Virus record (IMG/VR): IMGVR_UViG_3300031857_024892 | Location: 99,949-163,948 of that record | Direction: 5' to 3' (one strand) | Source of the DNA: a virus | Length of the DNA stretch: 64,000 nucleotides | Shown here: piece after piece, positions 1-64,000 of the stretch | How positions within the stretch are numbered: position 1 is the first letter of the stretch | Layout of the letters: every line of letters begins with the position of its first letter | Notes under the pieces: model-generated | Seen by the model: the letters and a program-made list of their open reading frames with translations, nothing else | Databases searched by the model: none | Told to the model about the DNA's origin: nothing | Made by a program: the position numbers and the translations under genes

Positions 1-753
1 GAGGGACAGACACCTGAGGAGATCGAGCGCCGGCAGTTTGATGCACTCTTTGCGTCAGACGTCCTTAGCAGAGAGCGCTTTGACATGAGGGTAGGCCTCT
101 ATCAGGCTTTTATTGAAGAATTCATGGGGCCTGTAATCTTCCTTGCTTCTAAGTCATTTGAGGATAGCACCAGAGTAAGTAGGGAATTCCAGAATGCCGC
201 ATTGAAGCCACTCAACCAGATTGCAGACAAAGATCCCGTCTTCAGCATGTACACAGACGTCTTGAAGATGTTCGGAAGTAGCAGAAAGATGCAGGTGTCA
301 AAGTTCTTTAGAACCTATGAAAAGATCCTGCAAGATCCTGGATTTAAGGCGTTCGTTGAAAATCAGACAGGTGCAACAGGAGTGTCAGATCTTAGTCGTG
401 CATCAACAGCCTTCTTTGATAAAGACATCACACTCGTCTTCATCGTCAATATGGCAGCTGCATATGCTAAGACAAAGCTTCGTGAACCTACCATGGTGCA
501 CGCACTTGTTGGAAAGACACAAGATGATGAATTTAATATTGTCAAATCTTTCAAAAATTACCTGGAGAAAGACGTCATCAATGGCATCAAGGACGGCGAC
601 CCAGAGCCTCTCAAGTTACTCAAGAAAGTCGAGGACATGATCGAGGACAGCGGGATGGGTTTCGTCAAGAAGCAGCCTGAGAATAAGAAAAAGGGTGAAC
701 CCGTGAGTGAAGCTGCCATCCTGCGCAGTATAATCAGGCGTGCAATCCGCTGA
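1..753 (+). CDS. Unknown protein, 5'-truncated, with C-terminal amphipathic helix
   Basis: The frame is open from base 1, so the start lies upstream; 250 codons are visible. I recognise no domain. The product is largely helical with a charged KKKGEP linker near residue 238. It ends in a basic amphipathic helix, ILRSIIRRAIR, which resembles the LIRxxLxE tags found at the N-termini of other proteins in the window. A structural or virion-associated role is inferred from that tag and from the following genes. The internal ATG at 85 is possible as a start, but nothing favours it. Confidence 0.75.
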   Translation, partial: EGQTPEEIERRQFDALFASDVLSRERFDMRVGLYQAFIEEFMGPVIFLASKSFEDSTRVSREFQNAALKPLNQIADKDPVFSMYTDVLKMFGSSRKMQVSKFFRTYEKILQDPGFKAFVENQTGATGVSDLSRASTAFFDKDITLVFIVNMAAAYAKTKLREPTMVHALVGKTQDDEFNIVKSFKNYLEKDVINGIKDGDPEPLKLLKKVEDMIEDSGMGFVKKQPENKKKGEPVSEAAILRSIIRRAIR

Positions 754-765
754 TTAGGAGGCGCT

Positions 766-1101
766 GTGAGCTTTGGATTTAAACTTCCCTTCCGCGAGGA
801 GGGGCTTCCCGTCAAGGTCGACCAGAGCACATGGGCGCACTTCGACGATGGCAGAAAGCTGAGGAAGACATACGAGTTTGTCAAGTTCAGAGCTTTCCAC
901 TCCTTCGTCTCAGAGCTGCTCGTCAAAGCCCGACAGATGCACCACGAGCCGCACATCGAGCTCGAGGGGCTGAAGGTCACGATCACGCTGCAGACCCGTG
1001 TGATCGACGATGTGTCAGAGCAAGATCTCGTCCTGTCACGGTTCTGTGACGACCTCTACAACGACGTCCGTTACTACTACGGCACTGATAAGGTCGCCTG
1101 A
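766..1101 (+). CDS. Pterin-4a-carbinolamine dehydratase-like protein
   Basis: This 111-residue protein has a GTG start 7 nt after AGGAGG. Its spacing matches the PCD fold: a motif KARQMHHEPHIELEG, then VTITLQTR, then SEQDLVLSRFCDDLY, equivalent to the family pattern HHPxxxxxxxxVxxxLxTH...DxxLA. The two His of the active site are present, but the usual HHP is HHEP and the later TH is TR, so catalysis is uncertain. Family members dehydrate 4a-hydroxytetrahydrobiopterin or act as dimerisation cofactors. Its role in a phage is unknown. It overlaps the next start by one base (TGATG). Confidence 0.6.
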   Translation: MSFGFKLPFREEGLPVKVDQSTWAHFDDGRKLRKTYEFVKFRAFHSFVSELLVKARQMHHEPHIELEGLKVTITLQTRVIDDVSEQDLVLSRFCDDLYNDVRYYYGTDKVA

Positions 1102-1466
1102 TGCTACTAATGAGTGACGATCTGACAGATCGAATAATTTTGGCACACGACGAAGATGATGACGGCCAAGTCGACACCATCACGTCTGTTGACGTCACAT
1201 TCCACCTCGACGGTTCACAAATCACCATTCCGCTCAAGAAGATGAGTTTCTCGACCGATGAGATCACATTGTCCTTCACAGCAGTACCTGCTCTACCCGT
1301 CATGATGCACCAGCATGTGGGCGCCGTGAAGTGCGTTGTCACAGCAGGCCACCACATGCTAGATTTTGACCTGAAAAACTGTGCAGTCACGTGGGATAAT
1401 ACGGAAGGAAAGCAACTTTGCACGATAGTTAATAGATTAGAGCAGCATGCTAGGAGATCTGAATGA
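1101..1466 (+). CDS. Unknown 121-residue protein
   Basis: Translationally coupled to both neighbours: TGATG upstream and an ATGA overlap downstream at 1463. A second ATG at 1110 is also possible. The N-terminus is acidic (HDEDDDGQ) and the middle looks beta-rich, with alternating hydrophobic residues. No family recognised. Confidence 0.7.
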   Translation: MLLMSDDLTDRIILAHDEDDDGQVDTITSVDVTFHLDGSQITIPLKKMSFSTDEITLSFTAVPALPVMMHQHVGAVKCVVTAGHHMLDFDLKNCAVTWDNTEGKQLCTIVNRLEQHARRSE

Positions 1467-1636
1467 GCCAAGAGTTCGACTTCAGTAAGTTTATGGAAGA
1501 CATCGTTGAGCGCGAGGAGCACCAAGCCGAGCGCGTCGTTGAGTGGCAGCGCGACCAGGATCAACATCCTGCCCGCATCTACAACAAGCTCTACCGAGAG
1601 CTTCCCCAGAACCGCACAAAGTGGAGCGGACGATGA
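1463..1636 (+). CDS. Small charged helical protein (57 aa)
   Basis: A short gene starting MSQEFDFSKFMEDIVERE and rich in Glu, Arg and Gln. It is joined to both neighbours by ATGA overlaps (1463-1466 and 1633-1636), which supports real translation. Function unknown. Its place directly before a scaffold-like Ala/Pro-rich gene suggests a shared structural operon. Confidence 0.65.
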   Translation: MSQEFDFSKFMEDIVEREEHQAERVVEWQRDQDQHPARIYNKLYRELPQNRTKWSGR

Positions 1637-2361
1637 GCACGATCAAGATCAAGAACGCCAGCCAGTTGGCGCAGTTTCTGAAGGTGCTCGCTGAGGAGAG
1701 CGTCACCACGGCGCAGGTCGACATCGACGACGAGCGTCGCCGGCAGAAGAGCGCTGCAAGCGCCGCCAAGCGCGATCTGGGACGCTTCATGCAGGAAGAG
1801 GACGCGCCCGGAGCAGCACCCGCTGCGGCACCCGCCCCTGAGCCGCCCGCCGACCTGGCCGCTGATCCTACTATGACAGCTCCACCCAAGGAAAAGGCAG
1901 CCGCTGCTCCTGCGCCTACACCAGGCGAGCAAGATCCTCTTGAGCCCTCCTTTGACGCGATGACACGAGCGATCCTCGACCTGCGCAGCGGCAAGTCAGT
2001 GCGGGACAGTGCGATCGAGACGGAGCTTGAGGCCTACTACGACCGGCTCCAGGACGCTGAGCGATATGCTATGATCATCTTCCTACGTGCCCTGTCGGGC
2101 ATCGTCACAGGCAAGATGACGGGCGCCCAGGCAGCTGAGCCCGGTGATGAGCCCCACAGCATCACCATCAGCCGTGCAGGTGAGGAAGAGGCCGCGCCCG
2201 AGGCACCTCCTGCTGGAGAGCCTGCAGCAGGAGCAGCTCCGCCAGCTGCTCCCCCTGCTCCTGAGGAGCCACCAGCGCCAGCCGGCCCAATCCAGGTGGG
2301 CAGCCCGGTCACCGAGGCATTCCGCGAGCGGATCAGGCAGCTGATCAGAGCCAACAAGTAA
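1633..2361 (+). CDS. Ala/Pro-rich protein with central helical domain, scaffold-like
   Basis: 242 residues from the ATG in the ATGA overlap at 1633. The order is: N-terminal helical segment with LAEES, an Ala/Pro low-complexity linker, a helical domain around residues 108-160 (MTRAILDLRSGKSVRDSA, then a RYAMIIFLRALSGIVTG helix), a second Ala/Pro linker, and a C-terminal basic amphipathic tail (FRERIRQLIRANK). From memory, a similar central domain occurs in other marine phage proteins without a named function. The linker-domain-linker-helix layout would suit a prohead core or minor virion protein; this is inference. A longer in-frame start at 1543 lies inside the preceding gene and has no Shine-Dalgarno. 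Confidence 0.65.
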   Translation: MSTIKIKNASQLAQFLKVLAEESVTTAQVDIDDERRRQKSAASAAKRDLGRFMQEEDAPGAAPAAAPAPEPPADLAADPTMTAPPKEKAAAAPAPTPGEQDPLEPSFDAMTRAILDLRSGKSVRDSAIETELEAYYDRLQDAERYAMIIFLRALSGIVTGKMTGAQAAEPGDEPHSITISRAGEEEAAPEAPPAGEPAAGAAPPAAPPAPEEPPAPAGPIQVGSPVTEAFRERIRQLIRANK

Positions 2362-2365
2362 GCTC

Positions 2366-2581
2366 ATGCCCCGGCGCCCCGAGCACTACGGTTCGATCCA
2401 GTACCTCGAGGAGATGGACAAGATCCTCAGGACGCTGGACGAGCTGCGCCACTGCATGGGACGGGATGAGCGTAAAGAGAGGTATACAGTGTCGAGAGCG
2501 ATGGACAGCATCAGACACCTGCGTGGGAAGGCGAAGCGACACGGCGTGCGGTTAGGCTTGATCGCCGAGGAGGATGTGTGA
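2366..2581 (+). CDS. Small basic helical protein (71 aa)
   Basis: Starts MPRRPEHYGSIQYLEEMDK, 4 nt after the previous stop. The sequence is mostly helical and highly charged, ending IAEEDV. Its final TGA shares a base with the next ATG. Function not recognised. Confidence 0.6.
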   Translation: MPRRPEHYGSIQYLEEMDKILRTLDELRHCMGRDERKERYTVSRAMDSIRHLRGKAKRHGVRLGLIAEEDV

Positions 2582-3348
2582 TGTTACGCAACCATGATCT
2601 AATAAGACAACTGATCCGTGAAGTTCTCGCTGAAGAGCGCGGACCCGTCTCACAGACTGTTGTAATCGGCCCAGTCGGTAGTACGTTTCGTCCTGTTGCT
2701 GCTCCTGGGCTCGGCAAGATCATCATCGCGTCAGCATTTGCGAAGGCGTATGGGTGGCTTGGTGACTACACAGGTGAAGGCTGCATTATGGCCAATCCAA
2801 ACTACCCATGCACAAGGTCACAGCCCCTCTTTGAAGCATACAGCGGTGCAGCGGCATCTACTGGAACCACGGGCACTACACCCGCACCTGCGGGAGATTT
2901 TCAATCAAATACATACACAACTGCTTTAGGCGGCGACAAAGTTGATCTGATCGCGTCTTATACCGCAGCGTCAGTTGCGGCGCAGCAGTGGGTCCTTGAT
3001 AATAAACAGGAATTTAGCCAACTCACCTTTGACGCTGCCCGACAGGAAGTTGTTGATAGCGTCAGTACGATGCTGAGCAAGACGTGCCTCGTCAGCACAA
3101 GTCTTGACAATAAAAAGATAGACGATATGATACTCAATAAGCTGAACAAGCGCGCCGACTTCAAAGCATTTCTCTTAAAGTTTGTCGACTCTGCACACTC
3201 TGACTTCATTTCAATCACAAACGGTCATAGTTCTAAGTTCAAGATGGACACAAAATTCAGCGGCTCACTACCAGCTCAAATTCAAACTATCCAAAAAGAA
3301 GAGACAGCAGAGTACAATAGCGCAAAAGCAGAGATCAAAAAACTTTAA
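2581..3348 (+). CDS. Candidate packaged virion protein with N-terminal LIREVLAE tag
   Basis: The ATG at 2581 sits 7 nt from AGGAGG; an overlapping GTG at 2578 is too close. The N-terminus MLRNHDLIRQLIREVLAE forms a short amphipathic helix ending LAE|E, which fits the (L/I)xE cleavage rule of T4-type prohead proteases. The rest (about 235 residues) has a Gly/Thr-rich stretch (STGTTGTT), two Cys in the first third and a helical C-terminal half. No enzymatic motif is seen. Packaging into the head is inferred from the tag alone. Confidence 0.65.
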   Translation: MLRNHDLIRQLIREVLAEERGPVSQTVVIGPVGSTFRPVAAPGLGKIIIASAFAKAYGWLGDYTGEGCIMANPNYPCTRSQPLFEAYSGAAASTGTTGTTPAPAGDFQSNTYTTALGGDKVDLIASYTAASVAAQQWVLDNKQEFSQLTFDAARQEVVDSVSTMLSKTCLVSTSLDNKKIDDMILNKLNKRADFKAFLLKFVDSAHSDFISITNGHSSKFKMDTKFSGSLPAQIQTIQKEETAEYNSAKAEIKKL

Positions 3349-3381
3349 TTAACAATAGGTGTGTCTTACTATATTAGAGAT

Positions 3382-3750
3382 ATGAGCAACACTAATCAGC
3401 GCAATTGGCTACCAGAGATCGTCTACGAGGAGATGGAGGGCGGTGGCTCCTCCAAGATCCCATTCATCCACGTCCCTGACGACGTCGATGACCCACCCCT
3501 TCTCTTCATCTTCCTGACACGTAAGACAGGAGAAGTTGAGCCCGGTCCCGAGGGTGAGGAAGTTCCCGTCGTCGACATGACACTTCACCAGTTCGTCGAC
3601 ATGCAGCGTCTCCAGGAGAAGCTGACACCTGACGTCTTTGATCAGGTTCGCGCCGCTGTGGGCCTCGAGCCACGGGCTGACGCCGCGAGGAAGGGTAAGG
3701 GCATCACGTCAAATATCAGAGCACGTGTGGAAAGTTCCCAAGCTGAGTGA
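3382..3750 (+). CDS. Conserved-type phage protein, unknown function
   Basis: 122 residues starting MSNTNQRNWLPEIVYEEM. A GTG at 3361 could add seven residues, but neither start has a clear Shine-Dalgarno. The sequence WLPEIVYEE...IPFIHVP...LFIFLTRKTGEVEPG...MTLHQF resembles an unnamed protein family I recall from marine phages. It is acidic and probably mixed alpha/beta. Its neighbours are structural-like, so a virion or assembly role is possible. Confidence 0.65.
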   Translation: MSNTNQRNWLPEIVYEEMEGGGSSKIPFIHVPDDVDDPPLLFIFLTRKTGEVEPGPEGEEVPVVDMTLHQFVDMQRLQEKLTPDVFDQVRAAVGLEPRADAARKGKGITSNIRARVESSQAE

Positions 3751-3775
3751 TAGATAATCTCAGAGGATAATGACC

Positions 3776-4129
3776 ATGTTCGATATCAACCGCATCTGCC
3801 AGCTCGCCGGTCTTGAGGCACCTGCTGGTTCCAACGTCATCCGCGAGGGACGCGCCCCCGCCGCACGTAAGCCACTTCGTGAGTCAGCTGACAAGCAGCT
3901 CGACGTCGTCTACGAGATCGACGACCGTGAGCTCATGGCCGAGGCGAAGCGCGCCGAGAAGAACCTCGTCGAGCACGACTTCCGCATGGCAGTCCGTGAG
4001 GAGATCGGCCAGATCCTGAACGGCCTCGAGCACGGCAGCCGCTGGATCTACGGCACGAAGGAGAACCAGCCCCGCAACAGCCGCATGGGCCAGATCGCCC
4101 GTGGTGGCCTCGGCATCGGCTTCAAGTAA
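3776..4129 (+). CDS. Unknown protein, possible processed structural protein
   Basis: 117 residues. The ATG at 3776 lies 8 nt after GAGGA, whereas the in-frame ATG at 3770 is only 2 nt from it. The N-terminus MFDINRICQLAGLEAPAG is followed by NVIREGR, whose IRE|G fits a prohead-protease site. A central acidic/basic helix and a Gly-rich C-terminus (ARGGLGIGFK) follow. A short, cleaved head protein is plausible but not shown. Confidence 0.6.
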   Translation: MFDINRICQLAGLEAPAGSNVIREGRAPAARKPLRESADKQLDVVYEIDDRELMAEAKRAEKNLVEHDFRMAVREEIGQILNGLEHGSRWIYGTKENQPRNSRMGQIARGGLGIGFK

Positions 4130-4141
4130 GATCATTCTTAT

Positions 4142-4170
4142 TTGAACAAACTTGACCGACTTCGTATTAT
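4142..4170 (+). promoter_or_regulatory. Sigma70-type promoter, leaderless start
   Basis: TTGAAC (4142-4147), a 17-nt spacer and TATTAT (4165-4170). The -10 ends 6 nt before the ATG at 4177, so transcription would begin at or next to the start codon. No Shine-Dalgarno precedes that gene, which agrees with a leaderless mRNA. Confidence 0.6.
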
Positions 4171-4176
4171 GCGTTT

Positions 4177-4491
4177 ATGCAGAACTACGAAGTCGGTCAA
4201 ATTGTCTATCTACTCGTCAAGGGCGAGATGAAGGTCATTCCCACTCGGGTGGTCGAGGCGATCACCCGGAAGACACTTGAGGGAGTGGCAACTACCTACA
4301 TGGTCCAGCTGCCGGACAAGGACAGGTCGGTCATGGATCTAACAGAGCTTGACGCTGAGCCCTACAACGACCTGAACAGGGTGCGTGAGGTAATGTTGGA
4401 GCGAGTCACTGCGTCCATTGAGGGAACAATCAAGCGCTCAGAAGCCCTGGCTCGTGCTCTGATGGGCAACACGCAGAGCGACGCCGCCTGA
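4177..4491 (+). CDS. Unknown SH3-like small protein (104 aa)
   Basis: Starts MQNYEVGQIVYLLVKGEMKV. The N-terminal half has the GQIVYLL...IPTRVVE...TYMVQLPDKD pattern of a small beta-barrel. The C-terminal half is a helix. It resembles the GDLV-type small proteins abundant later in the window, but with an added helical tail. Transcribed from its own promoter without a ribosome-binding site. Confidence 0.65.
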   Translation: MQNYEVGQIVYLLVKGEMKVIPTRVVEAITRKTLEGVATTYMVQLPDKDRSVMDLTELDAEPYNDLNRVREVMLERVTASIEGTIKRSEALARALMGNTQSDAA

Positions 4492-4522
4492 CCCGTGCGC
4501 GCTCACACAGCTGTGGTATGAT
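4492..4522 (+). promoter_or_regulatory. Phage promoter motif CCCGTG-N19-TATGAT
   Basis: CCCGTG at 4492-4497, immediately after the upstream TGA, 19 nt, then TATGAT at 4517-4522 preceded by TGG. It drives the exonuclease gene, whose Shine-Dalgarno follows the -10. Confidence 0.7.
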
Positions 4523-4538
4523 GGCTGCAGGAGATACG

Positions 4539-5354
4539 ATGCGACACCTTCTTCTCGACGGCTACAACCTCATGCACCGTGCACGCTTCGGCATGCGTAA
4601 CGGTGACCACTACGTCATCTTCAACTTCTTCCGGTCGCTTCGCCCACTGGTCGAGCAGTTTGCACCCTGCAAGGTGACGCTCTTCCTGGAGGGTGTCCCA
4701 CAGCACCGGATCAACTTGGACGGCGAGTACAAGGCAAACCGGGTCGCCGAGCCAGGCACGAAGCAGCACGCTGAGTTGGCCGAGTTCCGTAAGCAGAAGC
4801 GGGTGATCCTGGAGCTCCTCCAGCACCTGCCTGTGGATCTTGTCAAGCACGACCACCTCGAGTGCGACGACGCGATCGGCAGTTGGGTGCAGGCCCACCG
4901 TGACACGGATGAGTGCGTCGTTGTCTCAACTGACACTGACTTCATCCAGCTGCTAGTGCACCCAAACGTCAAGCTCTACAACCCAGTGCGTAAGGCCTTC
5001 ATCGATCCGGCTCCCCACGACTACGTCCTCTGGAAGGCACTGCGCGGTGACAAGACGGACAATATTCCTGGCCTTCCAGGCATCACGGACGGCAAGGCGA
5101 CCAAGATCTGCGCCGACGAGCGCCTCCTAAAAAATCTACGGGATGACCCAGAGATGGCGCCGTTGCTCGAGCGCAACCTCACCTTGGTTGCCTTCAAGTA
5201 CACACCCCTCGATGATCCTGGTTACAACAGGGTGGTACCGACGGTGGATTACGATGCACTCAAGCAGGCTTTCACCGATCTTGGCTTCTATTCCATCGTC
5301 AACACGACTTCGTGGCCCAAGTACTGCAAGACGTTCGACTCCGTATACAAATAG
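4539..5354 (+). CDS. 5'-3' exonuclease / RNase H of the FEN family
   Basis: 271 residues. The ATG at 4539 follows AGGAG; the earlier ATG at 4518 lies inside the promoter -10 and is rejected. FEN/5'-nuclease signatures are in order: LLLDGYNLMHRARF (residues 4-17), YKANR, ECDDAIG near 107, STDTDF near 130 and GDKTDNIPGLPGI near 169. These acidic residues bind the two metal ions. T4 RNase H is the functional model: it removes RNA primers and trims flaps during lagging-strand synthesis. DNA ligase at 58.7 kb would complete the step. Confidence 0.9.
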   Translation: MRHLLLDGYNLMHRARFGMRNGDHYVIFNFFRSLRPLVEQFAPCKVTLFLEGVPQHRINLDGEYKANRVAEPGTKQHAELAEFRKQKRVILELLQHLPVDLVKHDHLECDDAIGSWVQAHRDTDECVVVSTDTDFIQLLVHPNVKLYNPVRKAFIDPAPHDYVLWKALRGDKTDNIPGLPGITDGKATKICADERLLKNLRDDPEMAPLLERNLTLVAFKYTPLDDPGYNRVVPTVDYDALKQAFTDLGFYSIVNTTSWPKYCKTFDSVYK

Positions 5355-5369
5355 CATACGGTGATTACT
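5341..5369 (+). terminator. Possible terminator hairpin
   Basis: CCGTAT and ATACGG form a 6-bp stem around a 9-nt loop that includes the exonuclease stop codon. A T-rich stretch (TTACTTTT) follows. The stem is short, so termination may be weak. Confidence 0.4.
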
Positions 5370-5377
5370 TTTAGGGT

Positions 5378-5566
5378 ATGAATCCACTACCCGACGATAA
5401 GCAGAAGTTACTGAGAGAGAACGGCCTAATGAGGGAAAACGAGGTTGCGTATGCAGCCGGTGACCTCTTAGTCGTTGAGAATGTCATCACCCGCGAGCGC
5501 CGGACACTGCAAGTTGCAACCGTCCAGCCCCTCTTCGAGAGCTCCAAGCGTCTGTTGAGAGGTTGA
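5378..5566 (+). CDS. Small unknown protein preceding groEL (62 aa)
   Basis: Starts MNPLPDDKQKLLRENGLMREN and contains AYAAGDLLVVENVITRERR. I recall similar short proteins in other marine phages, but no function. There is no Shine-Dalgarno. It ends 1 nt before the groEL start, so the two genes probably share a transcript. Confidence 0.65.
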   Translation: MNPLPDDKQKLLRENGLMRENEVAYAAGDLLVVENVITRERRTLQVATVQPLFESSKRLLRG

Positions 5567-5567
5567 G

Positions 5568-7163
5568 ATGGAAGAGACAGACAAGTTAGTCGTCTTTGAT
5601 GCAGCTGCTCGTGAGAAGCTCCTCGCGGGTGTCAATACTTTGGCCGATGCTGTCCGAGTGACGATGGGCCCACGAGGTCGCAACGTCCTGATCGAGCAGC
5701 GCGGTCAACACCCGATCGTCACTAAGGACGGCGTCACTGTTGCGAAGTCGATCAATCTCCGCGACAAGTTGCAGAACTTGGGCGCCCAGATGATCAAGGA
5801 GGCAGCGTCCCGTTCGGCTGATGAAGCAGGAGATGGGACAACCACAGCAACTGTCCTCACGCAGGCGATCTTCAGCGAAGGCCTAAAGCTTGTTCTAGCA
5901 GGCTACCCATCGACTGACATCAAGGCGGGTATCGACCAAGCAGTCGAGCAGATCATCAGTAAGATTGACCAGATCGCTGTGCCTGCGGGATCACCAGAGG
6001 TACTGCGTCGTGTTGCAGTCATCTCAGCCAACGGCGAAGAGAGCCTGGGCGAGCTGATTGAGAATGCCATCAGGACAGTGGGTGAGGACGGTGTCGTCAC
6101 AGTCGAGGAAGCAAAGGGTTACAACAGCAGCTTGACTGTCGTCGATGGCACTCGCATTGACCGCGGATACACGTCTCCCTACTTCGTCACCGATCAAGAT
6201 CGGATGGTGTGTGAGATGGAGAAGCCTGCTGTGCTCCTCCTGAATAGGCGGATTGAGACGATCAAGGACATTGTGGGCCTCCTCGAGAAGAGCCTGTCCA
6301 ACAAGCGCCCACTCCTCATCATCGCAGACGACATCGACGGCGAAGCAATGCAGACACTCGTCCTTAACAGAGTGCGTGGTGCATTGAGCGTTTGTGCCAT
6401 CAGAGCTCCTGGGGCTGGCGCAGGTCGATATGATCAGATGCAGGATCTTGCTGTCCTGCTCGGCACTCGTGTCTTCTCTGCTGCTGATGCTGAGGATCTG
6501 TCAAAGGTGCAACTCACAGAGTTAGGCACATGCAACAAGGCGCTGATCGGGCGCACCGAGACAGTTCTAGTAGGCGCCAATGCTGACAGAGATCGGGTAG
6601 GTGAACGCCTCGACGAGATCCGGAAGCAGTATGCAGAGGCGATCGATGAGGGTGAGCGGCTGCAGACAAAGCAGCGTCTTGCCCGCCTATCAGGTGGCGT
6701 TGCCATCCTCCGTGTTGGCGGTGCCACCGAGGCGGAGCTTAAGGAACGTAAGGATCGTGCTGACGACGCACTGCACGCTGTGCAAGCTGCCATGAAGGAG
6801 GGTGTCGTCCCCGGCGGTGGCACAACACTCGTCAGAGCAGCCAACGATGTCCCGCTTCCTGCTGGTGACTTCACACCTGTTCAGGCGGGCTTTCAGGTTG
6901 TCAAGACAGCATGCCGTGCACCGTTCAGGCAGATCGTCACAAATAGCGGTGGAACACCCGAGATTGTGCTCAACCACTTGAACACGTTAAGCAGCACACA
7001 CGTCTACGATGCCTTCCACGGCACTTATGGAGAGATGCTCGAGCTTGGGATCGTTGATCCTGCGCGGGTCGTCAAGTGTGCTCTGAGAAATGCCGCCTCT
7101 GCAGCAGGCATGATGCTCACTGTAGGATGCGCTCTCGTTGAGGATGAAGCGCCTGCAACGTGA
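5568..7163 (+). CDS. groEL: GroEL-type chaperonin (Hsp60)
   Basis: 531 residues, full length for the family. ATP-site motifs are clear: TMGPRGRNV (32-40), KDGVTVAKS (53-61), GDGTTTATV (88-96) and PGGGTTL near 414. The C-terminus lacks the GGM repeat of bacterial GroEL and ends DEAPAT. The protein would form a folding chamber for phage proteins, as in phage EL. No GroES homologue is recognisable in the window, so it may use host GroES or work without one, as reported for EL. It is followed directly by a small operon. Confidence 0.95.
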   Translation: MEETDKLVVFDAAAREKLLAGVNTLADAVRVTMGPRGRNVLIEQRGQHPIVTKDGVTVAKSINLRDKLQNLGAQMIKEAASRSADEAGDGTTTATVLTQAIFSEGLKLVLAGYPSTDIKAGIDQAVEQIISKIDQIAVPAGSPEVLRRVAVISANGEESLGELIENAIRTVGEDGVVTVEEAKGYNSSLTVVDGTRIDRGYTSPYFVTDQDRMVCEMEKPAVLLLNRRIETIKDIVGLLEKSLSNKRPLLIIADDIDGEAMQTLVLNRVRGALSVCAIRAPGAGAGRYDQMQDLAVLLGTRVFSAADAEDLSKVQLTELGTCNKALIGRTETVLVGANADRDRVGERLDEIRKQYAEAIDEGERLQTKQRLARLSGGVAILRVGGATEAELKERKDRADDALHAVQAAMKEGVVPGGGTTLVRAANDVPLPAGDFTPVQAGFQVVKTACRAPFRQIVTNSGGTPEIVLNHLNTLSSTHVYDAFHGTYGEMLELGIVDPARVVKCALRNAASAAGMMLTVGCALVEDEAPAT

Positions 7164-7187
7164 TAAGTATTCAAGCGGAGTCGTAGT

Positions 7188-7532
7188 ATGCGCTTGCTGA
7201 ATGAGGAGAACAAGCATCTCACATCCAAGATGATCAAGGTCACCTTGTCTGTGAAGATGAACCAGGACGCTCACGTTCCTGACACGATGACACGTATCCG
7301 CGTCCTCCCAACCGTCGCTGTTGTGGGTCAGTCGGATCGTGTTGAGCGCTCCTCAGCGGGCGGTACTGTCATGGATGTCTACGTCAAGTTCCTGCCCAAT
7401 CCAGGCAGCCTCTTCTACAACCTGATGACGCTCTGCAAGCTGATCAAGTCGCTTCCTGGCGTCCGCGTCGTCCGGGTCGTCGCAGTCGGGAACCGTCCTG
7501 TGATCTTCAAGGGTCGCCCGATCGTCGTATGA
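7188..7532 (+). CDS. Conserved-type phage protein with ferredoxin-like pattern (114 aa)
   Basis: MRLLNEENKHLTSKM then a beta-alpha-beta pattern: IKVTLSVKMNQDAHV, TRIRVLPTVAVVGQ, DVYVKFLPNPGS, LIKSLPGVRVVRVV, PIVV. I recall related unnamed proteins in marine phages. Despite its position after groEL it does not resemble GroES. It overlaps the next gene by 4 nt. Confidence 0.65.
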   Translation: MRLLNEENKHLTSKMIKVTLSVKMNQDAHVPDTMTRIRVLPTVAVVGQSDRVERSSAGGTVMDVYVKFLPNPGSLFYNLMTLCKLIKSLPGVRVVRVVAVGNRPVIFKGRPIVV

Positions 7533-7735
7533 TGAACATCGTCGCAGGTTACCAGACAGATCTGGAGATGGCTTTAAATTGGCTGCGTCTCAAGAAAGCA
7601 CTGCAAGATGTCAGTGAGCAGAGAAAGGAAGGCAACTTGTACATTGCCACCATACGCACTAAGATGAATAGGTCAGAAGTGCAAAAACTCCTCACGGATC
7701 GCTTCGGGCACTACGTCAAAGTCGCACCTCGTTAG
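7529..7735 (+). CDS. Unknown small protein (68 aa)
   Basis: Starts at the ATGA overlap with the previous gene. Helical, with YIATIRTKMNRSEVQKLL in the second half. No recognisable family. Confidence 0.6.
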   Translation: MMNIVAGYQTDLEMALNWLRLKKALQDVSEQRKEGNLYIATIRTKMNRSEVQKLLTDRFGHYVKVAPR

Positions 7736-7778
7736 GTGCATATCATCAACAACAAGCTAGTATCAAGAGTAGTTAGAA

Positions 7779-8000
7779 ATGAACATCGGAACAAGTGACG
7801 ATCTCGCACGCATGGAGACGTCTGACCTCGAGCGACTTCAGAACATCCTGAAGGATCGTATCAACCAAGCACGTCGTCGTCGAGATGACAGCATTCCACT
7901 TGAGATTGATCTCACATATGTCCAGCGCGAGCTTACTGACAGGCAGCGCCGATCCGAGTGGGTGGCTCGCAACATTGTTGCAAAAAGTGAGCAAGAGTAG
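7779..8000 (+). CDS. Unknown small helical protein (73 aa)
   Basis: MNIGTSDDLARMETSDLERL followed by a strongly basic/acidic helix with RRRRDD. It has no Shine-Dalgarno. TAGTTA lies 3 nt before the ATG, close to the putative leaderless late element described elsewhere. Confidence 0.6.
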   Translation: MNIGTSDDLARMETSDLERLQNILKDRINQARRRRDDSIPLEIDLTYVQRELTDRQRRSEWVARNIVAKSEQE

Positions 8001-8003
8001 TTT

Positions 8004-8022
8004 TCACCGGCAAAACGGTGTT
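8004..8022 (+). terminator. Weak terminator-like hairpin
   Basis: CACCG/CGGTG with a GCAAAA loop, flanked by TTTT and TTT, between the previous stop and the hsp20 gene. The 5-bp stem suggests attenuation at most. Confidence 0.35.
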
Positions 8023-8044
8023 TAAATCAAGCTCAGGAGGAAAC

Positions 8045-8407
8045 ATGGCATACACATTCTACAAGTACGACTACAACACACCCCACCCTGACACGGCTCG
8101 TGCAAACATCCTAAGCAACGACAAGGGCATGACGATCGAGCTTGAAGCACCAGGCTTCAGCCGTAGCGACATCACTGTCGAGACGAAGGGGTCAACACTG
8201 ACAGTGACAGCAAAGCGCACTGACGCTCCCGAGGAGAAGTATCGCATTCAGGAGTTTAACGCACACCACTTGACACGGTCGTGGACACTTCCCAAGTCGA
8301 TCGACGTTGACAAGATCGTTGCAGCGTACGATGCAGGCATCCTCACGTTGACGATGCCCTACCGCAGCGACTCCGTCTTCGAGACACGTCGCATCGAGAT
8401 CGCCTGA
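8045..8407 (+). CDS. Hsp20 / alpha-crystallin small heat-shock protein
   Basis: 120 residues; the ATG follows AGGAGGAAAC. It has the alpha-crystallin domain, with MTIELEAPGFSRSDITVE, the beta strands TLTVTAKR, and the C-terminal AYDAGILTLTMPY matching the family AxxxxGVLxLxxP. It would hold unfolding proteins for refolding by a chaperonin such as the GroEL 0.9 kb upstream. Small heat-shock proteins are common in marine T4-like phages. Confidence 0.9.
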   Translation: MAYTFYKYDYNTPHPDTARANILSNDKGMTIELEAPGFSRSDITVETKGSTLTVTAKRTDAPEEKYRIQEFNAHHLTRSWTLPKSIDVDKIVAAYDAGILTLTMPYRSDSVFETRRIEIA

Positions 8408-8416
8408 TCTCACTCT

Positions 8417-8446
8417 AGGGCGCCCTTCTATGGGCGCCCTTTTTGT
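8417..8446 (+). terminator. Rho-independent terminator after hsp20
   Basis: GGGCGCCC, loop TTCTAT, GGGCGCCC, then TTTTT. The self-complementary arms give a strong GC stem. The next promoter begins within 2 nt. Confidence 0.85.
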
Positions 8447-8447
8447 G

Positions 8448-8478
8448 CCCGTGCGGGCCCAGCGCAACATGGTATAAT
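8448..8478 (+). promoter_or_regulatory. Phage promoter motif CCCGTG-N19-TATAAT
   Basis: CCCGTG (8448-8453), 19 nt, then TGG-TATAAT (8473-8478), directly after a strong terminator. It drives the sigma factor gene, which would make the regulator subject to its own promoter class if the sigma factor reads it. Confidence 0.75.
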
Positions 8479-8503
8479 AAAGACAGGAGGCAAGGAAGCA
8501 AGA

Positions 8504-9238
8504 ATGAACGACTCACTCGACCAATACTTCAAGCAGATCGCAACTGGTAAGCTTCTCACACACGCAGAGGAGATCGAGCTCTCACAGCGGATCGAGGCAG
8601 GTGATAATGAGGCACGTCGGATCATGATCCAGTCGAACCTTCGTCTGGCGATCTCGATCGCCAAGAAGTACCAGCGGAGCGGCTGCAACCTGGAGGATCT
8701 CATCCAGGAGTCGAACGTGGGCCTGATCAAGGCAGTCGATCGATTTGATTGGCGTCGGGGTTTCAAGTTCAGCACCTACGCATCCTGGTGGATCAAGCAG
8801 GCCGTCCGTCGGCACGTGACTGACTCGATGTCTGACGTTCGGATGCCTTCTCACGCCGTGTCGCTGGCCTACAAGATCAGCAATTTCATCCGCGACTACG
8901 AGAACGAGTTCAACAACAGGCCCACGAACACTGAAATCGCTGAGATGCTGGGTGTCTCTGAGGAGACGGTCAAGGAGTCGCTGTACAACACTGGGCTCAC
9001 TTCGACGATCTCTCTTGACACTCCCGTAGGTGACGAGTCGGATCGCACACTGATGGAGACGATCGTCGACGACCGCGGGACGCACATCGATGAGCTGCTC
9101 GATCGAGCTCGTGTCTTTGATGTGGTCAAGCAGTGCATGCATCTTCTCACTCCCCGCGAGGAGCAGGTACTTCGTCTTCGGTTCGGCATCACTGATATCT
9201 CTGACATCGACGCACTTCCCAACACTCTTCAGGTTTGA
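8504..9238 (+). CDS. Sigma70-family RNA polymerase sigma factor lacking the region 4.2 HTH
   Basis: 244 residues. Region 1.2 (DSLDQYFKQIATGKLLTHAE), region 2 (SNLRLAISIAKKYQ, DLIQESNVGLIKAVDRFD, KFSTYASWWIKQAVRR) and region 3 are present, so it should bind core polymerase and open a -10. Region 4.1 begins normally (LTPREEQVLRLRFGI near 215), but the protein ends at TLQV, before the helix-turn-helix that reads the -35. A separate HTH-like protein is encoded 17 nt downstream. It has its own promoter and the Shine-Dalgarno AGGAGG. Whether host or phage polymerase is the partner cannot be seen. Confidence 0.9.
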   Translation: MNDSLDQYFKQIATGKLLTHAEEIELSQRIEAGDNEARRIMIQSNLRLAISIAKKYQRSGCNLEDLIQESNVGLIKAVDRFDWRRGFKFSTYASWWIKQAVRRHVTDSMSDVRMPSHAVSLAYKISNFIRDYENEFNNRPTNTEIAEMLGVSEETVKESLYNTGLTSTISLDTPVGDESDRTLMETIVDDRGTHIDELLDRARVFDVVKQCMHLLTPREEQVLRLRFGITDISDIDALPNTLQV

Positions 9239-9255
9239 TAAGGAGCAGAAATAAA

Positions 9256-9531
9256 ATGGCTATGCCTATGGGTCACAAGTCCGAGAATGGTTACTCCACT
9301 GTCGCCGAGATCGACAACGGCCTGGGTTATCGTGAGATCGCGGAGGCAATGTCTTCTCGAGGTCACAAGATGAACCACTCGACCGCCCGCAATGTGCTCG
9401 TCTCGGCACTATCTAAGCTGGCAACCGGTGTCTGCAAGGCGTACGGCTCTGAGCCGTCGGAGGCAGAGATCAAGCGCGTCGCGTCAGATCCGCGCTTCCA
9501 GGCAGGCCTCTATGAGATCCTGTATAAGTAA
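9256..9531 (+). CDS. HTH protein resembling a detached sigma region 4.2
   Basis: 91 residues from the ATG after AAGGAG; the upstream in-frame TTG at 9235 overlaps the sigma gene. The core NGLGYREIAEAM...MNHSTARNVLVSALSKLA matches the region 4.2 pattern (TLEEIGxxF..TRERIRQIExxALxKL). A C-terminal helical part follows (DPRFQAGLYEILYK). Adjacent to a sigma factor missing this helix-turn-helix, it may supply -35 recognition in trans. From memory this arrangement recurs in other marine phages; the functional link is inference. Confidence 0.7.
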   Translation: MAMPMGHKSENGYSTVAEIDNGLGYREIAEAMSSRGHKMNHSTARNVLVSALSKLATGVCKAYGSEPSEAEIKRVASDPRFQAGLYEILYK

Positions 9532-9546
9532 ATACCAGGAGAAGAC

Positions 9547-9852
9547 ATGGCAATTTCACTCAAGTTCTTTATGATCAAGCGTGGATTAAGTTTTGACAAG
9601 CTTGTAGAAAAGTCGGGTGCAAAGTCAGCTGAAGATCTTGTCAGATACATGAGGGGCCTCTCTGTGGGCGTTACAGCAAACGATGAAGCTGACGTGCGCA
9701 ATTACTTTGCATCAATTAAAACCGCACCACCCGATCCGCCCGCATCCGCTGTAGAGCAGGTTGAGGCTGCACCAGACGACCTGGACACAGTCGCACAAGA
9801 TGACAAGCCCAAGCGCCGACGCTCAAAGAAGTCAGGCGGCTCTGATGTTTAG
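9547..9852 (+). CDS. Unknown protein with basic C-terminal tail (101 aa)
   Basis: MAISLKFFMIKRGLSFDKLV, a helical N-terminal part (about 60 residues), a Pro/Ala/Asp linker and a KPKRRRSKKS tail that could bind nucleic acid. The N-terminal part could be a small HTH. It overlaps the next gene by 8 nt. Confidence 0.6.
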   Translation: MAISLKFFMIKRGLSFDKLVEKSGAKSAEDLVRYMRGLSVGVTANDEADVRNYFASIKTAPPDPPASAVEQVEAAPDDLDTVAQDDKPKRRRSKKSGGSDV

Positions 9853-10072
9853 CGGCTGGTACGACGACGAGCAAAAGACAGCTTACATCCAGGTGGGTCG
9901 CACTGTCTTCATGGTGACAGCTGAGGAATTCATGGATTTCTTCGATCTAATCGGAGAATTGCAGCAGGACATGCTGGAGGATCCAGAGCTTGAATTGGGA
10001 ACAGTCACCGACGAAGATGGCAATGAGTACCAAGAATTTGTAATTAAGAAGAAAGACGAAGAATATAGCTAA
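9845..10072 (+). CDS. Small acidic protein (75 aa)
   Basis: Starts MFSGWYDDEQKTAYIQVGRT at an ATG overlapping the previous stop. A beta-rich start is followed by an acidic helix (DFFDLIGELQQDML) and EEYS end. Function unknown. Confidence 0.6.
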   Translation: MFSGWYDDEQKTAYIQVGRTVFMVTAEEFMDFFDLIGELQQDMLEDPELELGTVTDEDGNEYQEFVIKKKDEEYS

Positions 10073-10085
10073 AGGAGAAACACAC

Positions 10086-10301
10086 ATGACCAAAGAAATC
10101 GTTCAAGAGCTCATCGAGAAGATCACAACCATCGACAACGAGATCAAGCTTCTTCAGGAAGATCGCAAGACGCTTCTTGAGGATTACAAGGACAAGCTCG
10201 ACATCAAGGCGTTCAAGGCGGCAGTTCGTATCATCAAGCTGCGTGAGAATGTCGACAACGGTGAGCTTGATAACATCCTCGGAGTTCTGGACAACAACTA
10301 A
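10086..10301 (+). CDS. GapR/DUF2312-like nucleoid-associated protein
   Basis: 71 residues after AAAGGAG. Two helices form a coiled coil: ELIEKITTIDNEIKLLQEDR and KTLLEDYKDKLDIKAFKAAV, then RIIKLRENVDNGELDNILG. This matches the GapR-type layout (IERIExLExEK...AKxxGFDxKxxRxIVxxR..). GapR binds overtwisted DNA ahead of polymerases and stimulates topoisomerases. It sits one base before greA, in a transcription-related block. Confidence 0.65.
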   Translation: MTKEIVQELIEKITTIDNEIKLLQEDRKTLLEDYKDKLDIKAFKAAVRIIKLRENVDNGELDNILGVLDNN

Positions 10302-10804
10302 TGGACAACACTATCTCTGTGACACAGACAGGTTACAATCGCGTTAGCAAGCAGATCAACGATCTGAAGCGCGAACACACACAGCTCAATGCAGACATTG
10401 CTGCTGCACTTGAGGGCAAGAGCTCTGAGGAGAATGATGAGTTCCTGCTTGCGAAGCAGCGCCAGCACCAGATCGAGACAAGCATCACAAAGCTGAGTGC
10501 GCTGCTGGAGAACTTTGAAGTCGTCGAGACGATCGACTTCACAGGGCGGGCAGATTTTGGCACAGTTGTGACAGTGCGCAATCTCGACACTGACGTTGAG
10601 AAGACATACACGCTTCTCAGTGAGTATGACTCGAACGCAAAGGCAGGCATCATTTCAACTGCCTCCCCGATCGGTGCAGGACTGCTTGGTCGTCGCGCAG
10701 GCGACTCAGTTGAGATCGAGATGCCTAACGGATCTGTCATCCCATTCGAGGTGCTCAGTGTCGGTGTCAGCAGCTTTGTCACTCGTTCGCAGCCAGACGC
10801 GTAG
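10301..10804 (+). CDS. GreA-like transcription elongation factor
   Basis: 167 residues. The N-terminal coiled coil (TQTGYNRVSKQINDLKREH ... EENDEFLLAKQRQHQIETSI) and the C-terminal domain (FGTVVTVRNLDTDVEKTYTL, ISTASPIGAGLLGRRAGD) follow GreA in order. GreA enters the polymerase secondary channel and rescues backtracked complexes. The usual acidic tip pair may correspond to the ...SEEND... segment. It overlaps the GapR-like gene by one base. Confidence 0.85.
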   Translation: MDNTISVTQTGYNRVSKQINDLKREHTQLNADIAAALEGKSSEENDEFLLAKQRQHQIETSITKLSALLENFEVVETIDFTGRADFGTVVTVRNLDTDVEKTYTLLSEYDSNAKAGIISTASPIGAGLLGRRAGDSVEIEMPNGSVIPFEVLSVGVSSFVTRSQPDA

Positions 10805-11327
10805 GCAGAGATACGACCAGAAGAAGGAGACGGCGCAGCGGAGCAACATCTCTGTCTGCGCCGTTAACTTTGGATGTGATGAAAATTTAGGTTATCTGAT
10901 CAGAGCTGCAGCGTGCTTCGGTGTTGACACAGTTCACGTGATTGGAAATGTTCCAGAGCGCAAGCATCTCGTGCCGGTGTCAGGTAGCCTGATAGATTAC
11001 GTCACAATCGTGCAGCACAGTAACCCCCACAACTTTCTCGAGATGATGCGACAGCAAAATGTGTCTGTCGTCTCAGCAGAATTAACTGACATTGCTGTCT
11101 CTGTTCACGACTACGAGTTTGACGCAGAGCGTGCTGTCTGCATCGCTGTGGGCAATGAGCACAGCGGCGTCCCAGCTGAGATCCTGCACAACAGCGATGT
11201 CGTCTACATTCCAATGCCCGGTGTTGGGTTCTGCTTGAACACTGCACAGACCGCCAATATAATGCTCTTCGAGTTCAACCGCCAACAAAATGTGAGGAAG
11301 GCAAGTGAACATCTTTGTGCTGGATAA
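10776..11327 (+). CDS. SpoU/TrmH-family RNA 2'-O-methyltransferase
   Basis: SPOUT motifs are clear: NFGCDENLGYLIRAAACFG, VGNEHSGVP, and IPMPGVGFCLNTAQTANI, the last being the knot that binds S-adenosylmethionine. The family usual SLN is CLN here. Members methylate ribose in tRNA or rRNA, so phage tRNAs could be targets. The start is unclear. No ATG or GTG lies between the greA stop and the domain; the TTG at 10776, inside the end of greA, is the nearest candidate and has no Shine-Dalgarno. Confidence 0.8.
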   Translation: MSLVRSQTRRQRYDQKKETAQRSNISVCAVNFGCDENLGYLIRAAACFGVDTVHVIGNVPERKHLVPVSGSLIDYVTIVQHSNPHNFLEMMRQQNVSVVSAELTDIAVSVHDYEFDAERAVCIAVGNEHSGVPAEILHNSDVVYIPMPGVGFCLNTAQTANIMLFEFNRQQNVRKASEHLCAG

Positions 11328-11883
11328 GGATCCCCGGCGTGCCGCTGAGTATCACTGCGACAAGCATGCAGTAAAGATGATACTAGAGAGTGCGCAAATG
11401 CTGTGCACAGCGCACTGGCTCGGATGGGCCCGCATGCTTAAGGCACCACCCATGAAGAAGAAAGATCTCCAGCAGTGGCTCTACAAGAACGTACCCAAGG
11501 ATCTTCAGCCACCCTGGAAGATGACGCATGTCAATCACCCCTGCACTCAGTGGACACAGTATGTGTGGGGCAACTACTTCTGGCACAGTCGTCTGGGCCT
11601 GGCACTCTGTGATGTCTACACTGAGCGCTATGGAAAGGTGCACAAGTCACATGAAGTGCACCGCTGGCTGAATCGACACATCCCGCCCACATTCGAGGCA
11701 ACTGTAGAGAACCCGGTCGGTACGACGCAGTTTGCTGTGTGCATGCCCGATGAGTGTAAAGTGCCTGATGACCCTGTTGAATCGTACCGCAGCTACTATC
11801 GCATGCACAAGGTAAAAATGGCTCGATGGGCCCACAGCGAAAAACCCGTCTGGTTTAACCAGATTAAGCAGGAGACACTTTGA
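11305..11883 (+). CDS. Conserved phage protein of the MNIFVLD...DKHxVKMILE type
   Basis: 192 residues, GTG start after GAGGAAGG. It begins MNIFVLDKDPRRAAEYHCDK and has KHAVKMILESAQMLCTA, then WLYKNVPKDLQPPWKMTHVNHP and HPCTQW. I recall this family as widespread in phages; some databases relate it to pyrimidine-dimer glycosylases, which I cannot confirm. Conserved His, Asp and Lys suggest an enzyme. Overlaps the helicase start by 4 nt. Confidence 0.75.
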   Translation: MNIFVLDKDPRRAAEYHCDKHAVKMILESAQMLCTAHWLGWARMLKAPPMKKKDLQQWLYKNVPKDLQPPWKMTHVNHPCTQWTQYVWGNYFWHSRLGLALCDVYTERYGKVHKSHEVHRWLNRHIPPTFEATVENPVGTTQFAVCMPDECKVPDDPVESYRSYYRMHKVKMARWAHSEKPVWFNQIKQETL

Positions 11884-13517
11884 GCACAATTAATGTAGAT
11901 ACATGGGTCGAGTACTTCCCGTTCAAGGCGCCTCGCGCAGAGCAGGTCGACGCGATTAATTTCATCCTCCGATCATTTCTCGAGGACGGAAAGCGCTTCG
12001 TCATTGCGGATCTAGGCACCGGTGTGGGTAAGTCGGCGATCGCGGTGACAGTCGCGAGATACCTGAATGCTCATTCACCACCATCTTCACCGGATGAAGC
12101 TGCTCCCGGCGCGTGGTTCATGACGACCCAGAAGATCCTCCAGGAGCAGTACTGCGAGGATTTCGGCGCCCCATTGGGTGCCATGCGGTCGATCCGCTCT
12201 GCAACCAACTACACCTGCGACTTCCTCAAGAAGCACAACTGCAGTGAGGGCCAGCAGATGCTCCGCGGTGCAGACAAGAGCTCAAAGTTCTGGAAGGCGT
12301 GCATGTTCAGCTGCCGCTACAAGCAGGAGCGAAAGGCATTCCTTGAAGCACCCGAGTCGGTGACCAACTTCTCCTACGCACTGACAGCAGCGAACTACGG
12401 CGACAAGATCCTAAAGCGGAACTTGCTCGTCCTTGATGAGTGTCACAACACCGAGACAGAGCTGGCGAAGTTCATCGAGATCTCGATCTCTGAGAAGGCA
12501 GCGAGTGCCGTGGGGCTTGATTGGCCCGACTTGAGCACATACTTACAGACTGTGAAGTGGATCCGTGACACGTATGTTCCCACTTCACGCGGTGTTCTTC
12601 GAGACATGGAAGCTGACCTCGAGCAGTTTAAGGAGCTCGAGGGGCAGTCGAAGGAGTACGCTGACATGGCACGGCGATACGAGATCCTCAATGGTCACGT
12701 TCAGAAGGTGGAGACGTTCCTCCAGCTGCAAGATCCCGACAACTGGGTGTTTGAGAACCTCCCATCAGTCGGCAAGAACACTGCTAAGATCACCTTCAAG
12801 CCGATCGACATCTCACCCTTTGCCGAGCAGTATCTCTTCAGGCTGGGCAAGCGTGTCCTCCTGATGTCCGCGACTGTGATCAACTGTGACATCTACGCTG
12901 AGTCGCTGGGGTTACCCAAGGATCAGTACACTGCGATCTCGAAGCCCACACCCTTCCCAGTCGAGAACCGACCCATCTACTTCTCACCCGTCGGGCTGAT
13001 GAGCGCTGATCACATTGACGCATCGCTACCCAAGCTCGCGGAGGCCGTGAAGGAGATCCTGAAGGAACACAAGGGACAGAAGGGCATCATCCACTCCCAC
13101 AGCTACAAGATCACCAACTTCCTCCGGAAGAACATCCGCGATAAGCGCCTCATCTTCCACGACGCTGACGACCGTGAGGAGGCACTTCGGAAGCACATGT
13201 CGTCGACCACTGCCACCGTCCTCGTCTCACCCAGCATGGCTGAGGGCGTCGACCTGCGGGATGACCTATCACGCTTCCAGATCATCATGAAGGTACCCTA
13301 CCCATCGCTAGGTGACAAGCTGGTCAAGAAGCGGATGCACCGCTGGTCGTGGTGGTACCCGATGCAGACGATCAAGACGATTGTGCAGGCCGTGGGACGC
13401 TCAATTAGAAATGAAAAGGATCAGGCGGTCACGTATATTTTAGATGCTGATTGGCAGCGTTTCTACAACAAGAACAGCAACATCTTTCCAGATAGCTTCA
13501 AGCAAGCTCTCAAGTGA
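11880..13517 (+). CDS. DinG/XPD-like superfamily 2 helicase
   Basis: 545 residues, TTG start overlapping the previous stop and preceded by AGGAG. Walker A GTGVGKSA is at 46-53 and the DEAH-type box DECH near 185. Between them are four Cys (TCDFLKKHNC near 112 and KACMFSC near 140), as in the iron-sulfur domain of XPD and DinG. The C-terminal helicase motifs include SMAEGVDL and QAVGRSIRN. Family members unwind DNA or R-loops 5' to 3'. It likely acts in repair, recombination or replication of phage DNA. Confidence 0.9.
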   Translation: MSTINVDTWVEYFPFKAPRAEQVDAINFILRSFLEDGKRFVIADLGTGVGKSAIAVTVARYLNAHSPPSSPDEAAPGAWFMTTQKILQEQYCEDFGAPLGAMRSIRSATNYTCDFLKKHNCSEGQQMLRGADKSSKFWKACMFSCRYKQERKAFLEAPESVTNFSYALTAANYGDKILKRNLLVLDECHNTETELAKFIEISISEKAASAVGLDWPDLSTYLQTVKWIRDTYVPTSRGVLRDMEADLEQFKELEGQSKEYADMARRYEILNGHVQKVETFLQLQDPDNWVFENLPSVGKNTAKITFKPIDISPFAEQYLFRLGKRVLLMSATVINCDIYAESLGLPKDQYTAISKPTPFPVENRPIYFSPVGLMSADHIDASLPKLAEAVKEILKEHKGQKGIIHSHSYKITNFLRKNIRDKRLIFHDADDREEALRKHMSSTTATVLVSPSMAEGVDLRDDLSRFQIIMKVPYPSLGDKLVKKRMHRWSWWYPMQTIKTIVQAVGRSIRNEKDQAVTYILDADWQRFYNKNSNIFPDSFKQALK

Positions 13518-13523
13518 CATCCA

Positions 13524-13697
13524 ATGTTTGCACCTGTATTTCACGCAATTTTAGCAGCTTTGAACGTCTTTCTTGTAATCTTCAACTATCGTTCAGAAGA
13601 TTATCTTGACGCAGGAGTGCACGTCTTGTTCGTGATCAACTTCTTCATCATGTTCTTAATAACGATAGGAGAGGCCAGAGATGGATCTGCAGATTGA
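13524..13697 (+). CDS. Small two-helix membrane protein (57 aa)
   Basis: MFAPVFHAILAALNVFLVIF is the first hydrophobic segment and HVLFVINFFIMFLITIG the second, separated by a polar loop NYRSEDYLDAG. It overlaps the next gene by 17 nt. The size and hairpin topology are like holins or inner-membrane modulators, but no lysis gene is adjacent. Confidence 0.6.
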   Translation: MFAPVFHAILAALNVFLVIFNYRSEDYLDAGVHVLFVINFFIMFLITIGEARDGSAD

Positions 13698-14187
13698 CAG
13701 CTGGTGCAGCGGTAGTGGTACAACCTCCGACTGGCTGGGTGTGCTCGATGACGTGAAGCAGTCGATCCTGCAGGGCTGTAGGATCTTTGTGGGTGCTGAC
13801 AGCGTCAAGGAGCAGAAAGATTGCACGTTCGTGGTGACTGTCTGCATATACAATCCCGGCGCAGGAGGTAGATATTACTTCAAGCGCTTTAAGCAGCCTA
13901 CCAAGATCTTCCCGTCGCTTCGTGCGCGGATATTTCAAGAAGCTGCTGAGGCGATTGAGGTCACTCTGAAGTTGCTGCAAGAGATACCAGATGCGCCTGT
14001 CGAGATCCACCTCGACGTCAACCGCGACAAGAGGCATGAGACAGGCACCTTCAGTGAGCAGGTGGTCGGCTACGCAAAGTCGATCGGCGTCGACTGTAAG
14101 ATCAAACCCGACTCCTGGGCCTCATCTGACATTGCAGATAAACACACCCGCCACAGATATAATAAGAGACAAACAGAGAAAAGGTGA
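13681..14187 (+). CDS. DUF458-type RNase H-like protein
   Basis: 168 residues; ATG after GGAGAGG. The family signature is present: IFVGADSVKEQKDCTFVV, GRYYFKRF, EIHLDVNRDKRHETG and KIKPDSWASSDIADKHT. The GADS Asp, the HLDV Asp and the late DKHT would be the metal-binding residues of an RNase H fold. B. subtilis YkuK is a relative. Activity on RNA or DNA is predicted, not shown. Follows the helicase and may share its pathway. Confidence 0.8.
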   Translation: MDLQIDSWCSGSGTTSDWLGVLDDVKQSILQGCRIFVGADSVKEQKDCTFVVTVCIYNPGAGGRYYFKRFKQPTKIFPSLRARIFQEAAEAIEVTLKLLQEIPDAPVEIHLDVNRDKRHETGTFSEQVVGYAKSIGVDCKIKPDSWASSDIADKHTRHRYNKRQTEKR

Positions 14188-14191
14188 CACA

Positions 14192-14386
14192 ATGATGAAC
14201 AAGTATGACATGGCCGACATCATCCTAAGCGAGCCCCTTCTTGGGGGAAAGAAGATGGATCCCAAAGCTGTCCTGCTCGACATGATCGAGGCACTCGACG
14301 ATCGTGCGGCCGAGAGAGCACTCCGATCAGTTGCGAAGACGTGGGGCATCTCTCTCTCAGCCGAGCGCGACCGCAATGACGACTGA
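14192..14386 (+). CDS. Unknown small protein (64 aa)
   Basis: MMNKYDMADIILSEPLLGGK then a helix with RAAERALRSVAKTWGI. A TATAAT at 14158 lies upstream, but without a convincing -35. Overlaps the next gene by 11 nt. Confidence 0.6.
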   Translation: MMNKYDMADIILSEPLLGGKKMDPKAVLLDMIEALDDRAAERALRSVAKTWGISLSAERDRNDD

Positions 14387-14648
14387 AGCGCCCCCAAAGA
14401 CGAAGATCTTCCGCAAGAAGAAGGGCAGCGACGAGGATGTCATTGCCAAGATGACCAAGCTCCTACAGAAGAAGTTTCCCAAGCGGGAGATCGAGGTGAA
14501 GATCACGTCAGACGACGGTGGGCGACTCATCGAGGTTCACATCAATGAAGCCAAACTCTCAAGGTCAGTGCGTGAATTTCTGCCCCTCAACTGGGAAGGT
14601 TGGCGCACGGTAGTGATAAATAGATATGCAGCATCAGGTGCAGAATGA
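14376..14648 (+). CDS. Unknown basic protein (90 aa)
   Basis: MTTEAPPKTKIFRKKKGSDE followed by MTKLLQKKFPKREIEVKI and a beta-rich end (WRTVVINRYAAS). Lys-rich; nucleic-acid binding is possible. Overlaps its neighbour by 4 nt. Confidence 0.6.
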   Translation: MTTEAPPKTKIFRKKKGSDEDVIAKMTKLLQKKFPKREIEVKITSDDGGRLIEVHINEAKLSRSVREFLPLNWEGWRTVVINRYAASGAE

Positions 14649-14842
14649 TTAAGAGCGGTGATAGAGTATACCCATACTACAACATGGGCCAGAAGGGACG
14701 CGTGGTTCGCGTCCAGCGGTCAAACGTGACAGCGAACGCAGTGGGTGGCACACTCGCTGCTGAGTTTCTTGCTGAGATCCTCCTTGACGACGGGCAGACA
14801 GTTGTTGTCCACCGTGTGCAGGACCTGATGAGGGAGGAGTGA
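14645..14842 (+). CDS. Small KOW/SH3-like protein (65 aa)
   Basis: MIKSGDRVYPYYNMGQKGRV then VVRVQRSN and AEILLDDGQTVVVHRVQDL. The GDRV...GxKGRVVRV opening is the same small-barrel type as the MKPGDLV proteins later in the window. It precedes the giant virion-protein gene by one base. Confidence 0.65.
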   Translation: MIKSGDRVYPYYNMGQKGRVVRVQRSNVTANAVGGTLAAEFLAEILLDDGQTVVVHRVQDLMREE

Positions 14843-14843
14843 G

Positions 14844-17800
14844 ATGAAGACGAAAGTTACCCTATCTGAGCAGCAATTAAGATCGCTGATACGTGATGTG
14901 TTAATTGAAGCACCCGTTCCTGAGGGTGCTGGAGATGATTTTAATTCTCTAGTTACTCCAGCAGTCAGAGATCAGCTTGAAACTACGATCCAATATCTTG
15001 GGAAATTCATAGATCCCACGGGCGTTGCGGGAAGCACTAGGTTCAAAGCAAAACTGTGGGTGCACATCATGAATTCGCCGCCTCACATTTGCAAGTCAGG
15101 CAATACGGAGATGGAAGGAGGCATAAAGTTTATAGGCTATCAAGTTCCTGAAGCTGCTTCAAATGATTTAGGTCCCGATGCACTTCTCATTAATTTGGTC
15201 AATTTTATCGCGTGCGCCTTCGCGCAGGGTAAAGAAGTTTCTATTAACACGTTTAGTGGTCCAAAGAAACTAAAACCTAACTGCTCTCTGTATTCACTTG
15301 CAATTGGTGATAGTGCTTACATTGGATCAATGGATCCAGGACAGGTAGAGATCTACAGAGATCCCGCGATTAATTTCACAGTACATGATGTTAAAACTCC
15401 AGCGGGTCAATCAGAATACATCAAAAATGTTGTCGCAAAGCCAGATGTTCTTAGTAAGATCATTCCTGAAATCAAGATGATAGAGGGTGCCGGTGGTAAA
15501 CCAATCCCTAAGCTAGATTATGCTAATGAAGATGCAAAGAAAAAGCTAGGTGATCTTATCAAGCAACAACTTGAAGGTGTTCAAGCAAGACTCCGCGAGC
15601 AGATCAATAAATTCAACACACCGCAGATGCAATACTATCTCTACGAGCCACTTCTGCGGCCAACTGCATGGATGTCTAATCCTGATTTATCTGAGCCCAC
15701 ATCATCACCGTGGTGGGCGGCATGGGAAGCGTGCAACATTTTTGCTAGGACAGTTGATACCTATAAAGACCCAGTGAGCCAGAATGCAGCATGCGCTGCA
15801 ATGGTGTTAAACATGGCCAATCAGGCAAAGAAGGGTGTTGCGTTTAGAGCAACAGATAGAGGTTGGTCATCAGAGGCACGCGGTGGAAGTTATCAGACAC
15901 TTCTTGAATCGCTATCGGGTAATGAATTACGTGTCTTCTTAACTGAGGCACAATTAAAGAGATTAATACACTCGGCACTGTCTTTATCAAGACTAGATGA
16001 AGTAACACCGCCGCCGTCCTGGTCGTCGGCACTAGATATTGCTGAGAAAATTCCTGGTGTTGGGGGTTTAGTAAAAGCTGCTAGATCGATTGGATCACTT
16101 GGCGGTGATGCAGAACAAGCAACGGGCGCAGCAGGAGCAGCCGCAAGAGACACAGAAGCGATTAGAGCGCTTGCAGGTGCAGTAAAGACTAAGACAGCTG
16201 CAGCAGGACTTGATACAGCGCTGGTAGGTGCATCAAGAGTTGTCAAAGCAATTAATCCAAGTGAAGCAGATCAAAGAATTGCTGCACTAACGACACGGCT
16301 CGTACAGCAAACTTATGACACTCTATTCAGAACCACTGATGCTATGGACGTTTTTATTGATAATTTAGCAAATAGCGTTGGTGACCAGGTTGGAAGACTC
16401 GCTGCAAGTCGAAATTTTAATCAGACTCAAGTTGATGCTGTTGTTAATTTCTGTGTCGAGTCTGTCAAGTTCACCCTAAGAGAGACCTTAGCAGGAAATG
16501 CCGATGCTGCGGGTCTAGATGCTGCAAGAAATGCATTGATTGCGGCAGATCCTCAAGACCTTTTAGGTACATTCCTGACAAGTCCATCAACTACACCCAT
16601 GGTTAAAGAAGCTGTAAAAGGGCAAATTATAGAAGTTTCTGACAGTATCCTTAAAGATCCAAGCTTCGCACCTGTTTCAACATTTGCAAAATCAACAGTC
16701 ATCGACACTCTCAACGGTCAACTTGATGATGTGGGTCTAAAACTTTCTCCCGATGGAACAAAAATTACATTTCCAAGAAGCAATTCGCCAACCACAGAAT
16801 ATGCTGTTCTAGATATAAGAAGAACACTTGAGAAATATGAAAGTCAACTAGCACAAGCTGCATCATCCGGCGCTCCGCCAATATTTACGACTGATACTGT
16901 AAAGCTGCGGTCTTTTCTTGATTCAACATTTAAGAGATCTGATGCCGACGGAATTGCTAAGTTTAGAGAAATTCTAGACGGTATTGATGAAACTGTAGGT
17001 GCACAGCCTGCCAAGAAAATAACGACTGATTTACTGGAGACTGTAAGCGGTGGGGTTGTTGATCTTTTAGAGATAACTTTGTATCCTACGTTGACAAGTC
17101 AGGCAACGAAGGCAGCTAGACAAGTCCCAGGTGCAACAGGTGCAGCAAAGGCATCTAGGTATGCGGACTTAATATTGGGCGGAGGAACGTCATCGACAGC
17201 GTCTTGGCTTCAATCAAAAATGGTGATTCAAGATATTCTCGGCACATGGCGCCGCGGCGGCGTCCTCTCAAAAGGATCAGCTGTACTTAAAGTTGCCTCT
17301 GTTGCGCTCTTCACAGCGCCTAAGACTAGAGCCGATATTGGACGTGGAATTTTGACAGGATCAGGTTGGATACTTACAAAATTAGGAGCGTCTAGCTTCG
17401 GTCCCAAGCTTATGAGAGCAGGCCGTCTTAACAAATACCTCATACCTAGGATTGTCGGAGATGGCGCCATTTTTTTGCTCTTTTCTCCGCTTGTTGCCGA
17501 TAAAGTTATGCAAAACGATCCTCTAGCAAGAGCTTTATATGCAGATTTATTTGAGAGAGGCGGCTATACAGAATTTGGCGGTCTTGCTAGAATGGCATTT
17601 GATGTGATCAATGAGTTAGGAAGATCTCTAGATGTTGATCAAGAATTAAAAGATTACTTGAAGTTTGTTGCGGACGGGCAGGCACCCGAAACAATGCGTT
17701 TAGGTTTTCGAAATTTATTAGCGACACAGCTGGGCACACTTTCTGATACACAGCTTGAACAGATGTTTGAAATTATAGAACCTGATGCAAATCTTAGTAG

Positions 17801-18521
17801 ATTAGGACCTACAGCTGAGTTTATAACACAACAAACTGACAAATTAGGCGGCGATTTTGGTGATGCACTAAAAGGCTTAGCAGACTTAACCTTTGATCAA
17901 TCACAAGAAGACATATCAGGCTTAATTGTAGACGTTGAAAACTTAAAGCAGGAAGCTGCACAACTTGCTGCTGAGATCAGTAGATTTGGTCAATCGGCGC
18001 AAAACAATAAGACATTGACAGCACTTAAGCAAAGTAGAGTGCAAGTTATCAGTCAAGTTCTTCGTCTGCTTGACAACATGATGCCAAGTGGGACATCAAT
18101 ACCGCTCGTTGATGCGAGCTCAGCAGTCTCGCAAATTGCAAAATATGAAGATGCACTGACAAAAGATTATAGAAGAGAGCTTGCGGCAGGACCCACGTCA
18201 GGACTATTTAATTGGGCTGATCGTGTTAATCCCGATAATCTATTTTACTTAGCTGTTACTGCAGGAAGTCCCGTTATACCCGACGTCGAAGATCCTGCTA
18301 TTATGAGTCAGCTTGGTGCTTCAGCCCTATACAATGGGCCTGGTCGTTATCAAGACCCGGGTGAGCTTGCTGACCTCCCACAAGACTTGCAAGTTGATAT
18401 CGGAACACTGACTCAAAAAATGACAGAGCTCTTTGCAGATGTCTATAAGATTAACATGGCTGTTAATCCACCACCTCCACCAGAGAGCGGAACAGAGGCA
18501 AAAGGTGAACAAAATCCCTAG
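14844..18521 (+). CDS. Giant candidate virion protein with N-terminal and internal packaging tags
   Basis: 1225 residues, ATG after GGGAGGAG. The N-terminus VTLSEQQLRSLIRDVLIE|A is an amphipathic helix ending in an (L/I)xE cleavage site. A second copy, LTEAQLKRLIHSALSLSRLDE, lies inside at residues 366-386, so the protein may be two tagged proteins fused into one frame, perhaps cut apart in the prohead. Residues 1-360 form a compact mixed domain with several Cys. The remainder is long, Ala/Thr-rich and helical. Hydrophobic stretches near 820-900 (VASVALFTAP, GAIFLLFSPLVADKV) could enter a membrane during ejection. The end is Pro-rich. No enzyme motif is seen. Base composition is more AT-rich than its neighbours. 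Confidence 0.8.
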   Translation: MKTKVTLSEQQLRSLIRDVLIEAPVPEGAGDDFNSLVTPAVRDQLETTIQYLGKFIDPTGVAGSTRFKAKLWVHIMNSPPHICKSGNTEMEGGIKFIGYQVPEAASNDLGPDALLINLVNFIACAFAQGKEVSINTFSGPKKLKPNCSLYSLAIGDSAYIGSMDPGQVEIYRDPAINFTVHDVKTPAGQSEYIKNVVAKPDVLSKIIPEIKMIEGAGGKPIPKLDYANEDAKKKLGDLIKQQLEGVQARLREQINKFNTPQMQYYLYEPLLRPTAWMSNPDLSEPTSSPWWAAWEACNIFARTVDTYKDPVSQNAACAAMVLNMANQAKKGVAFRATDRGWSSEARGGSYQTLLESLSGNELRVFLTEAQLKRLIHSALSLSRLDEVTPPPSWSSALDIAEKIPGVGGLVKAARSIGSLGGDAEQATGAAGAAARDTEAIRALAGAVKTKTAAAGLDTALVGASRVVKAINPSEADQRIAALTTRLVQQTYDTLFRTTDAMDVFIDNLANSVGDQVGRLAASRNFNQTQVDAVVNFCVESVKFTLRETLAGNADAAGLDAARNALIAADPQDLLGTFLTSPSTTPMVKEAVKGQIIEVSDSILKDPSFAPVSTFAKSTVIDTLNGQLDDVGLKLSPDGTKITFPRSNSPTTEYAVLDIRRTLEKYESQLAQAASSGAPPIFTTDTVKLRSFLDSTFKRSDADGIAKFREILDGIDETVGAQPAKKITTDLLETVSGGVVDLLEITLYPTLTSQATKAARQVPGATGAAKASRYADLILGGGTSSTASWLQSKMVIQDILGTWRRGGVLSKGSAVLKVASVALFTAPKTRADIGRGILTGSGWILTKLGASSFGPKLMRAGRLNKYLIPRIVGDGAIFLLFSPLVADKVMQNDPLARALYADLFERGGYTEFGGLARMAFDVINELGRSLDVDQELKDYLKFVADGQAPETMRLGFRNLLATQLGTLSDTQLEQMFEIIEPDANLSRLGPTAEFITQQTDKLGGDFGDALKGLADLTFDQSQEDISGLIVDVENLKQEAAQLAAEISRFGQSAQNNKTLTALKQSRVQVISQVLRLLDNMMPSGTSIPLVDASSAVSQIAKYEDALTKDYRRELAAGPTSGLFNWADRVNPDNLFYLAVTAGSPVIPDVEDPAIMSQLGASALYNGPGRYQDPGELADLPQDLQVDIGTLTQKMTELFADVYKINMAVNPPPPPESGTEAKGEQNP

Positions 18522-18802
18522 TGACACGGTACCACGTCTACATCGTCACTTGCGCTGATGGGTCGCTCTACACCGGCATCACAACCGACGTGGAGCGACG
18601 TCTCCATGAGCACAACTGCACATCCCGAGGTGCAAAATACACTCGATCTCGCCGCCCTGTGACGCTCGCCGTGTCCTGGTCAGTTGCAGATCGATCGGCT
18701 GCTCTGCGTGAGGAAGCGAGGATCAAGCGGCTGACGAGAAAGCAGAAGTTGGAGCTGATAGATAACCTTATCGAGGAAACTAGAGTTGAGAAAGGTGTAT
18801 GA
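18521..18802 (+). CDS. GIY-YIG nuclease of the YhbQ/UPF0213 type
   Basis: 93 residues, GTG start in the TAGTG overlap. YHVYIVTCADGSLYTGIT carries the GIY-YIG equivalents (YIV...YTG), followed by VERRLHEHN, GAKYTRSRRP and an EEARIKRLTRKQK helix with the metal-binding Glu. These single-domain nucleases are thought to act on branched or damaged DNA. Overlaps the next gene. Confidence 0.85.
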   Translation: MTRYHVYIVTCADGSLYTGITTDVERRLHEHNCTSRGAKYTRSRRPVTLAVSWSVADRSAALREEARIKRLTRKQKLELIDNLIEETRVEKGV

Positions 18803-19112
18803 CGGCCCGACGCTTCCCATGTGGGCCCATGTTGAAGTTGAGACGTTCTGCGGTGTGAAGATCAAGTGCGAGATCATCGAGGTTCGCCGCATGGCATCGT
18901 GTGTTGCCTACACTGTCAAACCCCGTGAGGATAGAGAGGAAGAGCTCCGTAGAGCAGGAGTTCCCAAAGGAGATTGGCAGACACCATTCACCGCCTTCGA
19001 CTGGCAGGTGCGAGCGCAGCAACCTGATTTATCTGTAACCAAACCCGATGCCCAGCAGGCCCGTGTCATCCGGCGAGCACAGCACAAGGGTGCAGGATAC
19101 ATATCTACATGA
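18786..19112 (+). CDS. Unknown protein (about 108 aa)
   Basis: Start is TTG at 18786 or GTG at 18795; neither has a clear Shine-Dalgarno. LPMWAHVEVETFCGVKIKCE and IIEVRRMASCVAYTVKPRED suggest a beta-rich N-terminal part, followed by a charged helix. Function unknown. Overlaps the Dps-like gene by 4 nt. Confidence 0.55.
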   Translation: MRKVYDGPTLPMWAHVEVETFCGVKIKCEIIEVRRMASCVAYTVKPREDREEELRRAGVPKGDWQTPFTAFDWQVRAQQPDLSVTKPDAQQARVIRRAQHKGAGYIST

Positions 19113-19648
19113 TGCACGACACACCACGTATGACAGGCCAGGGCTTCGTCGTCATGGACATCTACGGTCCAGAGACAGACGGCAAGCTCTACAACTACAT
19201 GTTCTCGCAGATCTGCTACATGAGAGCGATCCACCTCTGGTTCCACGGCGCGCACCACGTCACCCGCGGTGCCTCTTTCTCAGGTGACCACTCCTTCCTG
19301 TACGACAAGATCTACACAGGTGTGGATGAAGCGATCGACGGTGTGATCGAGAAGGCCATTGGCCTCTGCGGTGCAGACATCGCATGCCCAAGCCACATCG
19401 CGACTGGCGCTGCGCAGGTGATCTGCGCGTACCCATCTCCCAACAAGCTGAACTCTGCTGGCATCGCCGCCGCAGGGATGGCGATCATCAAGGACTTCAT
19501 CGAGTTCCTCGAGTGCATGAAGAGTGAGCTGGATGAGTGTGGCTCAATGACGCTGGGCCTTGAGGATCAGATCGGAGGCATTGCCAACGACCACGAGGGC
19601 TACTACTACCTGCTCAAGCAGCGGGCTTGTGACGACCTCACGGGTTGA
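19109..19648 (+). CDS. Dps/ferritin-like protein
   Basis: 179 residues. The pattern MRAIHLWFHGAHHVTRGASF followed by GDHSFLYDKIYTGVDEAIDGV and IEKAIGL matches the Dps signature HWxxxGxxFxxxHxxxxxxYxxxxxxxDxxAE. The His, Asp and Glu of the ferroxidase site are therefore present. Dps proteins oxidise iron with hydrogen peroxide and shield DNA from radicals. A later half (KDFIEFLECMKSELDE) gives the last long helix. With the cytochrome c peroxidase at 62.7 kb it suggests protection against peroxide. Confidence 0.7.
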   Translation: MMHDTPRMTGQGFVVMDIYGPETDGKLYNYMFSQICYMRAIHLWFHGAHHVTRGASFSGDHSFLYDKIYTGVDEAIDGVIEKAIGLCGADIACPSHIATGAAQVICAYPSPNKLNSAGIAAAGMAIIKDFIEFLECMKSELDECGSMTLGLEDQIGGIANDHEGYYYLLKQRACDDLTG

Positions 19649-19659
19649 TGTAAACATAG

Positions 19660-20160
19660 ATGGGTGCTTTGTATGATGCTTCTATGAAGCACATCTATAA
19701 AGATCCCTATGATCTTATCAAGCAACAGGACGTAAAGGGCTGCGTGGTCACTAGCGGTGGATTTGATCCGATGCATGTGGGTCACCTTCGCTGCCTGCAG
19801 GAGAGCGCAATCATCGCATCAGCCCACAAGCTCCCGCTTGTCGTGATCGTCAACGGTGACGGATTTCTCCAGCGCAAGAAGGGTTTTGCGTTCATGCCCC
19901 ACGAGGAGCGGATGGAGATCATTGCTGGTGTCCGTGGCGTCGACTACGTTGTCGGCTGGGATGACGGCAGTCAGACTGTGACCGGCGCGCTGGGCGTCCT
20001 CCACCCACTGATCTTCACCAAGGGCGGTGATCGAGACAGCGCACAGAACGTGCCTGAGTTCATCCTGTGTCAGGAGATCGGCTGCCACGTCTACTTCGGC
20101 ATCGGTGGCGGCAAGATCCAGTCATCATCTGACCTTGTCAAAGCTGTTAGGGGAGGTTGA
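19660..20160 (+). CDS. Cytidylyltransferase-like nucleotidyltransferase
   Basis: 166 residues. CVVTSGGFDPMHVGHLRCLQ carries the HxGH ATP/CTP-binding motif (HVGH), with MPHEERMEIIAGVRGVDYVV and IFTKGGDR following, as in heptose-phosphate adenylyltransferase and glycerol-phosphate cytidylyltransferase. It would activate a sugar or polyol phosphate. It starts 1 nt before a cupin of the phosphomannose-isomerase type, so the pair may feed a surface-glycan or nucleotide-sugar pathway. An internal ATG at 19684 is an alternative start. Confidence 0.8.
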   Translation: MGALYDASMKHIYKDPYDLIKQQDVKGCVVTSGGFDPMHVGHLRCLQESAIIASAHKLPLVVIVNGDGFLQRKKGFAFMPHEERMEIIAGVRGVDYVVGWDDGSQTVTGALGVLHPLIFTKGGDRDSAQNVPEFILCQEIGCHVYFGIGGGKIQSSSDLVKAVRGG

Positions 20161-20161
20161 G

Positions 20162-20503
20162 ATGCGTCTTGTGAAGAAGCCCTGGGGTCACGAGGAGATT
20201 TGGGCGGAGACAGACAAGTATTGTGGCAAGGTTCTATACATCCAGGCAGGACACAGGCTAAGCCTGCAGTACCACGAGAAGAAGATGGAGACAATCCGTG
20301 TCATGCAGGGGACGCTGCATCTCACGCTCCAGGAGAAGAACGGCATCATCTTTGACAAGAAGCTGCAGGCTGGTGAGTCGTTTCACGTTGCGCCGCTGAC
20401 TGTCCATCGTTTCGGTGCAGGTGAGCACGACGTTGTGATCGTTGAGGTATCCACAACAGAACTTGATGATGTCGTCAGGCTCCAAGATGACTACGCACGG
20501 TGA
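20162..20503 (+). CDS. Cupin, mannose-6-phosphate isomerase type II-like
   Basis: 113 residues; ATG after GGGGAGGTTGAG. The fold signature KPWGHEEIWAETDKYCGK, GHRLSLQYHEKKMETIRVMQG and VAPLTVHRFGAGE matches the cupin domain of GDP-mannose pyrophosphorylase/isomerases. The His and Glu in the two cupin motifs would bind metal. It probably isomerises a sugar phosphate made or used with the adjacent nucleotidyltransferase. Confidence 0.85.
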   Translation: MRLVKKPWGHEEIWAETDKYCGKVLYIQAGHRLSLQYHEKKMETIRVMQGTLHLTLQEKNGIIFDKKLQAGESFHVAPLTVHRFGAGEHDVVIVEVSTTELDDVVRLQDDYAR

Positions 20504-20552
20504 TACTTTCTTAGCATAGCACGTATGATGCTAATATGAAGGAAGGTATCTC

Positions 20553-21131
20553 ATGGCTAAGAAGAGTAGGGTGCAGACTGCACCGGAGGTGTCTGCAGGC
20601 GTAGTCATCTTACGTAACGACGATAAGAAGGGTTGGTGCTTCTTGGCATTGAAGGTGTACGGCAGATTTGATGTCTGCAAGGGGCACGTTGACATGCAGG
20701 ATGCAGATGTTGTCAGCCCGGCAGGATCGATTGGGCAGATCATGAACACAGCTGTTCGTGAAGCACGTGAGGAGTGTGGTTATACACTCACTTTTGATCC
20801 GGGGGCACCGCTATCGTCAGATGAGCGCATTGCTAGAATGTCCTGGGGAAATGAGCACTATGTGTGCAGGAACTTCAACAAGGACGGATCTCCAAAGAAG
20901 GACGTCTTCCTTTTTGCTGCCGAGACGCAGTGCGCCAACTTTAAGATTGGCGTCAACGACAAGGGAATTCGAGAGCACGACGACGGTGTCTGGGTTCCCA
21001 TCAGTGACATCGATCGCGTTCCACTACACAACTACTTGAAGCCCGGTGTCAGGTGGGCGGTGGAGACGATGCAGATTGGCCTAAAATCGCAAGCTTTGCT
21101 AGAGCGTCTGCAGGAGCTCTCGGAGGATTAA
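20553..21131 (+). CDS. Nudix hydrolase
   Basis: 192 residues; ATG after AAGGAAGG. SAGVVILRNDDKKGWCFLAL opens the fold and KGHVD...AVREAREECGYTL is the Nudix box, with REAREECG at 69-76 binding the metal. About 14 extra residues sit between the box Gly and the REUXEE part. Substrates are nucleoside diphosphates linked to another moiety. The neighbouring sugar genes make a nucleotide sugar possible, as would a cap-like or damaged nucleotide. Confidence 0.85.
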   Translation: MAKKSRVQTAPEVSAGVVILRNDDKKGWCFLALKVYGRFDVCKGHVDMQDADVVSPAGSIGQIMNTAVREAREECGYTLTFDPGAPLSSDERIARMSWGNEHYVCRNFNKDGSPKKDVFLFAAETQCANFKIGVNDKGIREHDDGVWVPISDIDRVPLHNYLKPGVRWAVETMQIGLKSQALLERLQELSED

Positions 21132-21902
21132 TTGGCCCGTGGCAAGTACAGATCCCTGGTCAGACGTGTGTCCAGGGACATCATGCACACTATCCTTGAC
21201 AATGCAGATACGAGACGGTTTAAGACAACTCTGCCGGCACCAGGTTACTACTACCTTTGGGATGCTCGGTGTTACAATAGCACCCGCGTTAAGACAGCAG
21301 TCGGTTTCGACGTCTCGCTGAAAGTAGTGAGAACACGCGGACGTCGCTATGATGTCTTCGCATCTGTCCACTCGGATGACAACGGTAACAGTCACATCGA
21401 AGTTGCAATCCACCACGATCCTACGCGGAAGGCGCATCTATCTGATCTCTATCCAGAGTTGTGTGGGAGCATCAGGCATGAGCTGGAGCACATAGCTGAC
21501 GAGGGCGGGCTCGCGGGTCGGGCGCCTAAGCAGAGATCATTCGTTCCCCACACACCGAGCAGCGGTAAGATCGTCCACACGATCAACAAGCGGGCCAAGT
21601 TGTTCAGCTGCGACTATAGATCTCTGGATGAGTGGGGTCGTGAGGAAGCAGATCGGCTTGCGAGGTCGATCAATGGAGATCTATTCAGTTATCTAACATG
21701 CTATGAAGAGGTGGGCCCAATCACGCAGGGCATCTTCTACGAGGCGAAGAAGCGTCGCTGCACTGTCGATGAAGTGCTCATCCGCTACCTCGACCGACTG
21801 CAGGCTGCTGACATGATCTCAGACGATGAGTACGACGCAGCATACGACCACCTGATCGCATGGACAAAGTTGACCTTGCCGACCGCGCTCACACTCGATT
21901 GA
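21132..21902 (+). CDS. Zincin-like protein with HELEH motif
   Basis: 256 residues, TTG start immediately after the Nudix stop. CGSIRHELEHIADEGG holds HExxH, the zinc-binding signature of metallopeptidases. A later Glu-rich helix (SLDEWGREEADRLA) could give the third ligand. Similar proteins occur in marine phages without assigned substrate. It may act on host or virion protein. Confidence 0.7.
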   Translation: MARGKYRSLVRRVSRDIMHTILDNADTRRFKTTLPAPGYYYLWDARCYNSTRVKTAVGFDVSLKVVRTRGRRYDVFASVHSDDNGNSHIEVAIHHDPTRKAHLSDLYPELCGSIRHELEHIADEGGLAGRAPKQRSFVPHTPSSGKIVHTINKRAKLFSCDYRSLDEWGREEADRLARSINGDLFSYLTCYEEVGPITQGIFYEAKKRRCTVDEVLIRYLDRLQAADMISDDEYDAAYDHLIAWTKLTLPTALTLD

Positions 21903-21926
21903 CCTACTTATAGACAGGAGGTGTGC

Positions 21927-22031
21927 ATGCTTTTTAGTTCAGTCAAGATGCGGCAATTTGTCTTTGGTGTCCTGTGTGACACGCTGAACCACCAGCTTGA
22001 CACGCACGCTTCTGCTTGCGTGGCATCATGA
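21927..22031 (+). CDS. Small unknown protein (34 aa)
   Basis: MLFSSVKMRQFVFGVLCDTL preceded by CAGGAGG at proper spacing. It contains two Cys and no clear membrane helix. Confidence 0.45.
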   Translation: MLFSSVKMRQFVFGVLCDTLNHQLDTHASACVAS

Positions 22032-22043
22032 TGCAAGTGCAGC

Positions 22044-22211
22044 ATGGAAAAGAGCACACTACAGGAGCGTCAATCGCTCTGGGCGTCTGTCTTCGCTGAG
22101 AACGTACTGATCAGCTACGCGACCTACATCTTCTGCTGCGACTTTGTCACCACACGTCGAGTCACACGCGGTGACTATGAAAAGCTCGGCGATCTAAGCA
22201 TCGATGAGTGA
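22044..22211 (+). CDS. Small unknown protein (55 aa)
   Basis: MEKSTLQERQSLWASVFAEN then SYATYIFCCDFVTTRRVTRG. No Shine-Dalgarno is obvious. The stop codon is immediately followed by the CCCGTG promoter motif, as at other real gene ends here, which supports the frame. Confidence 0.45.
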   Translation: MEKSTLQERQSLWASVFAENVLISYATYIFCCDFVTTRRVTRGDYEKLGDLSIDE

Positions 22212-22243
22212 CCCGTGCACCGCAGTGCAGGTCGTGTTATAAT
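22212..22243 (+). promoter_or_regulatory. Phage promoter motif CCCGTG-N20-TATAAT
   Basis: CCCGTG (22212-22217), 20 nt, TGT-TATAAT (22238-22243). It drives the small gene and phosphoesterase that follow. Confidence 0.7.
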
Positions 22244-22258
22244 GTATTTGAGGTGACG

Positions 22259-22489
22259 ATGAGCTGGAAGCATGAAGGTAGTTTCGCAAGCGGTATCACG
22301 ATCTGGACGCTCGAGGAGCAGACGGACAAGTACAGTGAGGTGTCGATCCACACGTTTGGCGGCAATGAGGGATACACACTGACACTCGGAATGCACCAGG
22401 CGTCCCGCTTCAAGACACTAGAGGATGCGCAAGCTTGCGCATCCGCGATCCTCAATGCTCAACCCAAGACGAGAAAGAAGAATGGCTGA
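22259..22489 (+). CDS. Unknown small protein (76 aa)
   Basis: ATG after GAGGTGACG; the earlier GTG at 22208 lies upstream of the promoter. MSWKHEGSFASGITIWTLEE, a beta-rich protein ending in a basic KTRKKNG. Overlaps the phosphoesterase by 8 nt. Confidence 0.65.
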   Translation: MSWKHEGSFASGITIWTLEEQTDKYSEVSIHTFGGNEGYTLTLGMHQASRFKTLEDAQACASAILNAQPKTRKKNG

Positions 22490-23009
22490 GACATGGCTCA
22501 CATCTGACCTGCACCTGTTCCACAGGAACATCATCGTCTACTGCGGGCGCCCACATGCTAACGAGTACGAGATGAACGACGACATCGTCCGTGCATGGAA
22601 CAGTGTGGTCGCTGATGATGATCGCGTGATCATGGTCGGCGATCTATCAGCAGGTGTGATGGGACGCTATGACGAGCTACGTGCCCTGATTGGTCGCCTC
22701 CGTGGGAGAAAGACGATGATCCGCGGCAACCACGACCACCAGACAGACGCGTGGTATAAGTCAGCAGGTTTTGCTGAGGTGCACGATTGGCTCATCATTG
22801 GTGACAAGCTGTTCATCCACAAGCCCGCGACGAGTATGAGCCCTGACGTGATCAGCCTCATCGAGCAAGTGCGCCCACAGCTTGTCGTGCACGGTCACAT
22901 CCATGACGACCGGCCCAACATCCCGGGCCACTTCAACGTCGCCTGGGATCGTCACAAGCGCCTCATCAAGATGTCAGAGATTGATACACTGGGTGCACAC
23001 GTTGTATAG
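22482..23009 (+). CDS. Calcineurin-like phosphoesterase
   Basis: 175 residues; ATG after AGAAAGAAG. Metallophosphatase motifs in order: SDLHLFHRN, VGDLSAG, IRGNHDH and VVHGHIHDDR, which hold two metals. Short phage versions are usually annotated as phosphodiesterases of unknown substrate. A second, more divergent member lies at 28.8 kb. Confidence 0.9.
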   Translation: MAETWLTSDLHLFHRNIIVYCGRPHANEYEMNDDIVRAWNSVVADDDRVIMVGDLSAGVMGRYDELRALIGRLRGRKTMIRGNHDHQTDAWYKSAGFAEVHDWLIIGDKLFIHKPATSMSPDVISLIEQVRPQLVVHGHIHDDRPNIPGHFNVAWDRHKRLIKMSEIDTLGAHVV

Positions 23010-23010
23010 T
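23005..23010 (+). promoter_or_regulatory. Putative -10 of a sigma70-like promoter
   Basis: TATAGT here with TTGATA at 22981-22986 and an 18-nt spacer. It lies 5 nt before the GTG at 23016, so the transcript would be leaderless. Confidence 0.4.
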
Positions 23011-23015
23011 TTGTT

Positions 23016-23246
23016 GTGACAGGGCAGAAGAAGAGAACAGGGCGAAGACGACTTGCTGTGGGTGATCTTGTTGAACACATCAATAAGCAGCATCCAGATC
23101 ATGGTAAGATCGGCATGGTTACCCGAGTCACTGACCAGACACAGATGATGAGAATAGCTTTTGTGATGGTTGAAGGCACAGAGCGTGTCTGGTTCATGGG
23201 TGACTTTGTGAAACTGAAGGGAGGCGAAGATGATGAAGCCGTCTGA
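23016..23246 (+). CDS. Small SH3/KOW-like protein (76 aa)
   Basis: GTG start without a Shine-Dalgarno. MTGQKKRTGRRRLAVGDLVE has a basic extension before the GDLVE...GKIGMVTRVTDQ barrel signature. It is a dispersed member of the MKPGDL-type family. Overlaps the next gene by 17 nt. Confidence 0.65.
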   Translation: MTGQKKRTGRRRLAVGDLVEHINKQHPDHGKIGMVTRVTDQTQMMRIAFVMVEGTERVWFMGDFVKLKGGEDDEAV

Positions 23247-23748
23247 GATGGAAGAGAAGTTCCTTGAGTTCACTACACCACGCCTCGTCCTGGCGATCAA
23301 GGATCACGGCTATGCGCCTCGTTTCACATTTAAACCGGGACGAGAGTGGCACAGGATCCTGCACCAGACAGGCGGAATAGGGTGTCACCATGCCCGGATG
23401 TGGTGCACTTTCTTGACACCAAAGCCCAACGTCATTCCAGTACTCAGCGAGATCAATGAAACCTGGCTTGACTCAAATGCAGGTGTCTTAAACGTTCGTC
23501 TCGACGAGGTGATCAAGTATCGCACCCTAATCAATGAGAAGTTGGGCGCTGACTGCAATGTGAGCTACCCTGACTTTGAAGAAGCGATCTATCCGCTTGA
23601 CTGCACCGTGGAGACGATCCGTGCACTGTGTGAGGATGATCTACCTGACGACCTTAACGATCTACTACACTTTGATAATAATTTCAGCATCGTGTTAGGA
23701 TTAGCTAATCGATGGAACTTGTACATTCTTGGAGAGAATTGTGACTAA
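23233..23748 (+). CDS. Unknown protein (171 aa)
   Basis: Start at ATG 23233 (or 23230), after GGGAGG. Contains TPRLVLAIKDHGYAPRFTF, GGIGCHHARMWCTFLTPKP and an acidic C-terminal half. The HxxHARMWC region could bind metal. No family recognised. Confidence 0.6.
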   Translation: MKPSEMEEKFLEFTTPRLVLAIKDHGYAPRFTFKPGREWHRILHQTGGIGCHHARMWCTFLTPKPNVIPVLSEINETWLDSNAGVLNVRLDEVIKYRTLINEKLGADCNVSYPDFEEAIYPLDCTVETIRALCEDDLPDDLNDLLHFDNNFSIVLGLANRWNLYILGENCD

Positions 23749-24262
23749 GAGAATTGAAGATCAGCCTGCACCCACAGGTGATGGAACACCTGTCTGGGAT
23801 CTTGTCGTCTCTGATATGAAGGAGAGAGACAACTTGGGTAGGCAGCGTTATGGCACGCCGCTTCGAACCTGGAACGGTCGTGATGCGCTTGTCGATGCCT
23901 ACCAGGAGATCCTCGACCTTGCTGTCTACGTCCGCCAGGAGATTGAGGAGCGGCGGTCGATCCAGCAGATCTGCGAGCACGTGGCTCTCATTCCAGGCGC
24001 TGAAGATTGCACATCCCAGAATGTCATAGAGACGCTGGGAGAGATTGAAGAACGTGTCCACATGCTTGAAGCATCCAACAAGGATCTGAGGAAGCGCCTG
24101 ACAGCACTGCAGAACGAGTCGTCCTACGACGCAGGATTTAGGCGTGGATGCCAGGCGACATTGGAGCTAGTGGAGCGAGTGCAAGGAAAGCACGTCAGCA
24201 ACGAGCTACTTGAGAGCGCGATGAACCTACGGAGCAACCACAGTGGACGCTCGGAAGGATGA
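23741..24262 (+). CDS. Probable MazG-like/all-alpha NTP pyrophosphohydrolase
   Basis: 173 residues; GTG start overlapping the previous stop. The region RDNLGRQRYGTPLRTWNGRD followed by DALVDAYQEILDLAVYVRQE is a recurring phage motif of the all-alpha dNTP pyrophosphohydrolase type, with Asp and Glu for Mg. The second half is a coiled coil. It may hydrolyse dNTPs; the exact substrate is unknown. Confidence 0.6.
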   Translation: MTKRIEDQPAPTGDGTPVWDLVVSDMKERDNLGRQRYGTPLRTWNGRDALVDAYQEILDLAVYVRQEIEERRSIQQICEHVALIPGAEDCTSQNVIETLGEIEERVHMLEASNKDLRKRLTALQNESSYDAGFRRGCQATLELVERVQGKHVSNELLESAMNLRSNHSGRSEG

Positions 24263-24437
24263 GATCCGCGAGGGTGATCTTGTCCGTGTCTGGGAGACGC
24301 GAGAGGGTGTCGTTGTGGGCCGTTATGGCGACGGATACTACGAGGTTCTCGTAAAGCTGCCCCAGGGAAGGTCACTCGTTAGGGCATGTCGGGAGCAGGA
24401 TCTCTCTCTTGTGCAGCATCCTGCTGTAAATGAGTGA
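24243..24437 (+). CDS. Small SH3-like protein (64 aa)
   Basis: GTG start after GAGCAACCACA, overlapping the previous end by 20 nt. MDARKDEIREGDLVRVWETR then GVVVGRYGDGYYEVLVKLPQ. It has the EGDLVRV...GVVVG...YEVLV barrel pattern. Function unknown. Confidence 0.6.
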   Translation: MDARKDEIREGDLVRVWETREGVVVGRYGDGYYEVLVKLPQGRSLVRACREQDLSLVQHPAVNE

Positions 24438-24443
24438 TAGTTA
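24438..24443 (+). promoter_or_regulatory. Putative leaderless late element TAGTTA
   Basis: TAGTTA followed by 5 nt and the ATG at 24449. There is no Shine-Dalgarno. The same arrangement occurs at 53571, 56214 and, as TAATTA, at 57221. Confidence 0.5.
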
Positions 24444-24448
24444 TCTGC

Positions 24449-24898
24449 ATGCTACGTAGATACATCATCAATGAGATTAGAAAGGTCATCCTCAACGAGA
24501 AAGCGAAGGAAGACAAGAAGAGCGGCGGCACCTGTCCTCGAGCAACGCAGGACTCTGTCCTTAACACAAAGAACCGCAACAAGGCGATCAAGAAGCTGGG
24601 CTACGGTCCTGCTAATCCTGCAAAGCCTGGTGACTTCTGGGAAGAGAAAGCAGAGATGTGGGATGACATTCCTGTCTCTGAAGCGGAGGATATGCTGTGC
24701 GGGAACTGCGCTGCCTTCGACATCTCACCCAAGATGCTTAACTGCATCGAGAAGGGGCTTGAGGGCGGTGATACCAACGTGAAGGGTTGGGACACGATCA
24801 AGGCGGGCAAGTTGGGCTACTGCAAGATGCACCACTTCAAGTGTGCTGCCAAGAGGACGTGTGACACATGGGTCACGGGCGGACCGATCAAGAAGTGA
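24449..24898 (+). CDS. Tagged Cys-rich protein, iron-sulfur or zinc candidate
   Basis: 149 residues. The N-terminus MLRRYIINEIRKVILNE|K is the packaging-like helix ending in LNE. Six Cys follow in the pattern MLCGNCAAFDIS, MLNCIEKG, LGYCKMHHFKC and KRTCDTWVTGGP, resembling a HiPIP-like family I recall from phages. The Cys could bind a [4Fe-4S] cluster or zinc. An upstream ATG at 24434 lies before the putative late promoter and is rejected. Confidence 0.7.
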   Translation: MLRRYIINEIRKVILNEKAKEDKKSGGTCPRATQDSVLNTKNRNKAIKKLGYGPANPAKPGDFWEEKAEMWDDIPVSEAEDMLCGNCAAFDISPKMLNCIEKGLEGGDTNVKGWDTIKAGKLGYCKMHHFKCAAKRTCDTWVTGGPIKK

Positions 24899-24925
24899 CC
24901 TGATACTTAGCGTCAGGAGGCACAC

Positions 24926-25627
24926 ATGCCAGTAAGCGACAGCCAGAAGAAAGTGATCGATTCAGTCCTGACGATCTTTGAGACAGGTAGATTACCTACA
25001 CCCGGTGCATATGCAACATGCGCAATCTTGTCAGACGGAGCCGGTATTTCCTACGGTAAGCACCAGTCAACAGATAGGTCAGGAACCCTAGATAAGATCG
25101 TTGACTTGTACATTGCGAAGGGTGGTAAGCAGGCTGACGAGCTCAAGCAGTTCGTTCCTAAACTTGCGCTGAACGAGACGGCGAAGCTGGATCCCAAGAA
25201 CATTCCATCCTGGGCGAAGTACCTGATGGGCGTGCTGAAGACAGCGGGTGCTGACCCCGTCATGCAAGCAGCGCAGGATGAAGTGTTTGATGCCAACTAC
25301 TGGGTGCCTGCGATGGGCCACGTCCAGCGGATCGGCCTGCAGACCGGCCTCGGTGCGCTCGTCGTCTACGACACCTGCATCCACAGTGGCAGCGGCGGTG
25401 TGGCAATCATCCGAGCCCGTTTCCCAGAGGCTGCTCCCTGCAACGGCGGCGATGAGAAGGCTTGGGTGCTGGCCTACATCAAGGCACGCAGAGAGTGGCT
25501 TGCAGCCAACAAGAACCCAATCGTCCAGAGGACGGTGTATCGCATGGATGCCTTCAACGAGATCGCACGGTCAGGCAATTGGGAGTTGGCGACACCTCTC
25601 ACTGTCCGCGGCGTGAAGATCGTGTGA
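24926..25627 (+). CDS. GH46 chitosanase-type endolysin candidate
   Basis: 233 residues; ATG after GTCAGGAGG. SVLTIFETGR and LSDGAGISYGKHQSTDRSG place a Glu at residue 19 and an Asp at 37, the same 18-residue spacing as the catalytic Glu22 and Asp40 of the GH46 chitosanase from Streptomyces N174. TGLGALVVYDTCIHSG and ARREWLAANK also follow the family. Phage members cut cell-wall glycan. No signal peptide is seen, so export needs a holin. The next two small genes may belong to the lysis unit. Confidence 0.8.
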   Translation: MPVSDSQKKVIDSVLTIFETGRLPTPGAYATCAILSDGAGISYGKHQSTDRSGTLDKIVDLYIAKGGKQADELKQFVPKLALNETAKLDPKNIPSWAKYLMGVLKTAGADPVMQAAQDEVFDANYWVPAMGHVQRIGLQTGLGALVVYDTCIHSGSGGVAIIRARFPEAAPCNGGDEKAWVLAYIKARREWLAANKNPIVQRTVYRMDAFNEIARSGNWELATPLTVRGVKIV

Positions 25628-25651
25628 GATAGATATACTTGGGAGGCAGAC

Positions 25652-25837
25652 ATGGCACTATCACCAGACGAACTGATTGACATCGCACCCGAGGCGATCG
25701 ATCTTGTAAAGGCAATCTCTGAGGCGCTTAAGAAGGACGCGGACGGCAAGGTCCGTGTGACACGTGAGGAAGCCCGTGAGATCCGCACCAAGGTGTTCAA
25801 GCTCGCAGTCGAAGTCGCACAGCACGCTATCGACTAA
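25652..25837 (+). CDS. Small helical protein after endolysin (61 aa)
   Basis: MALSPDELIDIAPEAIDLVK, then a charged helix with REEAREIRTKVFKLAVEV. Shine-Dalgarno GGGAGG. No membrane segment, so it is not an obvious holin. A regulatory lysis partner is possible from context. Confidence 0.6.
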   Translation: MALSPDELIDIAPEAIDLVKAISEALKKDADGKVRVTREEAREIRTKVFKLAVEVAQHAID

Positions 25838-25847
25838 GGCACAATAA

Positions 25848-25898
25848 CACGTGCGTCACTGTCGCCACGATCTATAATGATCGTGGCGACACTTTTTA
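25848..25898 (+). promoter_or_regulatory. Promoter CACGTG-N19-TATAAT embedded in a terminator hairpin
   Basis: CACGTG at 25848-25853 and TATAAT at 25873-25878. The TATAAT is exactly the loop of a perfect 12-bp hairpin: arm 25861-25872 and its reverse complement 25879-25890, followed by ACTTTTT. The element can act as a terminator for the endolysin transcript and as a promoter for the next gene. Confidence 0.65.
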
Positions 25899-25907
25899 GG
25901 AGGCGAC

Positions 25908-26000
25908 ATGCGGTTCACGGTCGACACGACAATCAAGGCGGTGTTCATCCTCTTCTTCTACTTGCTCTTCTCGGCAATTCGCATCCAGCTAGGTTACTAG
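25908..26000 (+). CDS. Single-pass membrane peptide (30 aa)
   Basis: MRFTVDTTIKAVFILFFYLL then FSAIRIQLGY. One membrane helix with charged residues before it. Strong TAGGAGG at correct spacing and a promoter of its own. Placed two genes after the endolysin, it is a candidate small holin or lysis regulator; this is inference. Confidence 0.6.
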   Translation: MRFTVDTTIKAVFILFFYLLFSAIRIQLGY

Positions 26001-26018
26001 CAGAGCACACATGACTTA

Positions 26019-26240
26019 ATGCAGGCGATCAAGAACCGCTACACACCCGGTGATCTGTACGAAGTGATCGACCAGTTCGGATCTTCAAAGGGTCGCTGCA
26101 TCTTCGTGGAGCTCATCGAGCCTGGCACACTCGATCTGGTTCAGGTCGTCCGACCGATGCACTGGCACTTTAAAGTTCTACACAAGAGCAAGATCGAGCT
26201 CTACGACACATCGCTTTATTCATTGATCGACATCTTGTAA
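26019..26240 (+). CDS. Small SH3-like protein (73 aa)
   Basis: MQAIKNRYTPGDLYEVIDQF then GRCIFVELIEPGTLDLVQVV, again a PGDLYEV opening and barrel-like strands. No clear Shine-Dalgarno. Belongs loosely to the small-barrel family of this genome. Confidence 0.6.
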   Translation: MQAIKNRYTPGDLYEVIDQFGSSKGRCIFVELIEPGTLDLVQVVRPMHWHFKVLHKSKIELYDTSLYSLIDIL

Positions 26241-26282
26241 AAATCTATACCAACCCGTAAGATCATAACAAAAGAGAGAAGA

Positions 26283-27398
26283 ATGAAGTTCCTTAAGCAT
26301 GGTAATGCCTGGTCACTCACCCCCAACGCTCGGATGGATGTTCGAGACACATTGCCCGCAGGCAACTACACCGTCTGTAAGAACCCACTTACAGGCGAGT
26401 ACTTCCTAGAGGAGAGTGAGCGTTTCACTCTACCCCGAAAGCTCTACGGCAAGACGGAGCGGCACGGTGAGCGCATTCTCAGCTCCTTCAAGGGGCGCCA
26501 GCCCGGATCGCAGGTAGGTGTCTTTCTCAGCGGTACCAAGGGATCCGGTAAGACACTCCTGGCAAAGTATGTCGCGATCCAGTCGGGCCTCCCGGTAATT
26601 ATTGTCAATACACCCTACACGGACGAGCGCTTCATGCGCACCATCCAGGGCATCGAGCAACCCGCAGTTGTCCTGTTTGATGAGTTCGAGAAGCTCTACA
26701 ATCAGGAGGATCAGGAGTCGATCCTCACCCTGTTCGACGGTGTCTACACTGCTCAGAACAAGATCATGATCATCACCTGCAACGACAAGTGGGCAGTCCG
26801 TGAGTTCTTCCACAACCGCCCGTCTCGCCTCCGCTACTCGATCAACTTCGAGGGTCTCACCGCAGAGTTTGTGGAGGAGTACTGTGATGACCAGCTGCAG
26901 GACCGCAAGTACCTGAAGAGCATCCTCACCCTGCTTGGAACAACCGACGAGTTCAACTTCGACATGCTTCAGACGTTGGTCGATGAGCTCAACCGATGGG
27001 GCGGTGACTTCGAGGAGACGCTTGAGATCCTCAACGTGAAGCCTATCACCACCGCTCGGTCCAAGTGGACACTCAGCGTTGCGACACCCGACGAACCCAG
27101 TTCCAAGTGGAAGTTCAGCTACGGAGAAACAGTGAGCCGCAGTCCTCTCATGTACATGCAGGTCGGTAAGCACGGTCACGGTTGTCTCGAGGTGGGCGTC
27201 AAGCGGATCGGTGATGATGAGGATGATGACCATGAGGAGATCGATCTTGCACTCCGTAGTGAGCACCTCTATAAGGTTGATCCCGCGAGCGGAACGATGG
27301 TCCTTAAGATCACTCAGCGAGGCCACAACTTCGTGGTCACCATCAAGGAGGAACGGATGGGCAATGGCTGGGGCTTCTTCGACCGGGATGCATTCTGA
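26283..27398 (+). CDS. AAA+ ATPase
   Basis: 371 residues; ATG after AGAGAGAAG. VFLSGTKGSGKTLLAKYVAI holds Walker A (GTKGSGKT, 85-92) and AVVLFDEFEKLY holds Walker B (near 129-136). ITCNDKWAVREFF is sensor-1-like and FHNRPSRLRYSINFEG contains arginine-finger candidates. The C-terminal third is a separate beta-rich domain with an acidic DDEDDDHEE loop. It is probably a remodelling ATPase; the substrate is unknown. Confidence 0.85.
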   Translation: MKFLKHGNAWSLTPNARMDVRDTLPAGNYTVCKNPLTGEYFLEESERFTLPRKLYGKTERHGERILSSFKGRQPGSQVGVFLSGTKGSGKTLLAKYVAIQSGLPVIIVNTPYTDERFMRTIQGIEQPAVVLFDEFEKLYNQEDQESILTLFDGVYTAQNKIMIITCNDKWAVREFFHNRPSRLRYSINFEGLTAEFVEEYCDDQLQDRKYLKSILTLLGTTDEFNFDMLQTLVDELNRWGGDFEETLEILNVKPITTARSKWTLSVATPDEPSSKWKFSYGETVSRSPLMYMQVGKHGHGCLEVGVKRIGDDEDDDHEEIDLALRSEHLYKVDPASGTMVLKITQRGHNFVVTIKEERMGNGWGFFDRDAF

Positions 27399-27628
27399 TG
27401 GGCAAGATGGTGACACACGCGATCACAGTCAAAGGGATCGTCTACGGCACGATGCACGTCACATGTTCAGAGGATGAGCACCGGCCTGAGAAGCTAGGTG
27501 ACGAGGTCGATTGGGACTGGGATAGCGTCGAGATGGTCGAAGTCGTCGACAGTGAGATCATTGATGGGTGGGAAGAGCCGGACGAGGAGGAGGAAGATCA
27601 GTCGACCGTGAACGGGGGTGCCAAGTGA
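27398..27628 (+). CDS. Small acidic protein (76 aa)
   Basis: MGKMVTHAITVKGIVYGTMH followed by a very acidic tail with EEPDEEEEDQ. Starts in the TGATG overlap with the ATPase. The EIIDGWEE segment recurs in the peptide encoded at 28057. Confidence 0.65.
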   Translation: MGKMVTHAITVKGIVYGTMHVTCSEDEHRPEKLGDEVDWDWDSVEMVEVVDSEIIDGWEEPDEEEEDQSTVNGGAK

Positions 27629-28032
27629 TGGTCCTGATCGCGTCGCTCCTCGGGTGTCTGACAACGTCTCACTACAACGCTCGTGCTGAGGTGCGCTCTG
27701 TGACGTCAGGCGGCGGCTCACGAGAGTTCTACGTCGCAGCCGACATGTTCTGCGGTCCCGCTCTCTTTCCGATGGTGAGGAGTGGGCAGTGGCATCCCGT
27801 CACGATCAGGATCATGAGGTGTGAGATCGTCTCGTCGGGCAAGGCGACCAAGACGCAGTGCGACGCTGTCGCTGACACTGAGACACTGGGCATCGCGTCA
27901 ACCGCGGCAAACGGGGATCGATTCAAGATCACGAGCGGAAACGTGATGTGTCCCTACCTCAAGCTCGGCGGCATGGACGTGTCGGGCTTCACGCCCTACG
28001 ATCCTGAGACAGCGAGCGACGTAGACTTTTAG
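27628..28032 (+). CDS. Predicted lipoprotein (134 aa)
   Basis: The ATG at 27628 shares a base with the previous stop. MVLIASLLGCLTTSHYNARA has a lipobox (SLLGC, Cys10), so it should be lipidated and anchored in a membrane. The mature part has four Cys and beta-rich sequence (REFYVAADMFCGPALFPMV). Phage lipoproteins at the host surface often block superinfection; no direct evidence here. Confidence 0.6.
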   Translation: MVLIASLLGCLTTSHYNARAEVRSVTSGGGSREFYVAADMFCGPALFPMVRSGQWHPVTIRIMRCEIVSSGKATKTQCDAVADTETLGIASTAANGDRFKITSGNVMCPYLKLGGMDVSGFTPYDPETASDVDF

Positions 28033-28056
28033 GTGGAGGACAGGACAGCATGACCA

Positions 28057-28161
28057 GTGTACTATGAGGAGGTCAGGCGCGCGGCGATGGGAAACGGGGA
28101 GCTGTTCCACGTCGCGGCCTTCGTCGCAATCATCGACGGATGGGAAGAAGATCCTGAGTAG
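28057..28161 (+). CDS. Small unknown peptide (34 aa)
   Basis: GTG start; MYYEEVRRAAMGNGELFHVA then FVAIIDGWEEDPE. Its IIDGWEE end matches the acidic protein encoded at 27398, suggesting local duplication. Start signals are weak. Confidence 0.4.
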   Translation: MYYEEVRRAAMGNGELFHVAAFVAIIDGWEEDPE

Positions 28162-28172
28162 GAGAGCCTGAC

Positions 28173-28415
28173 ATGAAGGCAGGTGACATCGTCAAGCTGA
28201 ACAGCTGGTTTCATCAAACTGTCTCAGTATTCCCAGAGCCTAATCCACAGACAACAATCGGTGACATTGAGTATCCAAGAGGGACGATTGCTCTAATTCT
28301 CGAGGTTCTCGACAGTCACGAAGATGACGGCCCAAGCATGAATACGTACATGCGTGTTCTTGTCGGAGGAAAGGTGGGTTATGTCCGTGCATATTCCTGC
28401 GAGGAGATCAAGTGA
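28173..28415 (+). CDS. MKPGDL-family small barrel protein (80 aa)
   Basis: MKAGDIVKLNSWFHQTVSVF, with YPRGTIALILEVLDSHED and VLVGGKVGYVRAYSCEEIK. Shine-Dalgarno AGGAGAG. Three such genes are consecutive here (28173-28848). Overlaps the next by 4 nt. Confidence 0.7.
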   Translation: MKAGDIVKLNSWFHQTVSVFPEPNPQTTIGDIEYPRGTIALILEVLDSHEDDGPSMNTYMRVLVGGKVGYVRAYSCEEIK

Positions 28416-28627
28416 ACGTGGGTGACCTGGTCAGGTTCTGGACACCTGCGGTCCCAAAGAGCCTGCAACACAATGGGATCATCATAGATGTCACTCACGA
28501 GAATGTGGGCGGTCTAAAGATGGGGAGCATGTACCACGTGCTCACATCCCGTGGGCAGATCGTGACAATGACTGTGGGTGGCCTGGAGCTCGTGTCACCC
28601 GTGCAAGACAACTTGAGCGTGGTATGA
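28412..28627 (+). CDS. MKPGDL-family small barrel protein (71 aa)
   Basis: GTG start; MNVGDLVRFWTPAVPKSLQH, NGIIIDVTHENVGG and SMYHVLTSRGQIVTM. Its 3' end overlaps the CCCGTG promoter for the next gene. Confidence 0.7.
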   Translation: MNVGDLVRFWTPAVPKSLQHNGIIIDVTHENVGGLKMGSMYHVLTSRGQIVTMTVGGLELVSPVQDNLSVV

Positions 28628-28628
28628 T
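28598..28628 (+). promoter_or_regulatory. Phage promoter motif CCCGTG-N19-TATGAT
   Basis: CCCGTG (28598-28603) lies inside the end of the upstream gene. TGG-TATGAT is at 28623-28628. Next gene's Shine-Dalgarno GAGGAGAGG follows. Confidence 0.7.
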
Positions 28629-28647
28629 GCAGCTGTGAGGAGAGGCA

Positions 28648-28848
28648 ATGAAGCCCGGTGACCTTGTGCAATACACACTACGGCGAAGAGGTTCGACTGC
28701 GCCCTACCCAATCGGGATCCTGCTTGAGATCCGGCCTAAGTCGCATCCACTCATTCGGGAACGCGAGCACGACTACATCGTCCTAATCGGTGGCGAGACA
28801 CGAACTACGACACGACGATATCTAAAACCGATCGAGGAGGCACAATGA
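28648..28848 (+). CDS. MKPGDL-family small barrel protein (66 aa)
   Basis: MKPGDLVQYTLRRRGSTAPY with IGILLEIRPKSHP and YIVLIGGETRTTTRRYLKPI. Unusually basic for the group. Overlaps the phosphoesterase start by 4 nt. Confidence 0.7.
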   Translation: MKPGDLVQYTLRRRGSTAPYPIGILLEIRPKSHPLIREREHDYIVLIGGETRTTTRRYLKPIEEAQ

Positions 28849-29519
28849 AGATCTGGCATTTGAGCGACACTCACATGAACCACGACCAGCTCGTCATTCC
28901 CGATGGTATCGACATGGTGATCCACAGCGGAGACGCCTCGAACTGGCGTGACCCGTACCGTAACGAGTCAGAACTTCGTGCCTTCATCGACTGGTTTGCT
29001 ACCCTGTCGATTCCCCACAAGATCTTCGTCCCAGGAAACCACGACACGTCCCTTGAGAAGGGCCTGATCACGCGTGAGCTGATTGAGCACCGTGGGATCC
29101 ACCTCCTCATCAACGAAGAGAAGACGATCGAGGGGCTGCGGATCTGGGGAAGCCCATTCACGCCACGCTACGGCGACTGGTCATACATGCGGGACCGTGG
29201 GACGATCAACCGGCTCTGGGATGAGATCCCGGAGAGCCTCGACATCCTCGTCACGCACGGCCCACCCTACGGCGTCCTCGACGCAACCTACACCCATCAC
29301 AACAAGGTGGAGCTTGTGGGTTGCAGTGCACTCCGGAAGCGGGTCGCGAAGGTCCCGCCCCGGTTCATGCTCTTCGGGCACGTCCACTCAACGGATGACA
29401 TCCGCAATGCGGGAACGCGGACGGTGTGCGGGCTCCCTACGATCTTCAGCAACGGATCCTGCTGTGACGACGGACGGATGGGTGTGGTGACGAGCCACGG
29501 GAACGTGTTGGAAGTGTGA
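28845..29519 (+). CDS. Calcineurin-like metallophosphoesterase
   Basis: 224 residues; ATG after GAGGAGG. Motifs: HLSDTHMNHD, IHSGDASNWRD, VPGNHDTSLE, LVTHGPPYG and LFGHVHSTDD, a complete dimetal site. It resembles the phosphoesterases with a THGPP loop found in bacteria and phages. The substrate could be a cyclic nucleotide or nucleic-acid end; not determinable here. Confidence 0.9.
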   Translation: MKIWHLSDTHMNHDQLVIPDGIDMVIHSGDASNWRDPYRNESELRAFIDWFATLSIPHKIFVPGNHDTSLEKGLITRELIEHRGIHLLINEEKTIEGLRIWGSPFTPRYGDWSYMRDRGTINRLWDEIPESLDILVTHGPPYGVLDATYTHHNKVELVGCSALRKRVAKVPPRFMLFGHVHSTDDIRNAGTRTVCGLPTIFSNGSCCDDGRMGVVTSHGNVLEV

Positions 29520-29554
29520 TAGGATAGCCTATTTAATTGCTAGAGGATGATGCA

Positions 29555-30292
29555 ATGAGATCAGGTTTCGGCAAAGGTTTTCAAGGACCTAATGTGGGCC
29601 TCACGGCAGGTTTCAACTTCGGGTTCAATCGGCCCGATCAACTCAGCACGTCTGGCCTCATGCTACACCTTGATGCGTCAAATGCTCTCAGTTACCCCGG
29701 ATCAGGTGCAACCTGGTTCGACCTCGCGACAGATCCTGCAGTGAACAACGCAACGCTCATCAACACACCCACTTTCTCAACTGACAAGGGCGGAAGCTTC
29801 AACTTCGCGAAAGCCTCATCCGAGAGTGCCACAGTCTCAGGAACCGGGCTCGTTCCACAGACTGCCTACACGAAGGCAGTCTGGTTCAACCTTACCGATC
29901 TGGTGAGTGACAACAACCTCGTAAGCTCCGAGACGGGTGGTCACTTCATGTATTTTGCAGGTACGAACCGCCTCTACTCAGGCCACACAAACTGGGCCGT
30001 CTTCTCTGCATATCCGTCAAGCCGGACTTTCTCTGCAGGTGTGTGGTACTTTGCAACTCTCACTTTCAACACGACCGACGGGATGACGCTCTATGTCAAT
30101 GGTGCTTTCGACAGCTCCTACACGGCGAACAAGGCTGCCCACGGTGGCGACGGGTCGGTGAACATCGGTCGTTTTGGCGTCGGTAACTTCCTCAATGGCA
30201 ACATCGCGCAGGTCCTCACGTACAACAGGTCACTTACATCGACCGAAGTTGCTGACCTCTTCAACATCACTAAGGGAAGATTTGGTATCTGA
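29555..30292 (+). CDS. LamG/concanavalin-like adhesin or virion decoration protein
   Basis: 245 residues; ATG 29555 follows GAGGATGATGC. After a Gly/Phe-rich start (GKGFQGPNVGLTAGFNFG) comes a LamG fold: GLMLHLDASNALSYPGSGAT, FNLTDLVSDNN, WYFATLTFNTTDGMTLYVNG and GNIAQVLTYNRSLTSTEVAD. Such domains bind glycans and are common on phage tails and heads. Likely exposed on the virion. Confidence 0.8.
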   Translation: MRSGFGKGFQGPNVGLTAGFNFGFNRPDQLSTSGLMLHLDASNALSYPGSGATWFDLATDPAVNNATLINTPTFSTDKGGSFNFAKASSESATVSGTGLVPQTAYTKAVWFNLTDLVSDNNLVSSETGGHFMYFAGTNRLYSGHTNWAVFSAYPSSRTFSAGVWYFATLTFNTTDGMTLYVNGAFDSSYTANKAAHGGDGSVNIGRFGVGNFLNGNIAQVLTYNRSLTSTEVADLFNITKGRFGI

Positions 30293-30354
30293 TTAATAAT
30301 TTGGTTGAACATCTGCACAATCAAAAGCTAAGATAAACTAAATTAGGAGTAAAA

Positions 30355-31053
30355 GTGTACCCTCAAGATGAGTTTGTCAAGCTGCTAAATGATCTTCCAG
30401 ACTGGTTTGTTGAGAAAGTTGTAAGCTTCGGCCAGTCTAGTAAGATTACGGCAGGCAATGAGCAAGAGGTTATTATAGAGAAACTTTTTAATAACCTAGG
30501 TGTCCCAGGAATTTCAGCTACGTGCGGTGACGCAATAGACAATACAACACGTGTCAAGAAGTCACACGTAGATGTTGCTGTTTTCCATAACAATCGGCCT
30601 ATTATTGCAATTGATGTGAAAAATGGTGGTGCAAATGGCACGGAATCTGCAGGATCTCGTGCTAATGATGTTGAAGCACGTGTAGAGGGAGCAGCCCAGA
30701 AAGGATATGAATACTATGTCTATCTCTTTACACCGCAGTCGGCATGCAATACTCTTGATCACGTTGACATTGCAATGAAGAGATTGGCAACCTCAACGAT
30801 CAGTTGTAAGTTGATTACCGCGAGCTTAAAAGAGAATGACCCTAACCTGCAGGTATTGTGCAATGTAATCGCTCAGAATACTGGCGTAAGCGTTGACACA
30901 ACGATGGTCATGAATGTCTACAATAAGTTGAATGTGCAGCCAAGTCTCAAGGATAGAATTAAAAGCAAGTCAGAGAAAGTCTACCGTACTGCACTTGAAA
31001 GAGAAGAAAAGAAGATAACTAGATCAGGCAAGAAAGCTTCGCGCAATCGTTGA
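30355..31053 (+). CDS. Probable type II restriction endonuclease, PD-(D/E)XK fold
   Basis: 232 residues; GTG start after TTAGGAG. KSHVDVAVFHNNRPIIAIDV-K gives the catalytic D73...D87-V-K89 triad. EQEVIIEKLFNNLG upstream can supply the acidic helix residue. The tail is Lys-rich. A Dam-class methyltransferase starts 49 nt later, so the two look like a restriction-modification pair. The pair is more AT-rich than its surroundings, which suggests acquisition. Confidence 0.7.
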   Translation: MYPQDEFVKLLNDLPDWFVEKVVSFGQSSKITAGNEQEVIIEKLFNNLGVPGISATCGDAIDNTTRVKKSHVDVAVFHNNRPIIAIDVKNGGANGTESAGSRANDVEARVEGAAQKGYEYYVYLFTPQSACNTLDHVDIAMKRLATSTISCKLITASLKENDPNLQVLCNVIAQNTGVSVDTTMVMNVYNKLNVQPSLKDRIKSKSEKVYRTALEREEKKITRSGKKASRNR

Positions 31054-31057
31054 TAAA

Positions 31058-31086
31058 TTAATAAACATCTCTAACCCATCTATAAT
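31058..31086 (+). promoter_or_regulatory. Sigma70-like promoter for the methyltransferase
   Basis: TTAATA (31058-31063), 17 nt, TATAAT (31081-31086), just before the TAGGAG of the methyltransferase. A separate promoter would let methylation be expressed independently of the nuclease. Confidence 0.5.
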
Positions 31087-31101
31087 TGTCTAGGAGACAA
31101 G

Positions 31102-31929
31102 ATGAAAAAGCTTTTTAAGTGGCCAGGCGGTAAATCATCTGAGATCAAGCAGATCACAGCCTTGATGCCAACCTCATATGATAGGATCGTTGAACCTTTT
31201 GCAGGTTCTGCAGCGCTGTCATTTCACTTAGAGCGACCTGCCATTATAAATGATCTTGATGCGCAGGTGATGAATTTTTACGCCTGTCTCCAGAAAGATT
31301 GGCAGCAGTTGCACAGCCTTATTGAACAAGACAGGAAGTGTCCATACATGCTAAACAGCGATCCTGCCAGAGAGACAACACGATCACTTGAAGACGCATA
31401 CTATGCTGCTAGAACACGTCTAAATTCTGCAAAGTCTCTTAGCTTGTCTAGTCTTGACTTTCAATCGGCATCTGACTTCTATGTGACGCGCGCGCTCTCG
31501 TTCTCAGGCATGATCAGAAACTCACCTAAAGGTGGGTCGAATGTCCCTTATGGGTGGTATAAGGACTTTAAAAATAGCTTAAATGTTAATGTGAGCAATC
31601 TTATTAGCTCTTGGACGATCTTAAACGGATCTTATAGCGCCGTGTCTGCACACCTCACTGATGGTGATTTTGTGTTTCTAGACCCGCCATACCGCAGCAG
31701 AGCAGGCTATCAGACACCCGACTGGAACGATGTTGACCATCAAAATTTCATTGACTGGACAAAGTCTTTAAAATGTAAGTGGATGATTGTGCACACAGAC
31801 GATGATCTATATCGTGCAGAATTTGCAAGCTATAAGATCATCACAAAATCACACATGTATTCTCAGAACTTCATGGGAAGAAATAATTCTGGTTCTAAAG
31901 TAGATCATATTTACATTCTCAACTATTAG
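31102..31929 (+). CDS. DNA adenine methyltransferase, Dam (D12) class
   Basis: 275 residues. FKWPGGKSSEIKQITALMP and EPFAGSAALSFHL bind S-adenosylmethionine. FLDPPYRSRAGYQ carries the catalytic DPPY at 194-197. INDLDAQVMNFY follows the family. It transfers a methyl group to adenine N6, probably at the site cut by the upstream nuclease. GATC is the commonest target of the class, but specificity cannot be read here. Confidence 0.9.
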   Translation: MKKLFKWPGGKSSEIKQITALMPTSYDRIVEPFAGSAALSFHLERPAIINDLDAQVMNFYACLQKDWQQLHSLIEQDRKCPYMLNSDPARETTRSLEDAYYAARTRLNSAKSLSLSSLDFQSASDFYVTRALSFSGMIRNSPKGGSNVPYGWYKDFKNSLNVNVSNLISSWTILNGSYSAVSAHLTDGDFVFLDPPYRSRAGYQTPDWNDVDHQNFIDWTKSLKCKWMIVHTDDDLYRAEFASYKIITKSHMYSQNFMGRNNSGSKVDHIYILNY

Positions 31930-31952
31930 AACTTCATAAGTCCAGAATGCAA

Positions 31953-31984
31953 CTCGTGCAACCCGACTCACCATAGGGTATAAT
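31953..31984 (+). promoter_or_regulatory. Phage promoter variant CTCGTG-N20-TATAAT
   Basis: CTCGTG (31953-31958), 20 nt, TATAAT (31979-31984). The ATG at 31991 is 6 nt after the -10, so the array transcript would begin leaderless. Confidence 0.55.
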
Positions 31985-31990
31985 ACTACC

Positions 31991-32368
31991 ATGGTCAAGA
32001 AAGGCTACACTGCAGTTCCCAAAGGCTCTCGCGCAGTCGCGTGGACACCCCGGCGTTGCAACAAGAACAGAGTAGTAATCCCACGTGGGGTAAGTGGTGT
32101 AGTGACGGGTAAGAGTAACGTCCGTGATTGCAACTGGACCAGGGCCGTTATCGGGGGTGTGGTCCACACTCTCCATCCTTGGGATTGGGACTTCACACCC
32201 ATCAGAGTAGGCGAACTTCGCCGCTGGAAGGATGGACGGGCCGGAACATTCTTGGTTGTCAGTATCGAATCACTGTCATCTTGCCATTGTCTCGGGGACG
32301 GCAATGTCTTTGGGACGACCTGCAGGTACCTCGAGGACCTCACGGAGGTGATCAGTGAAACCCGGTGA
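31991..32368 (+). CDS. First gene of the small-barrel array (125 aa)
   Basis: MVKKGYTAVPKGSRAVAWTP, VVIPRGVSGVVTG and VGELRRWKDGRAGTFLVV look like two consecutive small barrels, which explains the doubled length. It ends SETR, whose codons overlap the next MKPGD start by 14 nt. No Shine-Dalgarno. Confidence 0.65.
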   Translation: MVKKGYTAVPKGSRAVAWTPRRCNKNRVVIPRGVSGVVTGKSNVRDCNWTRAVIGGVVHTLHPWDWDFTPIRVGELRRWKDGRAGTFLVVSIESLSSCHCLGDGNVFGTTCRYLEDLTEVISETR

Positions 32369-32534
32369 TCTCGCAGTCGTCAAGTGCAAGCGGGTTCCCA
32401 ATCTTAGCGGGAAGGTCGTCCTCCTTGTCGAGTGGCAGAAGCCCCCAGCAGCATTTCAGGGTAGTCGCTGGCTCTGCCTTGTTGATGGGACAGCACGATC
32501 CATCCAGTCAGGCTGGTTGAAGGAGATCAAGTGA
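32355..32534 (+). CDS. Array member 1 (59 aa)
   Basis: GTG start; MKPGDLAVVKCKRVPNLSGK, VVLLVEWQKPP and WLCLVDGTARSIQSGWLKEI. The shortest member. It ends IK and joins the next gene by a 4-nt GTGA overlap rather than 14 nt. Confidence 0.7.
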   Translation: MKPGDLAVVKCKRVPNLSGKVVLLVEWQKPPAAFQGSRWLCLVDGTARSIQSGWLKEIK

Positions 32535-32767
32535 AGCCCGGCGATCTTCTGCGAACGATCCGTGGCGGGTTCATCCTACCGGACCCGGAGTACTGGACGA
32601 ACGACGAGACCGGGACGTCCCTCCCGCTCGCTCGGATGGGCGAGCTCGTCCTCGCCGTGAAGTTCGACGGCTCTGACAGCGGGAGCTGGGTGAGGGTGAT
32701 CCATCCCACCCACGGCATCCGAGATATCCTGCTGGGTGATCTGGAGCCTGTCAATGAAACCAGGTGA
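32531..32767 (+). CDS. Array member 2 (78 aa)
   Basis: GTG start; MKPGDLLRTIRGGFILPDPE, then LPLARMGELVLAVKFDGSDS and RVIHPTHGIRDILLGDLEPV. Ends NETR over the next start. Confidence 0.7.
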   Translation: MKPGDLLRTIRGGFILPDPEYWTNDETGTSLPLARMGELVLAVKFDGSDSGSWVRVIHPTHGIRDILLGDLEPVNETR

Positions 32768-32972
32768 TCTCGTCACGCTCAACCACCACCGCCGCTATAC
32801 TGGAATCGACATGGCCGATGGTTACTTCATCGATATCCCAGGCGGTGCCATTGGCGTCTACATGGGACTTACCACCGATCGTGAGTACAACATCTATGAT
32901 CTGGTCCTCACTAAGGGCAGGTTGGTGAAATGCGCCCGGAGCGTCTGGAGTGTCCTCGATGAAACCCGGTGA
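32754..32972 (+). CDS. Array member 3 (72 aa)
   Basis: ATG inside the NETR codons of member 2. MKPGDLVTLNHHRRYTGIDM, IPGGAIGVYMGLTTD and VLTKGRLVKCARSVWSVL. Ends DETR. Confidence 0.7.
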   Translation: MKPGDLVTLNHHRRYTGIDMADGYFIDIPGGAIGVYMGLTTDREYNIYDLVLTKGRLVKCARSVWSVLDETR

Positions 32973-33156
32973 CCTTGCCCGTCTCAAGGATATCGGCATC
33001 CACAGCGGAGAGATTGTGATGATAGTCAAGGTGCATCCCTGGCGTGATACTCCCAATGCCTTCGGTTCGTGGATGACAGTTGACTTCATGTTCGACGGAC
33101 AAGTCGTTGAAGAATGCGACTCGAGCTTCCTGGAGGTGATCGATGAAACCCGGTGA
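32959..33156 (+). CDS. Array member 4 (65 aa)
   Basis: MKPGDLARLKDIGIHSGEIV, MIVKVHPWRD and TVDFMFDGQVVEECDSSFLE. Ends DETR. Confidence 0.7.
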   Translation: MKPGDLARLKDIGIHSGEIVMIVKVHPWRDTPNAFGSWMTVDFMFDGQVVEECDSSFLEVIDETR

Positions 33157-33343
33157 TCTCGTTCAAGTCATAAAGGGCGTCCATGGTCAGGGTGAGATCG
33201 GAGTCGTCCTGGGCGAGGTCGAAGAGTCACGTAACTGGGACTTGTCCTGTCCTCTGCTCGAGGTTCTCTTTCACGATGGTCCTCGTGACTGCCACCCGTC
33301 GAATCTCCAGAAGCCTGATGGTAGGACCCGGAGGCGTGAATGA
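33143..33343 (+). CDS. Array member 5 (66 aa)
   Basis: MKPGDLVQVIKGVHGQGEIG, VVLGEVEESRNWD and LLEVLFHDGPRDCHPSNL. Ends RTRRRE instead of DETR and joins the next by a 4-nt ATGA overlap. Confidence 0.7.
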   Translation: MKPGDLVQVIKGVHGQGEIGVVLGEVEESRNWDLSCPLLEVLFHDGPRDCHPSNLQKPDGRTRRRE

Positions 33344-33567
33344 ACCTGGGTGATCTTGTTAGGCTCGACATTCCCGGCCAGCGTGCTCACGGAAAGATCG
33401 GCATTGTCGTGGGCAAGGAGCTAAAAGCCACCTACGATTGGATGCGGGACCACATGGGTCAACCTGTCAAATCTTTCAGCTACGAGGTCATGGTTGGAAC
33501 TGAGGTCTGGCGAGTGGGTTATAATGAACTCCTAGCGGAAACGGAGTGGGACGATGAAGCGCGGTGA
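33340..33567 (+). CDS. Array member 6 (75 aa)
   Basis: MNLGDLVRLDIPGQRAHGKI, GIVVGKELKATYDW and YEVMVGTEVWRVGYNELLAE. The HGKIGIVVG core is KOW-like. Ends DEAR. Confidence 0.7.
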   Translation: MNLGDLVRLDIPGQRAHGKIGIVVGKELKATYDWMRDHMGQPVKSFSYEVMVGTEVWRVGYNELLAETEWDDEAR

Positions 33568-33802
33568 TCTCGTTATCCTGACAAACTGTAACACTAGGTT
33601 CGAGGGTTCGTACGGTTACGAATTCGGTTGTAATCCCAAAGGTGACTTAACGCTAAAAGACGAAGTCTGGGTTCCAAACGGAACTATCGGAATGTACTGT
33701 GAGGATCCCAAGGACGACGGAGGAAAGTTCGGTGTCCTCGTCCACGGTCGCCTCCTCTGGTTCGACCAGATCGATTCGAGGGCCATCAATGAAACCGGGT
33801 GA
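33554..33802 (+). CDS. Array member 7 (82 aa)
   Basis: MKRGDLVILTNCNTRFEGSY, WVPNGTIGMYCEDP and FGVLVHGRLLWFDQIDSRAI. Ends NETG. Confidence 0.7.
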   Translation: MKRGDLVILTNCNTRFEGSYGYEFGCNPKGDLTLKDEVWVPNGTIGMYCEDPKDDGGKFGVLVHGRLLWFDQIDSRAINETG

Positions 33803-33989
33803 TCTAGTTCGCATAAACCGTAATATCCGCAATGAGAAGCCAGAGACCCGCGCCATCCAAGAAGGTGCAGTTTTCATGGTTGTCGGACCCGACAAGACAT
33901 TCTCACGGGATGTTGTCTACATCATGACACCCTTCGGTCTGCAAAGTATTCACGTCTGCTACCTGGAAAAGCTCGATGAAACCCGGTGA
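33789..33989 (+). CDS. Array member 8 (66 aa)
   Basis: MKPGDLVRINRNIRNEKPET, IQEGAVFMVVGPDK and VVYIMTPFGLQSIHVCYLEK. Ends DETR. Confidence 0.7.
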   Translation: MKPGDLVRINRNIRNEKPETRAIQEGAVFMVVGPDKTFSRDVVYIMTPFGLQSIHVCYLEKLDETR

Positions 33990-34170
33990 CATCGTCCGTT
34001 TCAAGAGTGGCACGCCCATCTTCAAGCGTCAGGGTGAGACACTCGCGCTCATCACTCGGGTCGTTCCCCTGGATGAAGGAAGAACAACTTACCTCTGTCT
34101 TCTCATGCCTACCGGCGAAGTGAAGGCGAGAAGGATCGAGGATGTCGAGGTGGTCATTGAAGCCGGGTGA
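33976..34170 (+). CDS. Array member 9 (64 aa)
   Basis: MKPGDIVRFKSGTPIFKRQG, ETLALITRVVPLDEG and YLCLLMPTGEVKARRIEDVE. Ends IEAG. Confidence 0.7.
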   Translation: MKPGDIVRFKSGTPIFKRQGETLALITRVVPLDEGRTTYLCLLMPTGEVKARRIEDVEVVIEAG

Positions 34171-34390
34171 TCTGGTCATCGCGAAGGCAGCCAAGGCCAA
34201 GAGGCGGGATCCTCCTCCCGCAATCATGCTCTACAACTGGAGGACGAATGTCTACCACCCGTGGAAGAACGGAAATCTAGGCATGATCATCGATCTCGAC
34301 CCGAAGACGGAAGGTGTGATCGTCATGGCTGATGGGAGCGTGGGCTGGGTGTCGCAGGTGATCATCGAGGTGGCTGATGAAACCGGGTGA
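34157..34390 (+). CDS. Array member 10 (77 aa), TTG start
   Basis: The start TTGAAGCCGGGTGAT keeps the 14-nt overlap geometry with TTG in place of ATG. MKPGDLVIAKAAKAKRRDPP, GNLGMIIDLDPKTEG and VIVMADGSVGWVSQVIIEVA. Ends DETG. Confidence 0.7.
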   Translation: MKPGDLVIAKAAKAKRRDPPPAIMLYNWRTNVYHPWKNGNLGMIIDLDPKTEGVIVMADGSVGWVSQVIIEVADETG

Positions 34391-34625
34391 TCTGGTCACA
34401 ATCCGCAGGATGAACCTCTCCAATACAGCTCGCATCGCCTACATCGAAGTCTACGATAGGTACGACCACATCGCAGTCCCCCACAAAAAGAAGTGGGAAC
34501 ACGGTGAGGTTGGCATTCTCCTTGAGGGACGGGACGACAAGCGGGAGATGGTCCAAGTCCTCCACTGCGGACGGGTAGGGTGGGTCGACGAAGAAATGCT
34601 GCGGGTGATCGATGAAGCCGGGTGA
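34377..34625 (+). CDS. Array member 11 (82 aa)
   Basis: MKPGDLVTIRRMNLSNTARI, HGEVGILLEGRDDK and VQVLHCGRVGWVDEEMLRVI. The GRVGWV strand matches members 3, 7 and 10. Ends DEAG. Confidence 0.7.
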   Translation: MKPGDLVTIRRMNLSNTARIAYIEVYDRYDHIAVPHKKKWEHGEVGILLEGRDDKREMVQVLHCGRVGWVDEEMLRVIDEAG

Positions 34626-34803
34626 TCTCTGCATGATCGTGCATCCTGCCAGGCGTGAGTGGAGCGACTCCGACGTCTGCATGATCCTCAGGCCCGTTAG
34701 TCATGAGGACGGCATCGACATCTACTCACACTGCGACTGGTGGGTCATGTGGGACGGGCGTGAGACGGCCTGGGCAAAGACGGATCTGGAGCCCATCGAA
34801 TGA
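34612..34803 (+). CDS. Array member 12 (63 aa)
   Basis: MKPGDLCMIVHPARREWSDS, DVCMILRPVSHED and WWVMWDGRETAWAKTDLEPI. Ends IE with a 4-nt overlap to the next gene. Confidence 0.7.
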   Translation: MKPGDLCMIVHPARREWSDSDVCMILRPVSHEDGIDIYSHCDWWVMWDGRETAWAKTDLEPIE

Positions 34804-35087
34804 ACTTCCTCCGCAGGGTCTATCGCTGGCTCTACGTCCGCGTCAAAGGTCACTATCCGCTCGGGTCTCTCGTCAAGTTCAAGCCGGGTATCGGATTCGA
34901 CGGGATCTACTGGAAGTCTCCGGGAGACCCAAGATTTCACGCGATCGGGTTGGTGATCGATGGGTGGCGGAAGAATGTACACCCGTTGCCGTCGGGTGTG
35001 TTTGCTGAGGGAAGTGTGGTGATCTTCGACGGTGAGCGATACGACATGGAGAACTGGGAACTCGAACCCATCGATGAACCCGTGTAA
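34800..35087 (+). CDS. Last array gene with basic N-terminal extension (95 aa)
   Basis: MNFLRRVYRWLYVRVKGHYP precedes a LGSLVKFKPG barrel start, then IGLVIDGWRKNVH and GSVVIFDGERYDMENWELEP. The basic aromatic N-terminus could be membrane- or nucleic-acid-binding. The stop is part of the next promoter (CCCGTGTAA). Confidence 0.65.
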   Translation: MNFLRRVYRWLYVRVKGHYPLGSLVKFKPGIGFDGIYWKSPGDPRFHAIGLVIDGWRKNVHPLPSGVFAEGSVVIFDGERYDMENWELEPIDEPV

Positions 35088-35110
35088 ATGGGCGCGACAT
35101 GTGGTACAAT
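35079..35110 (+). promoter_or_regulatory. Phage promoter motif CCCGTG-N20-TACAAT
   Basis: CCCGTG (35079-35084) encodes the last Pro-Val of the upstream gene. TGG-TACAAT is at 35105-35110. Confidence 0.7.
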
Positions 35111-35129
35111 TGCCTCATAAGGAGGCGAC

Positions 35130-35558
35130 CTGGGCACGAACTACTACAGTGTGAAGCGCGGATTCGACTACGAGTCCATCGACTCCTTCTGGGAAGTCCG
35201 GGGCACTGAGGATTGCATCCACATCGGGAAAAGCTCCGGTGGCTGGTGCTTCAGCCTCCACGTTGTGCCCGAGATGGGTATCAACACCTACGAGGACTGG
35301 GTCCGCATGTTCATCGATCCCGACCGGATCATCATGGATGAGTACGGTGACGTGGTCCCGTTCACTGAGATGATCGCGAAGATCACAGCCCGGCGAGGCA
35401 ACATCAACAAACCACCCACTCCCGAGTTCTTGGAGAACAACCATGCGGAACCGGGGCCTCACGGTCTCGTCCGCCACAGGATCGAGTTCTTTGAGGACGG
35501 GGGCTGTGTGGGTCACGGCGAGGGCACATATGATTATATTTCAGGCGAGTTTAGCTGA
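35130..35558 (+). CDS. Conserved phage GTNYY...IHIGKSSGGW protein, CTG start proposed
   Basis: AAGGAGG lies 4 nt before CTG at 35130, which reads (L/M)GTNYYSVKRG. I recall a common phage family that begins MGTNYY and has IHIGKSSGGW, present here as CIHIGKSSGGWCFSLHV. The first GTG is 21 nt later, cuts off the GTNYY motif and is too far from the Shine-Dalgarno. 142 codons. The usual zinc-binding Cys pair of the family is not evident between the two motifs. Function unknown. Confidence 0.7.
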   Translation: MGTNYYSVKRGFDYESIDSFWEVRGTEDCIHIGKSSGGWCFSLHVVPEMGINTYEDWVRMFIDPDRIIMDEYGDVVPFTEMIAKITARRGNINKPPTPEFLENNHAEPGPHGLVRHRIEFFEDGGCVGHGEGTYDYISGEFS

Positions 35559-35567
35559 GGAGACAAC

Positions 35568-35780
35568 ATGAGTATCCCATACATCGATTCCAGCCCGCTC
35601 TGGGTCTATTGCGACCCAGTGGATCACAATCACGTCTACTGGATCGTCACCAATGACGATGACGGCGAGCTTGCTCGAGCAATGTTCTACAGTCTCGACG
35701 ACGCTAAGGAATACCTCCACAAGGTGAAGGGCATGTCACTCGATGACATCAAGATCGTCACAGGCGAGGAGGAAGAATGA
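35568..35780 (+). CDS. Small acidic protein (70 aa)
   Basis: MSIPYIDSSPLWVYCDPVDH, then YWIVTNDDDGELARAMFYSL and an acidic EEEE end. Shine-Dalgarno AGGAG. Overlaps the next gene by 4 nt. Confidence 0.6.
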   Translation: MSIPYIDSSPLWVYCDPVDHNHVYWIVTNDDDGELARAMFYSLDDAKEYLHKVKGMSLDDIKIVTGEEEE

Positions 35781-36010
35781 AGATCACACGAAAGACAAAC
35801 AAATCTACCACACCATGGGATTACGTTGGAGTCGGTCAGACATTCGTAGAAAGGCCCGGTGGGACCGTCTTCCTCAAGACCGCCGAGTTCTTTGAGCAGC
35901 AAATGGGCGATCACTACAACTCGGTCAACCTCGAGACGGGAGAGCTTGTGGGTTTCATGTCGGATTGTTATGTCCTCATCGTCAAGTCTGAACTTATGGT
36001 CGAGGAGTGA
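35777..36010 (+). CDS. Unknown small protein (77 aa)
   Basis: MKITRKTNKSTTPWDYVGVG, QTFVERPGGTVFLKT and SVNLETGELVGFMSDCYVLI. Could be a diverged small-barrel protein; the usual PGDL opening is replaced by VGVGQTF. Confidence 0.6.
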   Translation: MKITRKTNKSTTPWDYVGVGQTFVERPGGTVFLKTAEFFEQQMGDHYNSVNLETGELVGFMSDCYVLIVKSELMVEE

Positions 36011-36300
36011 ACATGATCGATAATGAGTACCCGCTCAATGATCCGCGCTTTGCTCCCCCGCGTGAAGACAACATCAATGCCCTGGTCGCTGAGGTGGAGC
36101 GGCTGCGCGCCGAGCGAGACCACTTCCGTGAGGCGTGGGCGGCAGCACAGGCGCGGTTGGACTGTGGTGTGGATGCTGCGAACGCTGTTCGAGAGGAGCT
36201 CGCCGACGTGGTGGCGTGGCTGCGTAAGTGGGGCGGCGACTGCGACGACGCTGCTGAAACCATCGAACGTGGCGAGCACCGCCGCGAGGAGGAGCCATGA
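36007..36300 (+). CDS. Coiled-coil protein with IERGEHR tail
   Basis: GTG at 36007 in a GTGA overlap, or ATG at 36013. INALVAEVERLRAERDHFRE is a coiled coil. The C-terminal VVAWLRKWGGDCDDAAETIE then RGEHRREEEP recurs in the next gene, indicating duplication of the C-terminal module. Confidence 0.6.
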   Translation: MNMIDNEYPLNDPRFAPPREDNINALVAEVERLRAERDHFREAWAAAQARLDCGVDAANAVREELADVVAWLRKWGGDCDDAAETIERGEHRREEEP

Positions 36301-36485
36301 AGGACACGGGCTTCGGAGGAGAAGGGAGCGACCGAGCGTACCATTGGGGGCGCATGTCAGAACGTGATGCCATCGTGGCGTGGCTGCGTAGACAGGCCGA
36401 GACAGGTGATCCGATGCGGGCAACGGGTCGTCGTCGCATTGCAGACGCCATCGAACGCGGCGAGCACCGCAAGGAGGAAGAATGA
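36297..36485 (+). CDS. Paralogous IERGEHR-tail protein (62 aa)
   Basis: MKDTGFGGEGSDRAYHWGRM then AIVAWLRRQAETGDPM and ADAIERGEHRKEEE. The last 40 residues align with the end of the preceding protein. Overlaps both neighbours by 4 nt. Confidence 0.6.
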   Translation: MKDTGFGGEGSDRAYHWGRMSERDAIVAWLRRQAETGDPMRATGRRRIADAIERGEHRKEEE

Positions 36486-36652
36486 GCAACGAGCACGTAG
36501 ACAATGAGATCCCCGAAGGGGTCAGCTTTCCCATCACGGATCCCACGATTATCGCGAAGCTCGATAGCCTGACGCCCGAGGAGATGGAGAAGTTTGCAGC
36601 CATCCTGAAGGAGAGCCTTCAGGAGCTTCGTAGGAAGAAGGAGAGCCCATGA
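36482..36652 (+). CDS. Small helical protein (56 aa)
   Basis: MSNEHVDNEIPEGVSFPITD, then LDSLTPEEMEKFAAILKESL and a basic RRKKESP end. ATGA overlaps on both sides support it. Confidence 0.6.
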   Translation: MSNEHVDNEIPEGVSFPITDPTIIAKLDSLTPEEMEKFAAILKESLQELRRKKESP

Positions 36653-36861
36653 GAAACTGGGGACAGATCGACCTGAATGACGTTCGCGATGAGGACATCC
36701 AGGATCGAGACGTGGCTATCATCGAGCTGTGGGATGTTCTCGAACGGCACGTTAAGATGATTGATGCGACACGTCACCCGAACGACAGAGATGGGTCACA
36801 TCCTGTTCTCGACAAGTATCGCCGGTTTGTAAACGAGGTTCGCGGCCTGTATGGTTTGTAG
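36649..36861 (+). CDS. Unknown small protein (70 aa)
   Basis: MRNWGQIDLNDVRDEDIQDR with VAIIELWDVLERHVKMIDAT and RFVNEVRGLYGL. Helical; preceded by GAAGGAGAG. Confidence 0.6.
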   Translation: MRNWGQIDLNDVRDEDIQDRDVAIIELWDVLERHVKMIDATRHPNDRDGSHPVLDKYRRFVNEVRGLYGL

Positions 36862-36873
36862 GAAGGAGAGCCC

Positions 36874-37422
36874 ATGAGCCAGGACATTGAGATCGATCCC
36901 GATTCCCGGACGATCACGTATTACGAGAAGCCGACTGTGGAGTCGATCAAGGAACACCTCGATGCGGGTGGCCTGGCAATCGGTGTAGGTCAGGCAAGAG
37001 CCCTCCTCGATGAGATTGATCGTCTTCGGAAGCTTGTCCCGCCTGAGTCCGAGCGTGGTCCCGGTTTCGTCGGGCAGGGGAGCTGGTCAGTCTACGCGGA
37101 GAAGGTGGTGGAGGAGAGGGATGCTGCCCGAGAGGGCATGAAGCAACTTCTCGTAGAGAACAGCGAACTCCACAGGGTCAATGCCGGCCTACAGGAGGAA
37201 GTGACGCGGTGCTCAACTGGGCTTGATAAAAAGAAGGAGCATGCCAACATCCACCTCGGTGGGAAGGGTGAACTCCACGGTATCGACGGCTACGGGCCGT
37301 TCAACCTGAAGCAGGTCAATAAGGATCGCTGGGAGATCTGGATGCTGCACGAGAAGGTGACGCTCTACAATAAGAAGGGTCATCGAGTCCGTGGCGATCA
37401 CAACTACGAAGGAGATTGGTAA
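36874..37422 (+). CDS. Coiled-coil protein (182 aa)
   Basis: MSQDIEIDPDSRTITYYEKP, a Gly-rich AGGLAIGVGQARALLDEIDR, a coiled coil (VVEERDAAREGMKQLLVENS) and a C-terminal domain with NIHLGGKGELHGIDGYGPFN. Shine-Dalgarno GGAAGGAGAG. Function unknown. Ends one base into the next gene. Confidence 0.6.
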   Translation: MSQDIEIDPDSRTITYYEKPTVESIKEHLDAGGLAIGVGQARALLDEIDRLRKLVPPESERGPGFVGQGSWSVYAEKVVEERDAAREGMKQLLVENSELHRVNAGLQEEVTRCSTGLDKKKEHANIHLGGKGELHGIDGYGPFNLKQVNKDRWEIWMLHEKVTLYNKKGHRVRGDHNYEGDW

Positions 37423-37673
37423 TGGGACGAGGCAAGGCATTTCGACGCAGCAAGACTGAAGTGAAGAAGACCCGAGCGAAGGTGATCCTTCGGAAGCTGG
37501 GTTACAGCGAGGAGGGGTTGACGAAGAGGGCAGGTCGATTCGTGGAGTCAAGGATCGGATGTAACTGCCAGCTCTGTCAGAACCCGCGCAAGCTCTACAA
37601 GGGAAAGAACTCTGCCACTCTCACGCTGAAGGAGTACCATACCTGGCTTGAGCGGGATGACGACGATAGTTAG
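37422..37673 (+). CDS. Basic Cys-cluster phage protein (83 aa)
   Basis: MGRGKAFRRSKTEVKKTRAK has a strongly basic start. IGCNCQLCQNPRKLYKG contains CxCxxC, a possible metal site. I recall similar CSCxxCxNPRR proteins in many tailed phages, with no assigned role. An in-frame GTG at 37416 is possible. Confidence 0.7.
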   Translation: MGRGKAFRRSKTEVKKTRAKVILRKLGYSEEGLTKRAGRFVESRIGCNCQLCQNPRKLYKGKNSATLTLKEYHTWLERDDDDS

Positions 37674-37692
37674 TTAGGAACAGGTGTGATGC

Positions 37693-38442
37693 ATGATGAT
37701 GAAATCTCTATTTGAGAGCTGGCGAAGATACATCAACGAAGGAGTTGACGCAAGAGGCCTGCCTATCGTCAATCGTGCATTACATTCATTTGATGCATTT
37801 GATTTCTCGCCTCAAGATCTTGCTTCTCGAAGAGGTGAGATCAAGCCAAGCATCGCATACCACCAGGCACAAGATCCTGCCTTTGTTCTTGACATCAAGG
37901 AAATATTTTCCAAAACTGCAGACGACTGGGTTTTTATTGCTGTAAATAACGCAGAGCTTGAGCCGCGAGACATCGAAAGTCTCGCATTTCAGGAATGGGT
38001 GTTGTCCAAGGGCTATCCGAAAAATGCAAAGATCGTCGTCATTGGATCGTCTCCCTATCCCGGTGATTTTTCTTCGACGGTGTGGATCGCTCATGATATT
38101 ATTGGGCACGCCGCTGGCCGTGCCTTTTTAGAGAGCCTTGGATACCCCAGGGGAGCGGGCAAGTGGATTGAAGATAATCCAGAGGTCAGCCGGATGATTT
38201 TGAAAGTCCACGGTCATCTGGGTCGGAAGAAGGGTGCCAGGATTAAACTTGCTGACATGCAATTCGACATGATCTATGACATTTTTGCTTCAATCGTTCT
38301 AAACGACATCACGTGGGATGAAATTAAACAAATCGGTCTCGACGAAAGGCAGGCAGCCACGATGGAGCAGATTTTTAATTTCTGTAATGCGTGGATTGAT
38401 CAAATACCTGCAGGTGAACCGATTGTTATAAAGTCTTGGTAA
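37693..38442 (+). CDS. Candidate packaged protein with INE|G tag and HDxxGH motif
   Basis: 249 residues. [15 protein letters not shown] resembles the T4 internal-protein capsid-targeting sequence MKTYQEFIxE and ends with a prohead-protease-type INE|G. The body has [20 protein letters not shown], an H-D-x-x-G-H motif that might bind metal; a related HDLGH occurs in the tagged protein at 57232. [20 protein letters not shown] and [14 protein letters not shown] suggest an alpha/beta fold. It could be an enzyme delivered with the DNA; activity unknown. Confidence 0.65.
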
Positions 38443-38473
38443 TTTTGTAAAGATTCTCACGCGAGGCAATAAT

Positions 38474-38791
38474 ATGCCTATGACATTTAATGAGTACCAG
38501 GAAGAGGCAAAGAAGACTGCAATCTATCCGGCTGAGTATCGTCTCGTCTATCCAGCCCTAGGCCTGACCGGAGAAGCAGGCGAGGTTGCCGAGAAGGTGA
38601 AGAAGATGGTGCGCGACGGGAAGCTCGACACCGAAGGCCTCAAGAAGGAGTTGGGTGACGTCCTGTGGTACCTCGCCGCGCTGTCATCTGATCTGGGTGT
38701 AACACTGGAGGAAGTTGCTGCGGCGAACGTGGCGAAGCTCCGGTCGCGTGCGGAACGTGGTGTCCTGAGTGGCAGCGGAGACAACCGGTGA
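38474..38791 (+). CDS. mazG: MazG-like nucleotide pyrophosphohydrolase
   Basis: 105 residues starting [40 protein letters not shown] and [20 protein letters not shown] carry the EExxE...ExxD metal site. MazG hydrolyses NTPs or (p)ppGpp to monophosphates and is frequent in marine phages, where it may adjust the host nucleotide pool. No strong Shine-Dalgarno; AGGC lies 11 nt upstream. Confidence 0.9.
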
Positions 38792-39018
38792 CACCGACAG
38801 AAGACATTGACGATCCTACTTGGAACGATCTCTTTGATCGGGACGCAGTCATTAAGTTCCTCAAAGTCCAAGTTCAGCTGGCACCATGCCTGGTGTCACG
38901 ACCGGGTGAGGGAACATACGAATGTAGACATGATAATCTCTGCCGGGTCTGCGAGTGGCGCAGGGACGTCCATCAGGAACTTATCCAAACGTGGCACATT
39001 GAAGACGGGATTTGGTGA
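38788..39018 (+). CDS. Small Cys-containing protein (76 aa)
   Basis: GTG start overlapping mazG by 4 nt. [20 protein letters not shown] and [20 protein letters not shown], the latter with three Cys and a His that could form a zinc site. Confidence 0.6.
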
Positions 39019-39021
39019 CAC

Positions 39022-39234
39022 ATGACTAGTGAGAAGATCATTACAGGCCTGTGCATGGTGCTAGGTGCACTTGTGATTGTCTGGCTCGGCGTTGAGAGTA
39101 GCTCTTTCCAGCAGCAGTGTGAAGAAGAATGTGGAGATGCCCGAGCTCTGACACCTGTCATCGACTTCCAGGAGACGTGTCTCTGTGACATGGGACATGG
39201 AAAGTGGCGGAGAGTGACTAATGGAACCCATTGA
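39022..39234 (+). CDS. Membrane-anchored Cys-rich protein (70 aa)
   Basis: MTSEKIITGLCMVLGALVIV then WLGVE form one membrane helix. The remainder holds CEEECGD and TCLCDMG, four Cys likely disulfide-bonded outside the cytoplasm. No lipobox. Confidence 0.6.
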   Translation: MTSEKIITGLCMVLGALVIVWLGVESSSFQQQCEEECGDARALTPVIDFQETCLCDMGHGKWRRVTNGTH

Positions 39235-39382
39235 GAAAGTGGTCGAGCGTTGCAGGTACAGGATCGAACGATCACTTGACTGCAATGTTGCTGATATACT
39301 CAGATTAATCGAAGAGATAGAAAAGAAGGAGCAAGTAAAATTGCAACAACCTCCCTGGGCAGGTTTAGGAACAGGTGACTGA
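39221..39382 (+). CDS. Small helical protein (53 aa)
   Basis: MEPIEKVVERCRYRIERSLD with ADILRLIEEIEKKEQV and a PPWAGLG end. Overlaps the previous gene by 14 nt in another frame. Confidence 0.5.
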   Translation: MEPIEKVVERCRYRIERSLDCNVADILRLIEEIEKKEQVKLQQPPWAGLGTGD

Positions 39383-39428
39383 CATATACATAGTGGGTGA
39401 ATACTTATAATGAAAGTGGAGCCCATTT

Positions 39429-39818
39429 ATGTCTCTCAATAATCCTGTCCTCGGTGAGGGCTACGTTCCTGCTTACCAGATCTCAGCTGTTCCATTTGTG
39501 ACAGCTTCTCAGGTGGCGCTTGGCGAAGTAGATCAGATTGATTTCCCAACTGTCACACGTTTCATCACAGTCAAGAATTTTACGGCATCCACAGCAATCG
39601 CTGTAGGGTTTACGCAGAACGGCCTCAAGCCTGCAAATGCTAACTTCATCACTCTTTCGGGTAGCGACTCGTTCTCAGGTGAGATTAGGACATCTGCGCT
39701 CTTCGTCTCTGGTGCCGTTGGAACTGCTTCCTACCAGGTGATCGCAGGCTTGACTAACATCCCAGTCAAGAACTTCCTCACTGTGACAGGTTCAAACGGC
39801 TACAGCGGCGTGGGCTGA
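39429..39818 (+). CDS. Virion structural protein, marine phage type
   Basis: 129 residues. MSLNNPVLGEGYVPAYQISA, RFITVKNFTASTAIAVGFTQ and KNFLTVTGSNGYSGVG. I recall near-identical architecture in many marine phage structural proteins, function unstated. Beta-rich; probably a head or tail decoration protein. Shine-Dalgarno GTGGAG. Confidence 0.75.
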   Translation: MSLNNPVLGEGYVPAYQISAVPFVTASQVALGEVDQIDFPTVTRFITVKNFTASTAIAVGFTQNGLKPANANFITLSGSDSFSGEIRTSALFVSGAVGTASYQVIAGLTNIPVKNFLTVTGSNGYSGVG

Positions 39819-39866
39819 TGTTTGGGCACATATCTCACTTACTTCTACATCTTCTAGAGAGAGCTC

Positions 39867-40133
39867 GTGATCGACAAAAAGGTAGTGATCGGTGACTTTA
39901 GGGGTGTCAAGCGAGGTATGCTCGTCCGTCTAACTGAGTCGGGCGGGCATTCTAAGCGCGGTGATGTGGCACTTGTCTTAGAGACTGTCCTAATACCCCG
40001 CAACGTCAATATGAATGAGCACTACGACCCACTGCTTGTTGTCCTTAATCGAGGCTTAACATCTCGGTGGCCTGTTGAATTTGTTGAGATCATTCCAGAT
40101 GAGATGACAGATGAGCAGCATCAACTGCGGTGA
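39867..40133 (+). CDS. MKPGDL-related small protein (88 aa)
   Basis: GTG start after AGAGAGC. MIDKKVVIGDFRGVKRGMLV, RLTESGGHSKRGDVALVLET and DPLLVVLNRGLTSRWPVEFV. The RGMLVRL...RGDVALVLE pattern is barrel-like. Its final codons GGTGA overlap the GDLV codons of the next gene. Confidence 0.6.
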   Translation: MIDKKVVIGDFRGVKRGMLVRLTESGGHSKRGDVALVLETVLIPRNVNMNEHYDPLLVVLNRGLTSRWPVEFVEIIPDEMTDEQHQLR

Positions 40134-40317
40134 TCTTGTCTCATTTCGCTGGCCCAAGGACGATAACAAGACGTGGATCGAGTACATGGGCCTTGCAACA
40201 AATGAAGGAAGGTATGTGCATGGCAATAAGCACGTCGCTGTCATCAGATGTGACGGCATATGGCTTGTTCCTTGCAGCTGGTGTGTCAAAGTAAGTGACA
40301 TTCAAATGTGTGGGTAG
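40111..40317 (+). CDS. MKPGDL-related small protein (68 aa)
   Basis: MSSINCGDLVSFRWPKDDNK, EYMGLATNEGRYV and VAVIRCDGIWLVPCSWCVKV. The stop of the previous gene lies in the codons for G-D-L, the same geometry as in the 32-35 kb array, here with a 23-nt overlap. Confidence 0.6.
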   Translation: MSSINCGDLVSFRWPKDDNKTWIEYMGLATNEGRYVHGNKHVAVIRCDGIWLVPCSWCVKVSDIQMCG

Positions 40318-40321
40318 CTGA

Positions 40322-40327
40322 TAGTTA
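40322..40327 (+). promoter_or_regulatory. Putative leaderless late element TAGTTA
   Basis: TAGTTA, 6 nt, then ATG at 40334; no Shine-Dalgarno. It precedes two probable tail or fibre genes. Confidence 0.45.
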
Positions 40328-40333
40328 TGTCTG

Positions 40334-41311
40334 ATGTCAACGACACAACTTCGCGGCACACAAATTCTCGATGGAACGATCACATCGTCTGACATTGACG
40401 ATGCTCTCGAGAAAGATTTTACCAAGGTCAGGACAACGGTAGATGATGCATCTGCCGACTTCTTGTCATCGAAGCTAGCAGCAGGATCAGGTATCACACT
40501 TACGGTAGTGGGTGCTTCGGGTTCCAGCCAGACGCTTCGAATCGCTGCAACGGGAGGTGGAGGCGGCGGTTCGTCGCTAACAATCTCAGGCTCATCGGGC
40601 GCAACTGCTTACTCTGATGTTCCCTCAACCGTCGTGTTTGATGACGGTACAGGCTTCCAAGTTGAAGATCTAGGTGGCGGAACTGCGAAGATCACGATTG
40701 CTTCGCACTTCAAGAACATCTTCGTCAGTGGAAGTGACACACTGATCGCCACGGGATCTGACTCAGTTGAGATTATGGGCGGCGGTGGCGTTCAAGTCTA
40801 CACCATGATAGATGAAGAAGCTTACGCAGAAGGAATACATCTTGCTGCAAAGTCAGTCATCATCACAACAACTTTGATGTCGCAGTCTTTCGCATCCCGG
40901 ATCGACAACATCGTCAATAGCATAACTCCTGCTCATTACATCATAAGCGGCACAACTTATGGCCAGACAACTTGGGTAGGATCATCTTCACAGTACGCAC
41001 GTGCCGACCACATGCACGGAACTCCTCCAGCGCCCACACATGCGAGCCTATCAGACAGAGCTTGGGCCGGTTCCAACAGTCACACCGGGGTGGCAAACTC
41101 AGTGCCTATCTGGAATGCATCAGGCACAGCAGCAGTAGCAACACCCACATCAGATGGCCAAGTTCTCACATATCAGGGTGGAGCGCTTAAGTGGGTGACT
41201 TTGGCTGCAGGTTTAGCATTCTACAATGAACCCACAGAGATTACTGAATATCCAGGGCAGCCTGTTCAAGTGGGAACAACTTTCACAGCAACAGCGGGGA
41301 CGTTAGCATAA
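40334..41311 (+). CDS. Tail fibre or adhesin-like structural protein (325 aa)
   Basis: MSTTQLRGTQILDGTITSSD and DIDDALEKDF are typical of fibre N-termini. Gly/Ser-rich linkers, ATGGGGGGSSLTISGSSGAT, alternate with beta-rich parts (VFDDGTGFQVEDLGGGTAKI). QYARADHMHGTPPAPTH is a recurrent phage fibre motif. No chaperone is obvious nearby. It overlaps the next structural gene by one base. Confidence 0.75.
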   Translation: MSTTQLRGTQILDGTITSSDIDDALEKDFTKVRTTVDDASADFLSSKLAAGSGITLTVVGASGSSQTLRIAATGGGGGGSSLTISGSSGATAYSDVPSTVVFDDGTGFQVEDLGGGTAKITIASHFKNIFVSGSDTLIATGSDSVEIMGGGGVQVYTMIDEEAYAEGIHLAAKSVIITTTLMSQSFASRIDNIVNSITPAHYIISGTTYGQTTWVGSSSQYARADHMHGTPPAPTHASLSDRAWAGSNSHTGVANSVPIWNASGTAAVATPTSDGQVLTYQGGALKWVTLAAGLAFYNEPTEITEYPGQPVQVGTTFTATAGTLA

Positions 41312-42300
41312 TGCCTCTTGATACACAACACTGGCGATTTGTAGGAACTGTAACAACTTCCGTCTCAGCTGCTTCTTGGCTTGACGGGATCTACACACTT
41401 GGACAATTAACAACCTATGCTGATGGATCACCTCGATCTCCTGGATCGGGGACGGCATGGTCGTGGGGAAGACAGCAGGTAAGCAGTGTTACTGAGTGTG
41501 TCTTTGGTTCTATGCCTTATGCTAATCCTCTAAATATCAGGTACACAATCGCAGGTACTTCTGCATCGCGCTCATACACAATCTTGTCACCTGACACAAC
41601 GTCATTGTTCACAAATGCTCTTCTATGCTCCATGAATAGAGGAGTTGCTTCTCCTGTTGGTAGCTGGTTTGATGCTGCGGGTCTTTACGGTGCAGGATCA
41701 TCTGGATACTGGAGATTTGGAAGATCAACCTCAGTAGCATTTGATCGCATATCCATGTATGAGTGTGAGGAGCAGTGCATGATAGTGCAGAGTGTGTCTT
41801 CGTCAGGAGCGTCATCTATCGGCGGCCTCTTCTCTCTTGATCCTCGTGATACAGGCAGTCCAGCAGCTGAGACTGACGGACGTCGCTGGGGAATGTTCTG
41901 CACAGGAGGTACATCAAACGCAGGTGCATCAGGTAACTTTGAATACTTCCCAGCTTCTGCCGTGGGAATGTTCTCACATGGGACAGGTGCGCACGTGGGA
42001 CACTGCGGAATATTTGTGCCTGGTTCAACCACCGTTATACCTGTTGCGAGAATGCTCACACCAGGTGGAGCTTCTGCAATGAACACGGGAATTTCTACAC
42101 CCAGTGGTAAACTACCATACTCAGAAGACATTCCCTTCAACCAGGGCAACTCAACTGTGCATGGTGTGTGGAGAGGTCTTGCCTACACAAGAAAGGCAAC
42201 CAGTCTGACAGCATGGTCAGATGGTGGGACAGTGAACGGATATTTTGTAGGAGCCTCGACAGCATCTGCTGGTGATGGTGTGCTCCTCCTGAGGAACTAG
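41311..42300 (+). CDS. Probable virion surface protein (329 aa)
   Basis: MPLDTQHWRFVGTVTTSVSA, then Ser/Gly/Thr-rich sequence throughout with AGTSASRSYTILSPDTTSLF and VGASTASAGDGVLLLRN. Beta-rich, few charges. Coupled to the fibre-like gene upstream, so it may be its partner at the tail tip. No enzymatic motif. Confidence 0.65.
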   Translation: MPLDTQHWRFVGTVTTSVSAASWLDGIYTLGQLTTYADGSPRSPGSGTAWSWGRQQVSSVTECVFGSMPYANPLNIRYTIAGTSASRSYTILSPDTTSLFTNALLCSMNRGVASPVGSWFDAAGLYGAGSSGYWRFGRSTSVAFDRISMYECEEQCMIVQSVSSSGASSIGGLFSLDPRDTGSPAAETDGRRWGMFCTGGTSNAGASGNFEYFPASAVGMFSHGTGAHVGHCGIFVPGSTTVIPVARMLTPGGASAMNTGISTPSGKLPYSEDIPFNQGNSTVHGVWRGLAYTRKATSLTAWSDGGTVNGYFVGASTASAGDGVLLLRN

Positions 42301-42302
42301 CG

Positions 42303-42497
42303 ATGGACGTAACTGAATATATTCTATCAATCATAAGCAGCAACTCTAATATTGTTGTTATTAAACTTTCTGAATACGCAAATAGAGCTCTTGACAATTC
42401 AAGACTACCAACCAACATCACGTTCCAAGAGTGGCAGGAAGATTGGTGTGAGGGATGTGATGTTGATAATGCTACAGTAATTAGATTTCGTCCATAG
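42303..42497 (+). CDS. Unknown small protein (64 aa)
   Basis: MDVTEYILSIISSNSNIVVI then TFQEWQEDWCEGCDVDNATV. AT-rich DNA, like the region that follows. Confidence 0.55.
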   Translation: MDVTEYILSIISSNSNIVVIKLSEYANRALDNSRLPTNITFQEWQEDWCEGCDVDNATVIRFRP

Positions 42498-42542
42498 AAC
42501 AAACAATTATACAATCTAATTCTCTGTCACTAATTTAATCTT

Positions 42543-42836
42543 ATGGAAGAGATAAGAGTACAGATTGGTGATCTAATATCAATTGAACCATGGGATTGTG
42601 AGGGTATTGAAAATCCCTATGGTTATAGAAACTATGATAAGAGAGATTGGGATCCCTTAAAGAAGAAGATGTTTGAGAAGCTTAGCGGCAAGGTTCGAAT
42701 CACCGCAGGCTCAAAGGCACTTATAACTGGAAGAGAAGAAGTTGACCTCGGTAATAATGAGGACGTCATGTTCTGGTGTCTAGTTGAAGGGCGACAACTG
42801 ATAGTTTCAAGTCGCTTCATTCAGCGCCTTGATTAG
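42543..42836 (+). CDS. MKPGDL-related protein (97 aa)
   Basis: MEEIRVQIGDLISIEPWDCE, KVRITAGSKALITGREEVDL and MFWCLVEGRQLIVSSRFIQR. Larger, AT-rich relative of the small-barrel group. It ends against the convergent endonuclease gene with a 4-nt overlap. Confidence 0.55.
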   Translation: MEEIRVQIGDLISIEPWDCEGIENPYGYRNYDKRDWDPLKKKMFEKLSGKVRITAGSKALITGREEVDLGNNEDVMFWCLVEGRQLIVSSRFIQRLD

Positions 42837-43870
42837 ACAACAGATGAAAACTTTTTGATTAATTCTTTTTCAACAAACATAAATTCAAACTCATAATTCA
42901 TTTTTAGACATGCATCTCTTTTCATCAGATTGATGTTGTCTATATCATGAATTTTACCATTTCTATTAAATGTCCAAGATGATTTGACTTCAATTATTTT
43001 ATTTACAGAAATTATGTAAAAATCTGGAAAATATCTTCTTTTTTTACCGACGTTGTCTATGTAATAAATTTTTCCCGTATAGCGCTCAATTTCTTTCTTT
43101 CCCGAAACGATGTCAGCTTCATCATAATCTTCAAGAAGCGCACAATAAGCATAAGGTTCATAACCTTGCAGAATTAGCGTTTTTCCAGATGGAGTTATAA
43201 AATTTTTTGTTTTGTGGAGCTTACAGAGCACAGTATTAGCAATGTTGGCATCGTGCATTGGATGATCTACACCTAATGATTTTTGCCAAGTTAATCTACA
43301 TTTTTGATTAAACTCTGACGTTTGAGAATAGTGATCAACACCGTGCTTTATACGAATGGATCTCTTGTATTTTTCTTTGAATTCGTCAGTCTGTGAGTAG
43401 TGATCAACACCGTATTTTTCTTGAATTCGTTCTTTGATAAGATCTTTTCTTTTAAAGTTATGATCAACTCCAAATTTTTGTGTCATTTTAGTTTTTATTT
43501 TATCTTTAACAAGATCAGACATAAAAGGATTTGTTATACCTTCACCATACTTTTCTTCTAGTGAGGTTTTAAGTTTACTTTTGACGAGTTCGGAGTTTCT
43601 CTGACACTTTACACTACAATAATCCAAGTAGCCCCATTTATTATTGTTAAATTTGGGACTATTTAAATTGCAATTTAGACATCTTGGAACTTCTTGCACG
43701 TTGTAAATAAGATGCCAGCAGCGTATATTTCTAGGTGTGTCTAAGGGCAAGAAAGCTGTGTGCTGGTGCAAAAGATCAGTAATATATTTTGACTGTGCAT
43801 AACCTTTTAGTGTTCTTCTCGATACACTTAGTTTTGCTATTAAAGCTTCTACAAGTCCTTCTTTAGTCAT
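42833..43870 (-). CDS. Homing-type endonuclease with zinc finger and PD-(D/E)XK domain
   Basis: 345 residues on the minus strand; ATG at 43870 follows GAGG, while the ATG at 43885 has no ribosome site. Order: N-terminal HTH-like part (SRRTLKGYAQSKYITDLL), a Cys finger (RCLNCNL...DYCSVKCQ), four KxGVDHxxQ-type repeats (KFGVDHNF, KYGVDHYSQTDEF, KHGVDHYSQTSEF, LGVDHPMHD) seen in phage homing nucleases, and a C-terminal nuclease (YFPDFYIISVNKIIEVKSSW, with D..ExK). Strongly AT-rich and antisense to nearly all other genes, so recently acquired. It lies next to the topoisomerase gene. Confidence 0.8.
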   Translation of the reverse strand: MTKEGLVEALIAKLSVSRRTLKGYAQSKYITDLLHQHTAFLPLDTPRNIRCWHLIYNVQEVPRCLNCNLNSPKFNNNKWGYLDYCSVKCQRNSELVKSKLKTSLEEKYGEGITNPFMSDLVKDKIKTKMTQKFGVDHNFKRKDLIKERIQEKYGVDHYSQTDEFKEKYKRSIRIKHGVDHYSQTSEFNQKCRLTWQKSLGVDHPMHDANIANTVLCKLHKTKNFITPSGKTLILQGYEPYAYCALLEDYDEADIVSGKKEIERYTGKIYYIDNVGKKRRYFPDFYIISVNKIIEVKSSWTFNRNGKIHDIDNINLMKRDACLKMNYEFEFMFVEKELIKKFSSVV

Positions 43871-43913
43871 AATATCCTCGTGCATATATATCCCATGACG
43901 GAAGAATAGTCAA

Positions 43914-45770
43914 ATGAAAAACATAGAGCAAAAATATCGCAAACTTTCTGATATTGACCACTGCCTCGAAAGACCGGGAATGTGGGTCGGTTCAATCAAG
44001 CCCAAGCAGGAGGATTACCATCTGCATGACGGTGAGAAGTTTGTCAAGAGGAGTGTGACCTACAACCCAGCCTTCCTCAAGATCTTCGATGAGATCGTCT
44101 CCAACTCGATTGACGAGCACCGACGCAATTCAAAGCTGAATGAAGTTCGTGTCACTGTCGATCCTGATGCCGGTTCCATCAAGATCTGGGACAACGGTGG
44201 CATCCCAGTCGTCATGCACGCTGAGCACAATGAGTGGATCCCTGAGATGATCTTCAGCAACCTGAAGGCAGGCTCCAACTTCAATGATGATGAGGAGCGG
44301 CTAGTTGCTGGTACGAACGGTGTGGGTTCAACTCTCACCAACATCTTCTCCACCAAGTTCCGCATCAGGACCTGTGATGGCAAGAATGCCTTCGAGCAGA
44401 CGTTCAGCAACAACATGCGTGAGCGGACGCAGGCGAAGATTGTGAAGTGGAAGGATCACTTCACTGAGATCTTCTACATCCCAGACCTTCCTCGCTTTAG
44501 CCTGGAGAAGATCGATGCTGACCACGTCGAGATGATGCGCAAGCGATGCATTGACCTTGCTGCATGCAATCCCAGTTTGACCATCACTTTCAACGAGACA
44601 GCATACAAGTTTGACAAGTTTGCTGACTACTGCAAGCTGTATGTCCCTGATGTGGTTTATGAGGAAGGCGCTCGGTGGAAGGTGGGCATCGCTCCATCTG
44701 AAGGCTCTTTCACGCAGGTGTCGTTCGTCAACTCTGTGGAGACAAAGGACGGTGGGACGCATGTCGACTACATCGCATCTCAGGTGATCGAGTGGATCAG
44801 AGAGCGTGTGAAGAAGAAGCACAAGGTCGATCTTAAACCTTCAGAGCTTCGCAACCACTTCTTCCTCTTTGTCCAGGCAGACATCGTCAATCCGGCATTC
44901 TCCTCACAGACGAAGGAGAAGATGATCACCGAGGCGAAGGAGTTTGGCTCTAAGTTCGAGCTGGCTGACAAGACGCTGAAGGCTGTCCTCGCCTCCGAGG
45001 TCGTCCAGCGCATCCTCGATTGGGCACAGCAGAAGGCACTCGCTGATGAGCGGAAGCAACTCCGTGAGCTCAACAAGAACCTTGCTAAAGGCAAGGTGCT
45101 CAAGCTGATCGATGCAAAGGCAAGGTACGGACGAGGCGACTGCACCCTGGCTCTCTTCGAGGGAGACAGCGCGTCTTCGGCATTCCGGAAGTACCGCGAC
45201 CCACAGCGTCAAGGTGCCTTCCCACTCAGGGGAAAGTTTGTCAACGTGACTGAGATGCCTGCTACCAAGATCATCCAGAACCAGGAAGTGAAGGACATCC
45301 TCGCCGCCACAGGCCTGAAGATGGGTGAGGAACCCAAGGAGCTTCGGTACGGCAAGGTGCTGATCTACTCCGACGCCGACCCTGATGGCGACTCGATCGC
45401 GGGCCTGCTCATCAACTTCTTCGGTCGCTTCTGGCCCGAACTCTTCAATCAGGGACGTGTCTGCCGTGTGATGACACCGCTCGTGGTTGCAAAGCGCAAG
45501 GGTGAGACGCTCTCATTCTACTCAGCTGATGAGTTCAACGAGTGGCAGGCTAAGCAGAAAGATCTCTCAAAGTGGGACGTTGCTTATAAAAAGGGTTTGG
45601 CTGCGCTGGAAGATGAGGAGTACAGAGAGATCATCCAGAACCCTAACATGTTTGCCATCGAGGCAGACGGCTCTCTCAAGCAGACACTGGACGCATGGTT
45701 CGGTGGCGATCCAGCCATCAGAAAAATAAAGATCATGGGCACACAGGTGGAGACAGAAGAAAATGTCTGA
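43914..45770 (+). CDS. Type II DNA topoisomerase large subunit (ATPase/Toprim), T4 gp39-like
   Basis: 618 residues. GHKL ATPase motifs: EIVSNSIDEHRRN, IKIWDNGGIPV and AGTNGVGSTLTN near 136. Toprim: TLALFEGDSASSAFRKYRDP near 416 and VLIYSDADPDGDSIAGLLIN near 486. It hydrolyses ATP and, with the medium subunit, relaxes or decatenates phage DNA. The first ATG has no clear Shine-Dalgarno. TAGTCA precedes it. Not split as in T4 (gp39/gp60). Confidence 0.95.
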   Translation: MKNIEQKYRKLSDIDHCLERPGMWVGSIKPKQEDYHLHDGEKFVKRSVTYNPAFLKIFDEIVSNSIDEHRRNSKLNEVRVTVDPDAGSIKIWDNGGIPVVMHAEHNEWIPEMIFSNLKAGSNFNDDEERLVAGTNGVGSTLTNIFSTKFRIRTCDGKNAFEQTFSNNMRERTQAKIVKWKDHFTEIFYIPDLPRFSLEKIDADHVEMMRKRCIDLAACNPSLTITFNETAYKFDKFADYCKLYVPDVVYEEGARWKVGIAPSEGSFTQVSFVNSVETKDGGTHVDYIASQVIEWIRERVKKKHKVDLKPSELRNHFFLFVQADIVNPAFSSQTKEKMITEAKEFGSKFELADKTLKAVLASEVVQRILDWAQQKALADERKQLRELNKNLAKGKVLKLIDAKARYGRGDCTLALFEGDSASSAFRKYRDPQRQGAFPLRGKFVNVTEMPATKIIQNQEVKDILAATGLKMGEEPKELRYGKVLIYSDADPDGDSIAGLLINFFGRFWPELFNQGRVCRVMTPLVVAKRKGETLSFYSADEFNEWQAKQKDLSKWDVAYKKGLAALEDEEYREIIQNPNMFAIEADGSLKQTLDAWFGGDPAIRKIKIMGTQVETEENV

Positions 45771-47127
45771 GCAGCAGAACGAGACACCGAAGCGGAGCAT
45801 CCGCGACTTCTTCGACAATGAGTACCTCAACTACGCGAAGTACGTTGTTGAGAACCGCGCAATCCCTTCAGTAATTGATGGTTTCAAGCCTACACAGCGG
45901 AAGGTTGCACATGCTGCCAACAAGGTTTGGAAGACAGGAAACGAGAAGCCACTTAAGGTGTTTCAGCTGGCAGGAACGGTCGCTGCGACTACCTTCTACC
46001 ACCACGGGAATGCGTCACTTGAGTCGACCATCATCGGCATGGCACAGGATTTCAAGAACTCGATGCCCATCTTCAAGGGGATCGGACAGTTCGGTTCTCT
46101 CCGGTCGCCAGAGGCAGGTGCGCCACGTTACGTGGGTGTCCAGTTCAATGAGAACTTCCGGCTCCTCTACAAGGATTTCGAGCTGACGACCCCGCAGTAT
46201 GAGGAGGGTGAGGAGATTGAACCACGGTACTTCCTGCCCATCATTCCAACAGTTCTCCTCAACGGTGGATCAGGAATTGCTGTTGGTTTTGCGACCAACA
46301 TCCTAAATCGAAATCCTGTCGATCTGATCGATGCCTGTCTTGCTGCACTTGACGGCAAGGAAATCTCGCTGCTCAAGCCCTGGATCCGCGGCTTCACAGG
46401 CAGCTTCACCCGCACACCTGACAATCCCAACGGCTGGTTCATCAAGGGCTGCTACAGCATCAAGAACACATCGACCGTTGAGATCACTGAGATCCCACCC
46501 GACCTGACGTATGAGAAGTATGAGGCTCACCTCGAAGCTCTGATCGAGAAGGGGACGATCGCCTCCTACGATGACAACTCATCAGGCAATCTAAGCTACA
46601 CTCTGAAGTTTCCTCGTGCAAATCTTGCAGAGCTCCAGAAGCGTGGTAAGCTAGAGGACGCTCTCAAGCTCCAGGATCGCGACTCAGAGAACATCACAAC
46701 TCTCGATGAGCACGGCAAGCTGAAGGTGTTCAAGAGCGCTGAGGACATCGTTCTCTACTTCGTCGACTTCAGGTTGGGTTACTATGCCAAGCGGAAGGCG
46801 CACCTGCTTGCGCAGCTTGCCGAAGATCTCAAGATCCTCAGCAACAGAGCAAAGTTCATCAAGATGATTGTTGATGGCGAACTGACGATCAGCAATCGGA
46901 AGCGCACTGATGTGGAAGCTGATCTCACATCTGTTGGATTTGATCAAGTGGATGGAAGTTACGGTTATTTGACTTCCATGCCCATCCACTCTTTGACACG
47001 TGAGAAGATTGATGAGATCAATAAGTCGGTCGATGCGAAGCAGAAGGAGATCGACAAGATCACTCGTACGACACCTGCTGACATGTACCGTACAGATTTG
47101 AAAGATCTTCGAAAGAAAGTCGTGTAA
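45763..47127 (+). CDS. Type II DNA topoisomerase medium subunit, T4 gp52-like
   Basis: 454 residues, overlapping the large subunit by 8 nt. AIPSVIDGFKPTQRKVAHAA opens the cleavage domain. EAGAPRYVGVQF places the catalytic Tyr at 123, which attaches to DNA. GGSGIAVGFATNILNRNP follows the GyrA/ParC family. It lacks the GyrA C-terminal DNA-wrapping domain, so it should relax rather than supercoil, like T4 topoisomerase. Confidence 0.95.
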   Translation: MSEQQNETPKRSIRDFFDNEYLNYAKYVVENRAIPSVIDGFKPTQRKVAHAANKVWKTGNEKPLKVFQLAGTVAATTFYHHGNASLESTIIGMAQDFKNSMPIFKGIGQFGSLRSPEAGAPRYVGVQFNENFRLLYKDFELTTPQYEEGEEIEPRYFLPIIPTVLLNGGSGIAVGFATNILNRNPVDLIDACLAALDGKEISLLKPWIRGFTGSFTRTPDNPNGWFIKGCYSIKNTSTVEITEIPPDLTYEKYEAHLEALIEKGTIASYDDNSSGNLSYTLKFPRANLAELQKRGKLEDALKLQDRDSENITTLDEHGKLKVFKSAEDIVLYFVDFRLGYYAKRKAHLLAQLAEDLKILSNRAKFIKMIVDGELTISNRKRTDVEADLTSVGFDQVDGSYGYLTSMPIHSLTREKIDEINKSVDAKQKEIDKITRTTPADMYRTDLKDLRKKVV

Positions 47128-47156
47128 AACGGTTAGATACATGTAAGATGTGTAGC

Positions 47157-47354
47157 ATGACGACGATTTTGCCTGGATTGAAGGACATCACAGAAGAGCA
47201 GAAATCTGATGGAAGTATGACGATCACCTTCCATGTCGAAGATGATAAAGTCGATGATTTCTTCAATGCACTCATGCTGGAGAGAGGAGACATTAAAGGG
47301 CTCCAGCGTCTCATCACAGAAGCACTCCATAACTACATAAAGAAGGAAAGCTAA
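47157..47354 (+). CDS. Unknown small protein (65 aa)
   Basis: MTTILPGLKDITEEQKSDGS, MTITFHVEDDKVDDFFNALM and a helical LQRLITEALHNYIKK end. An ATG at 47148 would add three residues. No Shine-Dalgarno; the region holds GGTTAGATACATG. Confidence 0.6.
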   Translation: MTTILPGLKDITEEQKSDGSMTITFHVEDDKVDDFFNALMLERGDIKGLQRLITEALHNYIKKES

Positions 47355-47801
47355 ATGAAACCTGATCTTGACAAGAAGCTGTGTGAGAAGTATCCAAAGA
47401 TCTTTAAGCATCGCGGCGGTACAATCCAGGAGACATGCATGGCGTGGGGGTTCTCGCACGGCGATGGCTGGTTCAACATCATCGACACGCTGTGCAGCGT
47501 CATCCAACACCACACCGACTGGAAGCGGAAGCGTGAGCCCTTTGCGGGAATGACAGATGAGGAGTTTGACGAGATCCACCAGCCTACTGCATCTCAGGTG
47601 AAGGAGAAGTTTGGCGGCCTGCGCTTCTACTGCGACAATGCTGACGACTACGTCCAGGGTGCTATCACGTTTGCAGAGAGCATGAGTTACCGCACATGTG
47701 AAGATTGCGGCGCACAAGGTTCTAAGCGAACGGGAGGCTGGACACGCACACTCTGTGATAAGTGCGATCAGCGCAATAAGGATCCAAATGTCAGTTGCTG
47801 A
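47355..47801 (+). CDS. Conserved phage protein with GDGWF and Cys4 motif (148 aa)
   Basis: Starts MKPDLDKKLCEKYPKIFKHR after GAAGG. HGDGWFNIIDTLCSVIQHH, QVKEKFGGLRFYCDNADDYV and CEDCGAQGSKRTGGWTRTLC-DKC. This order is a phage family I recall as widespread and uncharacterised. The CxxC...CxxC is a likely zinc ribbon. Confidence 0.75.
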   Translation: MKPDLDKKLCEKYPKIFKHRGGTIQETCMAWGFSHGDGWFNIIDTLCSVIQHHTDWKRKREPFAGMTDEEFDEIHQPTASQVKEKFGGLRFYCDNADDYVQGAITFAESMSYRTCEDCGAQGSKRTGGWTRTLCDKCDQRNKDPNVSC

Positions 47802-48147
47802 TGTTGATGCTGTCATCAAAGAGCTGAAGGCGGATCGATACATCAGCTTCAACGTCCTAATGGGCGCGATGTCCCAGCTCAAGAAGAATGTGTCGCAGCT
47901 AGAGGATCGCATCCAACGGGAAGGTGACAGCATTAACTTTTCAGCCAACTCTGACCTCCTCGAGAACGCGATGCATCTCTGGAAAGCGTCGCACAGGATC
48001 TATCAGATCGACAGCACCATAGCGCAACTCACACACCACACACAAAAAATCGTAGAAGCTGCTTCCGTTGCTGCAGGAGACAACAAAGAAGATGCGCAAG
48101 GCGGTAACACAGCATGCGATTTAAATGCAACAGAGACAAAGCCATAA
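47788..48147 (+). CDS. Coiled-coil protein (119 aa)
   Basis: MSVADVDAVIKELKADRYIS, MSQLKKNVSQLEDRIQREGD and SHRIYQIDSTIAQLTHHTQK. Starts inside the previous gene's end (14-nt overlap). Function unknown. Confidence 0.6.
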   Translation: MSVADVDAVIKELKADRYISFNVLMGAMSQLKKNVSQLEDRIQREGDSINFSANSDLLENAMHLWKASHRIYQIDSTIAQLTHHTQKIVEAASVAAGDNKEDAQGGNTACDLNATETKP

Positions 48148-48382
48148 CACAGACGCAGATATAGAGCCACAAGTTGGTGATCTTGTGCGAGTCACTGGGA
48201 AAGAGTGGTTTGGGCACCCCATGATGATGTCGATGGGATTGATCGTTGATAAGCAGGACAGAACGGGTGAACCGGTTGAGTGCGCCTGTCTTGTCCTCAT
48301 AAGAGGCGTTAGCATGTGGATCTACATCAGTGACCTCACCTTCGAGGCACGTGCGGGCGACGGCGACGGTGGTACAATGTAG
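48125..48382 (+). CDS. MKPGDL-related small protein (85 aa)
   Basis: MQQRQSHNTDADIEPQVGDL then VRVTGKEWFGHP, MGLIVDKQDRTG and CACLVLIRGVSMWIYISDLT. A polar extension precedes the GDLVRV barrel. Its end overlaps a promoter. Confidence 0.65.
   Translation: MQQRQSHNTDADIEPQVGDLVRVTGKEWFGHPMMMSMGLIVDKQDRTGEPVECACLVLIRGVSMWIYISDLTFEARAGDGDGGTM
48348..48378 (+). promoter_or_regulatory. Phage promoter variant CACGTG-N19-TACAAT
   Basis: CACGTG (48348-48353), 19 nt, TGG-TACAAT (48373-48378). ATG at 48385 is 6 nt after the -10, so the mRNA may be leaderless. Confidence 0.6.
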
Positions 48383-48384
48383 GC

Positions 48385-48654
48385 ATGGTGAGGCTCAAAG
48401 CGGTGCAACGACCTGTGATTGGGACGCTGGTGCGCCTTAAGTCGTGGAACAAAGAAGCTTACATTAAAGTTGCTTCTCACACGCCTGACAGTGAAGACAC
48501 TTACTCACTTGTCCCAAGCGGCGCAACCGCCATGGTCGTAGGATACCACACACGGGCCTGGGACAGAGCGGACATCGTTCCCGTTGTTACAGTAGGCAAC
48601 GTCACAGGCTGGATCTTCATGGATGAATGGGAGGTGCTCGATGACACAGATTAA
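48385..48654 (+). CDS. MKPGDL-related small protein (89 aa)
   Basis: MVRLKAVQRPVIGTLVRLKS, ATAMVVGYHTRAWDRAD and PVVTVGNVTGWIFMDEWEVL. Ends DDTD over the next start with the same 14-nt overlap as the large array. Confidence 0.65.
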   Translation: MVRLKAVQRPVIGTLVRLKSWNKEAYIKVASHTPDSEDTYSLVPSGATAMVVGYHTRAWDRADIVPVVTVGNVTGWIFMDEWEVLDDTD

Positions 48655-48856
48655 AAAGGGTGACCTTGTTAGATCAGTCGGTGAAGATTGGGCAAACAAC
48701 TATCTAGACAAGATATTCCTGGTGATAGACGTCGTCAAGATCAATGAATTTGTTGATGACTTATCACCGCTAGACGGTGAAAGCATTCTCATTCTGCTCG
48801 ACCACCTCGGCAGCGGAACAATTCGAGCATACACCGATGAGGTTGTTAAAGTTTAA
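48641..48856 (+). CDS. MKPGDL-related small protein (71 aa)
   Basis: MTQIKKGDLVRSVGEDWANN, KIFLVIDVVKINEF and ILLDHLGSGTIRAYTDEVVK. ATG overlaps the previous DDTD codons. Confidence 0.65.
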   Translation: MTQIKKGDLVRSVGEDWANNYLDKIFLVIDVVKINEFVDDLSPLDGESILILLDHLGSGTIRAYTDEVVKV

Positions 48857-49080
48857 TGACACTATACGAACAGCAACTCAAAAAGTGGCAAGATCGAATT
48901 AATAAAGGCTGGATCGTTACGTCTTCAACAGGCGAGAACTTCATTGTCATTGACCGCCTCGCTTGGGGTGATGACCTCTGGCTGACAGTGCAGTGCTCTC
49001 GAGGCGTCATTGTAAAACCTAGCAGTACCCTACTACCATTGGACGATAATGAGATCTACGGAGGCAGCAATGAGGAGTGA
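48856..49080 (+). CDS. Unknown small protein (74 aa)
   Basis: MTLYEQQLKKWQDRINKGWI then VTSSTGENFIVIDRLAWGDD and VQCSRGVIVKPSSTLLPL. The second part is barrel-like. Starts at the last base of the previous stop. Confidence 0.6.
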   Translation: MTLYEQQLKKWQDRINKGWIVTSSTGENFIVIDRLAWGDDLWLTVQCSRGVIVKPSSTLLPLDDNEIYGGSNEE

Positions 49081-49243
49081 GATGACCAAAGAAGAAGCAG
49101 AGTTTATTGTTCTCCAGTACCTCGACGCGGGGTTGCTTGATAAAGCTGAGGAGCTTGCTGAGAAGATCGGCATGAAGGGCAGCGAATGGTCGGATCTGCG
49201 CGAGACGCAGTACATCGACTGGAACAACGAGTATGACGAGTAG
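49070..49243 (+). CDS. Small helical protein (57 aa)
   Basis: ATG 49070 follows GGAGGCAGC. MRSEMTKEEAEFIVLQYLDA, then DKAEELAEKIGMKGSEWSDL. Overlaps both neighbours by 11 nt. Confidence 0.6.
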   Translation: MRSEMTKEEAEFIVLQYLDAGLLDKAEELAEKIGMKGSEWSDLRETQYIDWNNEYDE

Positions 49244-49421
49244 TGTCCTCCGACATGACCTGATACCTGGTCAACTCCGCATCTGGTCAGATACAGGTGC
49301 TGTGTTTGTTGTCGTCGAGGTTGAAGGTGTTAGGTGCGATCTTCTGCAAGATGGCAAGATCGACCGGCGGTATGCAGGTTTCGTATCAAGTAACAGTGAG
49401 ATCGTCGTGGAGGCAGCATGA
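49233..49421 (+). CDS. Small barrel-like protein (62 aa)
   Basis: MTSSVLRHDLIPGQLRIWSD, TGAVFVVVEVEGVRCDLLQD and a VVEAA end. IPGQLRIW replaces PGDLVRI. Overlaps the next gene by 4 nt. Confidence 0.6.
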   Translation: MTSSVLRHDLIPGQLRIWSDTGAVFVVVEVEGVRCDLLQDGKIDRRYAGFVSSNSEIVVEAA

Positions 49422-49582
49422 TCTACGACATCGTTGATTTCTTTGTTGGGCCGATCATGTGGCTACTCTTCAGTCGTGAAGGTCGTGAGTGGATGCCCTT
49501 CGTCCTCTTTATTGGAGGAATATGGTCAGTGGCATTCGCGCTCTGGATGTGGTGGCCTAGTAAGCCTAATCGACCCGTGTAG
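49418..49582 (+). CDS. Two-helix membrane protein (54 aa)
   Basis: MIYDIVDFFVGPIMWLLFSR and PFVLFIGGIWSVAFALWMWW are two membrane segments around REGREWM. ATG after GGAGGC. Its end RPV-stop is encoded by the promoter motif CCCGTGTAG. Confidence 0.65.
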   Translation: MIYDIVDFFVGPIMWLLFSREGREWMPFVLFIGGIWSVAFALWMWWPSKPNRPV

Positions 49583-49604
49583 GCAACCTACCACGTGGTA
49601 AAAT
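49574..49604 (+). promoter_or_regulatory. Phage promoter motif CCCGTG-N19-TAAAAT
   Basis: CCCGTG (49574-49579) overlaps the upstream stop. TGG-TAAAAT is at 49599-49604. AGGAGG for the next gene follows. Confidence 0.7.
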
Positions 49605-49620
49605 GCTCGCAGGAGGCAAG

Positions 49621-50484
49621 ATGGTTCTAAAGACGCACAACGTAAGTGAGGTCATCGCTCGGCATCCAGATGCAGAGATCATTAAGAAGATCATCCGCAG
49701 CCCGCTGATCAGCTTCGCGCTTGACAGCGGCGCCTGGATCGCAGGTGGCTTTGCTCGCGCCGTCTTCTTGGGCAAGCGCATGGATCAGTTCTTTTCGCGC
49801 AACGACTACAACATGCCAGGTGACATCGACCTCTTCTTTGACAACCAGGCAGCAGTGGACGAGGTCATTGAGCACTTCAAGAGCAGCGGGTACATCAGCA
49901 AGTCGTACGGCGGTAATGCCATCCAGACGTCGTGTCATCTGGGGCAAATTGCTACTAAACATTCTGACATTACCTCGATCAGCATCCAGGTGGTCAACAA
50001 TCCAGAGCTCATCCTGCCCATCCGTGAGCAGCTCGACCGGTTCGACTTCACCAACGTCTGCTGTGCATTCAGGGGTGAGACGTTCCTGGCACCCAGCAAC
50101 ATCCTTGAGCTCGAGGCAAACTACCTCCTCGACGTCAAGAACAGCACGTCACCCTTCCTTGCTGCTCGAGTTCGTAAGTACATGCGGCGGGGCTTTGTGG
50201 GGGTGACTGAGGACAGCCGCCAGCACATCACGGATTGGCTGATCAACGCAGTCGGTGATAATTTTAAGGGCACTGCAGGCTTGTCAGGAACAGTCAAGGA
50301 CGCAGCGTGGTGCAAGCAGCAGATCAGAGATCTTCTGCACAAGAGCACACACGTCCTCAGGAGCGAGGATCTAATCATGCTGATCGGCATGTTCAAGCGT
50401 GAAGCTGGATACGGCCGATACGGTGACACATTCGTGATCGATGAAGCACTCGAAGCGCTTAGCGTCCGTCGAGCTGCAGCATAA
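49621..50484 (+). CDS. Nucleotidyltransferase-fold protein
   Basis: 287 residues; ATG 49621 follows AGGAGG, while the ATG at 49603 lies inside the -10. SGAWIAGGFARAVFLGK and GDIDLFFDNQ (near 68) match the GG...DxD active site of polymerase-beta-like nucleotidyltransferases, the fold of CCA-adding enzymes. A helical C-terminal half follows. The two encoded tRNAs without CCA might be substrates; equally it could modify proteins or small molecules. Confidence 0.7.
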   Translation: MVLKTHNVSEVIARHPDAEIIKKIIRSPLISFALDSGAWIAGGFARAVFLGKRMDQFFSRNDYNMPGDIDLFFDNQAAVDEVIEHFKSSGYISKSYGGNAIQTSCHLGQIATKHSDITSISIQVVNNPELILPIREQLDRFDFTNVCCAFRGETFLAPSNILELEANYLLDVKNSTSPFLAARVRKYMRRGFVGVTEDSRQHITDWLINAVGDNFKGTAGLSGTVKDAAWCKQQIRDLLHKSTHVLRSEDLIMLIGMFKREAGYGRYGDTFVIDEALEALSVRRAAA

Positions 50485-50502
50485 TTAATAGAGGAGTGGA
50501 AC

Positions 50503-50724
50503 ATGCCAAAGACAAAGAAGCACGTGCCTGCTCGACACACGTCGGTGGGACACTACAACATGCAATATCCTGACACTGAACGTGCAGGTTTCGTCATCCC
50601 ACCAGAGACGCCCGTCGAACCACTGCACTGGATCTCAAATGAGGGTGACTGTGCTTTCCTGTGCCACACGCCCAGCGGCAAGATCGTCGCTTGGATCAAG
50701 CACACAGATGACATCAGCGAGTGA
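50503..50724 (+). CDS. Unknown small protein (73 aa)
   Basis: MPKTKKHVPARHTSVGHYNM, then IPPETPVEPLHWISNEGDCA and TPSGKIVAWIKHTDDISE. Basic start, barrel-like end. Shine-Dalgarno AGAGGAG. Confidence 0.6.
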   Translation: MPKTKKHVPARHTSVGHYNMQYPDTERAGFVIPPETPVEPLHWISNEGDCAFLCHTPSGKIVAWIKHTDDISE

Positions 50725-50742
50725 AAACTCGTATCAGTTGGA

Positions 50743-50748
50743 TAGTTA
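50743..50748 (+). promoter_or_regulatory. Putative leaderless late element TAGTTA
   Basis: TAGTTA, 8 nt, ATG at 50757; no Shine-Dalgarno. Confidence 0.45.
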
Positions 50749-50756
50749 TCTAAAGC

Positions 50757-51806
50757 ATGCGTACACAAGCTAACATCCTGCGGCATCTAATCAGAGAGAT
50801 GCTAGAGACAGACGACACCCCTGCGTCAGCAGGAAGAATGACAAATGCGTCTGTCTATCGTGACATCGAGCGTGGTCAGGACATCTTCAAGTTCAACGGC
50901 ACCCGCCTAACACTGCGTGATCCTTCAACGCGCCCGTTCGCTAAGATGGCACCCGAAGAGATCGAGCAGGTGCTTGTAGGAATGATCGAGCAGGCAGGCT
51001 ATGAAGTGATCGGCATCGTCCCGCCCCGTGGTACAGACGGTGATGCAGGCCCGTTCTCCAGCAAGTACAATGCCTTCAAGGTCATACCCAAGGGCGGCAG
51101 GTCGGGCGTGAGCCGGCACTTCTACGTCGTGTTCGGCTTCAGATACTCGGCAGCTGAGTCGATCCAGTTCGAAGCGATCAGAGAAGGCTTGATAAAGGCA
51201 ATCGCTGAGAACGGCGGAAATCCCATCAGCGTCTGGAACGGCACTGAGTTCGTTGAAGTTGATGATGCTGATAGAATAGGTGATAAAGGCGAGAAGGCAG
51301 ATGTCATCCTGACACGGAGAGGCGCGCCTGCGATCAGCATCTCGCTGAAGAACTTGGCGAAAGGGAAAGGATCCGACATGCAGCAGTGGAGCGGTGTATC
51401 CGAAGTGATAACTCATCCTGAAGTTGCAGCATTCGCTGAGAGAGTGAAGACAGGTGTCCGCGACGGCGAGGGGTCAAATTTCTGGCGTCGGATCAGCGAC
51501 GAAGATCTGAAGATGAAGGCTGTCTGGGGCCCGCTAGGTGAGACAGTGGATGTGATCGTTGCTGGAACTATGCCGCGCCTGGAGCCCACAGATGAGCCTG
51601 GGACGTACCGGATTGACGTTGGGATCGGAAAGCACGGGACGGGTGGTGTCTTCTACAGGTCAGATGGCGTAATCCCCGGTGGCGAGCTTGATCCTGTCTT
51701 CTTTGCACGCAAAGAGGAGGCTAAGAAGCTGGGCACGCTGAGGGGTGTGCGCGGAATGATTGCACCTATCGCGCTGGCGACTGGCCGGAAAGCAATGGAG
51801 ATCTAG
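50757..51806 (+). CDS. Tagged PD-(D/E)XK nuclease-like protein
   Basis: 349 residues. N-terminal helix ILRHLIREMLE is of the packaging type, though its cleavage site is less regular. The nuclease core follows: SIQFEAIREGLIKAI, then KADVILTRRGAPAISISLKN with D182 and S-L-K198, and the characteristic QQWSGVSEV. A similar order, ISHK or SLK followed by FQQWGG, is familiar from phage proteins. The C-terminal part is beta-rich. If packaged, it could attack host DNA at entry. Metal-binding Glu would be in the FEAIRE helix. Confidence 0.7.
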   Translation: MRTQANILRHLIREMLETDDTPASAGRMTNASVYRDIERGQDIFKFNGTRLTLRDPSTRPFAKMAPEEIEQVLVGMIEQAGYEVIGIVPPRGTDGDAGPFSSKYNAFKVIPKGGRSGVSRHFYVVFGFRYSAAESIQFEAIREGLIKAIAENGGNPISVWNGTEFVEVDDADRIGDKGEKADVILTRRGAPAISISLKNLAKGKGSDMQQWSGVSEVITHPEVAAFAERVKTGVRDGEGSNFWRRISDEDLKMKAVWGPLGETVDVIVAGTMPRLEPTDEPGTYRIDVGIGKHGTGGVFYRSDGVIPGGELDPVFFARKEEAKKLGTLRGVRGMIAPIALATGRKAMEI

Positions 51807-51810
51807 CAAG

Positions 51811-52473
51811 GTGAAAGGGGAACTTGCACTACGCACACTCATTAGATCGCTTCTGACAGAGAAGGAGAGTTTGGATCCCGTTAGACAGCCTGTGTCAGGA
51901 ATAGCGGGTGCAGCTTACACACGTTTTCCTGATGGTGCAAAGTCACTCGTCATTGTCATGCCAGGTGCAAGTCGTATCTACCGTGACTGTTGGGACGGAC
52001 CTGCATGTGCAAAAGATGAGGCTGAAGCTAAACTGCCCGGTGGCACGGCTTACGTCGTGGCACAAAATGGTACCAGTTGCAAGATGATCTTTTCCAAACT
52101 GCCGCTAGAGCAGTATGAGAAAGTGATCCTCGCAGGTTTCTCAGCGGGTGGAAATAGATGCATCACTTTCATGGGATCGGGTGATCCTGTCTTAAGTAAG
52201 ATCAGCCAGTTCTACCTCATTGACCCAGACATCCCAAGTGCAGTTCCTGCAATTCCCTCAGATGTAGTAAAGCGAACATACCTTGACTACAATGTGTCGT
52301 GCTGGGGCACTAAATACAATCAGGCTGCAAAAATTGTTGATCTTAAATCAAAACTCTCGGGTGCTGCGGGCATCATTGACAGAACGGGAAAGCCCTGCGC
52401 CCAAGGTCAACCAGATTACCACATCAACATCTTTAGACAGAACATGCAAATTATAGGCAATTCTCTCACTTAA
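51811..52473 (+). CDS. Tagged alpha/beta-hydrolase
   Basis: 220 residues from GTG 51811 (an ATG at 51760 lies inside the previous gene). MKGELALRTLIRSLLTE|K is the packaging-type helix ending LTE. VILAGFSAGGNRCITFM is the nucleophile elbow (S111), YLIDPDIP supplies the acid near 137 and PDYHINIF the His near 204, in the right order for an esterase or lipase-like triad. Four to six Cys are present. Substrate unknown; delivery with the genome is inferred. Confidence 0.75.
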   Translation: MKGELALRTLIRSLLTEKESLDPVRQPVSGIAGAAYTRFPDGAKSLVIVMPGASRIYRDCWDGPACAKDEAEAKLPGGTAYVVAQNGTSCKMIFSKLPLEQYEKVILAGFSAGGNRCITFMGSGDPVLSKISQFYLIDPDIPSAVPAIPSDVVKRTYLDYNVSCWGTKYNQAAKIVDLKSKLSGAAGIIDRTGKPCAQGQPDYHINIFRQNMQIIGNSLT

Positions 52474-52503
52474 CATGTAAAGCACAAACCAGCTACGTAT
52501 GAT
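52472..52503 (+). promoter_or_regulatory. Degenerate phage promoter AACATG-N20-TATGAT
   Basis: AACATGTAAAG (52472-) resembles CCCGTGTAAAG of other copies. TATGAT at 52498-52503 has the same 20-nt spacing. It precedes three tRNA genes. Confidence 0.5.
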
Positions 52504-52520
52504 AGACAGGTAAGACACAC

Positions 52521-52597
52521 GACCTCGTAGCTCAGCTGGATAGAGCAACGCTTTCCTAAAGCGTAGGTCACAGGTTCAAATCCTGTCGCGGTCGCCA
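52521..52597 (+). tRNA. tRNA-Arg(CCT)
   Basis: Acceptor stem GACCTCG/CGCGGTC with one mismatch, D arm GCTC/GAGC, anticodon arm ACGCT-TTCCTAA-AGCGT and T arm ACAGG-TTCAAAT-CCTGT. The CCA end is encoded. It reads AGG. Confidence 0.9.
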
Positions 52598-52601
52598 CAT
52601 T

Positions 52602-52672
52602 GCAGGCATGGCATATGGGTTGTGCACCAGCCTTCCAAGCTGGATAACCGGGTTCGAATCCCGGTGCCTGCT
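52602..52672 (+). tRNA. tRNA-Gly(TCC)
   Basis: Acceptor GCAGGCA/TGCCTGC, anticodon arm CCAGC-CTTCCAA-GCTGG, T arm CCGGG-TTCGAAT-CCCGG. CCA is not encoded. It reads GGA. Confidence 0.9.
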
Positions 52673-52680
52673 ATCTTTAT

Positions 52681-52757
52681 TCCCGATTAGCTCAGTTGGT
52701 TAGAGCAACGGACTGTTAATCCGTGGGTGCCCCGTTCAAGTCGGGGATCGGGAGCCA
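52681..52757 (+). tRNA. tRNA-Asn(GTT)
   Basis: Acceptor TCCCGAT/ATCGGGA, D arm GCTC/GAGC, anticodon arm ACGGA-CTGTTAA-TCCGT, encoded CCA. Confidence 0.9.
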
Positions 52758-52775
52758 TTTTAACAACAGGAAAAC

Positions 52776-53258
52776 ATGAGTCAGGATTACAAGAACAAGC
52801 TCAAGGAACTCGACCTCCCAGGCGACACCTGGGTCACACTCTCGACTTCTGATTTTGCAGAGGTCCTCCATTACAAGGATGACGCGGTCAATGACGCAGC
52901 TAATGAGACTGACGTAGTTCGCGAATTCAGTAATCTTGTCATGGCGCTTCCTAGCACTCGGCGCGACGGAATCCTCGCTGAACTTGAGGACGCATGCGGT
53001 CTCGAGATTCCTGTCCCTAATGATGAGAACGCTGAGCCGCTCGAAGCTGATCTGATTTGTGAGACAATCAAGGACAACTTCCACGATCAGGAATTCATCA
53101 GCTACGAGATCAAGAAGTACGATCACAAGCGTGGGCGCTGCACTCTCACTGCAACAGTCGAGGTGACGCTCGATGATCTGATGAACCTTGATTACAACAT
53201 GCTCGGCTGGGAGATCGAGGTTGAGACGAAAAGCGGCACACTGAGCATCGAGGTTTGA
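52776..53258 (+). CDS. Unknown acidic protein (160 aa)
   Basis: MSQDYKNKLKELDLPGDTWV; acidic throughout, with DGILAELEDACGLEIPVPND and RCTLTATVEVTLDDLMNLDY. Shine-Dalgarno CAGGAA. Separated by one base from the thioredoxin gene. No family recognised. Confidence 0.65.
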   Translation: MSQDYKNKLKELDLPGDTWVTLSTSDFAEVLHYKDDAVNDAANETDVVREFSNLVMALPSTRRDGILAELEDACGLEIPVPNDENAEPLEADLICETIKDNFHDQEFISYEIKKYDHKRGRCTLTATVEVTLDDLMNLDYNMLGWEIEVETKSGTLSIEV

Positions 53259-53259
53259 C

Positions 53260-53577
53260 ATGGTCACCCGCAACGACTCTGACGTCCAACAGCTGCTAGA
53301 TGAGAACAGTAAGGTCATCATCATGTTCGGTGCAACTTGGTGTGGGCCATGCAAGACATTCAAGCCCCACTTCCAGAACATCAGCCTTGAGAACTCAGAC
53401 ATCGTCTTCGCCTACTGTGATGTGGAAGAGACGAATGCGCTGGCATCAGAGCTAGAGATCCAATCAGTTCCCACTGTGGTCAGCTTCTTCAACGGGATCG
53501 AGGATGCAACTGTCGTAGGACCTTCGGTCGACCGCGTGAAGGAGCTAGTAGAAAAGCTGCGTTCAAAGAATAGTTAG
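53260..53577 (+). CDS. Thioredoxin
   Basis: 105 residues, the usual size. VIIMFGATWCGPCKTFKPHF contains the redox pair Cys28-Cys31, and SVPTVVSFFNG carries the cis-Pro. It may keep phage enzymes reduced or act as a folding helper, as host thioredoxin does for T7 polymerase. Confidence 0.95.
   Translation: MVTRNDSDVQQLLDENSKVIIMFGATWCGPCKTFKPHFQNISLENSDIVFAYCDVEETNALASELEIQSVPTVVSFFNGIEDATVVGPSVDRVKELVEKLRSKNS
53571..53576 (+). promoter_or_regulatory. Putative leaderless late element TAGTTA
   Basis: TAGTTA, 5 nt (GATGC), ATG at 53582; it overlaps the thioredoxin stop codon. No Shine-Dalgarno. Confidence 0.5.
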
Positions 53578-53581
53578 ATGC

Positions 53582-55486
53582 ATGCATCTCACAGAAGCCC
53601 AGATCCGCAGCATCATCAGCGAACTCATCCTTGAAGGCTACAAGGATAATCAGCGTTTTCTACAAGAAAAGTATCCCGGTCATAAAGATGCTTTAGAATC
53701 GCTCCCACCGAAATGGATCGAATGGCTGATCAACCAATACAGAGATGAAGCCACGCGGACTGAGATACACACATTCGAGGACGCTATTGTCACTCTTGTA
53801 AAGTTTGCCAAGAAAGATTCTGGTATCGGAGAGAAGTACAAGACGAATGAGCAGTTTCGTAATGCCATAGACACTGCATTTCCTCCTGAGACAAGAGGAT
53901 GGCAGACACCCAACGACATCACAACGATGTCAATTGATGACATGGATCTGATCCTCGGGCTTGCTGAGAGAAAGAAGTCGTCTGTCGACTTTGGGGAAAA
54001 TATCGACATTGAGGTTGACAGAGTTGGAAAGGTGGGTCCCTGGAACTTGTGGATGCCTACGTCGATGGAGCGCAGCTGCAAGATCGCGCAGTATGATCCG
54101 GTCACACGTGTCCCGAAGACGACCTGGTGCACAGCGAGGACGTCGGGATCAAATCTGTTCTATCACTACGTCGGTAGGCCAGATGCAGATATTGTGCTCT
54201 TTTACGTCATAAAAGACAATGCTGTAGGTGTCACAGACTGGCTGTCAATTGGTTACTACAATGGGAAGCCCGATCTAAAAGGCACAAGAGGCGGCCTGTC
54301 CGTCGATAGAGATAATAATGGATTGACTGCCGAAAAGCTCCAGAATATTCTGGGTGGTGATTATGGCACAATTATGGCAATATTTGCCGAGAAGGCGAAA
54401 GAGATATCGGGTGTCCATCCTGCAAAAGAGCAGGTCAGGGCTGCCGCGAGAGACCCTGAGTTGTTCAAGAAGATGATGAAGGGTCACTCGGAAGAAGAAA
54501 ACCTCGCGATGAAGAAGATGATCATAGGGATCGCAGACGTCTCTCCTGAGGTCATCAACCTTCTAGCAGACAATCCAGACCAGGAACTCGTCTATTCAAT
54601 CGCAAGCAATGAACGATCTCCTGCAGAAGCGCTCGACAAGATCGTCACCATAGCACTTAAGAAGCACGATTATCACACCGCAAATGCTGCAGCAAACAGT
54701 GAAAACATGAGACCTGAGACGCTGCGGATGCTTGCTGGTGCACTACCATCAAACTTCATGAATGTGGTTCCTAAACATCCGAACACACCTGCAGATGTCC
54801 TGCTAGACATGTCACGGGGCAATAACATCTATGCACTCATAGGGCTAGTTTTCAATCCCAACTTGACCACTGAGATGATAGAGAACATCCTCAACTACAG
54901 GAACCCATCTCAAATTACGACTCTTGAAATGCTACTCGACAATCCTAACATAACGTCAGAGCAGGTTGTCAAGATGTTTAACATGGGTGGCTCGGTTGCT
55001 GACTATGCAATAAAGCATCCCAAGCTTCCAATGGACTTCCTTCTCGATGTGCTCGATAAGCCCATATCCTGGACCACAAGACGAGCTTATCTAAATCCCA
55101 ACGTGCCACTTGAGATGTTGACAAGTTTCATGGAGGGACCGGATCATGATGCTTGGAAAGCAGAGATGCTACAGAATCCCAGCATGCCTGCACACATCCT
55201 CCACCATTGGTTCGATACAGCCGACAGGGGATCTGGCTTCTTGTACTACCTGCTAAAAAATCCGAACCTGCCCGAGGATCTCATGATGAAGATCGCGAAG
55301 AAGGGGTCTGCTGACACCAGAGCAGATCTCGCGGGGAACCCTGGCGTAACTGACGCCATCTTGCAGATGCTCGCCAAGGATCGCGCAGCGAAGGTGCGTG
55401 ACGTCGCCAACATTATGATACGACGTCGTCAGCGAGAAGCTGTGAACGAGGCGGTGATGCGTGTCATTCGGCGATTGATTCGATAA
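53582..55486 (+). CDS. Doubly tagged protein with WCTA domain and NPN-type leucine-rich repeats
   Basis: 634 residues. MHLTEAQIRSIISELILE|G is the packaging-type helix with ILE|G. A central domain has PWNLWMPTSMERSCKIAQYD and TTWCTARTSGSNLFYHYV, a TWCTA-centred fold I recall from other phages without known activity. From about residue 300 to 610 come repeated units such as LLADNPDQELVYSIASN, VFNPNLTTEMIENILN and LLKNPNLPEDLMMKIAKK, like leucine-rich repeat variants, which bind proteins. The C-terminus VMRVIRRLIR is a second tag-like helix. A host-interacting virion effector is plausible. Confidence 0.75.
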   Translation: MHLTEAQIRSIISELILEGYKDNQRFLQEKYPGHKDALESLPPKWIEWLINQYRDEATRTEIHTFEDAIVTLVKFAKKDSGIGEKYKTNEQFRNAIDTAFPPETRGWQTPNDITTMSIDDMDLILGLAERKKSSVDFGENIDIEVDRVGKVGPWNLWMPTSMERSCKIAQYDPVTRVPKTTWCTARTSGSNLFYHYVGRPDADIVLFYVIKDNAVGVTDWLSIGYYNGKPDLKGTRGGLSVDRDNNGLTAEKLQNILGGDYGTIMAIFAEKAKEISGVHPAKEQVRAAARDPELFKKMMKGHSEEENLAMKKMIIGIADVSPEVINLLADNPDQELVYSIASNERSPAEALDKIVTIALKKHDYHTANAAANSENMRPETLRMLAGALPSNFMNVVPKHPNTPADVLLDMSRGNNIYALIGLVFNPNLTTEMIENILNYRNPSQITTLEMLLDNPNITSEQVVKMFNMGGSVADYAIKHPKLPMDFLLDVLDKPISWTTRRAYLNPNVPLEMLTSFMEGPDHDAWKAEMLQNPSMPAHILHHWFDTADRGSGFLYYLLKNPNLPEDLMMKIAKKGSADTRADLAGNPGVTDAILQMLAKDRAAKVRDVANIMIRRRQREAVNEAVMRVIRRLIR

Positions 55487-55498
55487 AAAGCCTTCGAA

Positions 55499-55530
55499 CC
55501 CGTGTAAAGGGCACCTAGGCATGGTATAAT
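55499..55530 (+). promoter_or_regulatory. Phage promoter motif CCCGTG-N20-TATAAT
   Basis: CCCGTG (55499-55504), 20 nt, TGG-TATAAT (55525-55530). Drives the second tRNA cluster. Confidence 0.75.
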
Positions 55531-55549
55531 AAGAAAGTTAGGAGGAACG

Positions 55550-55603
55550 GTGACGACACCGAGAGGACTAACAAAGAAATGGCCGGTTAGCTCAATTGGA
55601 TAG
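55550..55603 (+). CDS. Possible 17-aa leader peptide overlapping tRNA-Arg
   Basis: GTG after AGTTAGGAGGAAC; MTTPRGLTKKWPVSSIG, stop inside the D arm of the tRNA. The strong ribosome site argues for translation, but it may be a relic of a lost gene. Confidence 0.3.
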   Translation: MTTPRGLTKKWPVSSIG

Positions 55604-55657
55604 AGCAAGAGGTTTCTACCCTCTAGGTTGGGAGTTCGAGTCTCTCACCGGTCGCCA
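55581..55657 (+). tRNA. tRNA-Arg(TCT)
   Basis: Acceptor GGCCGGT/ACCGGTC, D arm GCTC/GAGC, anticodon arm AGAGG-TTTCTAC-CCTCT, T arm GGGAG-TTCGAGT-CTCTC, encoded CCA. It reads AGA. Confidence 0.9.
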
Positions 55658-55725
55658 CTTCAAAACTTAGTTAGGCCACGGCTTGACGAACATAAGACAC
55701 TCACAAAATGACACCTGGCTCTTGA

Positions 55726-55801
55726 TGGGGTGTAACTCAGTGGTCAGAGTGCGGTTCTTATAAAGCCGAGGTCGTGGGTTCAATCCCCACCACCCCAACC
55801 A
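55726..55801 (+). tRNA. tRNA-Ile(TAT)
   Basis: Acceptor TGGGGTG/CACCCCA, anticodon arm CGGTT-CTTATAA-AGCCG, T arm GTGGG-TTCAATC-CCCAC, encoded CCA. A UAU anticodon reads the rare codon AUA directly, unlike the usual lysidine-modified CAU. Confidence 0.85.
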
Positions 55802-55808
55802 TTTACTC

Positions 55809-55896
55809 GGGAGAGTTGCTAGTGTTGGTAGCTAGCACCGGACTGTAAATCCGGTTCCTTCGGACGTCGGGAGTTCAATTCTCTCCTCTCCCACCA
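55809..55896 (+). tRNA. tRNA-Tyr(GTA)
   Basis: Acceptor GGGAGAG/CTCTCCC, anticodon arm CCGGA-CTGTAAA-TCCGG, a long variable arm as normal for tRNA-Tyr, encoded CCA. Confidence 0.9.
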
Positions 55897-55900
55897 TTTT

Positions 55901-55990
55901 GCCCCCATGTCCCGAGCCTGGCCGAAGGGAACGGACTCTTAATCCGGCGTGTAAAAACCATCGATGGTTCAAATCCATCTGGGGGCACCA
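55901..55990 (+). tRNA. Class II-like tRNA with CTT (Lys) anticodon, isotype uncertain
   Basis: 90 nt: acceptor GCCCCCA/TGGGGGC, D stem TCCC/GGGA with a 13-nt loop, anticodon arm CGGA-CTCTTAA-TCCG, a variable region of about 15 nt, T arm GATGG-TTCAAAT-CCATC, encoded CCA. The anticodon loop says Lys(CUU), but the long variable region is typical of Leu or Ser. Confidence 0.75.
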
Positions 55991-55994
55991 TCTT

Positions 55995-56074
55995 CGAGGC
56001 GTATACCCTCCGCCTGATAAGCGGTAGAAAGGTTAGCTGGTTGCACGCAAGTTCAAATCTTGCCGCCTCGACCA
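55995..56074 (+). tRNA. Atypical tRNA-Ile(GAT), D arm apparently missing
   Basis: Acceptor CGAGGCG/CGCCTCG, T arm GCAAG-TTCAAAT-CTTGC and encoded CCA are normal. The anticodon arm CCGC-CTGATAA-GCGG starts only 8 nt after the acceptor stem, leaving no room for a D arm. Some 22 nt separate the anticodon and T arms. Confidence 0.65.
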
Positions 56075-56079
56075 TTTAT

Positions 56080-56152
<73 letters not shown>

Positions 56153-56213
56153 CCTTTTGATCCATTGAATTAAAGTGTTGCGTGTTAGAGGAGCACACGC
56201 TCCATTGACTTAA

Positions 56214-56219
56214 TAGTTA
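56214..56219 (+). promoter_or_regulatory. Putative leaderless late element TAGTTA
   Basis: TAGTTA, 5 nt (GATCT), ATG at 56225; no Shine-Dalgarno. Confidence 0.5.
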
Positions 56220-56224
56220 GATCT

Positions 56225-57205
56225 ATGAAAGAAATTCTTCTCAGAAGTCTGATCCGTGAGACATTGCTGCGAGAAGCAACTGCACCAATGTGGCTAGAAG
56301 AGCTACTCATGTCGACAGATATGGACCGCTTTATAGAAGCTGTTGATCCATCCACAGGTCGTAGCGGCCTTGATTACTTCGTCGAAGACAATGCAGAGTT
56401 CGTCAGAGTGCTAGAAGCAGATCACGGTGCAGGCGCAAAACCTATCAAGAATATTGGTTCTGGTTTCCAGGGTACTGTGTGGCAGTTACCTGACGGGAAC
56501 GTCATGAAGATTGCTAATGATTACGGGTCGGGCGAAAGAACATACAGAGAATACCTCGATAAGATGAAATCACAGCACAGCGGTGATGCATCATCAGTTG
56601 GTGATCTCAGGATACTTGATGTGTTTCCGATCATCTTGAGATATCCTAAAAAACGTAGCGATGCTTATGTCCCTGAACACGCATGTGTTGCAGTGATCAT
56701 GGATAAGGTCATTCCTCTCGATAAGTCACCAGAACTTGAAGGGGCGATGAATGAGATCCTCGTTCCCATCGTGTTGACACTGGCAATGTTTTGTGTCCCA
56801 TATCTGCAGCCTGAATATAGAGATGATGCGATGGCAGTAGTTAATTCAGGAATGAATGACATAAAGTTGATCAGGTTGAACATGCCACTCCCGTGGGATC
56901 TTGGTGGCGGGTGGACGCGCTATTCGAAATACATGAGTGACGATATTGACAAGAAGGCTGCTCTACGTGATATCGCTGAGCTATTCTTGGACACCATCGA
57001 TGACCAACTTTCCCCCGAGTCAGCTGCTGCAATCAAGCGCCTTCCAAAGATTGCGGGTGAGCAATTCCACATCAGGCTCAATTCGAATTGGTGGCCTCGC
57101 TTGAAGAATGCGATTGCTAATGCTACGCGTGAAGGCAAGAGCGACATCAAGGCAGACAACTTCGGCATCGATAGCAAGGGTGACATCATTCCCTTTGATG
57201 TCTGA
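56225..57205 (+). CDS. Tagged protein-kinase-like protein
   Basis: 326 residues. The N-terminus ILLRSLIRETLLRE|A is the clearest packaging tag (LRE|A). A kinase fold follows: glycine loop NIGSGFQGTVWQL (78-83), VMKIA with K95 as the ATP-binding Lys, and a hinge-like VAVIMDKVIPLDKSPE. The C-terminus SDIKADNFGIDSKGDIIPFDV has D307-x-K309-x-x-N312 of the catalytic loop and Asp325 in place of the DFG Asp. The HRD His-Arg is missing, so activity is uncertain. If packaged, it would reach the host with the DNA, as does T4 Alt. Confidence 0.75.
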   Translation: MKEILLRSLIRETLLREATAPMWLEELLMSTDMDRFIEAVDPSTGRSGLDYFVEDNAEFVRVLEADHGAGAKPIKNIGSGFQGTVWQLPDGNVMKIANDYGSGERTYREYLDKMKSQHSGDASSVGDLRILDVFPIILRYPKKRSDAYVPEHACVAVIMDKVIPLDKSPELEGAMNEILVPIVLTLAMFCVPYLQPEYRDDAMAVVNSGMNDIKLIRLNMPLPWDLGGGWTRYSKYMSDDIDKKAALRDIAELFLDTIDDQLSPESAAAIKRLPKIAGEQFHIRLNSNWWPRLKNAIANATREGKSDIKADNFGIDSKGDIIPFDV

Positions 57206-57220
57206 ACAGAATATGTACCA

Positions 57221-57226
57221 TAATTA
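57221..57226 (+). promoter_or_regulatory. Putative leaderless late element, TAATTA variant
   Basis: TAATTA, 5 nt (CAAGT), ATG at 57232; no Shine-Dalgarno. Confidence 0.45.
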
Positions 57227-57231
57227 CAAGT

Positions 57232-58089
57232 ATGCACTCAGTAATCAGAGCATTTATCCGTGAAACACTCCTTGAACGTGTTGTCTATGAACCCGTAGCG
57301 GGTGTGCCAGATGACATGGGTTGGTACGGTGCATCTCTCTCAGATCCTGCAAAGTTTGAGGAATATTCGCAGCGTGTTGACATTCTGGGCGTCCCTGTCA
57401 CAGTGTACATCATACCTGGTCGTGAGAAGCCGCACTCACGTAGGATAGCAACCTATGAAGCAGGAAGCAATCTATCAGCAGATGACATCCTGGAAGATCG
57501 CGTTCCTATCCGCGGTCCTGAAGAAGAGCTTGTTGACATCTACGGCGGTGAGGAAGAAAGGTCGCCCTTCGTCAACCCGGTAACGGGTAAGAAGACTAAG
57601 TTCCTCAACGCACCACCCATTCCAGCACAGATCCCAGCAGGACGAGAGCGTGCAGTCGCAGAGAAGATCGCACAGATCATTCAGCAGTCTGACCCGAGTG
57701 GCATCACGCTAGTCTTTCCACAGCGATCTGGTGCAGAGCGTGATGCGACACCAGGCTGGTTCGTCCACGACCTGGGACACGTTCTCGACCTGGAAGGCGG
57801 TGACTTCAAGGAGATATTCCGACCACTCACTAGAAAAGGTGCAGCAGGAGCTAAAGCACTGGAGAGCCTTCGTACAGCTGATCCTTCAGCAACAGTAGGC
57901 CCATCACCCGATATAGCAGTTGACTACGGCCCACAGGCATTGGTCAACATGGTTTTTCGTGGAGGTGGACGCAGCGTCGTACTGGACGGTTCTACAACAG
58001 ACATTGACATACGCAACATTGAGATACGACTCACCAAAGAGATCCGCAAAAGATTGAATGACAAACGCGGCATTGTCGCCGTGTGGTAA
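57232..58089 (+). CDS. Tagged protein with HDLGH motif
   Basis: 285 residues. MHSVIRAFIRETLLE|R is the packaging-type helix (LLE). The body has GVPVTVYIIPGREKPHSRRI-like beta strands, SGITLVFPQRSG, and GWFVHDLGHVLDLEGGDF, whose H-D-x-G-H recalls HDIIGH in the tagged protein at 37693. A metal-dependent activity is possible. Follows the kinase-like gene by 26 nt. Confidence 0.65.
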   Translation: MHSVIRAFIRETLLERVVYEPVAGVPDDMGWYGASLSDPAKFEEYSQRVDILGVPVTVYIIPGREKPHSRRIATYEAGSNLSADDILEDRVPIRGPEEELVDIYGGEEERSPFVNPVTGKKTKFLNAPPIPAQIPAGRERAVAEKIAQIIQQSDPSGITLVFPQRSGAERDATPGWFVHDLGHVLDLEGGDFKEIFRPLTRKGAAGAKALESLRTADPSATVGPSPDIAVDYGPQALVNMVFRGGGRSVVLDGSTTDIDIRNIEIRLTKEIRKRLNDKRGIVAVW

Positions 58090-58108
58090 AAAAGAGCATG
58101 CGTAACTA

Positions 58109-58654
58109 ATGACCCAAATCGCACCTAGAACGCTCCGGCGCCCTCACAGCCTCGCCTGGATTGCACCAAGCGGTGAGTTCATTCCTATTGAAGGGGAGAT
58201 GATGCACAGCGATCTTGCTGAGCACTTTCCAGGTGTACCTTCCACTGAAGATTACCCCACGAACTACGCGATGGATCGGCTCGGCTATGTGAAGGTGGGC
58301 AGCGCGTTTGACTTTGCGCTGAAGGGTGAAGATGTACCTCGTGGTGTCGATCGGGCTGCCCAGATGGACACGATGGCCCAAGTTGTTGGACAGGCTGTCA
58401 TTAATTACATGACGAATGGGCTACCACTCTGGTTTTCCCCAGATAACAGGGGAGACCCAGAGCTGTGGCCTGTCCACCAAGTCGACATCTCTAGCGGGAA
58501 GACGACACGTCTCAGTGTTAAGAGGTTTATCGGGCGTCATGGATCTGATGACACACAGGAATGGTTCGACTACCAGATGCGTCGTGCTGAAGAAGCTCTC
58601 ATCCGTCAGCAGGTTCGCACGATCTTAAGCGAGATGCTTCGACGACCCGTGTAA
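58109..58654 (+). CDS. Unknown protein with C-terminal tag-like helix (181 aa)
   Basis: MTQIAPRTLRRPHSLAWIAP, an APSGEFIPIEGEMMHSDLAE stretch and NYAMDRLGYVKV. The C-terminus EALIRQQVRTILSEMLRR repeats the LIRxxLxE helix seen elsewhere at N-termini. It ends in Pro-Val encoded by the next promoter. Confidence 0.65.
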   Translation: MTQIAPRTLRRPHSLAWIAPSGEFIPIEGEMMHSDLAEHFPGVPSTEDYPTNYAMDRLGYVKVGSAFDFALKGEDVPRGVDRAAQMDTMAQVVGQAVINYMTNGLPLWFSPDNRGDPELWPVHQVDISSGKTTRLSVKRFIGRHGSDDTQEWFDYQMRRAEEALIRQQVRTILSEMLRRPV

Positions 58655-58676
58655 AGCCCACACACAGTGGTATAAT
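58646..58676 (+). promoter_or_regulatory. Phage promoter motif CCCGTG-N19-TATAAT
   Basis: CCCGTG (58646-58651) is within the upstream RPV-stop codons. TGG-TATAAT is at 58671-58676. Drives DNA ligase. Confidence 0.75.
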
Positions 58677-58697
58677 AGAAGGGCAAGGAGCCCCACT

Positions 58698-60047
58698 ATG
58701 AGCAATCCTCTCAATAACGTCATCGAGATCCTCGAACAGCTCGAGTCCGACAACTCCCGCCTCTTTAAGGAGAAGGTTCTCACCGACAACAAGGACGACC
58801 TTCTGCTCCGCGACTTCCTCACGATGGCCTTTGACCCGTGGAAGAACTGGGGCGTGGCGAAGTACAATCGTCCGGATCCGCTTCCCGGTAACAGCAACCA
58901 CGAGGATGTGGAGCTCTCTACATTCATGGTGCTCCTCGAGGCCCTGAATCGTCGTGTTGTGACAGGTAATAAGGCGCGTGAAGCAGTCGAGGTGGCGATG
59001 AGCCAGTTCGATGCAGTGGGCCAGAAGTGGTGCGAGCGTCTCCTCTGGCGCAACCTCCGGTGCGGCGTGTCGGCCACTACGATCAACAAGATCTGGCCCG
59101 GATCGATCGTTCCCTTCGCTGTTGCACTGGCTGAGTCGCTCACCACAGTGGGCGTCAACGGTGACTTCAAGATTACTGACCAGGTCAAGTATCCGGTCCG
59201 TGTGGAGGCGAAGCTGGACGGTCTCCGGCTGATCGCTGTGAAGAACCACGGCGAGGTGTCTCTCTTCACTCGAAGCGGTACCCCGATCGAGACCTTGCCC
59301 AAGATCGTTCAGGCGATCAAGGACCTGAAGGAGGACAACATCGTCCTCGACGGTGAGGTGATGGGCGAGGATTGGAACGAGTCTGCCTCGGTGGTCATGT
59401 CGTCGAAGTCCAAGAAGGACGACTCGACCATGCGTTACCACGTCTTTGACATTGTCGACTTCACGGCCTGGCAGCAGCAGGTGTCCAAGACGCACTACCG
59501 TGCACGGCTCACCGACCTCCAGCTGACGATCGGCGACACGGAGGGGACACCGTTTCGATATGTGAAGTCCACCACAGCCAACGATGAGACAGAGCTCCGC
59601 CAGTTCTACAACGAGTGCCTCACTGAAGGATATGAGGGTGTCATGCTCAAGCGCCTCGACACGCCCTACCAGTGGAAGCGCACGGACGCGATCCTGAAGA
59701 TGAAGCCTGTGGCGACCGAAGAGGGTGTCATTGTGGGTTGGCACCTGTCGCCCGAGAAGACGAAGCGCGCTGGTCTGTTCGGTGGTTTCCACGTCCTCAC
59801 CAAGAATGGTGTGGTGACGAAGGTGGGTGGAGGTTACACTGACGCGCAGAAGAAGCAGATCCAGGCAGAAGGTCCTGACAACTACATCGGGCGGATCGCA
59901 GAGGTGGAGCACCAGCCGCCCTTCACGAACGACGGCAAGCTCCGGTTCCCCGTCTTCAGCAGGTTCCGCGACCCCTCTGACGTCGATCCGGCTGTCCTCG
60001 AGGCTTATGTGAACAGGAAGGCTGACAGTGTCAGTACAGACATTTGA
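58698..60047 (+). CDS. ATP-dependent DNA ligase
   Basis: 449 residues; ATG after AAGGAG. Motif I VEAKLDGLR places the AMP-attached Lys at 172. LFTRSGTPIETLP is motif III-like, NIVLDGEVMGEDW motif IIIa, TEGYEGVMLKR motif IV and DAILKMKP motif V. A C-terminal OB fold carries FPVFSRFRDPSD. It seals nicks after primer removal by the FEN nuclease. Comparable in length to T4 ligase (487). Confidence 0.95.
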   Translation: MSNPLNNVIEILEQLESDNSRLFKEKVLTDNKDDLLLRDFLTMAFDPWKNWGVAKYNRPDPLPGNSNHEDVELSTFMVLLEALNRRVVTGNKAREAVEVAMSQFDAVGQKWCERLLWRNLRCGVSATTINKIWPGSIVPFAVALAESLTTVGVNGDFKITDQVKYPVRVEAKLDGLRLIAVKNHGEVSLFTRSGTPIETLPKIVQAIKDLKEDNIVLDGEVMGEDWNESASVVMSSKSKKDDSTMRYHVFDIVDFTAWQQQVSKTHYRARLTDLQLTIGDTEGTPFRYVKSTTANDETELRQFYNECLTEGYEGVMLKRLDTPYQWKRTDAILKMKPVATEEGVIVGWHLSPEKTKRAGLFGGFHVLTKNGVVTKVGGGYTDAQKKQIQAEGPDNYIGRIAEVEHQPPFTNDGKLRFPVFSRFRDPSDVDPAVLEAYVNRKADSVSTDI

Positions 60048-60288
60048 TGACCTCGTCGATGCATGGCAACTGCTCCGACGTGAGCCCGGTGAGTTAGTAG
60101 GCATCTGGAACCATGAATTGGGTCAGGAAGACATCGGCATGGTCGTACTGGAAGAGAACAAGGTACAGAAAGTGAAGCCGAAATACGACCTCAGCAAAGT
60201 GCACGTCATGATCGGTGGAAGAATTGAGAAGGTGTCGAAGTGGGACGTCTTTCCAGTTGGACGCGCGGTGCCGACAATACCATTCTAG
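60028..60288 (+). CDS. Unknown small protein (86 aa)
   Basis: GTG start overlapping the ligase end by 20 nt. MSVQTFDDLVDAWQLLRREP then GELVGIWNHELGQEDIGMVV and a DVFPVGRAVPTIPF end. The GELVGIW...MVVLEENKV part is barrel-like. Confidence 0.6.
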   Translation: MSVQTFDDLVDAWQLLRREPGELVGIWNHELGQEDIGMVVLEENKVQKVKPKYDLSKVHVMIGGRIEKVSKWDVFPVGRAVPTIPF

Positions 60289-60368
60289 CCGTATTATTGC
60301 TCTTTACCGAGGTCACTGCACTTACTGGTCGATATTTAGCCATGAGCGAAACTTCGCCAGGAGATTAA

Positions 60369-60590
60369 ATGTCCATCACAGTCAGCGTCATTGCGGCGTA
60401 CATGGCGTCATTGCAGGTTCCAGCTGAGACGGCAGAGATGAGGCCCATCACACTGTCACCCGACGACTCAACACTCATCATCATTCCTGCTTTTTCTGCC
60501 CCGCAGTTTGAGCGGCCGCTGCTTCTGCAGCCTGGACCTGTGGTGCAGCTAGCACCAGAAAATCTCGAAGATCTGATAGACAGACAGTGA
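60369..60590 (+). CDS. Unknown small protein (73 aa), convergent with protease gene
   Basis: MSITVSVIAAYMASLQVPAE then LIIIPAFSAPQFERPLLLQP. AGGAG precedes the ATG. Its last 110 bp overlap the antisense protease 3' end, so one of the two frames may be shorter than drawn. Confidence 0.45.
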   Translation: MSITVSVIAAYMASLQVPAETAEMRPITLSPDDSTLIIIPAFSAPQFERPLLLQPGPVVQLAPENLEDLIDRQ

Positions 60591-61197
60591 TCGTGTAGTG
60601 GTTGAACGACTTCATCACGGCTGACACGACCCCGACGACCTCACCATCCTCATCTAGCACACCCGCGCCGGAGGAACCACCTGCGACTGGGATTGTGCTG
60701 AGACACCGGCCCTCGCTGCGTCCAGTGAACCTACCATCGTAGATAGGTAGTGTATTTGAACTGAAGGCTCCACCTGGGTAGGCGATGATGCTGACTGGCT
60801 CTCCGAGTGCAGGATCCTTTTGTGCGATCTCTCTTGCTGGGCCGGGCTTTGCAGGCATCAAGCAGAGATCAGAGCTCACGTTGTATGTGATCCGCTCAAC
60901 GGGTGTCTGCTCTCCTGATCCGCCTGACGTAATGACGACCTGCCTAGCAAGCGAGGTACCGAGCCCACTGCTCAGGCTGCAGACGTGTGCTGCAGTCAAC
61001 CAGTAGTAGTTGTCGTTCCAGGTGATCCGTGTTGCTGTGCCTGCCGCTGCTGCTCCGCCGATCTTGCACGTCTGTGCATCTTCATCCTCGCAGGCAAGGA
61101 TGATCTCCTTCACGGCCACGTGACCAGCTGTCAGACGTGGATCAAATCTATGAATGCAGCCCAGTAGAAAGCTAAGTAAAATCACAGCACACCTCAC
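60481..61197 (-). CDS. Trypsin-like serine protease, predicted lipoprotein
   Basis: 238 residues from a GTG at 61197; a TTG at 61236 would extend it. MRCAVILLSFLLGCIHRF is a short lipoprotein signal with lipobox LLGC (Cys14). The triad is complete: YYWLTAAHVC (His71), NVSSDLCLM (Asp110) and PVAGGSSGAGV (Ser175). GEVVGVVSAV matches the usual strand after the Ser. It should act in the periplasm or on the outer membrane. Antisense to nearly all genes. Such a protease is unusual in a tailed phage and could be a host-derived moron. Alternatively it may process virion proteins, but the signal argues against this. Confidence 0.8.
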   Translation of the reverse strand: MRCAVILLSFLLGCIHRFDPRLTAGHVAVKEIILACEDEDAQTCKIGGAAAAGTATRITWNDNYYWLTAAHVCSLSSGLGTSLARQVVITSGGSGEQTPVERITYNVSSDLCLMPAKPGPAREIAQKDPALGEPVSIIAYPGGAFSSNTLPIYDGRFTGRSEGRCLSTIPVAGGSSGAGVLDEDGEVVGVVSAVMKSFNHYTITVCLSDLRDFLVLAAPQVQAAEAAAAQTAGQKKQE

Positions 61198-61301
61198 ATA
61201 TTTAAGTATGGTGCAACATCTCGGGGCTTCGCACAAACACGCACGTTGTCTTGTAAACTATGACGCAATTAGATAAGATAGTCATGCATCAAGAGGCGAC
61301 A

Positions 61302-61403
61302 ATGAACTTCGAGACAAAGGCAAAGCTAGAGTTGGCAGCGATCATAGTCGGAGGTATCATCCTCTTCTCTCTGCCAATCCTGCTGATGGCTAACGTCAGT
61401 TAG
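61302..61403 (+). CDS. Single-pass membrane peptide (33 aa)
   Basis: MNFETKAKLELAAIIVGGII then LFSLPILLMANVS. Shine-Dalgarno AGAGG. An upstream TTGTAA-N17-TAAGAT could be its promoter. Function unknown. Confidence 0.5.
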   Translation: MNFETKAKLELAAIIVGGIILFSLPILLMANVS

Positions 61404-61479
61404 TAGATAGATAAAAAGATGTGCTCACGTTAAAAACTTGAGCTATGCAAACTATAATATAAAGTCATAAGGAGATAAC

Positions 61480-61704
61480 ATGAAGACAGTAATCGTAATG
61501 GTATTCGCAGCGCTCGCAGCAACTCAGCTCACCGGTTGCGGTGGTGACAAGGCTGACACTGCAGGTGATACTGCAGGCACCCCAGTTGATACCGCCACTC
61601 AGGACACCGGTTCTGACACTGGCGACACCCAGGACACTTCTGCTCAGGACACTGGCGCAGATACCGGTGGTGACACTGCAGACACTGCAGCAGCTGAGGG
61701 CTGA
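61480..61704 (+). CDS. Asp/Thr-repeat lipoprotein (74 aa)
   Basis: MKTVIVMVFAALAATQLTGC is a clear lipoprotein signal (LTGC, Cys20). The mature part is almost only Asp, Thr, Gly, Ala and Gln, in repeats such as DTGSDTGDTQDT. Similar acidic repeat lipoproteins are common in Myxococcota and relatives. Upstream lies TTAAAA-N17-TATAAT and then AAGGAG. It might coat the cell surface or act as a spacer; no activity expected. Confidence 0.7.
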   Translation: MKTVIVMVFAALAATQLTGCGGDKADTAGDTAGTPVDTATQDTGSDTGDTQDTSAQDTGADTGGDTADTAAAEG

Positions 61705-61747
61705 TTAAAACCCGCAGGCCGGCCCGGGGAACAGGGGTCGGGAAATT

Positions 61748-61822
61748 GCCTTACAAGTGTAGATAGCGACACACGGGATTTGTAACCCCGAGAGGAAGGC
61801 GCAAGTCCTTCGTGAGGCACCA
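61748..61822 (+). tRNA. tRNA-Thr(TGT), unusual D and T loops
   Basis: Acceptor GCCTTAC/GTGAGGC, D stem GTGT/ACAC, anticodon loop TTTGTAA, T stem GAAGG/CCTTC and encoded CCA. The D loop AGATAGCG lacks the paired GG and the T loop is CGCAAGT rather than TTCRANN. Confidence 0.75.
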
Positions 61823-61887
61823 CTTTTAATTGGAACTCTTGGTTCAAATCACTTTGAATGTGATATTTAGAACTAGGAGTTCGAATT

Positions 61888-62637
61888 ATGAAATGCATCT
61901 GTAAGTTTGAAACAGACACGTTTAGGACACTTAGAAGTCATTTTGCAACAAATCATCCAAATGATGACTTTTTAACTAACTTCTTTGACTTAATAGAAGA
62001 AAACTGGGTATCGTCGGGTAGAGGACTTAGAAGGAGTTACCTTCTGCAAAAAGCCTCATACAAATGCACAAGGTGCGGTTTTGATGAGAGACGACCTTGT
62101 GGTTCTACAATCCTAGAAATTGATCACATTGATGGAAATCATCAGAACAATGTGATCGAAAACCTTCAAGTTCTTTGCCCAAACTGCCACGCTCTAACAC
62201 CAAAGTACAGAAACTGGCACAACAAGGGAAATAAAAAGAATACAGAAGTTTTAAGACCTGGAAACAAAGATTACGATAAGAGAAAAGAAATCAAGGGCGA
62301 AAGGCCACAACGTGCCAGACAGCCTAAAAAGAAAAAGGTTGATGAAGCAATGATCAAGCTCAAAGAGATGAAGGCTCAGTTTGAGGAAGACTTCAAGAAA
62401 GAAGTGCTTCGTCTACATGAGACTGGTGAGATTGATTTTTCAAAGTACGGTTGGGTTCAGTTGTTAGCTGAGAAAATCGATGAACAACCACAAATAGTTG
62501 GTCGTCGTGTTAGAAAGCTTCTCCCAAACTTTTTTGTTGAACATTGCTTCTCTAGAGAATATACTAAGTGTAGAAGAAATAAATTGGAGAGGATCCGGCC
62601 AGATGAGGACGCAGTCTTGAAAACTGTCGCGGGTTAA
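61888..62637 (+). CDS. HNH endonuclease, C-terminus encoded by a tRNA gene
   Basis: 249 residues. An N-terminal Cys/His part (KCICKFETDTFRTLRSHFAT, NH) resembles a zinc finger. The HNH domain is YKCTRCGFDERRPCGS, ILEIDHIDGNHQNNVIENLQ and VLCPNCHALTPKYRNWHN, with the DH, N and H metal residues and four structural Cys. A Lys-rich linker and a helical C-terminal part (YGWVQLLAEKIDEQPQIVGR) follow. The last 17 codons are the 5' part of tRNA-Ser. Located between two tRNA genes, it is a probable free-standing homing nuclease. Confidence 0.85.
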   Translation: MKCICKFETDTFRTLRSHFATNHPNDDFLTNFFDLIEENWVSSGRGLRRSYLLQKASYKCTRCGFDERRPCGSTILEIDHIDGNHQNNVIENLQVLCPNCHALTPKYRNWHNKGNKKNTEVLRPGNKDYDKRKEIKGERPQRARQPKKKKVDEAMIKLKEMKAQFEEDFKKEVLRLHETGEIDFSKYGWVQLLAEKIDEQPQIVGRRVRKLLPNFFVEHCFSREYTKCRRNKLERIRPDEDAVLKTVAG

Positions 62638-62674
62638 GAGCCCGTTGTGGGTGCGAGTCCCACCTTCTCCGCCA
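62586..62674 (+). tRNA. tRNA-Ser(TGA)
   Basis: Acceptor GGAGAGG/CTTCTCC, anticodon arm CAGT-CTTGAAA-ACTG, a long variable arm CGGGTTAAGAGCCCG, T arm GTGGG-TGCGAGT-CCCAC, encoded CCA. It reads UCA. Its first 52 nt are also coding sequence of the HNH gene. Confidence 0.9.
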
Positions 62675-62679
62675 ATTAC

Positions 62680-62712
62680 AACCGACGCCTATTAATTTGG
62701 GCGTCGGTTTTT
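62680..62712 (+). terminator. Rho-independent terminator after tRNA-Ser
   Basis: ACCGACGCC (62681-62689), a loop, GGCGTCGGT (62700-62708), then TTTT. A 9-bp perfect stem. Confidence 0.9.
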
Positions 62713-62740
62713 AACTCAACAAACAAACAGGACATAACAG

Positions 62741-63709
62741 ATGATCGCCCTTCTCACACTCCTTCTTGCATGTTCTAACGACGTACCCTCTCCAGAGCCT
62801 GTCAAGGCGCAGGCCTTCGACCGTGCAAAGATTGCAGCATTTCAGCCTCTCCCCGTTGACTTCTTTGGTGGCCTTGATGCGCCTCGATCAGAGATGATCG
62901 CACTGGGCGCACGTCTCTTTCGCGACCCAAAGCTCTCAGCGTCGGGCAAGATCTCCTGTAACTCATGCCACGACCTTGAGACGAACGGCGCTGATAATTT
63001 GGCCTTCTCTCTTGGTCACGACCGCCACCCAGTAGGACGCAACTCTCCCACCGTCTTCAACGCCGCAGGCCAGATCTCCCAGTTTTGGGATGGCAGGGCG
63101 CACAATGTTGAGGAACAAGCACTCGGGCCCATCCTTGCTGCCGGTGAGATGGCGATGCCGAATGAGGCTGCTGTGGTATCTGTCCTGAAGAACGACCACA
63201 CCTACGTGGCCGACTTCAAGGCCGCATTCCCAGATCAGGATGACCCTGTCACCTTCCACAATGTGGGCTTTGCGATCGGCGCCTTTGAGCGTACGCTGAC
63301 GAAGCCGAGCAGGTGGGATAAGTTCCTGATGGGTGACGACAATGCGCTGGGTGATGTTGAGAAGCAGGGTGTCACCAACTTCGTGGAGCTCGGTTGTTCA
63401 GGCTGTCACAGCGGTGCGCTTCTCGGAGGCAGTGCTCTCATGAAGCTGGGTGCCGTGTCGCCTTGGCCCAATCAGTCAGATCAGGGTAAGTTCGGCCTCA
63501 CCAAGGACGATGCGGATAAGATGGTGTTCAAGGTGGCACCTCTTCGTTATGCTACAGAAACGGCTCCCTACTTCCACGATGCCTCGGCACCCGACCTGAA
63601 GACAGCGATCAAGCTGATGGGTCGCCACCAGCTCGGCAAGGAGATCAGTGACACACAGGCATCGGAGATCGAGGCATGGCTTAGTTCGACGTCAGGCCCT
63701 GTCGAGTAG
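62741..63709 (+). CDS. Diheme cytochrome c peroxidase (CcpA/MauG family), lipoprotein
   Basis: 322 residues. MIALLTLLLACSND has a lipobox (LLAC, Cys11). Two heme-c sites are present: SCNSCHDLE (CxxCH 73-77) and GCSGCHSG (CxxCH 219-223). Family landmarks: SQFWDGRAHNVEEQA, GPILAAGEMAMP, GAFERTLTKPSRWD and FKVAPLRYATETAPYFHDAS, with a Met just before FKV as heme-ligand candidate. It should reduce hydrogen peroxide to water in the periplasm using cytochrome c electrons. Heme attachment would need the host Ccm system. Base composition matches neighbouring phage genes. A strong terminator lies directly upstream, and no promoter is clear. Confidence 0.9.
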   Translation: MIALLTLLLACSNDVPSPEPVKAQAFDRAKIAAFQPLPVDFFGGLDAPRSEMIALGARLFRDPKLSASGKISCNSCHDLETNGADNLAFSLGHDRHPVGRNSPTVFNAAGQISQFWDGRAHNVEEQALGPILAAGEMAMPNEAAVVSVLKNDHTYVADFKAAFPDQDDPVTFHNVGFAIGAFERTLTKPSRWDKFLMGDDNALGDVEKQGVTNFVELGCSGCHSGALLGGSALMKLGAVSPWPNQSDQGKFGLTKDDADKMVFKVAPLRYATETAPYFHDASAPDLKTAIKLMGRHQLGKEISDTQASEIEAWLSSTSGPVE

Positions 63710-63716
63710 TTTACAG

Positions 63717-63771
63717 TTCTCCCGATCTTGGGAGAATTATAAGGTCGCAGACGGTCGACATTAACACCGTC
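63717..63771 (+). promoter_or_regulatory. Two consecutive hairpins before the last gene
   Basis: TTCTCCC/GGGAGAA with loop GATCTT (63717-63736), then GACGGT/ACCGTC with a 10-nt loop (63750-63771). Neither has a T-run, so they could be leader structures or mRNA ends. Confidence 0.4.
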
Positions 63772-63796
63772 ATTCACACACACACAGGAGTAAAAA

Positions 63797-64000
63797 ATGG
63801 CAACTGGTTACGATATTCGATACAACATTCTCAATGACGCACGCAGCACGCTTTTCGAGCAGTGGCACCGGGAGTGCGACAGGATTCGACGCAATGCAGA
63901 TTTGGGTCAACGTCAGCTCGAGCCGCTTCCTAGCGCGCCCACGGCAGCACAGATCAAGGCACTCGCCGAGGAACTCTACGAGTTCGTCCAGCGCAAGTAA
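63797..64000 (+). CDS. Conserved-type phage protein (67 aa)
   Basis: MATGYDIRYNILNDARSTLF, then FEQWHRECDRIRRNAD and AAQIKALAEELYEFVQRK. ATG after CAGGAG; the stop is the last codon of the window. Similar short proteins occur in marine phages; function unknown. Confidence 0.65.
   Translation: MATGYDIRYNILNDARSTLFEQWHRECDRIRRNADLGQRQLEPLPSAPTAAQIKALAEELYEFVQRK

Follow-up and report, generated by a model that had tools for sequence, protein, structure and literature searches.

Results

Fourteen overlapping small genes lie in a chain

The stretch of viral DNA that was analysed (64,000 nt, referred to as the window), part of a 164-kb contig of a large uncultured phage, carries 14 small open reading frames between positions 31991 and 35087, all on the plus strand and arranged head to tail without a gap, as a sequence-only reading of the same DNA had claimed. 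All 13 joints are overlaps, ten of exactly 14 nt and three of 4 nt, and none of the 14 frames is broken. The head gene, g01 (31991-32368, 125 aa), encodes an SH3b-like barrel and a second small domain of the GELRRWKDG type. It is overlapped by 14 nt by g02 (32355-32534, 59 aa), which like g03 (32531-32767, 78 aa, 4-nt overlap) starts with GTG. Overlaps of 14 nt then introduce g04 (32754-32972, 72 aa), g05 (32959-33156, 65 aa) and g06 (33143-33343, 66 aa), an overlap of 4 nt introduces g07 (33340-33567, 75 aa), and overlaps of 14 nt introduce g08 (33554-33802, 82 aa), g09 (33789-33989, 66 aa), g10 (33976-34170, 64 aa), g11 (34157-34390, 77 aa, TTG start), its nearest paralogue g12 (34377-34625, 82 aa) and g13 (34612-34803, 63 aa). 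The last gene, g14 (34800-35087, 95 aa, 4-nt overlap), has an aromatic and basic, helix-like N-terminal stretch, MNFLRRVYRWLYVRVKGH, ahead of its barrel. Every array gene had been described as MKPGDLV-like; this holds for 12 of the 14 by the start pattern M/V/L-(K/N)-x-GDL/I, whereas g01 and g14 start otherwise but match the profile of the family (E 9e-4 for g01, 1e-11 for g14). A Dam-type methylase gene (31102-31929) adjoins the array.

A phage-type promoter motif, CCGTG-N18-22-TAYAAT, was derived from recurring TATAAT contexts and has six occurrences in the window where shuffled sequence would give 0.13. One copy, ACTCGTGCAAC-N-GGGTATAAT, which reads CTCGTG, stands at the head of the array (31952-31984, plus strand), and the next promoter of this type (35078-35110, plus strand) overlaps the end of g14 and bounds the transcription unit. 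A decayed extra junction after g14 was considered and dropped, the sequence there being this promoter. The same promoter type lies upstream of exonuclease, sigma factor, tRNA and ligase genes, which are non-structural. A scan for promoter and terminator consensus sequences around the array gave nothing above shuffles.

A repeated start box sets the length of the overlaps

The joints are marked by a repeat of 14-22 nt (families D1 and D2), exemplified by (R)TGAARCCNGGTGAYCTNGT at 32354-32375 with its off-frame TGA stops; further copies on the plus strand are at 32530, 32753, 32958, 33142, 33339, 33553, 33788, 33975, 34156, 34376 and 34611. The common 16-nt start box is ATGAARCCNGGTGAY, and the overlaps are 14 or 4 nt because this sequence has a stop codon, TGA, in both of the other frames. 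Across the compared records, many of which were retrieved with the box as bait, overlaps of 14 nt (n = 51) and 4 nt (n = 30) predominate and any other value occurs at most three times; in seven records found without the motif, adjacent pairs overlap by 14 nt in 23 of 39 cases and by 4 nt in 6 of 39. Shine-Dalgarno matches upstream of the starts exceed those in control windows.

The protein ends follow from the same arrangement. Tails of the form [ED][TASC][RG] end 40 of the 51 proteins encoded ahead of a 14-nt overlap, none of the 30 ahead of a 4-nt overlap and 11 of the 163 others. The tail ..IDETR is written by the start of the next gene and therefore changes with the neighbour: orthologues of g05 end in DETR, ECE or DEPG and those of g13 in EPIE, DEAR or DESR. 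An unrelated 54-aa gene upstream of g13 in L108 likewise ends in FDETR. The ..IDETR portion of the terminal motif arises from the overlap and is not a feature of the proteins themselves. The case for selection on GGT in the box was also considered and is weak, as GGT makes up 60% of glycine codons preceding aspartate anyway and the records were partly chosen by the box; the second off-frame stop may simply result from codon use and not from selection.

The genes form a divergent family of SH3-like small barrels

An iterated profile gave 93 matches at E<0.01 in the record and its relatives and none among reversed proteins, and thus the family likeness is not due to chance. At E<0.05 the window holds 25 members, of which 11 lie outside the array, in keeping with the paralogous expansion that had been proposed. 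The scattered members, all on the plus strand, are at 23016-23246 (E 3e-8), 24243-24437 (weak, E 0.04), 28173-28415, 28412-28627 and 28648-28848 (three recognized by profile; another such promoter is at 28597), 39867-40133 (divergent, E 1e-3), 42543-42836 (E 2e-7), 48125-48382, 48385-48654 and 48623-48856 (E 1e-10, 6e-11 and 5e-6) and 60028-60288 (E 5e-7). Among ten scattered genes named earlier, those at 23016, 28173, 28412, 28648, 42543, 48125 and 48641 are clear members and that at 24243 is a weak one, but the gene at 40111 is non-significant (E 0.8), that at 14645 was undetected, and the members at 39867, 48385 and 60028 had been overlooked. Within the record, all matches listed by the profile search fall in the window part; in the first 100 kb (head/tail genes, RNR, DNA polymerase), screening for the motif showed no convincing member.

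The array paralogues are highly diverged from one another. Recent tandem duplication in the window was rejected, since the paralogues are old; tandem copies of 60-75% identity were found only in L087. Scans of 86 members against Pfam, NCBIfam and PHROG gave no family above cut-off, the best E values (0.005, 0.007 and 3e-4, respectively) each arising in one member only. Of 20 contigs (32-369 kb) that are related or share the motif, 17 contain members, and tblastn with three members against isolated phages returned essentially no close relatives (best E 0.2). No member was found in two uncultured phages of 634-636 kb, Lak-B5, Xanthomonas X1, Stenotrophomonas CM1 or Pseudomonas pf16, and another uncultured phage, of 642 kb, carries a single weak one; with one weak member at most in seven comparison phages, the expansion is therefore not general to large phages. 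The literature on huge or jumbo phages was searched for arrays of paralogues, and none was found.

Structure models of two members, g12 and g01, have the five-strand SH3-like (KOW/Tudor-like) small-barrel fold with moderate confidence (pLDDT 77 and 73), which agrees with the shared small barrel that had been claimed. The strands of g12 are at residues 6-9, 44-53, 58-63, 66-71 and 75-77; its best structural matches are nearly all SH3, Tudor or KOW domains (Foldseek probability mostly 0.8-1.0), and its top structural alignment reaches Z 6.4 (rmsd 2.9, 62 aligned). Residues 1-70 of g01 reach Z 7.7 (rmsd 2.6, 65 aligned) with SH3b-type domains in the top rows; Z-scores of 6-8 resolve no further than an SH3-like barrel, and the absence of other families from these neighbour lists is no evidence. 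As in SH3, bacterial SH3b, Tudor, KOW and PsaE/NdhO/NdhS proteins, the predicted strand order is that of the superfold, with a short C-terminal helix and then a strand; in contrast to them, the array proteins have no significant sequence match to any such family, show no peptide-groove signature, and are free-standing phage proteins arranged in arrays. The barrel core is conserved across the family, and the family comparison revealed no polar position that is conserved beyond the start motif. Length varies most in the first loop, between strands 1 and 2 (2-39 residues). Most members are acidic, with a median pI of 5.6 and a net charge of -2.

Relatives differ cassette by cassette

The same promoter and g01 head the array in G003, G018 and L117. 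The closest relative, L117, reads promoter, g01, g05, g07, another gene and g10, and its array genes are 90-98% identical to those in the window; g02-g04, g06 and g08-g09 are missing, cassette by cassette. With g06 absent between them, g05 and g07 overlap by 14 nt in L117, and its g10 (98% identical DNA) follows a different upstream gene. The L117 g05 is a hybrid with the GTG start from the g01 side and the body from g05, which places the crossover within TGAARCCCGGTGAYCT, inside the 16-nt box. Where the upstream gene has changed in other relatives, identity starts 0-13 nt 5' of the start codon; only the GTG/ATG hybrid fixes a crossover within the box, as swaps of intact genes force borders near start codons anyway. 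G003 and G018 retain the promoter and g01 with different genes or orders, and the order of g05, g12, g13 and g14 differs among G000, G018 and G005. Orthologues of g05 have other neighbours in G018 and L117, g06 has an orthologue in G003, and g13 has orthologues in G003, G005, G007, G018 and G028, with a different upstream gene in each. Copy number and content thus vary strongly among relatives (L117, G003, G018 and others), and the two outcomes named in advance as counting against the expansion, unrelated folds and an unvarying array, did not occur.

Fourfold sites had changed at 17 of 133 in array genes and at 115 of 302 in flanking genes (p 4e-8), and the lower silent-site divergence indicates that the array genes were exchanged later; it could reflect constraint in part. 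The dN/dS of orthologues is mostly 0.1-0.4, which denotes purifying selection (g08, 0.76; g10, too few changes to judge). Selection for diversity, as it had been worded, is not supported, since the orthologues show no diversifying selection; the source of diversity is gain, loss and exchange of whole genes, along with the length variation of one loop, and not fast change of each gene.

Discussion

The array is best explained as a reassorting operon in which 14 paralogous single-domain SH3-like cassettes follow a fixed head and each barrel binds a different, mainly host, partner (probability roughly 0.55). The operon architecture is well supported, and the array proteins are probably non-structural accessory factors for interaction with the host, their molecular targets being what we infer. 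The fixed head is the promoter and g01, with interchangeable cassettes chained downstream, each running from its start codon as far as the next gene's ribosome-binding site, located in the last codons of the preceding gene. Owing to the off-frame TGAs of ATGAARCCNGGTGAY, any upstream frame joined to a box would stop after 4 or 14 nt. The box repeat would let recombination join any two cassettes, homologous pairing at boxes presumably drives the cassette changes, and translation of neighbouring cassettes is likely coupled. Each barrel may act as a small binding module whose loops, chiefly the long variable strand 1-2 loop, grip a different partner, mainly among host proteins, defence proteins included. 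The phage population would then hold a common pool of binders, with the set in each genome reshuffled. More tentatively, and somewhat short of even odds, the self-terminating start box, the upstream Shine-Dalgarno sequence and the homology block may make up an integrase-free cassette system that deals single-domain binders from this pool; the Shine-Dalgarno sequence would be supplied by the last strand of the preceding gene, and any pair of cassettes would receive correct termination and initiation.

A KOW-like role, in which the barrels would contact RNA polymerase, ribosomes or nucleic acids and, through their many copies, adjust transcription and translation in phage or host, is unlikely. 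The strand 1-2 pattern GDxV...GxxGxV is the KOW pattern, the structural neighbours include NusG, eL21, PHF1 Tudor and NdhS chains, and eL21 is among the weak profile matches; however, the match to the KOW profile (PF00467) is not significant (best 14.1 bits in one member, below the curated cut-off of 22.3), with a profile-profile probability of 12% against a KOW set of three sequences. The mostly acidic members are also unsuited to nucleic-acid binding, and factors of this kind normally occur as one conserved copy, unlike 14 reassorting copies.

About equally doubtful is the example favoured by the sequence-only reading, that the proteins are specifically decoys or inhibitors of anti-phage defence, with one system countered per cassette. 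Anti-defence islands show high turnover and are shared among relatives with little silent divergence; the same is seen in the array, which also lies beside the methylase gene at 31102-31929; but turnover alone is compatible with any accessory role, and the failure to match any library family speaks against it. Nothing specific indicates a decoy, an anti-defence or a polymerase-binding role.

The proteins are still less likely to build one or several heteromeric assemblies (a ring, shell or virion part) as subunits made equimolar by translational coupling. A supporting point is credited to 2023 work cited in PMC12548453, but the components of an obligate complex should stay the same, whereas gene set, number and order differ among close relatives, and the members are located outside the head/tail gene region. 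Non-adaptive amplification, that is, tolerated and decaying duplications at a box whose repeats favour unequal crossing over, would fit the high divergence of the copies but is very improbable given 14 unbroken genes, a dN/dS that for most orthologues is well below 1, and a conserved barrel core.

The reassorting operon would account for MKPGDLV-type short proteins, absent from the searched family libraries, that take up long parts of contigs from large uncultured phages, and it points to a phage route for swapping whole small genes with their reading frames intact. If the barrels are target-specific binders, such arrays would amount to a natural collection of compact proteins that interact with host or defence components, and recent exchange between phages could be read from them.

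Genes of the lambda nin region are not known to form one family, and their joints are 4-nt ATGA overlaps. The array differs in being one paralogous fold throughout and in its longer box, with stops in both off-frames and mainly 14-nt joints; family searches gave no sign of homology to nin genes. The nin chain of ATGA-linked accessory genes is the closest known architecture, and the co-oriented chain with overlapping stop and start codons is found here at 13 of 13 joints (4 or 14 nt). The nin (ninR) region was called "a chain of interlinked genes" (work of Kroger and Hobom in 1982, cited and described in PMC8022706 and PMC7166090), and it shares with the array tightly packed small accessory genes (in nin mostly non-essential), overlapping stop and start codons (in nin through ATGA boxes), gene content that is mosaic between related phages, and non-structural expression (in the array, probable). 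Integron gene cassettes resemble the array in having a fixed head promoter and a variable body of promoterless cassettes, and the joint in the array is a 16-nt coding sequence rather than an attC site.

Family membership and fold of the array

The sequence-only reading described 31991-35087 as a tandem array of fourteen small-barrel genes, and this was borne out: 14 co-oriented genes (+ strand, g01-g14) follow one another with no gap. Profile iteration seeded with the array recovered 93 proteins at E<0.01 from the contig and related records, and the same iterated profile gave zero matches to reversed sequences; at E<0.05 the window holds 25 family members, including 11 outside the array. Pairwise identity to the second gene product, g02, is low (18-33%), so the array duplications are old. 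Searches of members against Pfam, NCBIfam and PHROG returned no meaningful family match.

With 86 family sequences as input, g12 was modelled at pLDDT 77; its strands follow one another as in an SH3 barrel, and among the best-matching PDB structures nearly all are barrels of the SH3, Tudor or KOW type. Confidence in these fold models is moderate. The family's weak PDB profile matches are also mostly SH3-like (PsaE, NdhO, eL21, SH3; E 0.05-1). The most divergent member, head gene product g01 (31991-32368), is modelled as a bacterial-SH3-like barrel over residues 1-70 (Z 7.7), followed by a second small GELRRWKDG-type domain. Sequence conservation across members lies in the barrel core and the start motif. 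The first long loop is 2-39 residues long, and elsewhere no polar residue is conserved, a pattern that suits a binding scaffold better than an enzyme.

Small proteins of another family, PGQLRRW(K)..FLVV....SEVIS, are interspersed with the barrels (49233-49421; L074:4496-4714 and L088:2788-3018 in two compared records), and in g01 this family is fused to one barrel, where it makes up the latter half of the gene (about 32210-32365). Another record, L087, carries tandem barrel copies 60-75% identical (4222-5474 and 9968-10294), one of which joins two in frame; it also has separate tandem repeats of 15 nt. The last gene, g14, and its orthologues begin with an aromatic/basic, amphipathic-looking stretch (RRVYRWLYVRVKGHYP; 34800-34860) that may bind membrane.

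Start box and exchange of genes

Adjacent array genes overlap by exactly 14 nt at 10 of 13 joints and by 4 nt at the other 3. These are the two short overlaps that the 16-nt start box ATGAARCCNGGTGAY can make, because its TGA triplets at positions 2-4 and 12-14 place one stop in each off-frame. Across all compared records, which are metagenomic contigs partly collected with the box as bait, 51 overlaps are of 14 nt and 30 of 4 nt, any other value being rare; among gene overlaps in general, about 45% are 4-nt and about 15% 1-nt (PMC3887535), and 14 nt is not a favoured spacing (PMC12548453). Translated in the upstream frame, the box yields the protein tail IDETR, and such tails end 40 of 51 genes before a 14-nt overlap versus 0 of 30 before a 4-nt overlap. 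Each Shine-Dalgarno site lies within the preceding gene's last codons.

Four comparisons show cassette-like behaviour. The closest relative, L117 (IMGVR_UViG_3300047564_006327), is syntenic with the window and reads promoter, g01, g05, g07, an unrelated 335-aa gene, g10, contig end; the genes in common show 90-98% DNA identity, and L117 has no g02-g04, g06 or g08-g09. Its g05 has the GTG start of the window gene after g01 joined to a g05 body, which places the crossover within TGAARCCCGGTGAYCT, and the g07 box makes a 14-nt overlap with g05 in L117 versus a 4-nt overlap with g06 in the window. In G018, the same promoter and g01 precede three other members, g13, g05, a GQLRRW gene, two others and g14. 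The g13 cassette of G003, G007 and G028 shows about 92% identity starting at the ATG and is unrelated upstream of it, a border close to the start codon being expected for any clean neighbour change. G005 has the order g12, g14, g13. At fourfold sites, array genes differ from L117 at 17/133 and flanking genes at 115/302 (p 4e-8), which is what one would expect had the array been exchanged more recently than the DNA around it. Orthologues of array genes are mostly under purifying selection.

In L117:6733-7910, g08-g09 are replaced by the 335-aa gene together with a start box and a promoter-like CCCGTGCAAG, seemingly as an insertion into the array. The window has a LamG-like gene, an unassigned 232-aa gene and a Dam-type methylase at 28845-31952, after the phosphoesterase gene and before the array promoter; all three are missing in L117.

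Expression and probable function

The promoter motif CCCGTG(T/C)A-N-GGTATAAT or a near variant stands before g01 and at the g14 end, precedes exonuclease, sigma factor, tRNA, ligase and one scattered barrel gene, and is almost absent from the contig's first 100 kb; judging from this placement, the array is probably transcribed as a single non-structural unit (early or middle). Copies outside the sigma-factor region lie at 4491, 22212, 28597, 35078, 49573, 55499 and 58646. The sigma-70-type phage factor whose gene (8504; region 8448-9238) has this promoter type upstream may or may not read it.

The array proteins are most likely single-domain binders of varied partners that can change, most plausibly proteins of the host, those of defence among them. 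This reading draws jointly on the conserved core with its variable loop, the gene turnover, purifying selection and the non-structural type of promoter. Alternatively, the proteins may serve as KOW-like factors for polymerase or ribosome, or may have a specific anti-defence role. Lambda nin already provides a mosaic chain of small accessory genes whose codons overlap (PMC8022706; PMC7166090), and the array shares this organization; new in the array are a chain composed of a single paralogous fold that the searched family libraries lack, a start box with two stops, and a crossover located inside that box. A literature search, in which coverage of subscription papers was thin, found no published description of such arrays.

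Phage setting

The virus contig is 163,948 bp long, and the window is its final 64 kb. Genes for terminase, portal, major head protein, two tail-sheath proteins, a ribonucleotide reductase and a DNA polymerase lie in the first 100 kb of the contig and mark it as that of a large phage with a contractile tail. The gp39-like topoisomerase of this phage is nearest to those of uncultured contigs (73-77% identity), with 54-57% identity to those of 634-642-kb uncultured phages. One phage record has two tail-sheath genes side by side (L003:10649-13765 and L003:13801-16767). At the contig end, a di-haem cytochrome c peroxidase gene (62741-63709; CCP_MauG, E 1.5e-49) may represent either an auxiliary metabolic gene or a contig end of host origin. 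Many otherwise unrelated window proteins have a peptide resembling LRxLIREVLLE at one terminus, which may be a tag for targeting to the capsid or prohead; it is N-terminal in 2578-3348, 14844-18521, 24434-24898, 50757-51806, 51760-52473, 53582-55486, 56225-57205 and 57232-58089 and C-terminal in 85-753, 1543-2361 and 58109-58654.

Follow-up and report, generated by a model that had tools for sequence, protein, structure and literature searches.

The PeSLs of T4-type phages, which are mobile regulatory cassettes, were reportedly described by Arbiol in 2010. In these cassettes a repeated border sequence is tied to gene shuffling (excerpt of PMC4503421), and for mosaic phages conserved sequences at gene borders have been proposed as recombination targets (excerpt of PMC3974807), with relaxed homologous recombination in phages being treated in PMC3945230 (excerpt). 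In the nin region of lambdoid phages small genes are tightly packed, with start–stop overlaps as links (excerpt of PMC8022706, which has Kroger and Hobom 1982 among its references). How single genes are exchanged between phages and yet stay intact is a matter of debate, guidance by short shared sequences being set against random exchange followed by selection. The array described here bears a likeness to all three systems, though an overlap of its kind was not found described in the titles and abstract openings of the open-licence literature.

The stretch analysed (the window, 64,000 nucleotides) comes from a 164-kb record of an uncultured phage and contains 12 small genes chained at 32355–34803 on the + strand, all of one SH3-like family with the start M-K-P-G-D-L (Table 1). 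At ten array junctions the head of the downstream gene is also the final 14 nt of the preceding gene. The original prediction had placed a recurring DNA word at these ten positions and this is confirmed: the word is present at 10/10, with 0–3 mismatches and on one strand, each time as a 14-nt overlap between open genes. A search of the window allowing ≤3 mismatches gave 18 matches where 5.46 were expected, and 0/100 shuffles reached 18. From 32355 to 34612, 10/12 junctions are 14 nt long and 2/12, those at 32531 and 33340, are 4 nt. The TTG start predicted for 34157 is correct, but the ATG predicted for all others is not, since 32355 starts with GTG. Likewise the predicted upstream tail, (D/N)-Glu-Thr-Arg, occurs at some junctions, while others have S-E-T-R (32355), D-E-A-R (33554), N-E-T-G (33789), I-E-A-G (34157), D-E-T-G (34377) or D-E-A-G (34612). 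As the Glu-Thr-Arg is read off the conserved head of the next gene, this tail is a by-product. Predicted overlaps of the same length at 48641 and of related geometry at 40111 both exist, though the former has a different sequence.

Table 1. Positions of the array genes, their overlaps and related features in the window.
Feature	Position	Strand	Remark
Three family members outside the array (28173, 28412, 28648)	28173..28848	+	gaps or a 4-nt overlap between them
Left flank gene, 125 aa, MVKKGYT..EVISETR	31991..32368	+	stop sits within head of next gene
GGAGGTGATC, Shine–Dalgarno sequence for gene 32355	32344..32353	+	within tail of gene 31991
Word, GTG start, 14-nt overlap	32355..32368	+	
Array gene A, 59 aa	32355..32534	+	4-nt overlap at its end
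Array gene B, 78 aa, GTGAAGCCCGGCGA head	32531..32767	+	
Word, 14-nt overlap	32754..32767	+	
Array gene C, 72 aa	32754..32972	+	
Word, exact, 14-nt overlap, ATG start	32959..32972	+	
Array gene, 65 aa	32959..33156	+	orthologs in G002 and G011, neighbours differ each time
GGAGGTGATC, Shine–Dalgarno sequence	33132..33141	+	within tail (LEVIDETR) of gene 32959
Word, exact, 14-nt overlap	33143..33156	+	
Array gene D, 66 aa	33143..33343	+	4-nt overlap at its end
Array gene, 75 aa, MNLGD head	33340..33567	+	
Word, 14-nt overlap	33554..33567	+	
Array gene E, 82 aa	33554..33802	+	
Word, 14-nt overlap	33789..33802	+	
Array gene F, 66 aa	33789..33989	+	
Word, exact, 14-nt overlap	33976..33989	+	
Array gene, 64 aa	33976..34170	+	
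Word, TTG start, 14-nt overlap	34157..34170	+	
Array gene, 77 aa	34157..34390	+	
Word, 14-nt overlap	34377..34390	+	
Array gene, 82 aa	34377..34625	+	
Word, 14-nt overlap	34612..34625	+	
Array gene, 63 aa, predicted SH3-like barrel	34612..34803	+	
Right flank gene, 95 aa	34800..35087	+	4-nt overlap
23-nt overlap, ends in CGGTGA as the array words do	40111..40133	+	precedes M-S-S-I-N-C-G-D-L-V head
14-nt overlap, other sequence, TAA stop	48641..48654	+	precedes M-T-Q-I-K-K-G-D-L-V head

The family head contains stops in both other frames, aTGA giving a 4-nt overlap and ggTGA a 14-nt overlap, so that an upstream gene in a different frame ends after 4 or 14 nt; the head of array gene B has GGC and hence no stop in the second frame. 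Overlap lengths at family starts are almost solely these two. Of 215 family starts with an upstream gene in 32 regions, a count that includes near-identical records, 98 have an overlap of 14 nt, 72 of 4 nt, 3 of 1 nt and 42 none. An independent second set, the MKVGD arrays (109 loci kept of 118, 9 dropped), gave 636, 145, 33 and 126, respectively, plus 8 others, among 948 family starts. Genes were called with a custom script that prefers family-head starts and permits overlaps of ≤20 nt; the starts of other genes may be misplaced. GGT is the glycine codon in 49/64 and 31/40 heads that do not need it (G038 left out) and in 102/145 and 88/126 such heads of the second set, while elsewhere it accounts for 31–46%. 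That conserved protein ends explain the word, which would have counted against the original prediction, is thus true of the tail but not fully of the head, where GGT lies far above background.

Structure prediction for the product of gene 34612 gave a five-strand barrel (pLDDT 87.6, pTM 0.74), and on this model the array protein would be an SH3-like barrel, like YorP of B. subtilis, PsaE and Tudor. The best Foldseek match was YorP (2heq, TM 0.68) and the best E-value 0.022; with no match at E ≤ 0.001 the fold gives no indication of function. In PHROG and Pfam the array proteins have scattered weak matches only and no family that covers them, and the array parts searched had no DNA or protein match in the 'phages' collection. 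The phosphoesterase adjoining the array matched 90 records, all at <60% identity. Arrays are widespread, with at least 120 stretches in the scan, and 0 stretches were found in genome_contigs when cellular copies were sought by the tandem pattern in one spacing range.

In relatives the position of the array is constant while its member genes are gained, lost and reordered. Compared with one relative (G002), blocks of similarity begin or stop at 32355, 32959, 33143, 33340, 33554 and 33976. In G002 the ortholog of gene 32959 lies directly behind that of gene 31991 and has a GTG start, where the window copy has ATG; gene D is missing from between the orthologs of its neighbours; the junction before gene 33340, 4 nt in the window, is 14 nt; and the ortholog of gene 33976 (98% identical) has a 334-aa gene upstream, separated from it by 7 nt. 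The G007 ortholog of gene 34157 has a GTG start and a different left gene, and in G011 the ortholog of gene 34612 is immediately upstream of that of gene 32959. Gene 31991 itself has four different downstream genes in four phages, every one with a GTG start. Units are missing, added and re-paired, with switches in similarity at the word, as the original prediction had anticipated. Both tested features of cassette-type phage mosaicism, re-paired orthologs and a similarity switch at the gene border, are present. The ortholog pairs suggest that the closest relatives of one phage's array members are mostly in other phages. Against joints at the word, a single recent indel, between G036 and G048, lies away from any word.

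Where the joint falls was examined with orthologous units that have different neighbours. The first set provided 30 pairs differing on the left, of which 25 were retained and 5 dropped (upstream still alike, or heads unlike), and 13 differing on the right; near-identical records (G038, G048 and G049) were left out of its neighbour, identity and junction-class tests, and pairs with <60% protein identity were excluded from the junction tests. Left-different pairs of this set had an identity of 0.35 at −15 to −1 (random heads 0.33) and of 0.77 at +14 to +40 (random heads 0.36), 27/28 pairs being kept. The start codon's first base was assessed in the second set, and also on 74 loci, because the first set alone had too few cases. 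Relative to a matched background its excess identity was 0.00 (−0.09 to 0.09) in 120 left-different combinations and 0.23 (0.16 to 0.30) in 122 right-different ones, while at +24 the excess was 0.66 for left-different vs −0.01 for right-different. The first base goes with the upstream gene and everything beyond the word with the downstream one, which places the joint inside the word. In the second set 133/152 right-different 14/14 pairs are in register, and, as originally proposed, frame is preserved through swaps: frame and ribosome-binding site are retained at the 14-nt joints. The start codon's first base, like positions 5–7, also lies within a codon of the upstream gene, and selection could hold these bases in place for this reason.

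Junction class also goes with the upstream gene. In the second set it was unchanged in 161/189 right-different vs 126/198 left-different combinations (p = 1.5e-6); the first set alone gave a non-significant 11/13 vs 16/25 (p = 0.27).

It would seem fairly likely that the array reflects cassette-type mosaicism in which the coding overlap inside the shared head word acts as the joint. The array would then be a row of gene cassettes, each encoding a small SH3-like protein with an M-K-x-G-D start, the DNA of which carries the aTGA and ggTGA stops for both other frames. The tail of the upstream gene supplies the ribosome-binding site, in its best form GGAGGTGATC, a Shine–Dalgarno sequence complementary to the 16S 3′ end, together with the base that opens the next start codon. 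Related phages would exchange units by recombination, and with the joint inside the word, start, stop, binding site and spacing would be restored together. The shared sequence may guide this recombination, translational coupling may be important, and the head may be retained partly for compatibility with any upstream gene. We would put forward only tentatively that the head word has evolved as a universal joint, its synonymous sites kept so as to stop either frame and pair with any head, so that single genes could be traded in frame and with translation still coupled, no spacer or site-specific recombinase being needed.

Exchange might instead occur anywhere, with the survivors being those that keep both genes whole, which in a gapless array means start–stop overlaps; the word would then be the head of a protein family with a suitable glycine codon and play no role in the exchange. 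Consistent with this, similarity also falls away near the start codon in non-family genes (identity 0.49 at −15 to −1, 43/52 pairs kept); selection for intact genes may thus be enough. Turnover is also independent of overlap class: in the second set 187/232 family junctions of 14 nt, 20/23 of 4 or 1 nt and 26/32 gaps were broken, giving no excess at the 14-nt word over other family junctions, though the smaller first set leans the opposite way (34/38 vs 20/31). At 28648 a member with the M-K-P-G-D head and the word at one mismatch does not overlap the preceding gene. Exact matches between word copies are short, the longest run between word regions being 19 nt in the window and 31 nt in the clade, where 9/780 pairs have ≥23. 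Minimal pairing lengths are given as 31–34 bp for RecA and 23–27 bp for Red-beta (excerpt of PMC3945230), and the runs of ≤19 nt in the window, being below both, may tell against word-guided recombination. In support of a recombinational joint, the phage record encodes one RecA; no RecT was found in it. On the other hand, the start codon's first base travels with the upstream gene, and most right-different 14/14 pairs are in register, whereas a homology-free joint should often carry the right gene's own first base, as seen for non-family genes after a gap, which keep theirs in 0.82 (60 pairs) vs 0.54 at 14-nt family junctions (70 pairs). GGT is moreover retained where no stop is required. Such unguided exchange is possible but rather unlikely. 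The word is the site of the joints and no more than a putative driver of exchange, and the recombination seam of the original prediction is as a whole partly supported, with the joints falling at the word but without extra turnover there.

The 14-nt overlap could have been fixed by selection alone, acting on translational coupling and compact coding, with swaps being incidental. The ribosome-binding site in the tail is indeed stronger at 14-nt junctions, with ≥6 matches to AAGGAGGTGATC upstream in 34/84, vs 14/62 at 4-nt junctions, 5/36 at gaps and 160/984 for other genes (near-identical records G038, G048 and G049 left out). However, this leaves the position of the joint inside the word and the upstream-linked junction class unexplained, and we consider it improbable. 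Had a single unit, overlap included, been duplicated in tandem and the copies then diverged, the word would be common by descent only. All members have the same head and probably the same fold, and a few within-genome copies span head to head, but paralogous stretches within genomes are rare (4 and 13) while re-neighboured orthologs between phages are common (220 and 208 pairs in the second set). With so few copies, duplication is rejected as the main source of the array and as an explanation is very improbable; of the duplication or swapping of units originally proposed, it is swapping between relatives that is borne out. Assembly errors at repeats are unlikely given the short exact runs and the occurrence of the same arrays in separate contigs.

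Hundreds of similar short joints in public contigs make the debate over single-gene swaps measurable to a few bases, and if the word does guide exchange, a protein-coding sequence also serves as a gene-trading joint. As far as the excerpts cited at the outset describe the known systems, the array differs from each. Joints in the nin region are ATGA overlaps, whereas those of the array are mostly 14 nt, lie inside the conserved head of one protein family and come with a further stop for the other frame; with 2/12 junctions at 4 nt the array is not a nin-type ATGA chain. PeSLs are promoter–terminator motifs, whereas the array word is protein-coding in two frames. In contrast to the boundary sequences proposed for mosaic phages, the border in the array is a start/stop overlap, relative to which the joint can be located to a precision of a few bases.

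The 12 array genes of the window have 59-82 codons and encode proteins that begin M-K-P-G-D-L or a near variant. The original observation that one DNA word serves both as the end of one gene and the start of the next was upheld, as ATGAAACCCGGTGA or a variant of it forms the last 14 nt of the preceding gene at ten junctions. At junctions 32531 and 33340, also inside the array, the overlap is 4 nt rather than 14. The word occurs in the window far more often than expected by chance, and a reversed degenerate version of the pattern gave no matches in the window's virus record. The structure of the 34612 protein, predicted with 46 family members, has five strands (pLDDT 87.6) and its closest folds are SH3-like (YorP, PsaE, Tudor), with weak E-values throughout; from this model the array protein may be an SH3-like adaptor.

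Features in and around the array; positions are those of the window unless stated (the uncultured virus record has 163,948 bases, of which the window covers 99949-163948)
Feature	Position	Remarks
Array of 12 small genes, gapless	32355-34803	Between calcineurin-like phosphoesterase (28845) and conserved gene at 35151
Related family genes outside the array	28173, 28412, 28648	
D12-class adenine methyltransferase	31102-31929	Immediately upstream of the array
Second small-gene chain	36013-36652	Joined by 4-nt overlaps
Cpn60/TCP-1 chaperonin gene on phage DNA	5568-7163	E 3.7e-71
DNA gyrase B-like topoisomerase gene	43914-45770	
tRNA genes	52521-52757, 55581-56154	Seven, in two clusters
RecA-type recombinase, same virus record	L105 (a stretch of that record) 1501-2304, record bases 69185-69988	Outside the window; open frame 387 aa

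Two neighbouring genes of the second chain have the ending R-G-E-H-R-R/K-E-E-E in common, which suggests local duplication.

In its two other frames the word, which is the head of each array gene, reads aTGA right at the start and ggTGA at the end, so that an out-of-frame upstream gene is stopped after 4 or 14 nt. Related or similar phages supplied 32 regions, in which the overlap with the upstream gene at family starts was 14 nt in 98 cases, 4 nt in 72, 1 nt in 3 and none in 42, counts that take in near-identical records and leave one more start with no called upstream gene. Overlaps at non-family starts, in the set without near-identical records, were scattered over 4, 1, 14, 11, 8, 17 and more. 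The x-E-T/A-R/G residues of the tail merely result from translating the head out of its own frame. Where a junction is at its best, the upstream tail also holds a full ribosome-binding site, GGAGGTGATC, for instance at 33132-33141 ahead of start 33143. A match of at least six bases to AAGGAGGTGATC was found at 34/84 14-nt junctions, 14/62 4-nt junctions, 5/36 gaps and 160/984 other starts.

Relatives of the window were collected through the phosphoesterase gene (five close loci) and, for further ones, through tandem-word patterns. Gene gain, loss and shuffling, expected from the original prediction, were seen in four of these phages (G002, G003, G007 and G011), where the array content varies while one or both flanking gene groups are the same. 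Missing from G002, whose contig stops within the array, are gene 33143 and the three genes spanning 32355-32972, while two further genes are replaced by one of 334 aa; at each difference similarity ends or restarts at a head, as predicted for the breakpoints. The phosphoesterase of G002 lies 47 nt from the 31991 ortholog, without the methyltransferase and the two genes preceding it. In G011 the ortholog of 34612, the last unit in the window, immediately precedes that of 32959. Gene 31991, at the left flank, has four different next genes in four phages, all starting with GTG because the G is part of its own codon. The start codon of the 32959 unit is ATG in the window and GTG in G002, and that of the 34157 unit is TTG in the window and GTG in G007.

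To place the joint, ortholog pairs with unlike neighbours were compared. Where the upstream neighbour differed (25 pairs kept of 30), similarity starts at the start codon; where the downstream neighbour differed (n=13), it mostly extends through the word and then ends, the exceptions being G006/G037, with little upstream similarity (0.23), and G028a/G028b, similar on both sides. A scan for M-K-V-G-D heads found at least 120 stretches, and a second set of 118 loci (117 from among the listed matches and one other) was reduced to 109 by removal of near-identical loci. Among the matches listed, such arrays with 14-nt overlaps are common in IMG/VR contigs, with as many as nine 14-nt joints in a row (in L134), and the 109 loci have 948 family starts with an upstream gene (14 nt, 636; 4 nt, 145; none, 126; 1 nt, 33; other, 8). 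With each pair of loci supplying its own background, the first start-codon base in this set had an excess identity of 0.23 (0.16 to 0.30; 122 combinations) when the left gene was the same and 0.00 (-0.09 to 0.09; 120 combinations) when it was different. Both sides share word positions 5-7, whereas identity starting near position 17 goes with the right gene only; this places the joint within the word. The class of junction (14, 4 or gap) also tracks the left gene, being the same in 161/189 combinations with unlike right genes versus 126/198 with unlike left genes (p=1.5e-6); in the first set alone, of related or similar phages, the figures were 11/13 versus 16/25, not significant. Combinations have genes in common, so that these p-values and intervals are optimistic.

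The glycine codon of the head has to be GGT at 14-nt joints. In first-set heads free of that need it was GGT in 49/64 (4 nt) and 31/40 (gap or 1 nt), against 342/971 elsewhere in family genes, 332/715 before Asp and 101/314 in codons 3-7 of other genes. The second set agrees (102/145 at 4 nt and 88/126 at gaps versus 1359/4392). Retention of GGT without the need for a stop fits heads that move among both kinds of junction.

Turnover speaks against the word itself driving exchange, as family junctions without the 14-nt overlap were broken equally often in the second set: 187/232 adjacent pairs at 14 nt, 20/23 at 4/1 nt and 26/32 at gaps. For two non-family genes the same set gave 90/186 at 4/1 nt and 245/451 at gaps. 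Among 14 hand-chosen record pairs of the first set, 34/38 family junctions were broken at 14 nt versus 20/31 at 4/1 nt. Among the 14-nt heads of the array in the window, exact runs are short, at 9 nt in the median and 19 nt at most. Also against such a role, the near-identical records G036 and G048 are set apart by an indel that is not near any word. Re-pairing with breaks close to the start is seen in non-family genes too; they tend to retain some of their own binding site (identity at -15 to -1 of 0.49, versus 0.35 for family genes) and their own first start-codon base (0.82 versus 0.54). Since the first base and positions 5-7 double as codon bases of the left gene, selection acting after the exchange could mimic linkage.

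Parts of this arrangement have precedents. Chains of small genes with ATGA joints are described for the nin region (PMC8022706), and repeated border motifs tied to gene shuffling for PeSL (PMC4503421). Within the literature searched, what is new is a joint made of a coding overlap that stops two frames, together with its placing to within a few bases.
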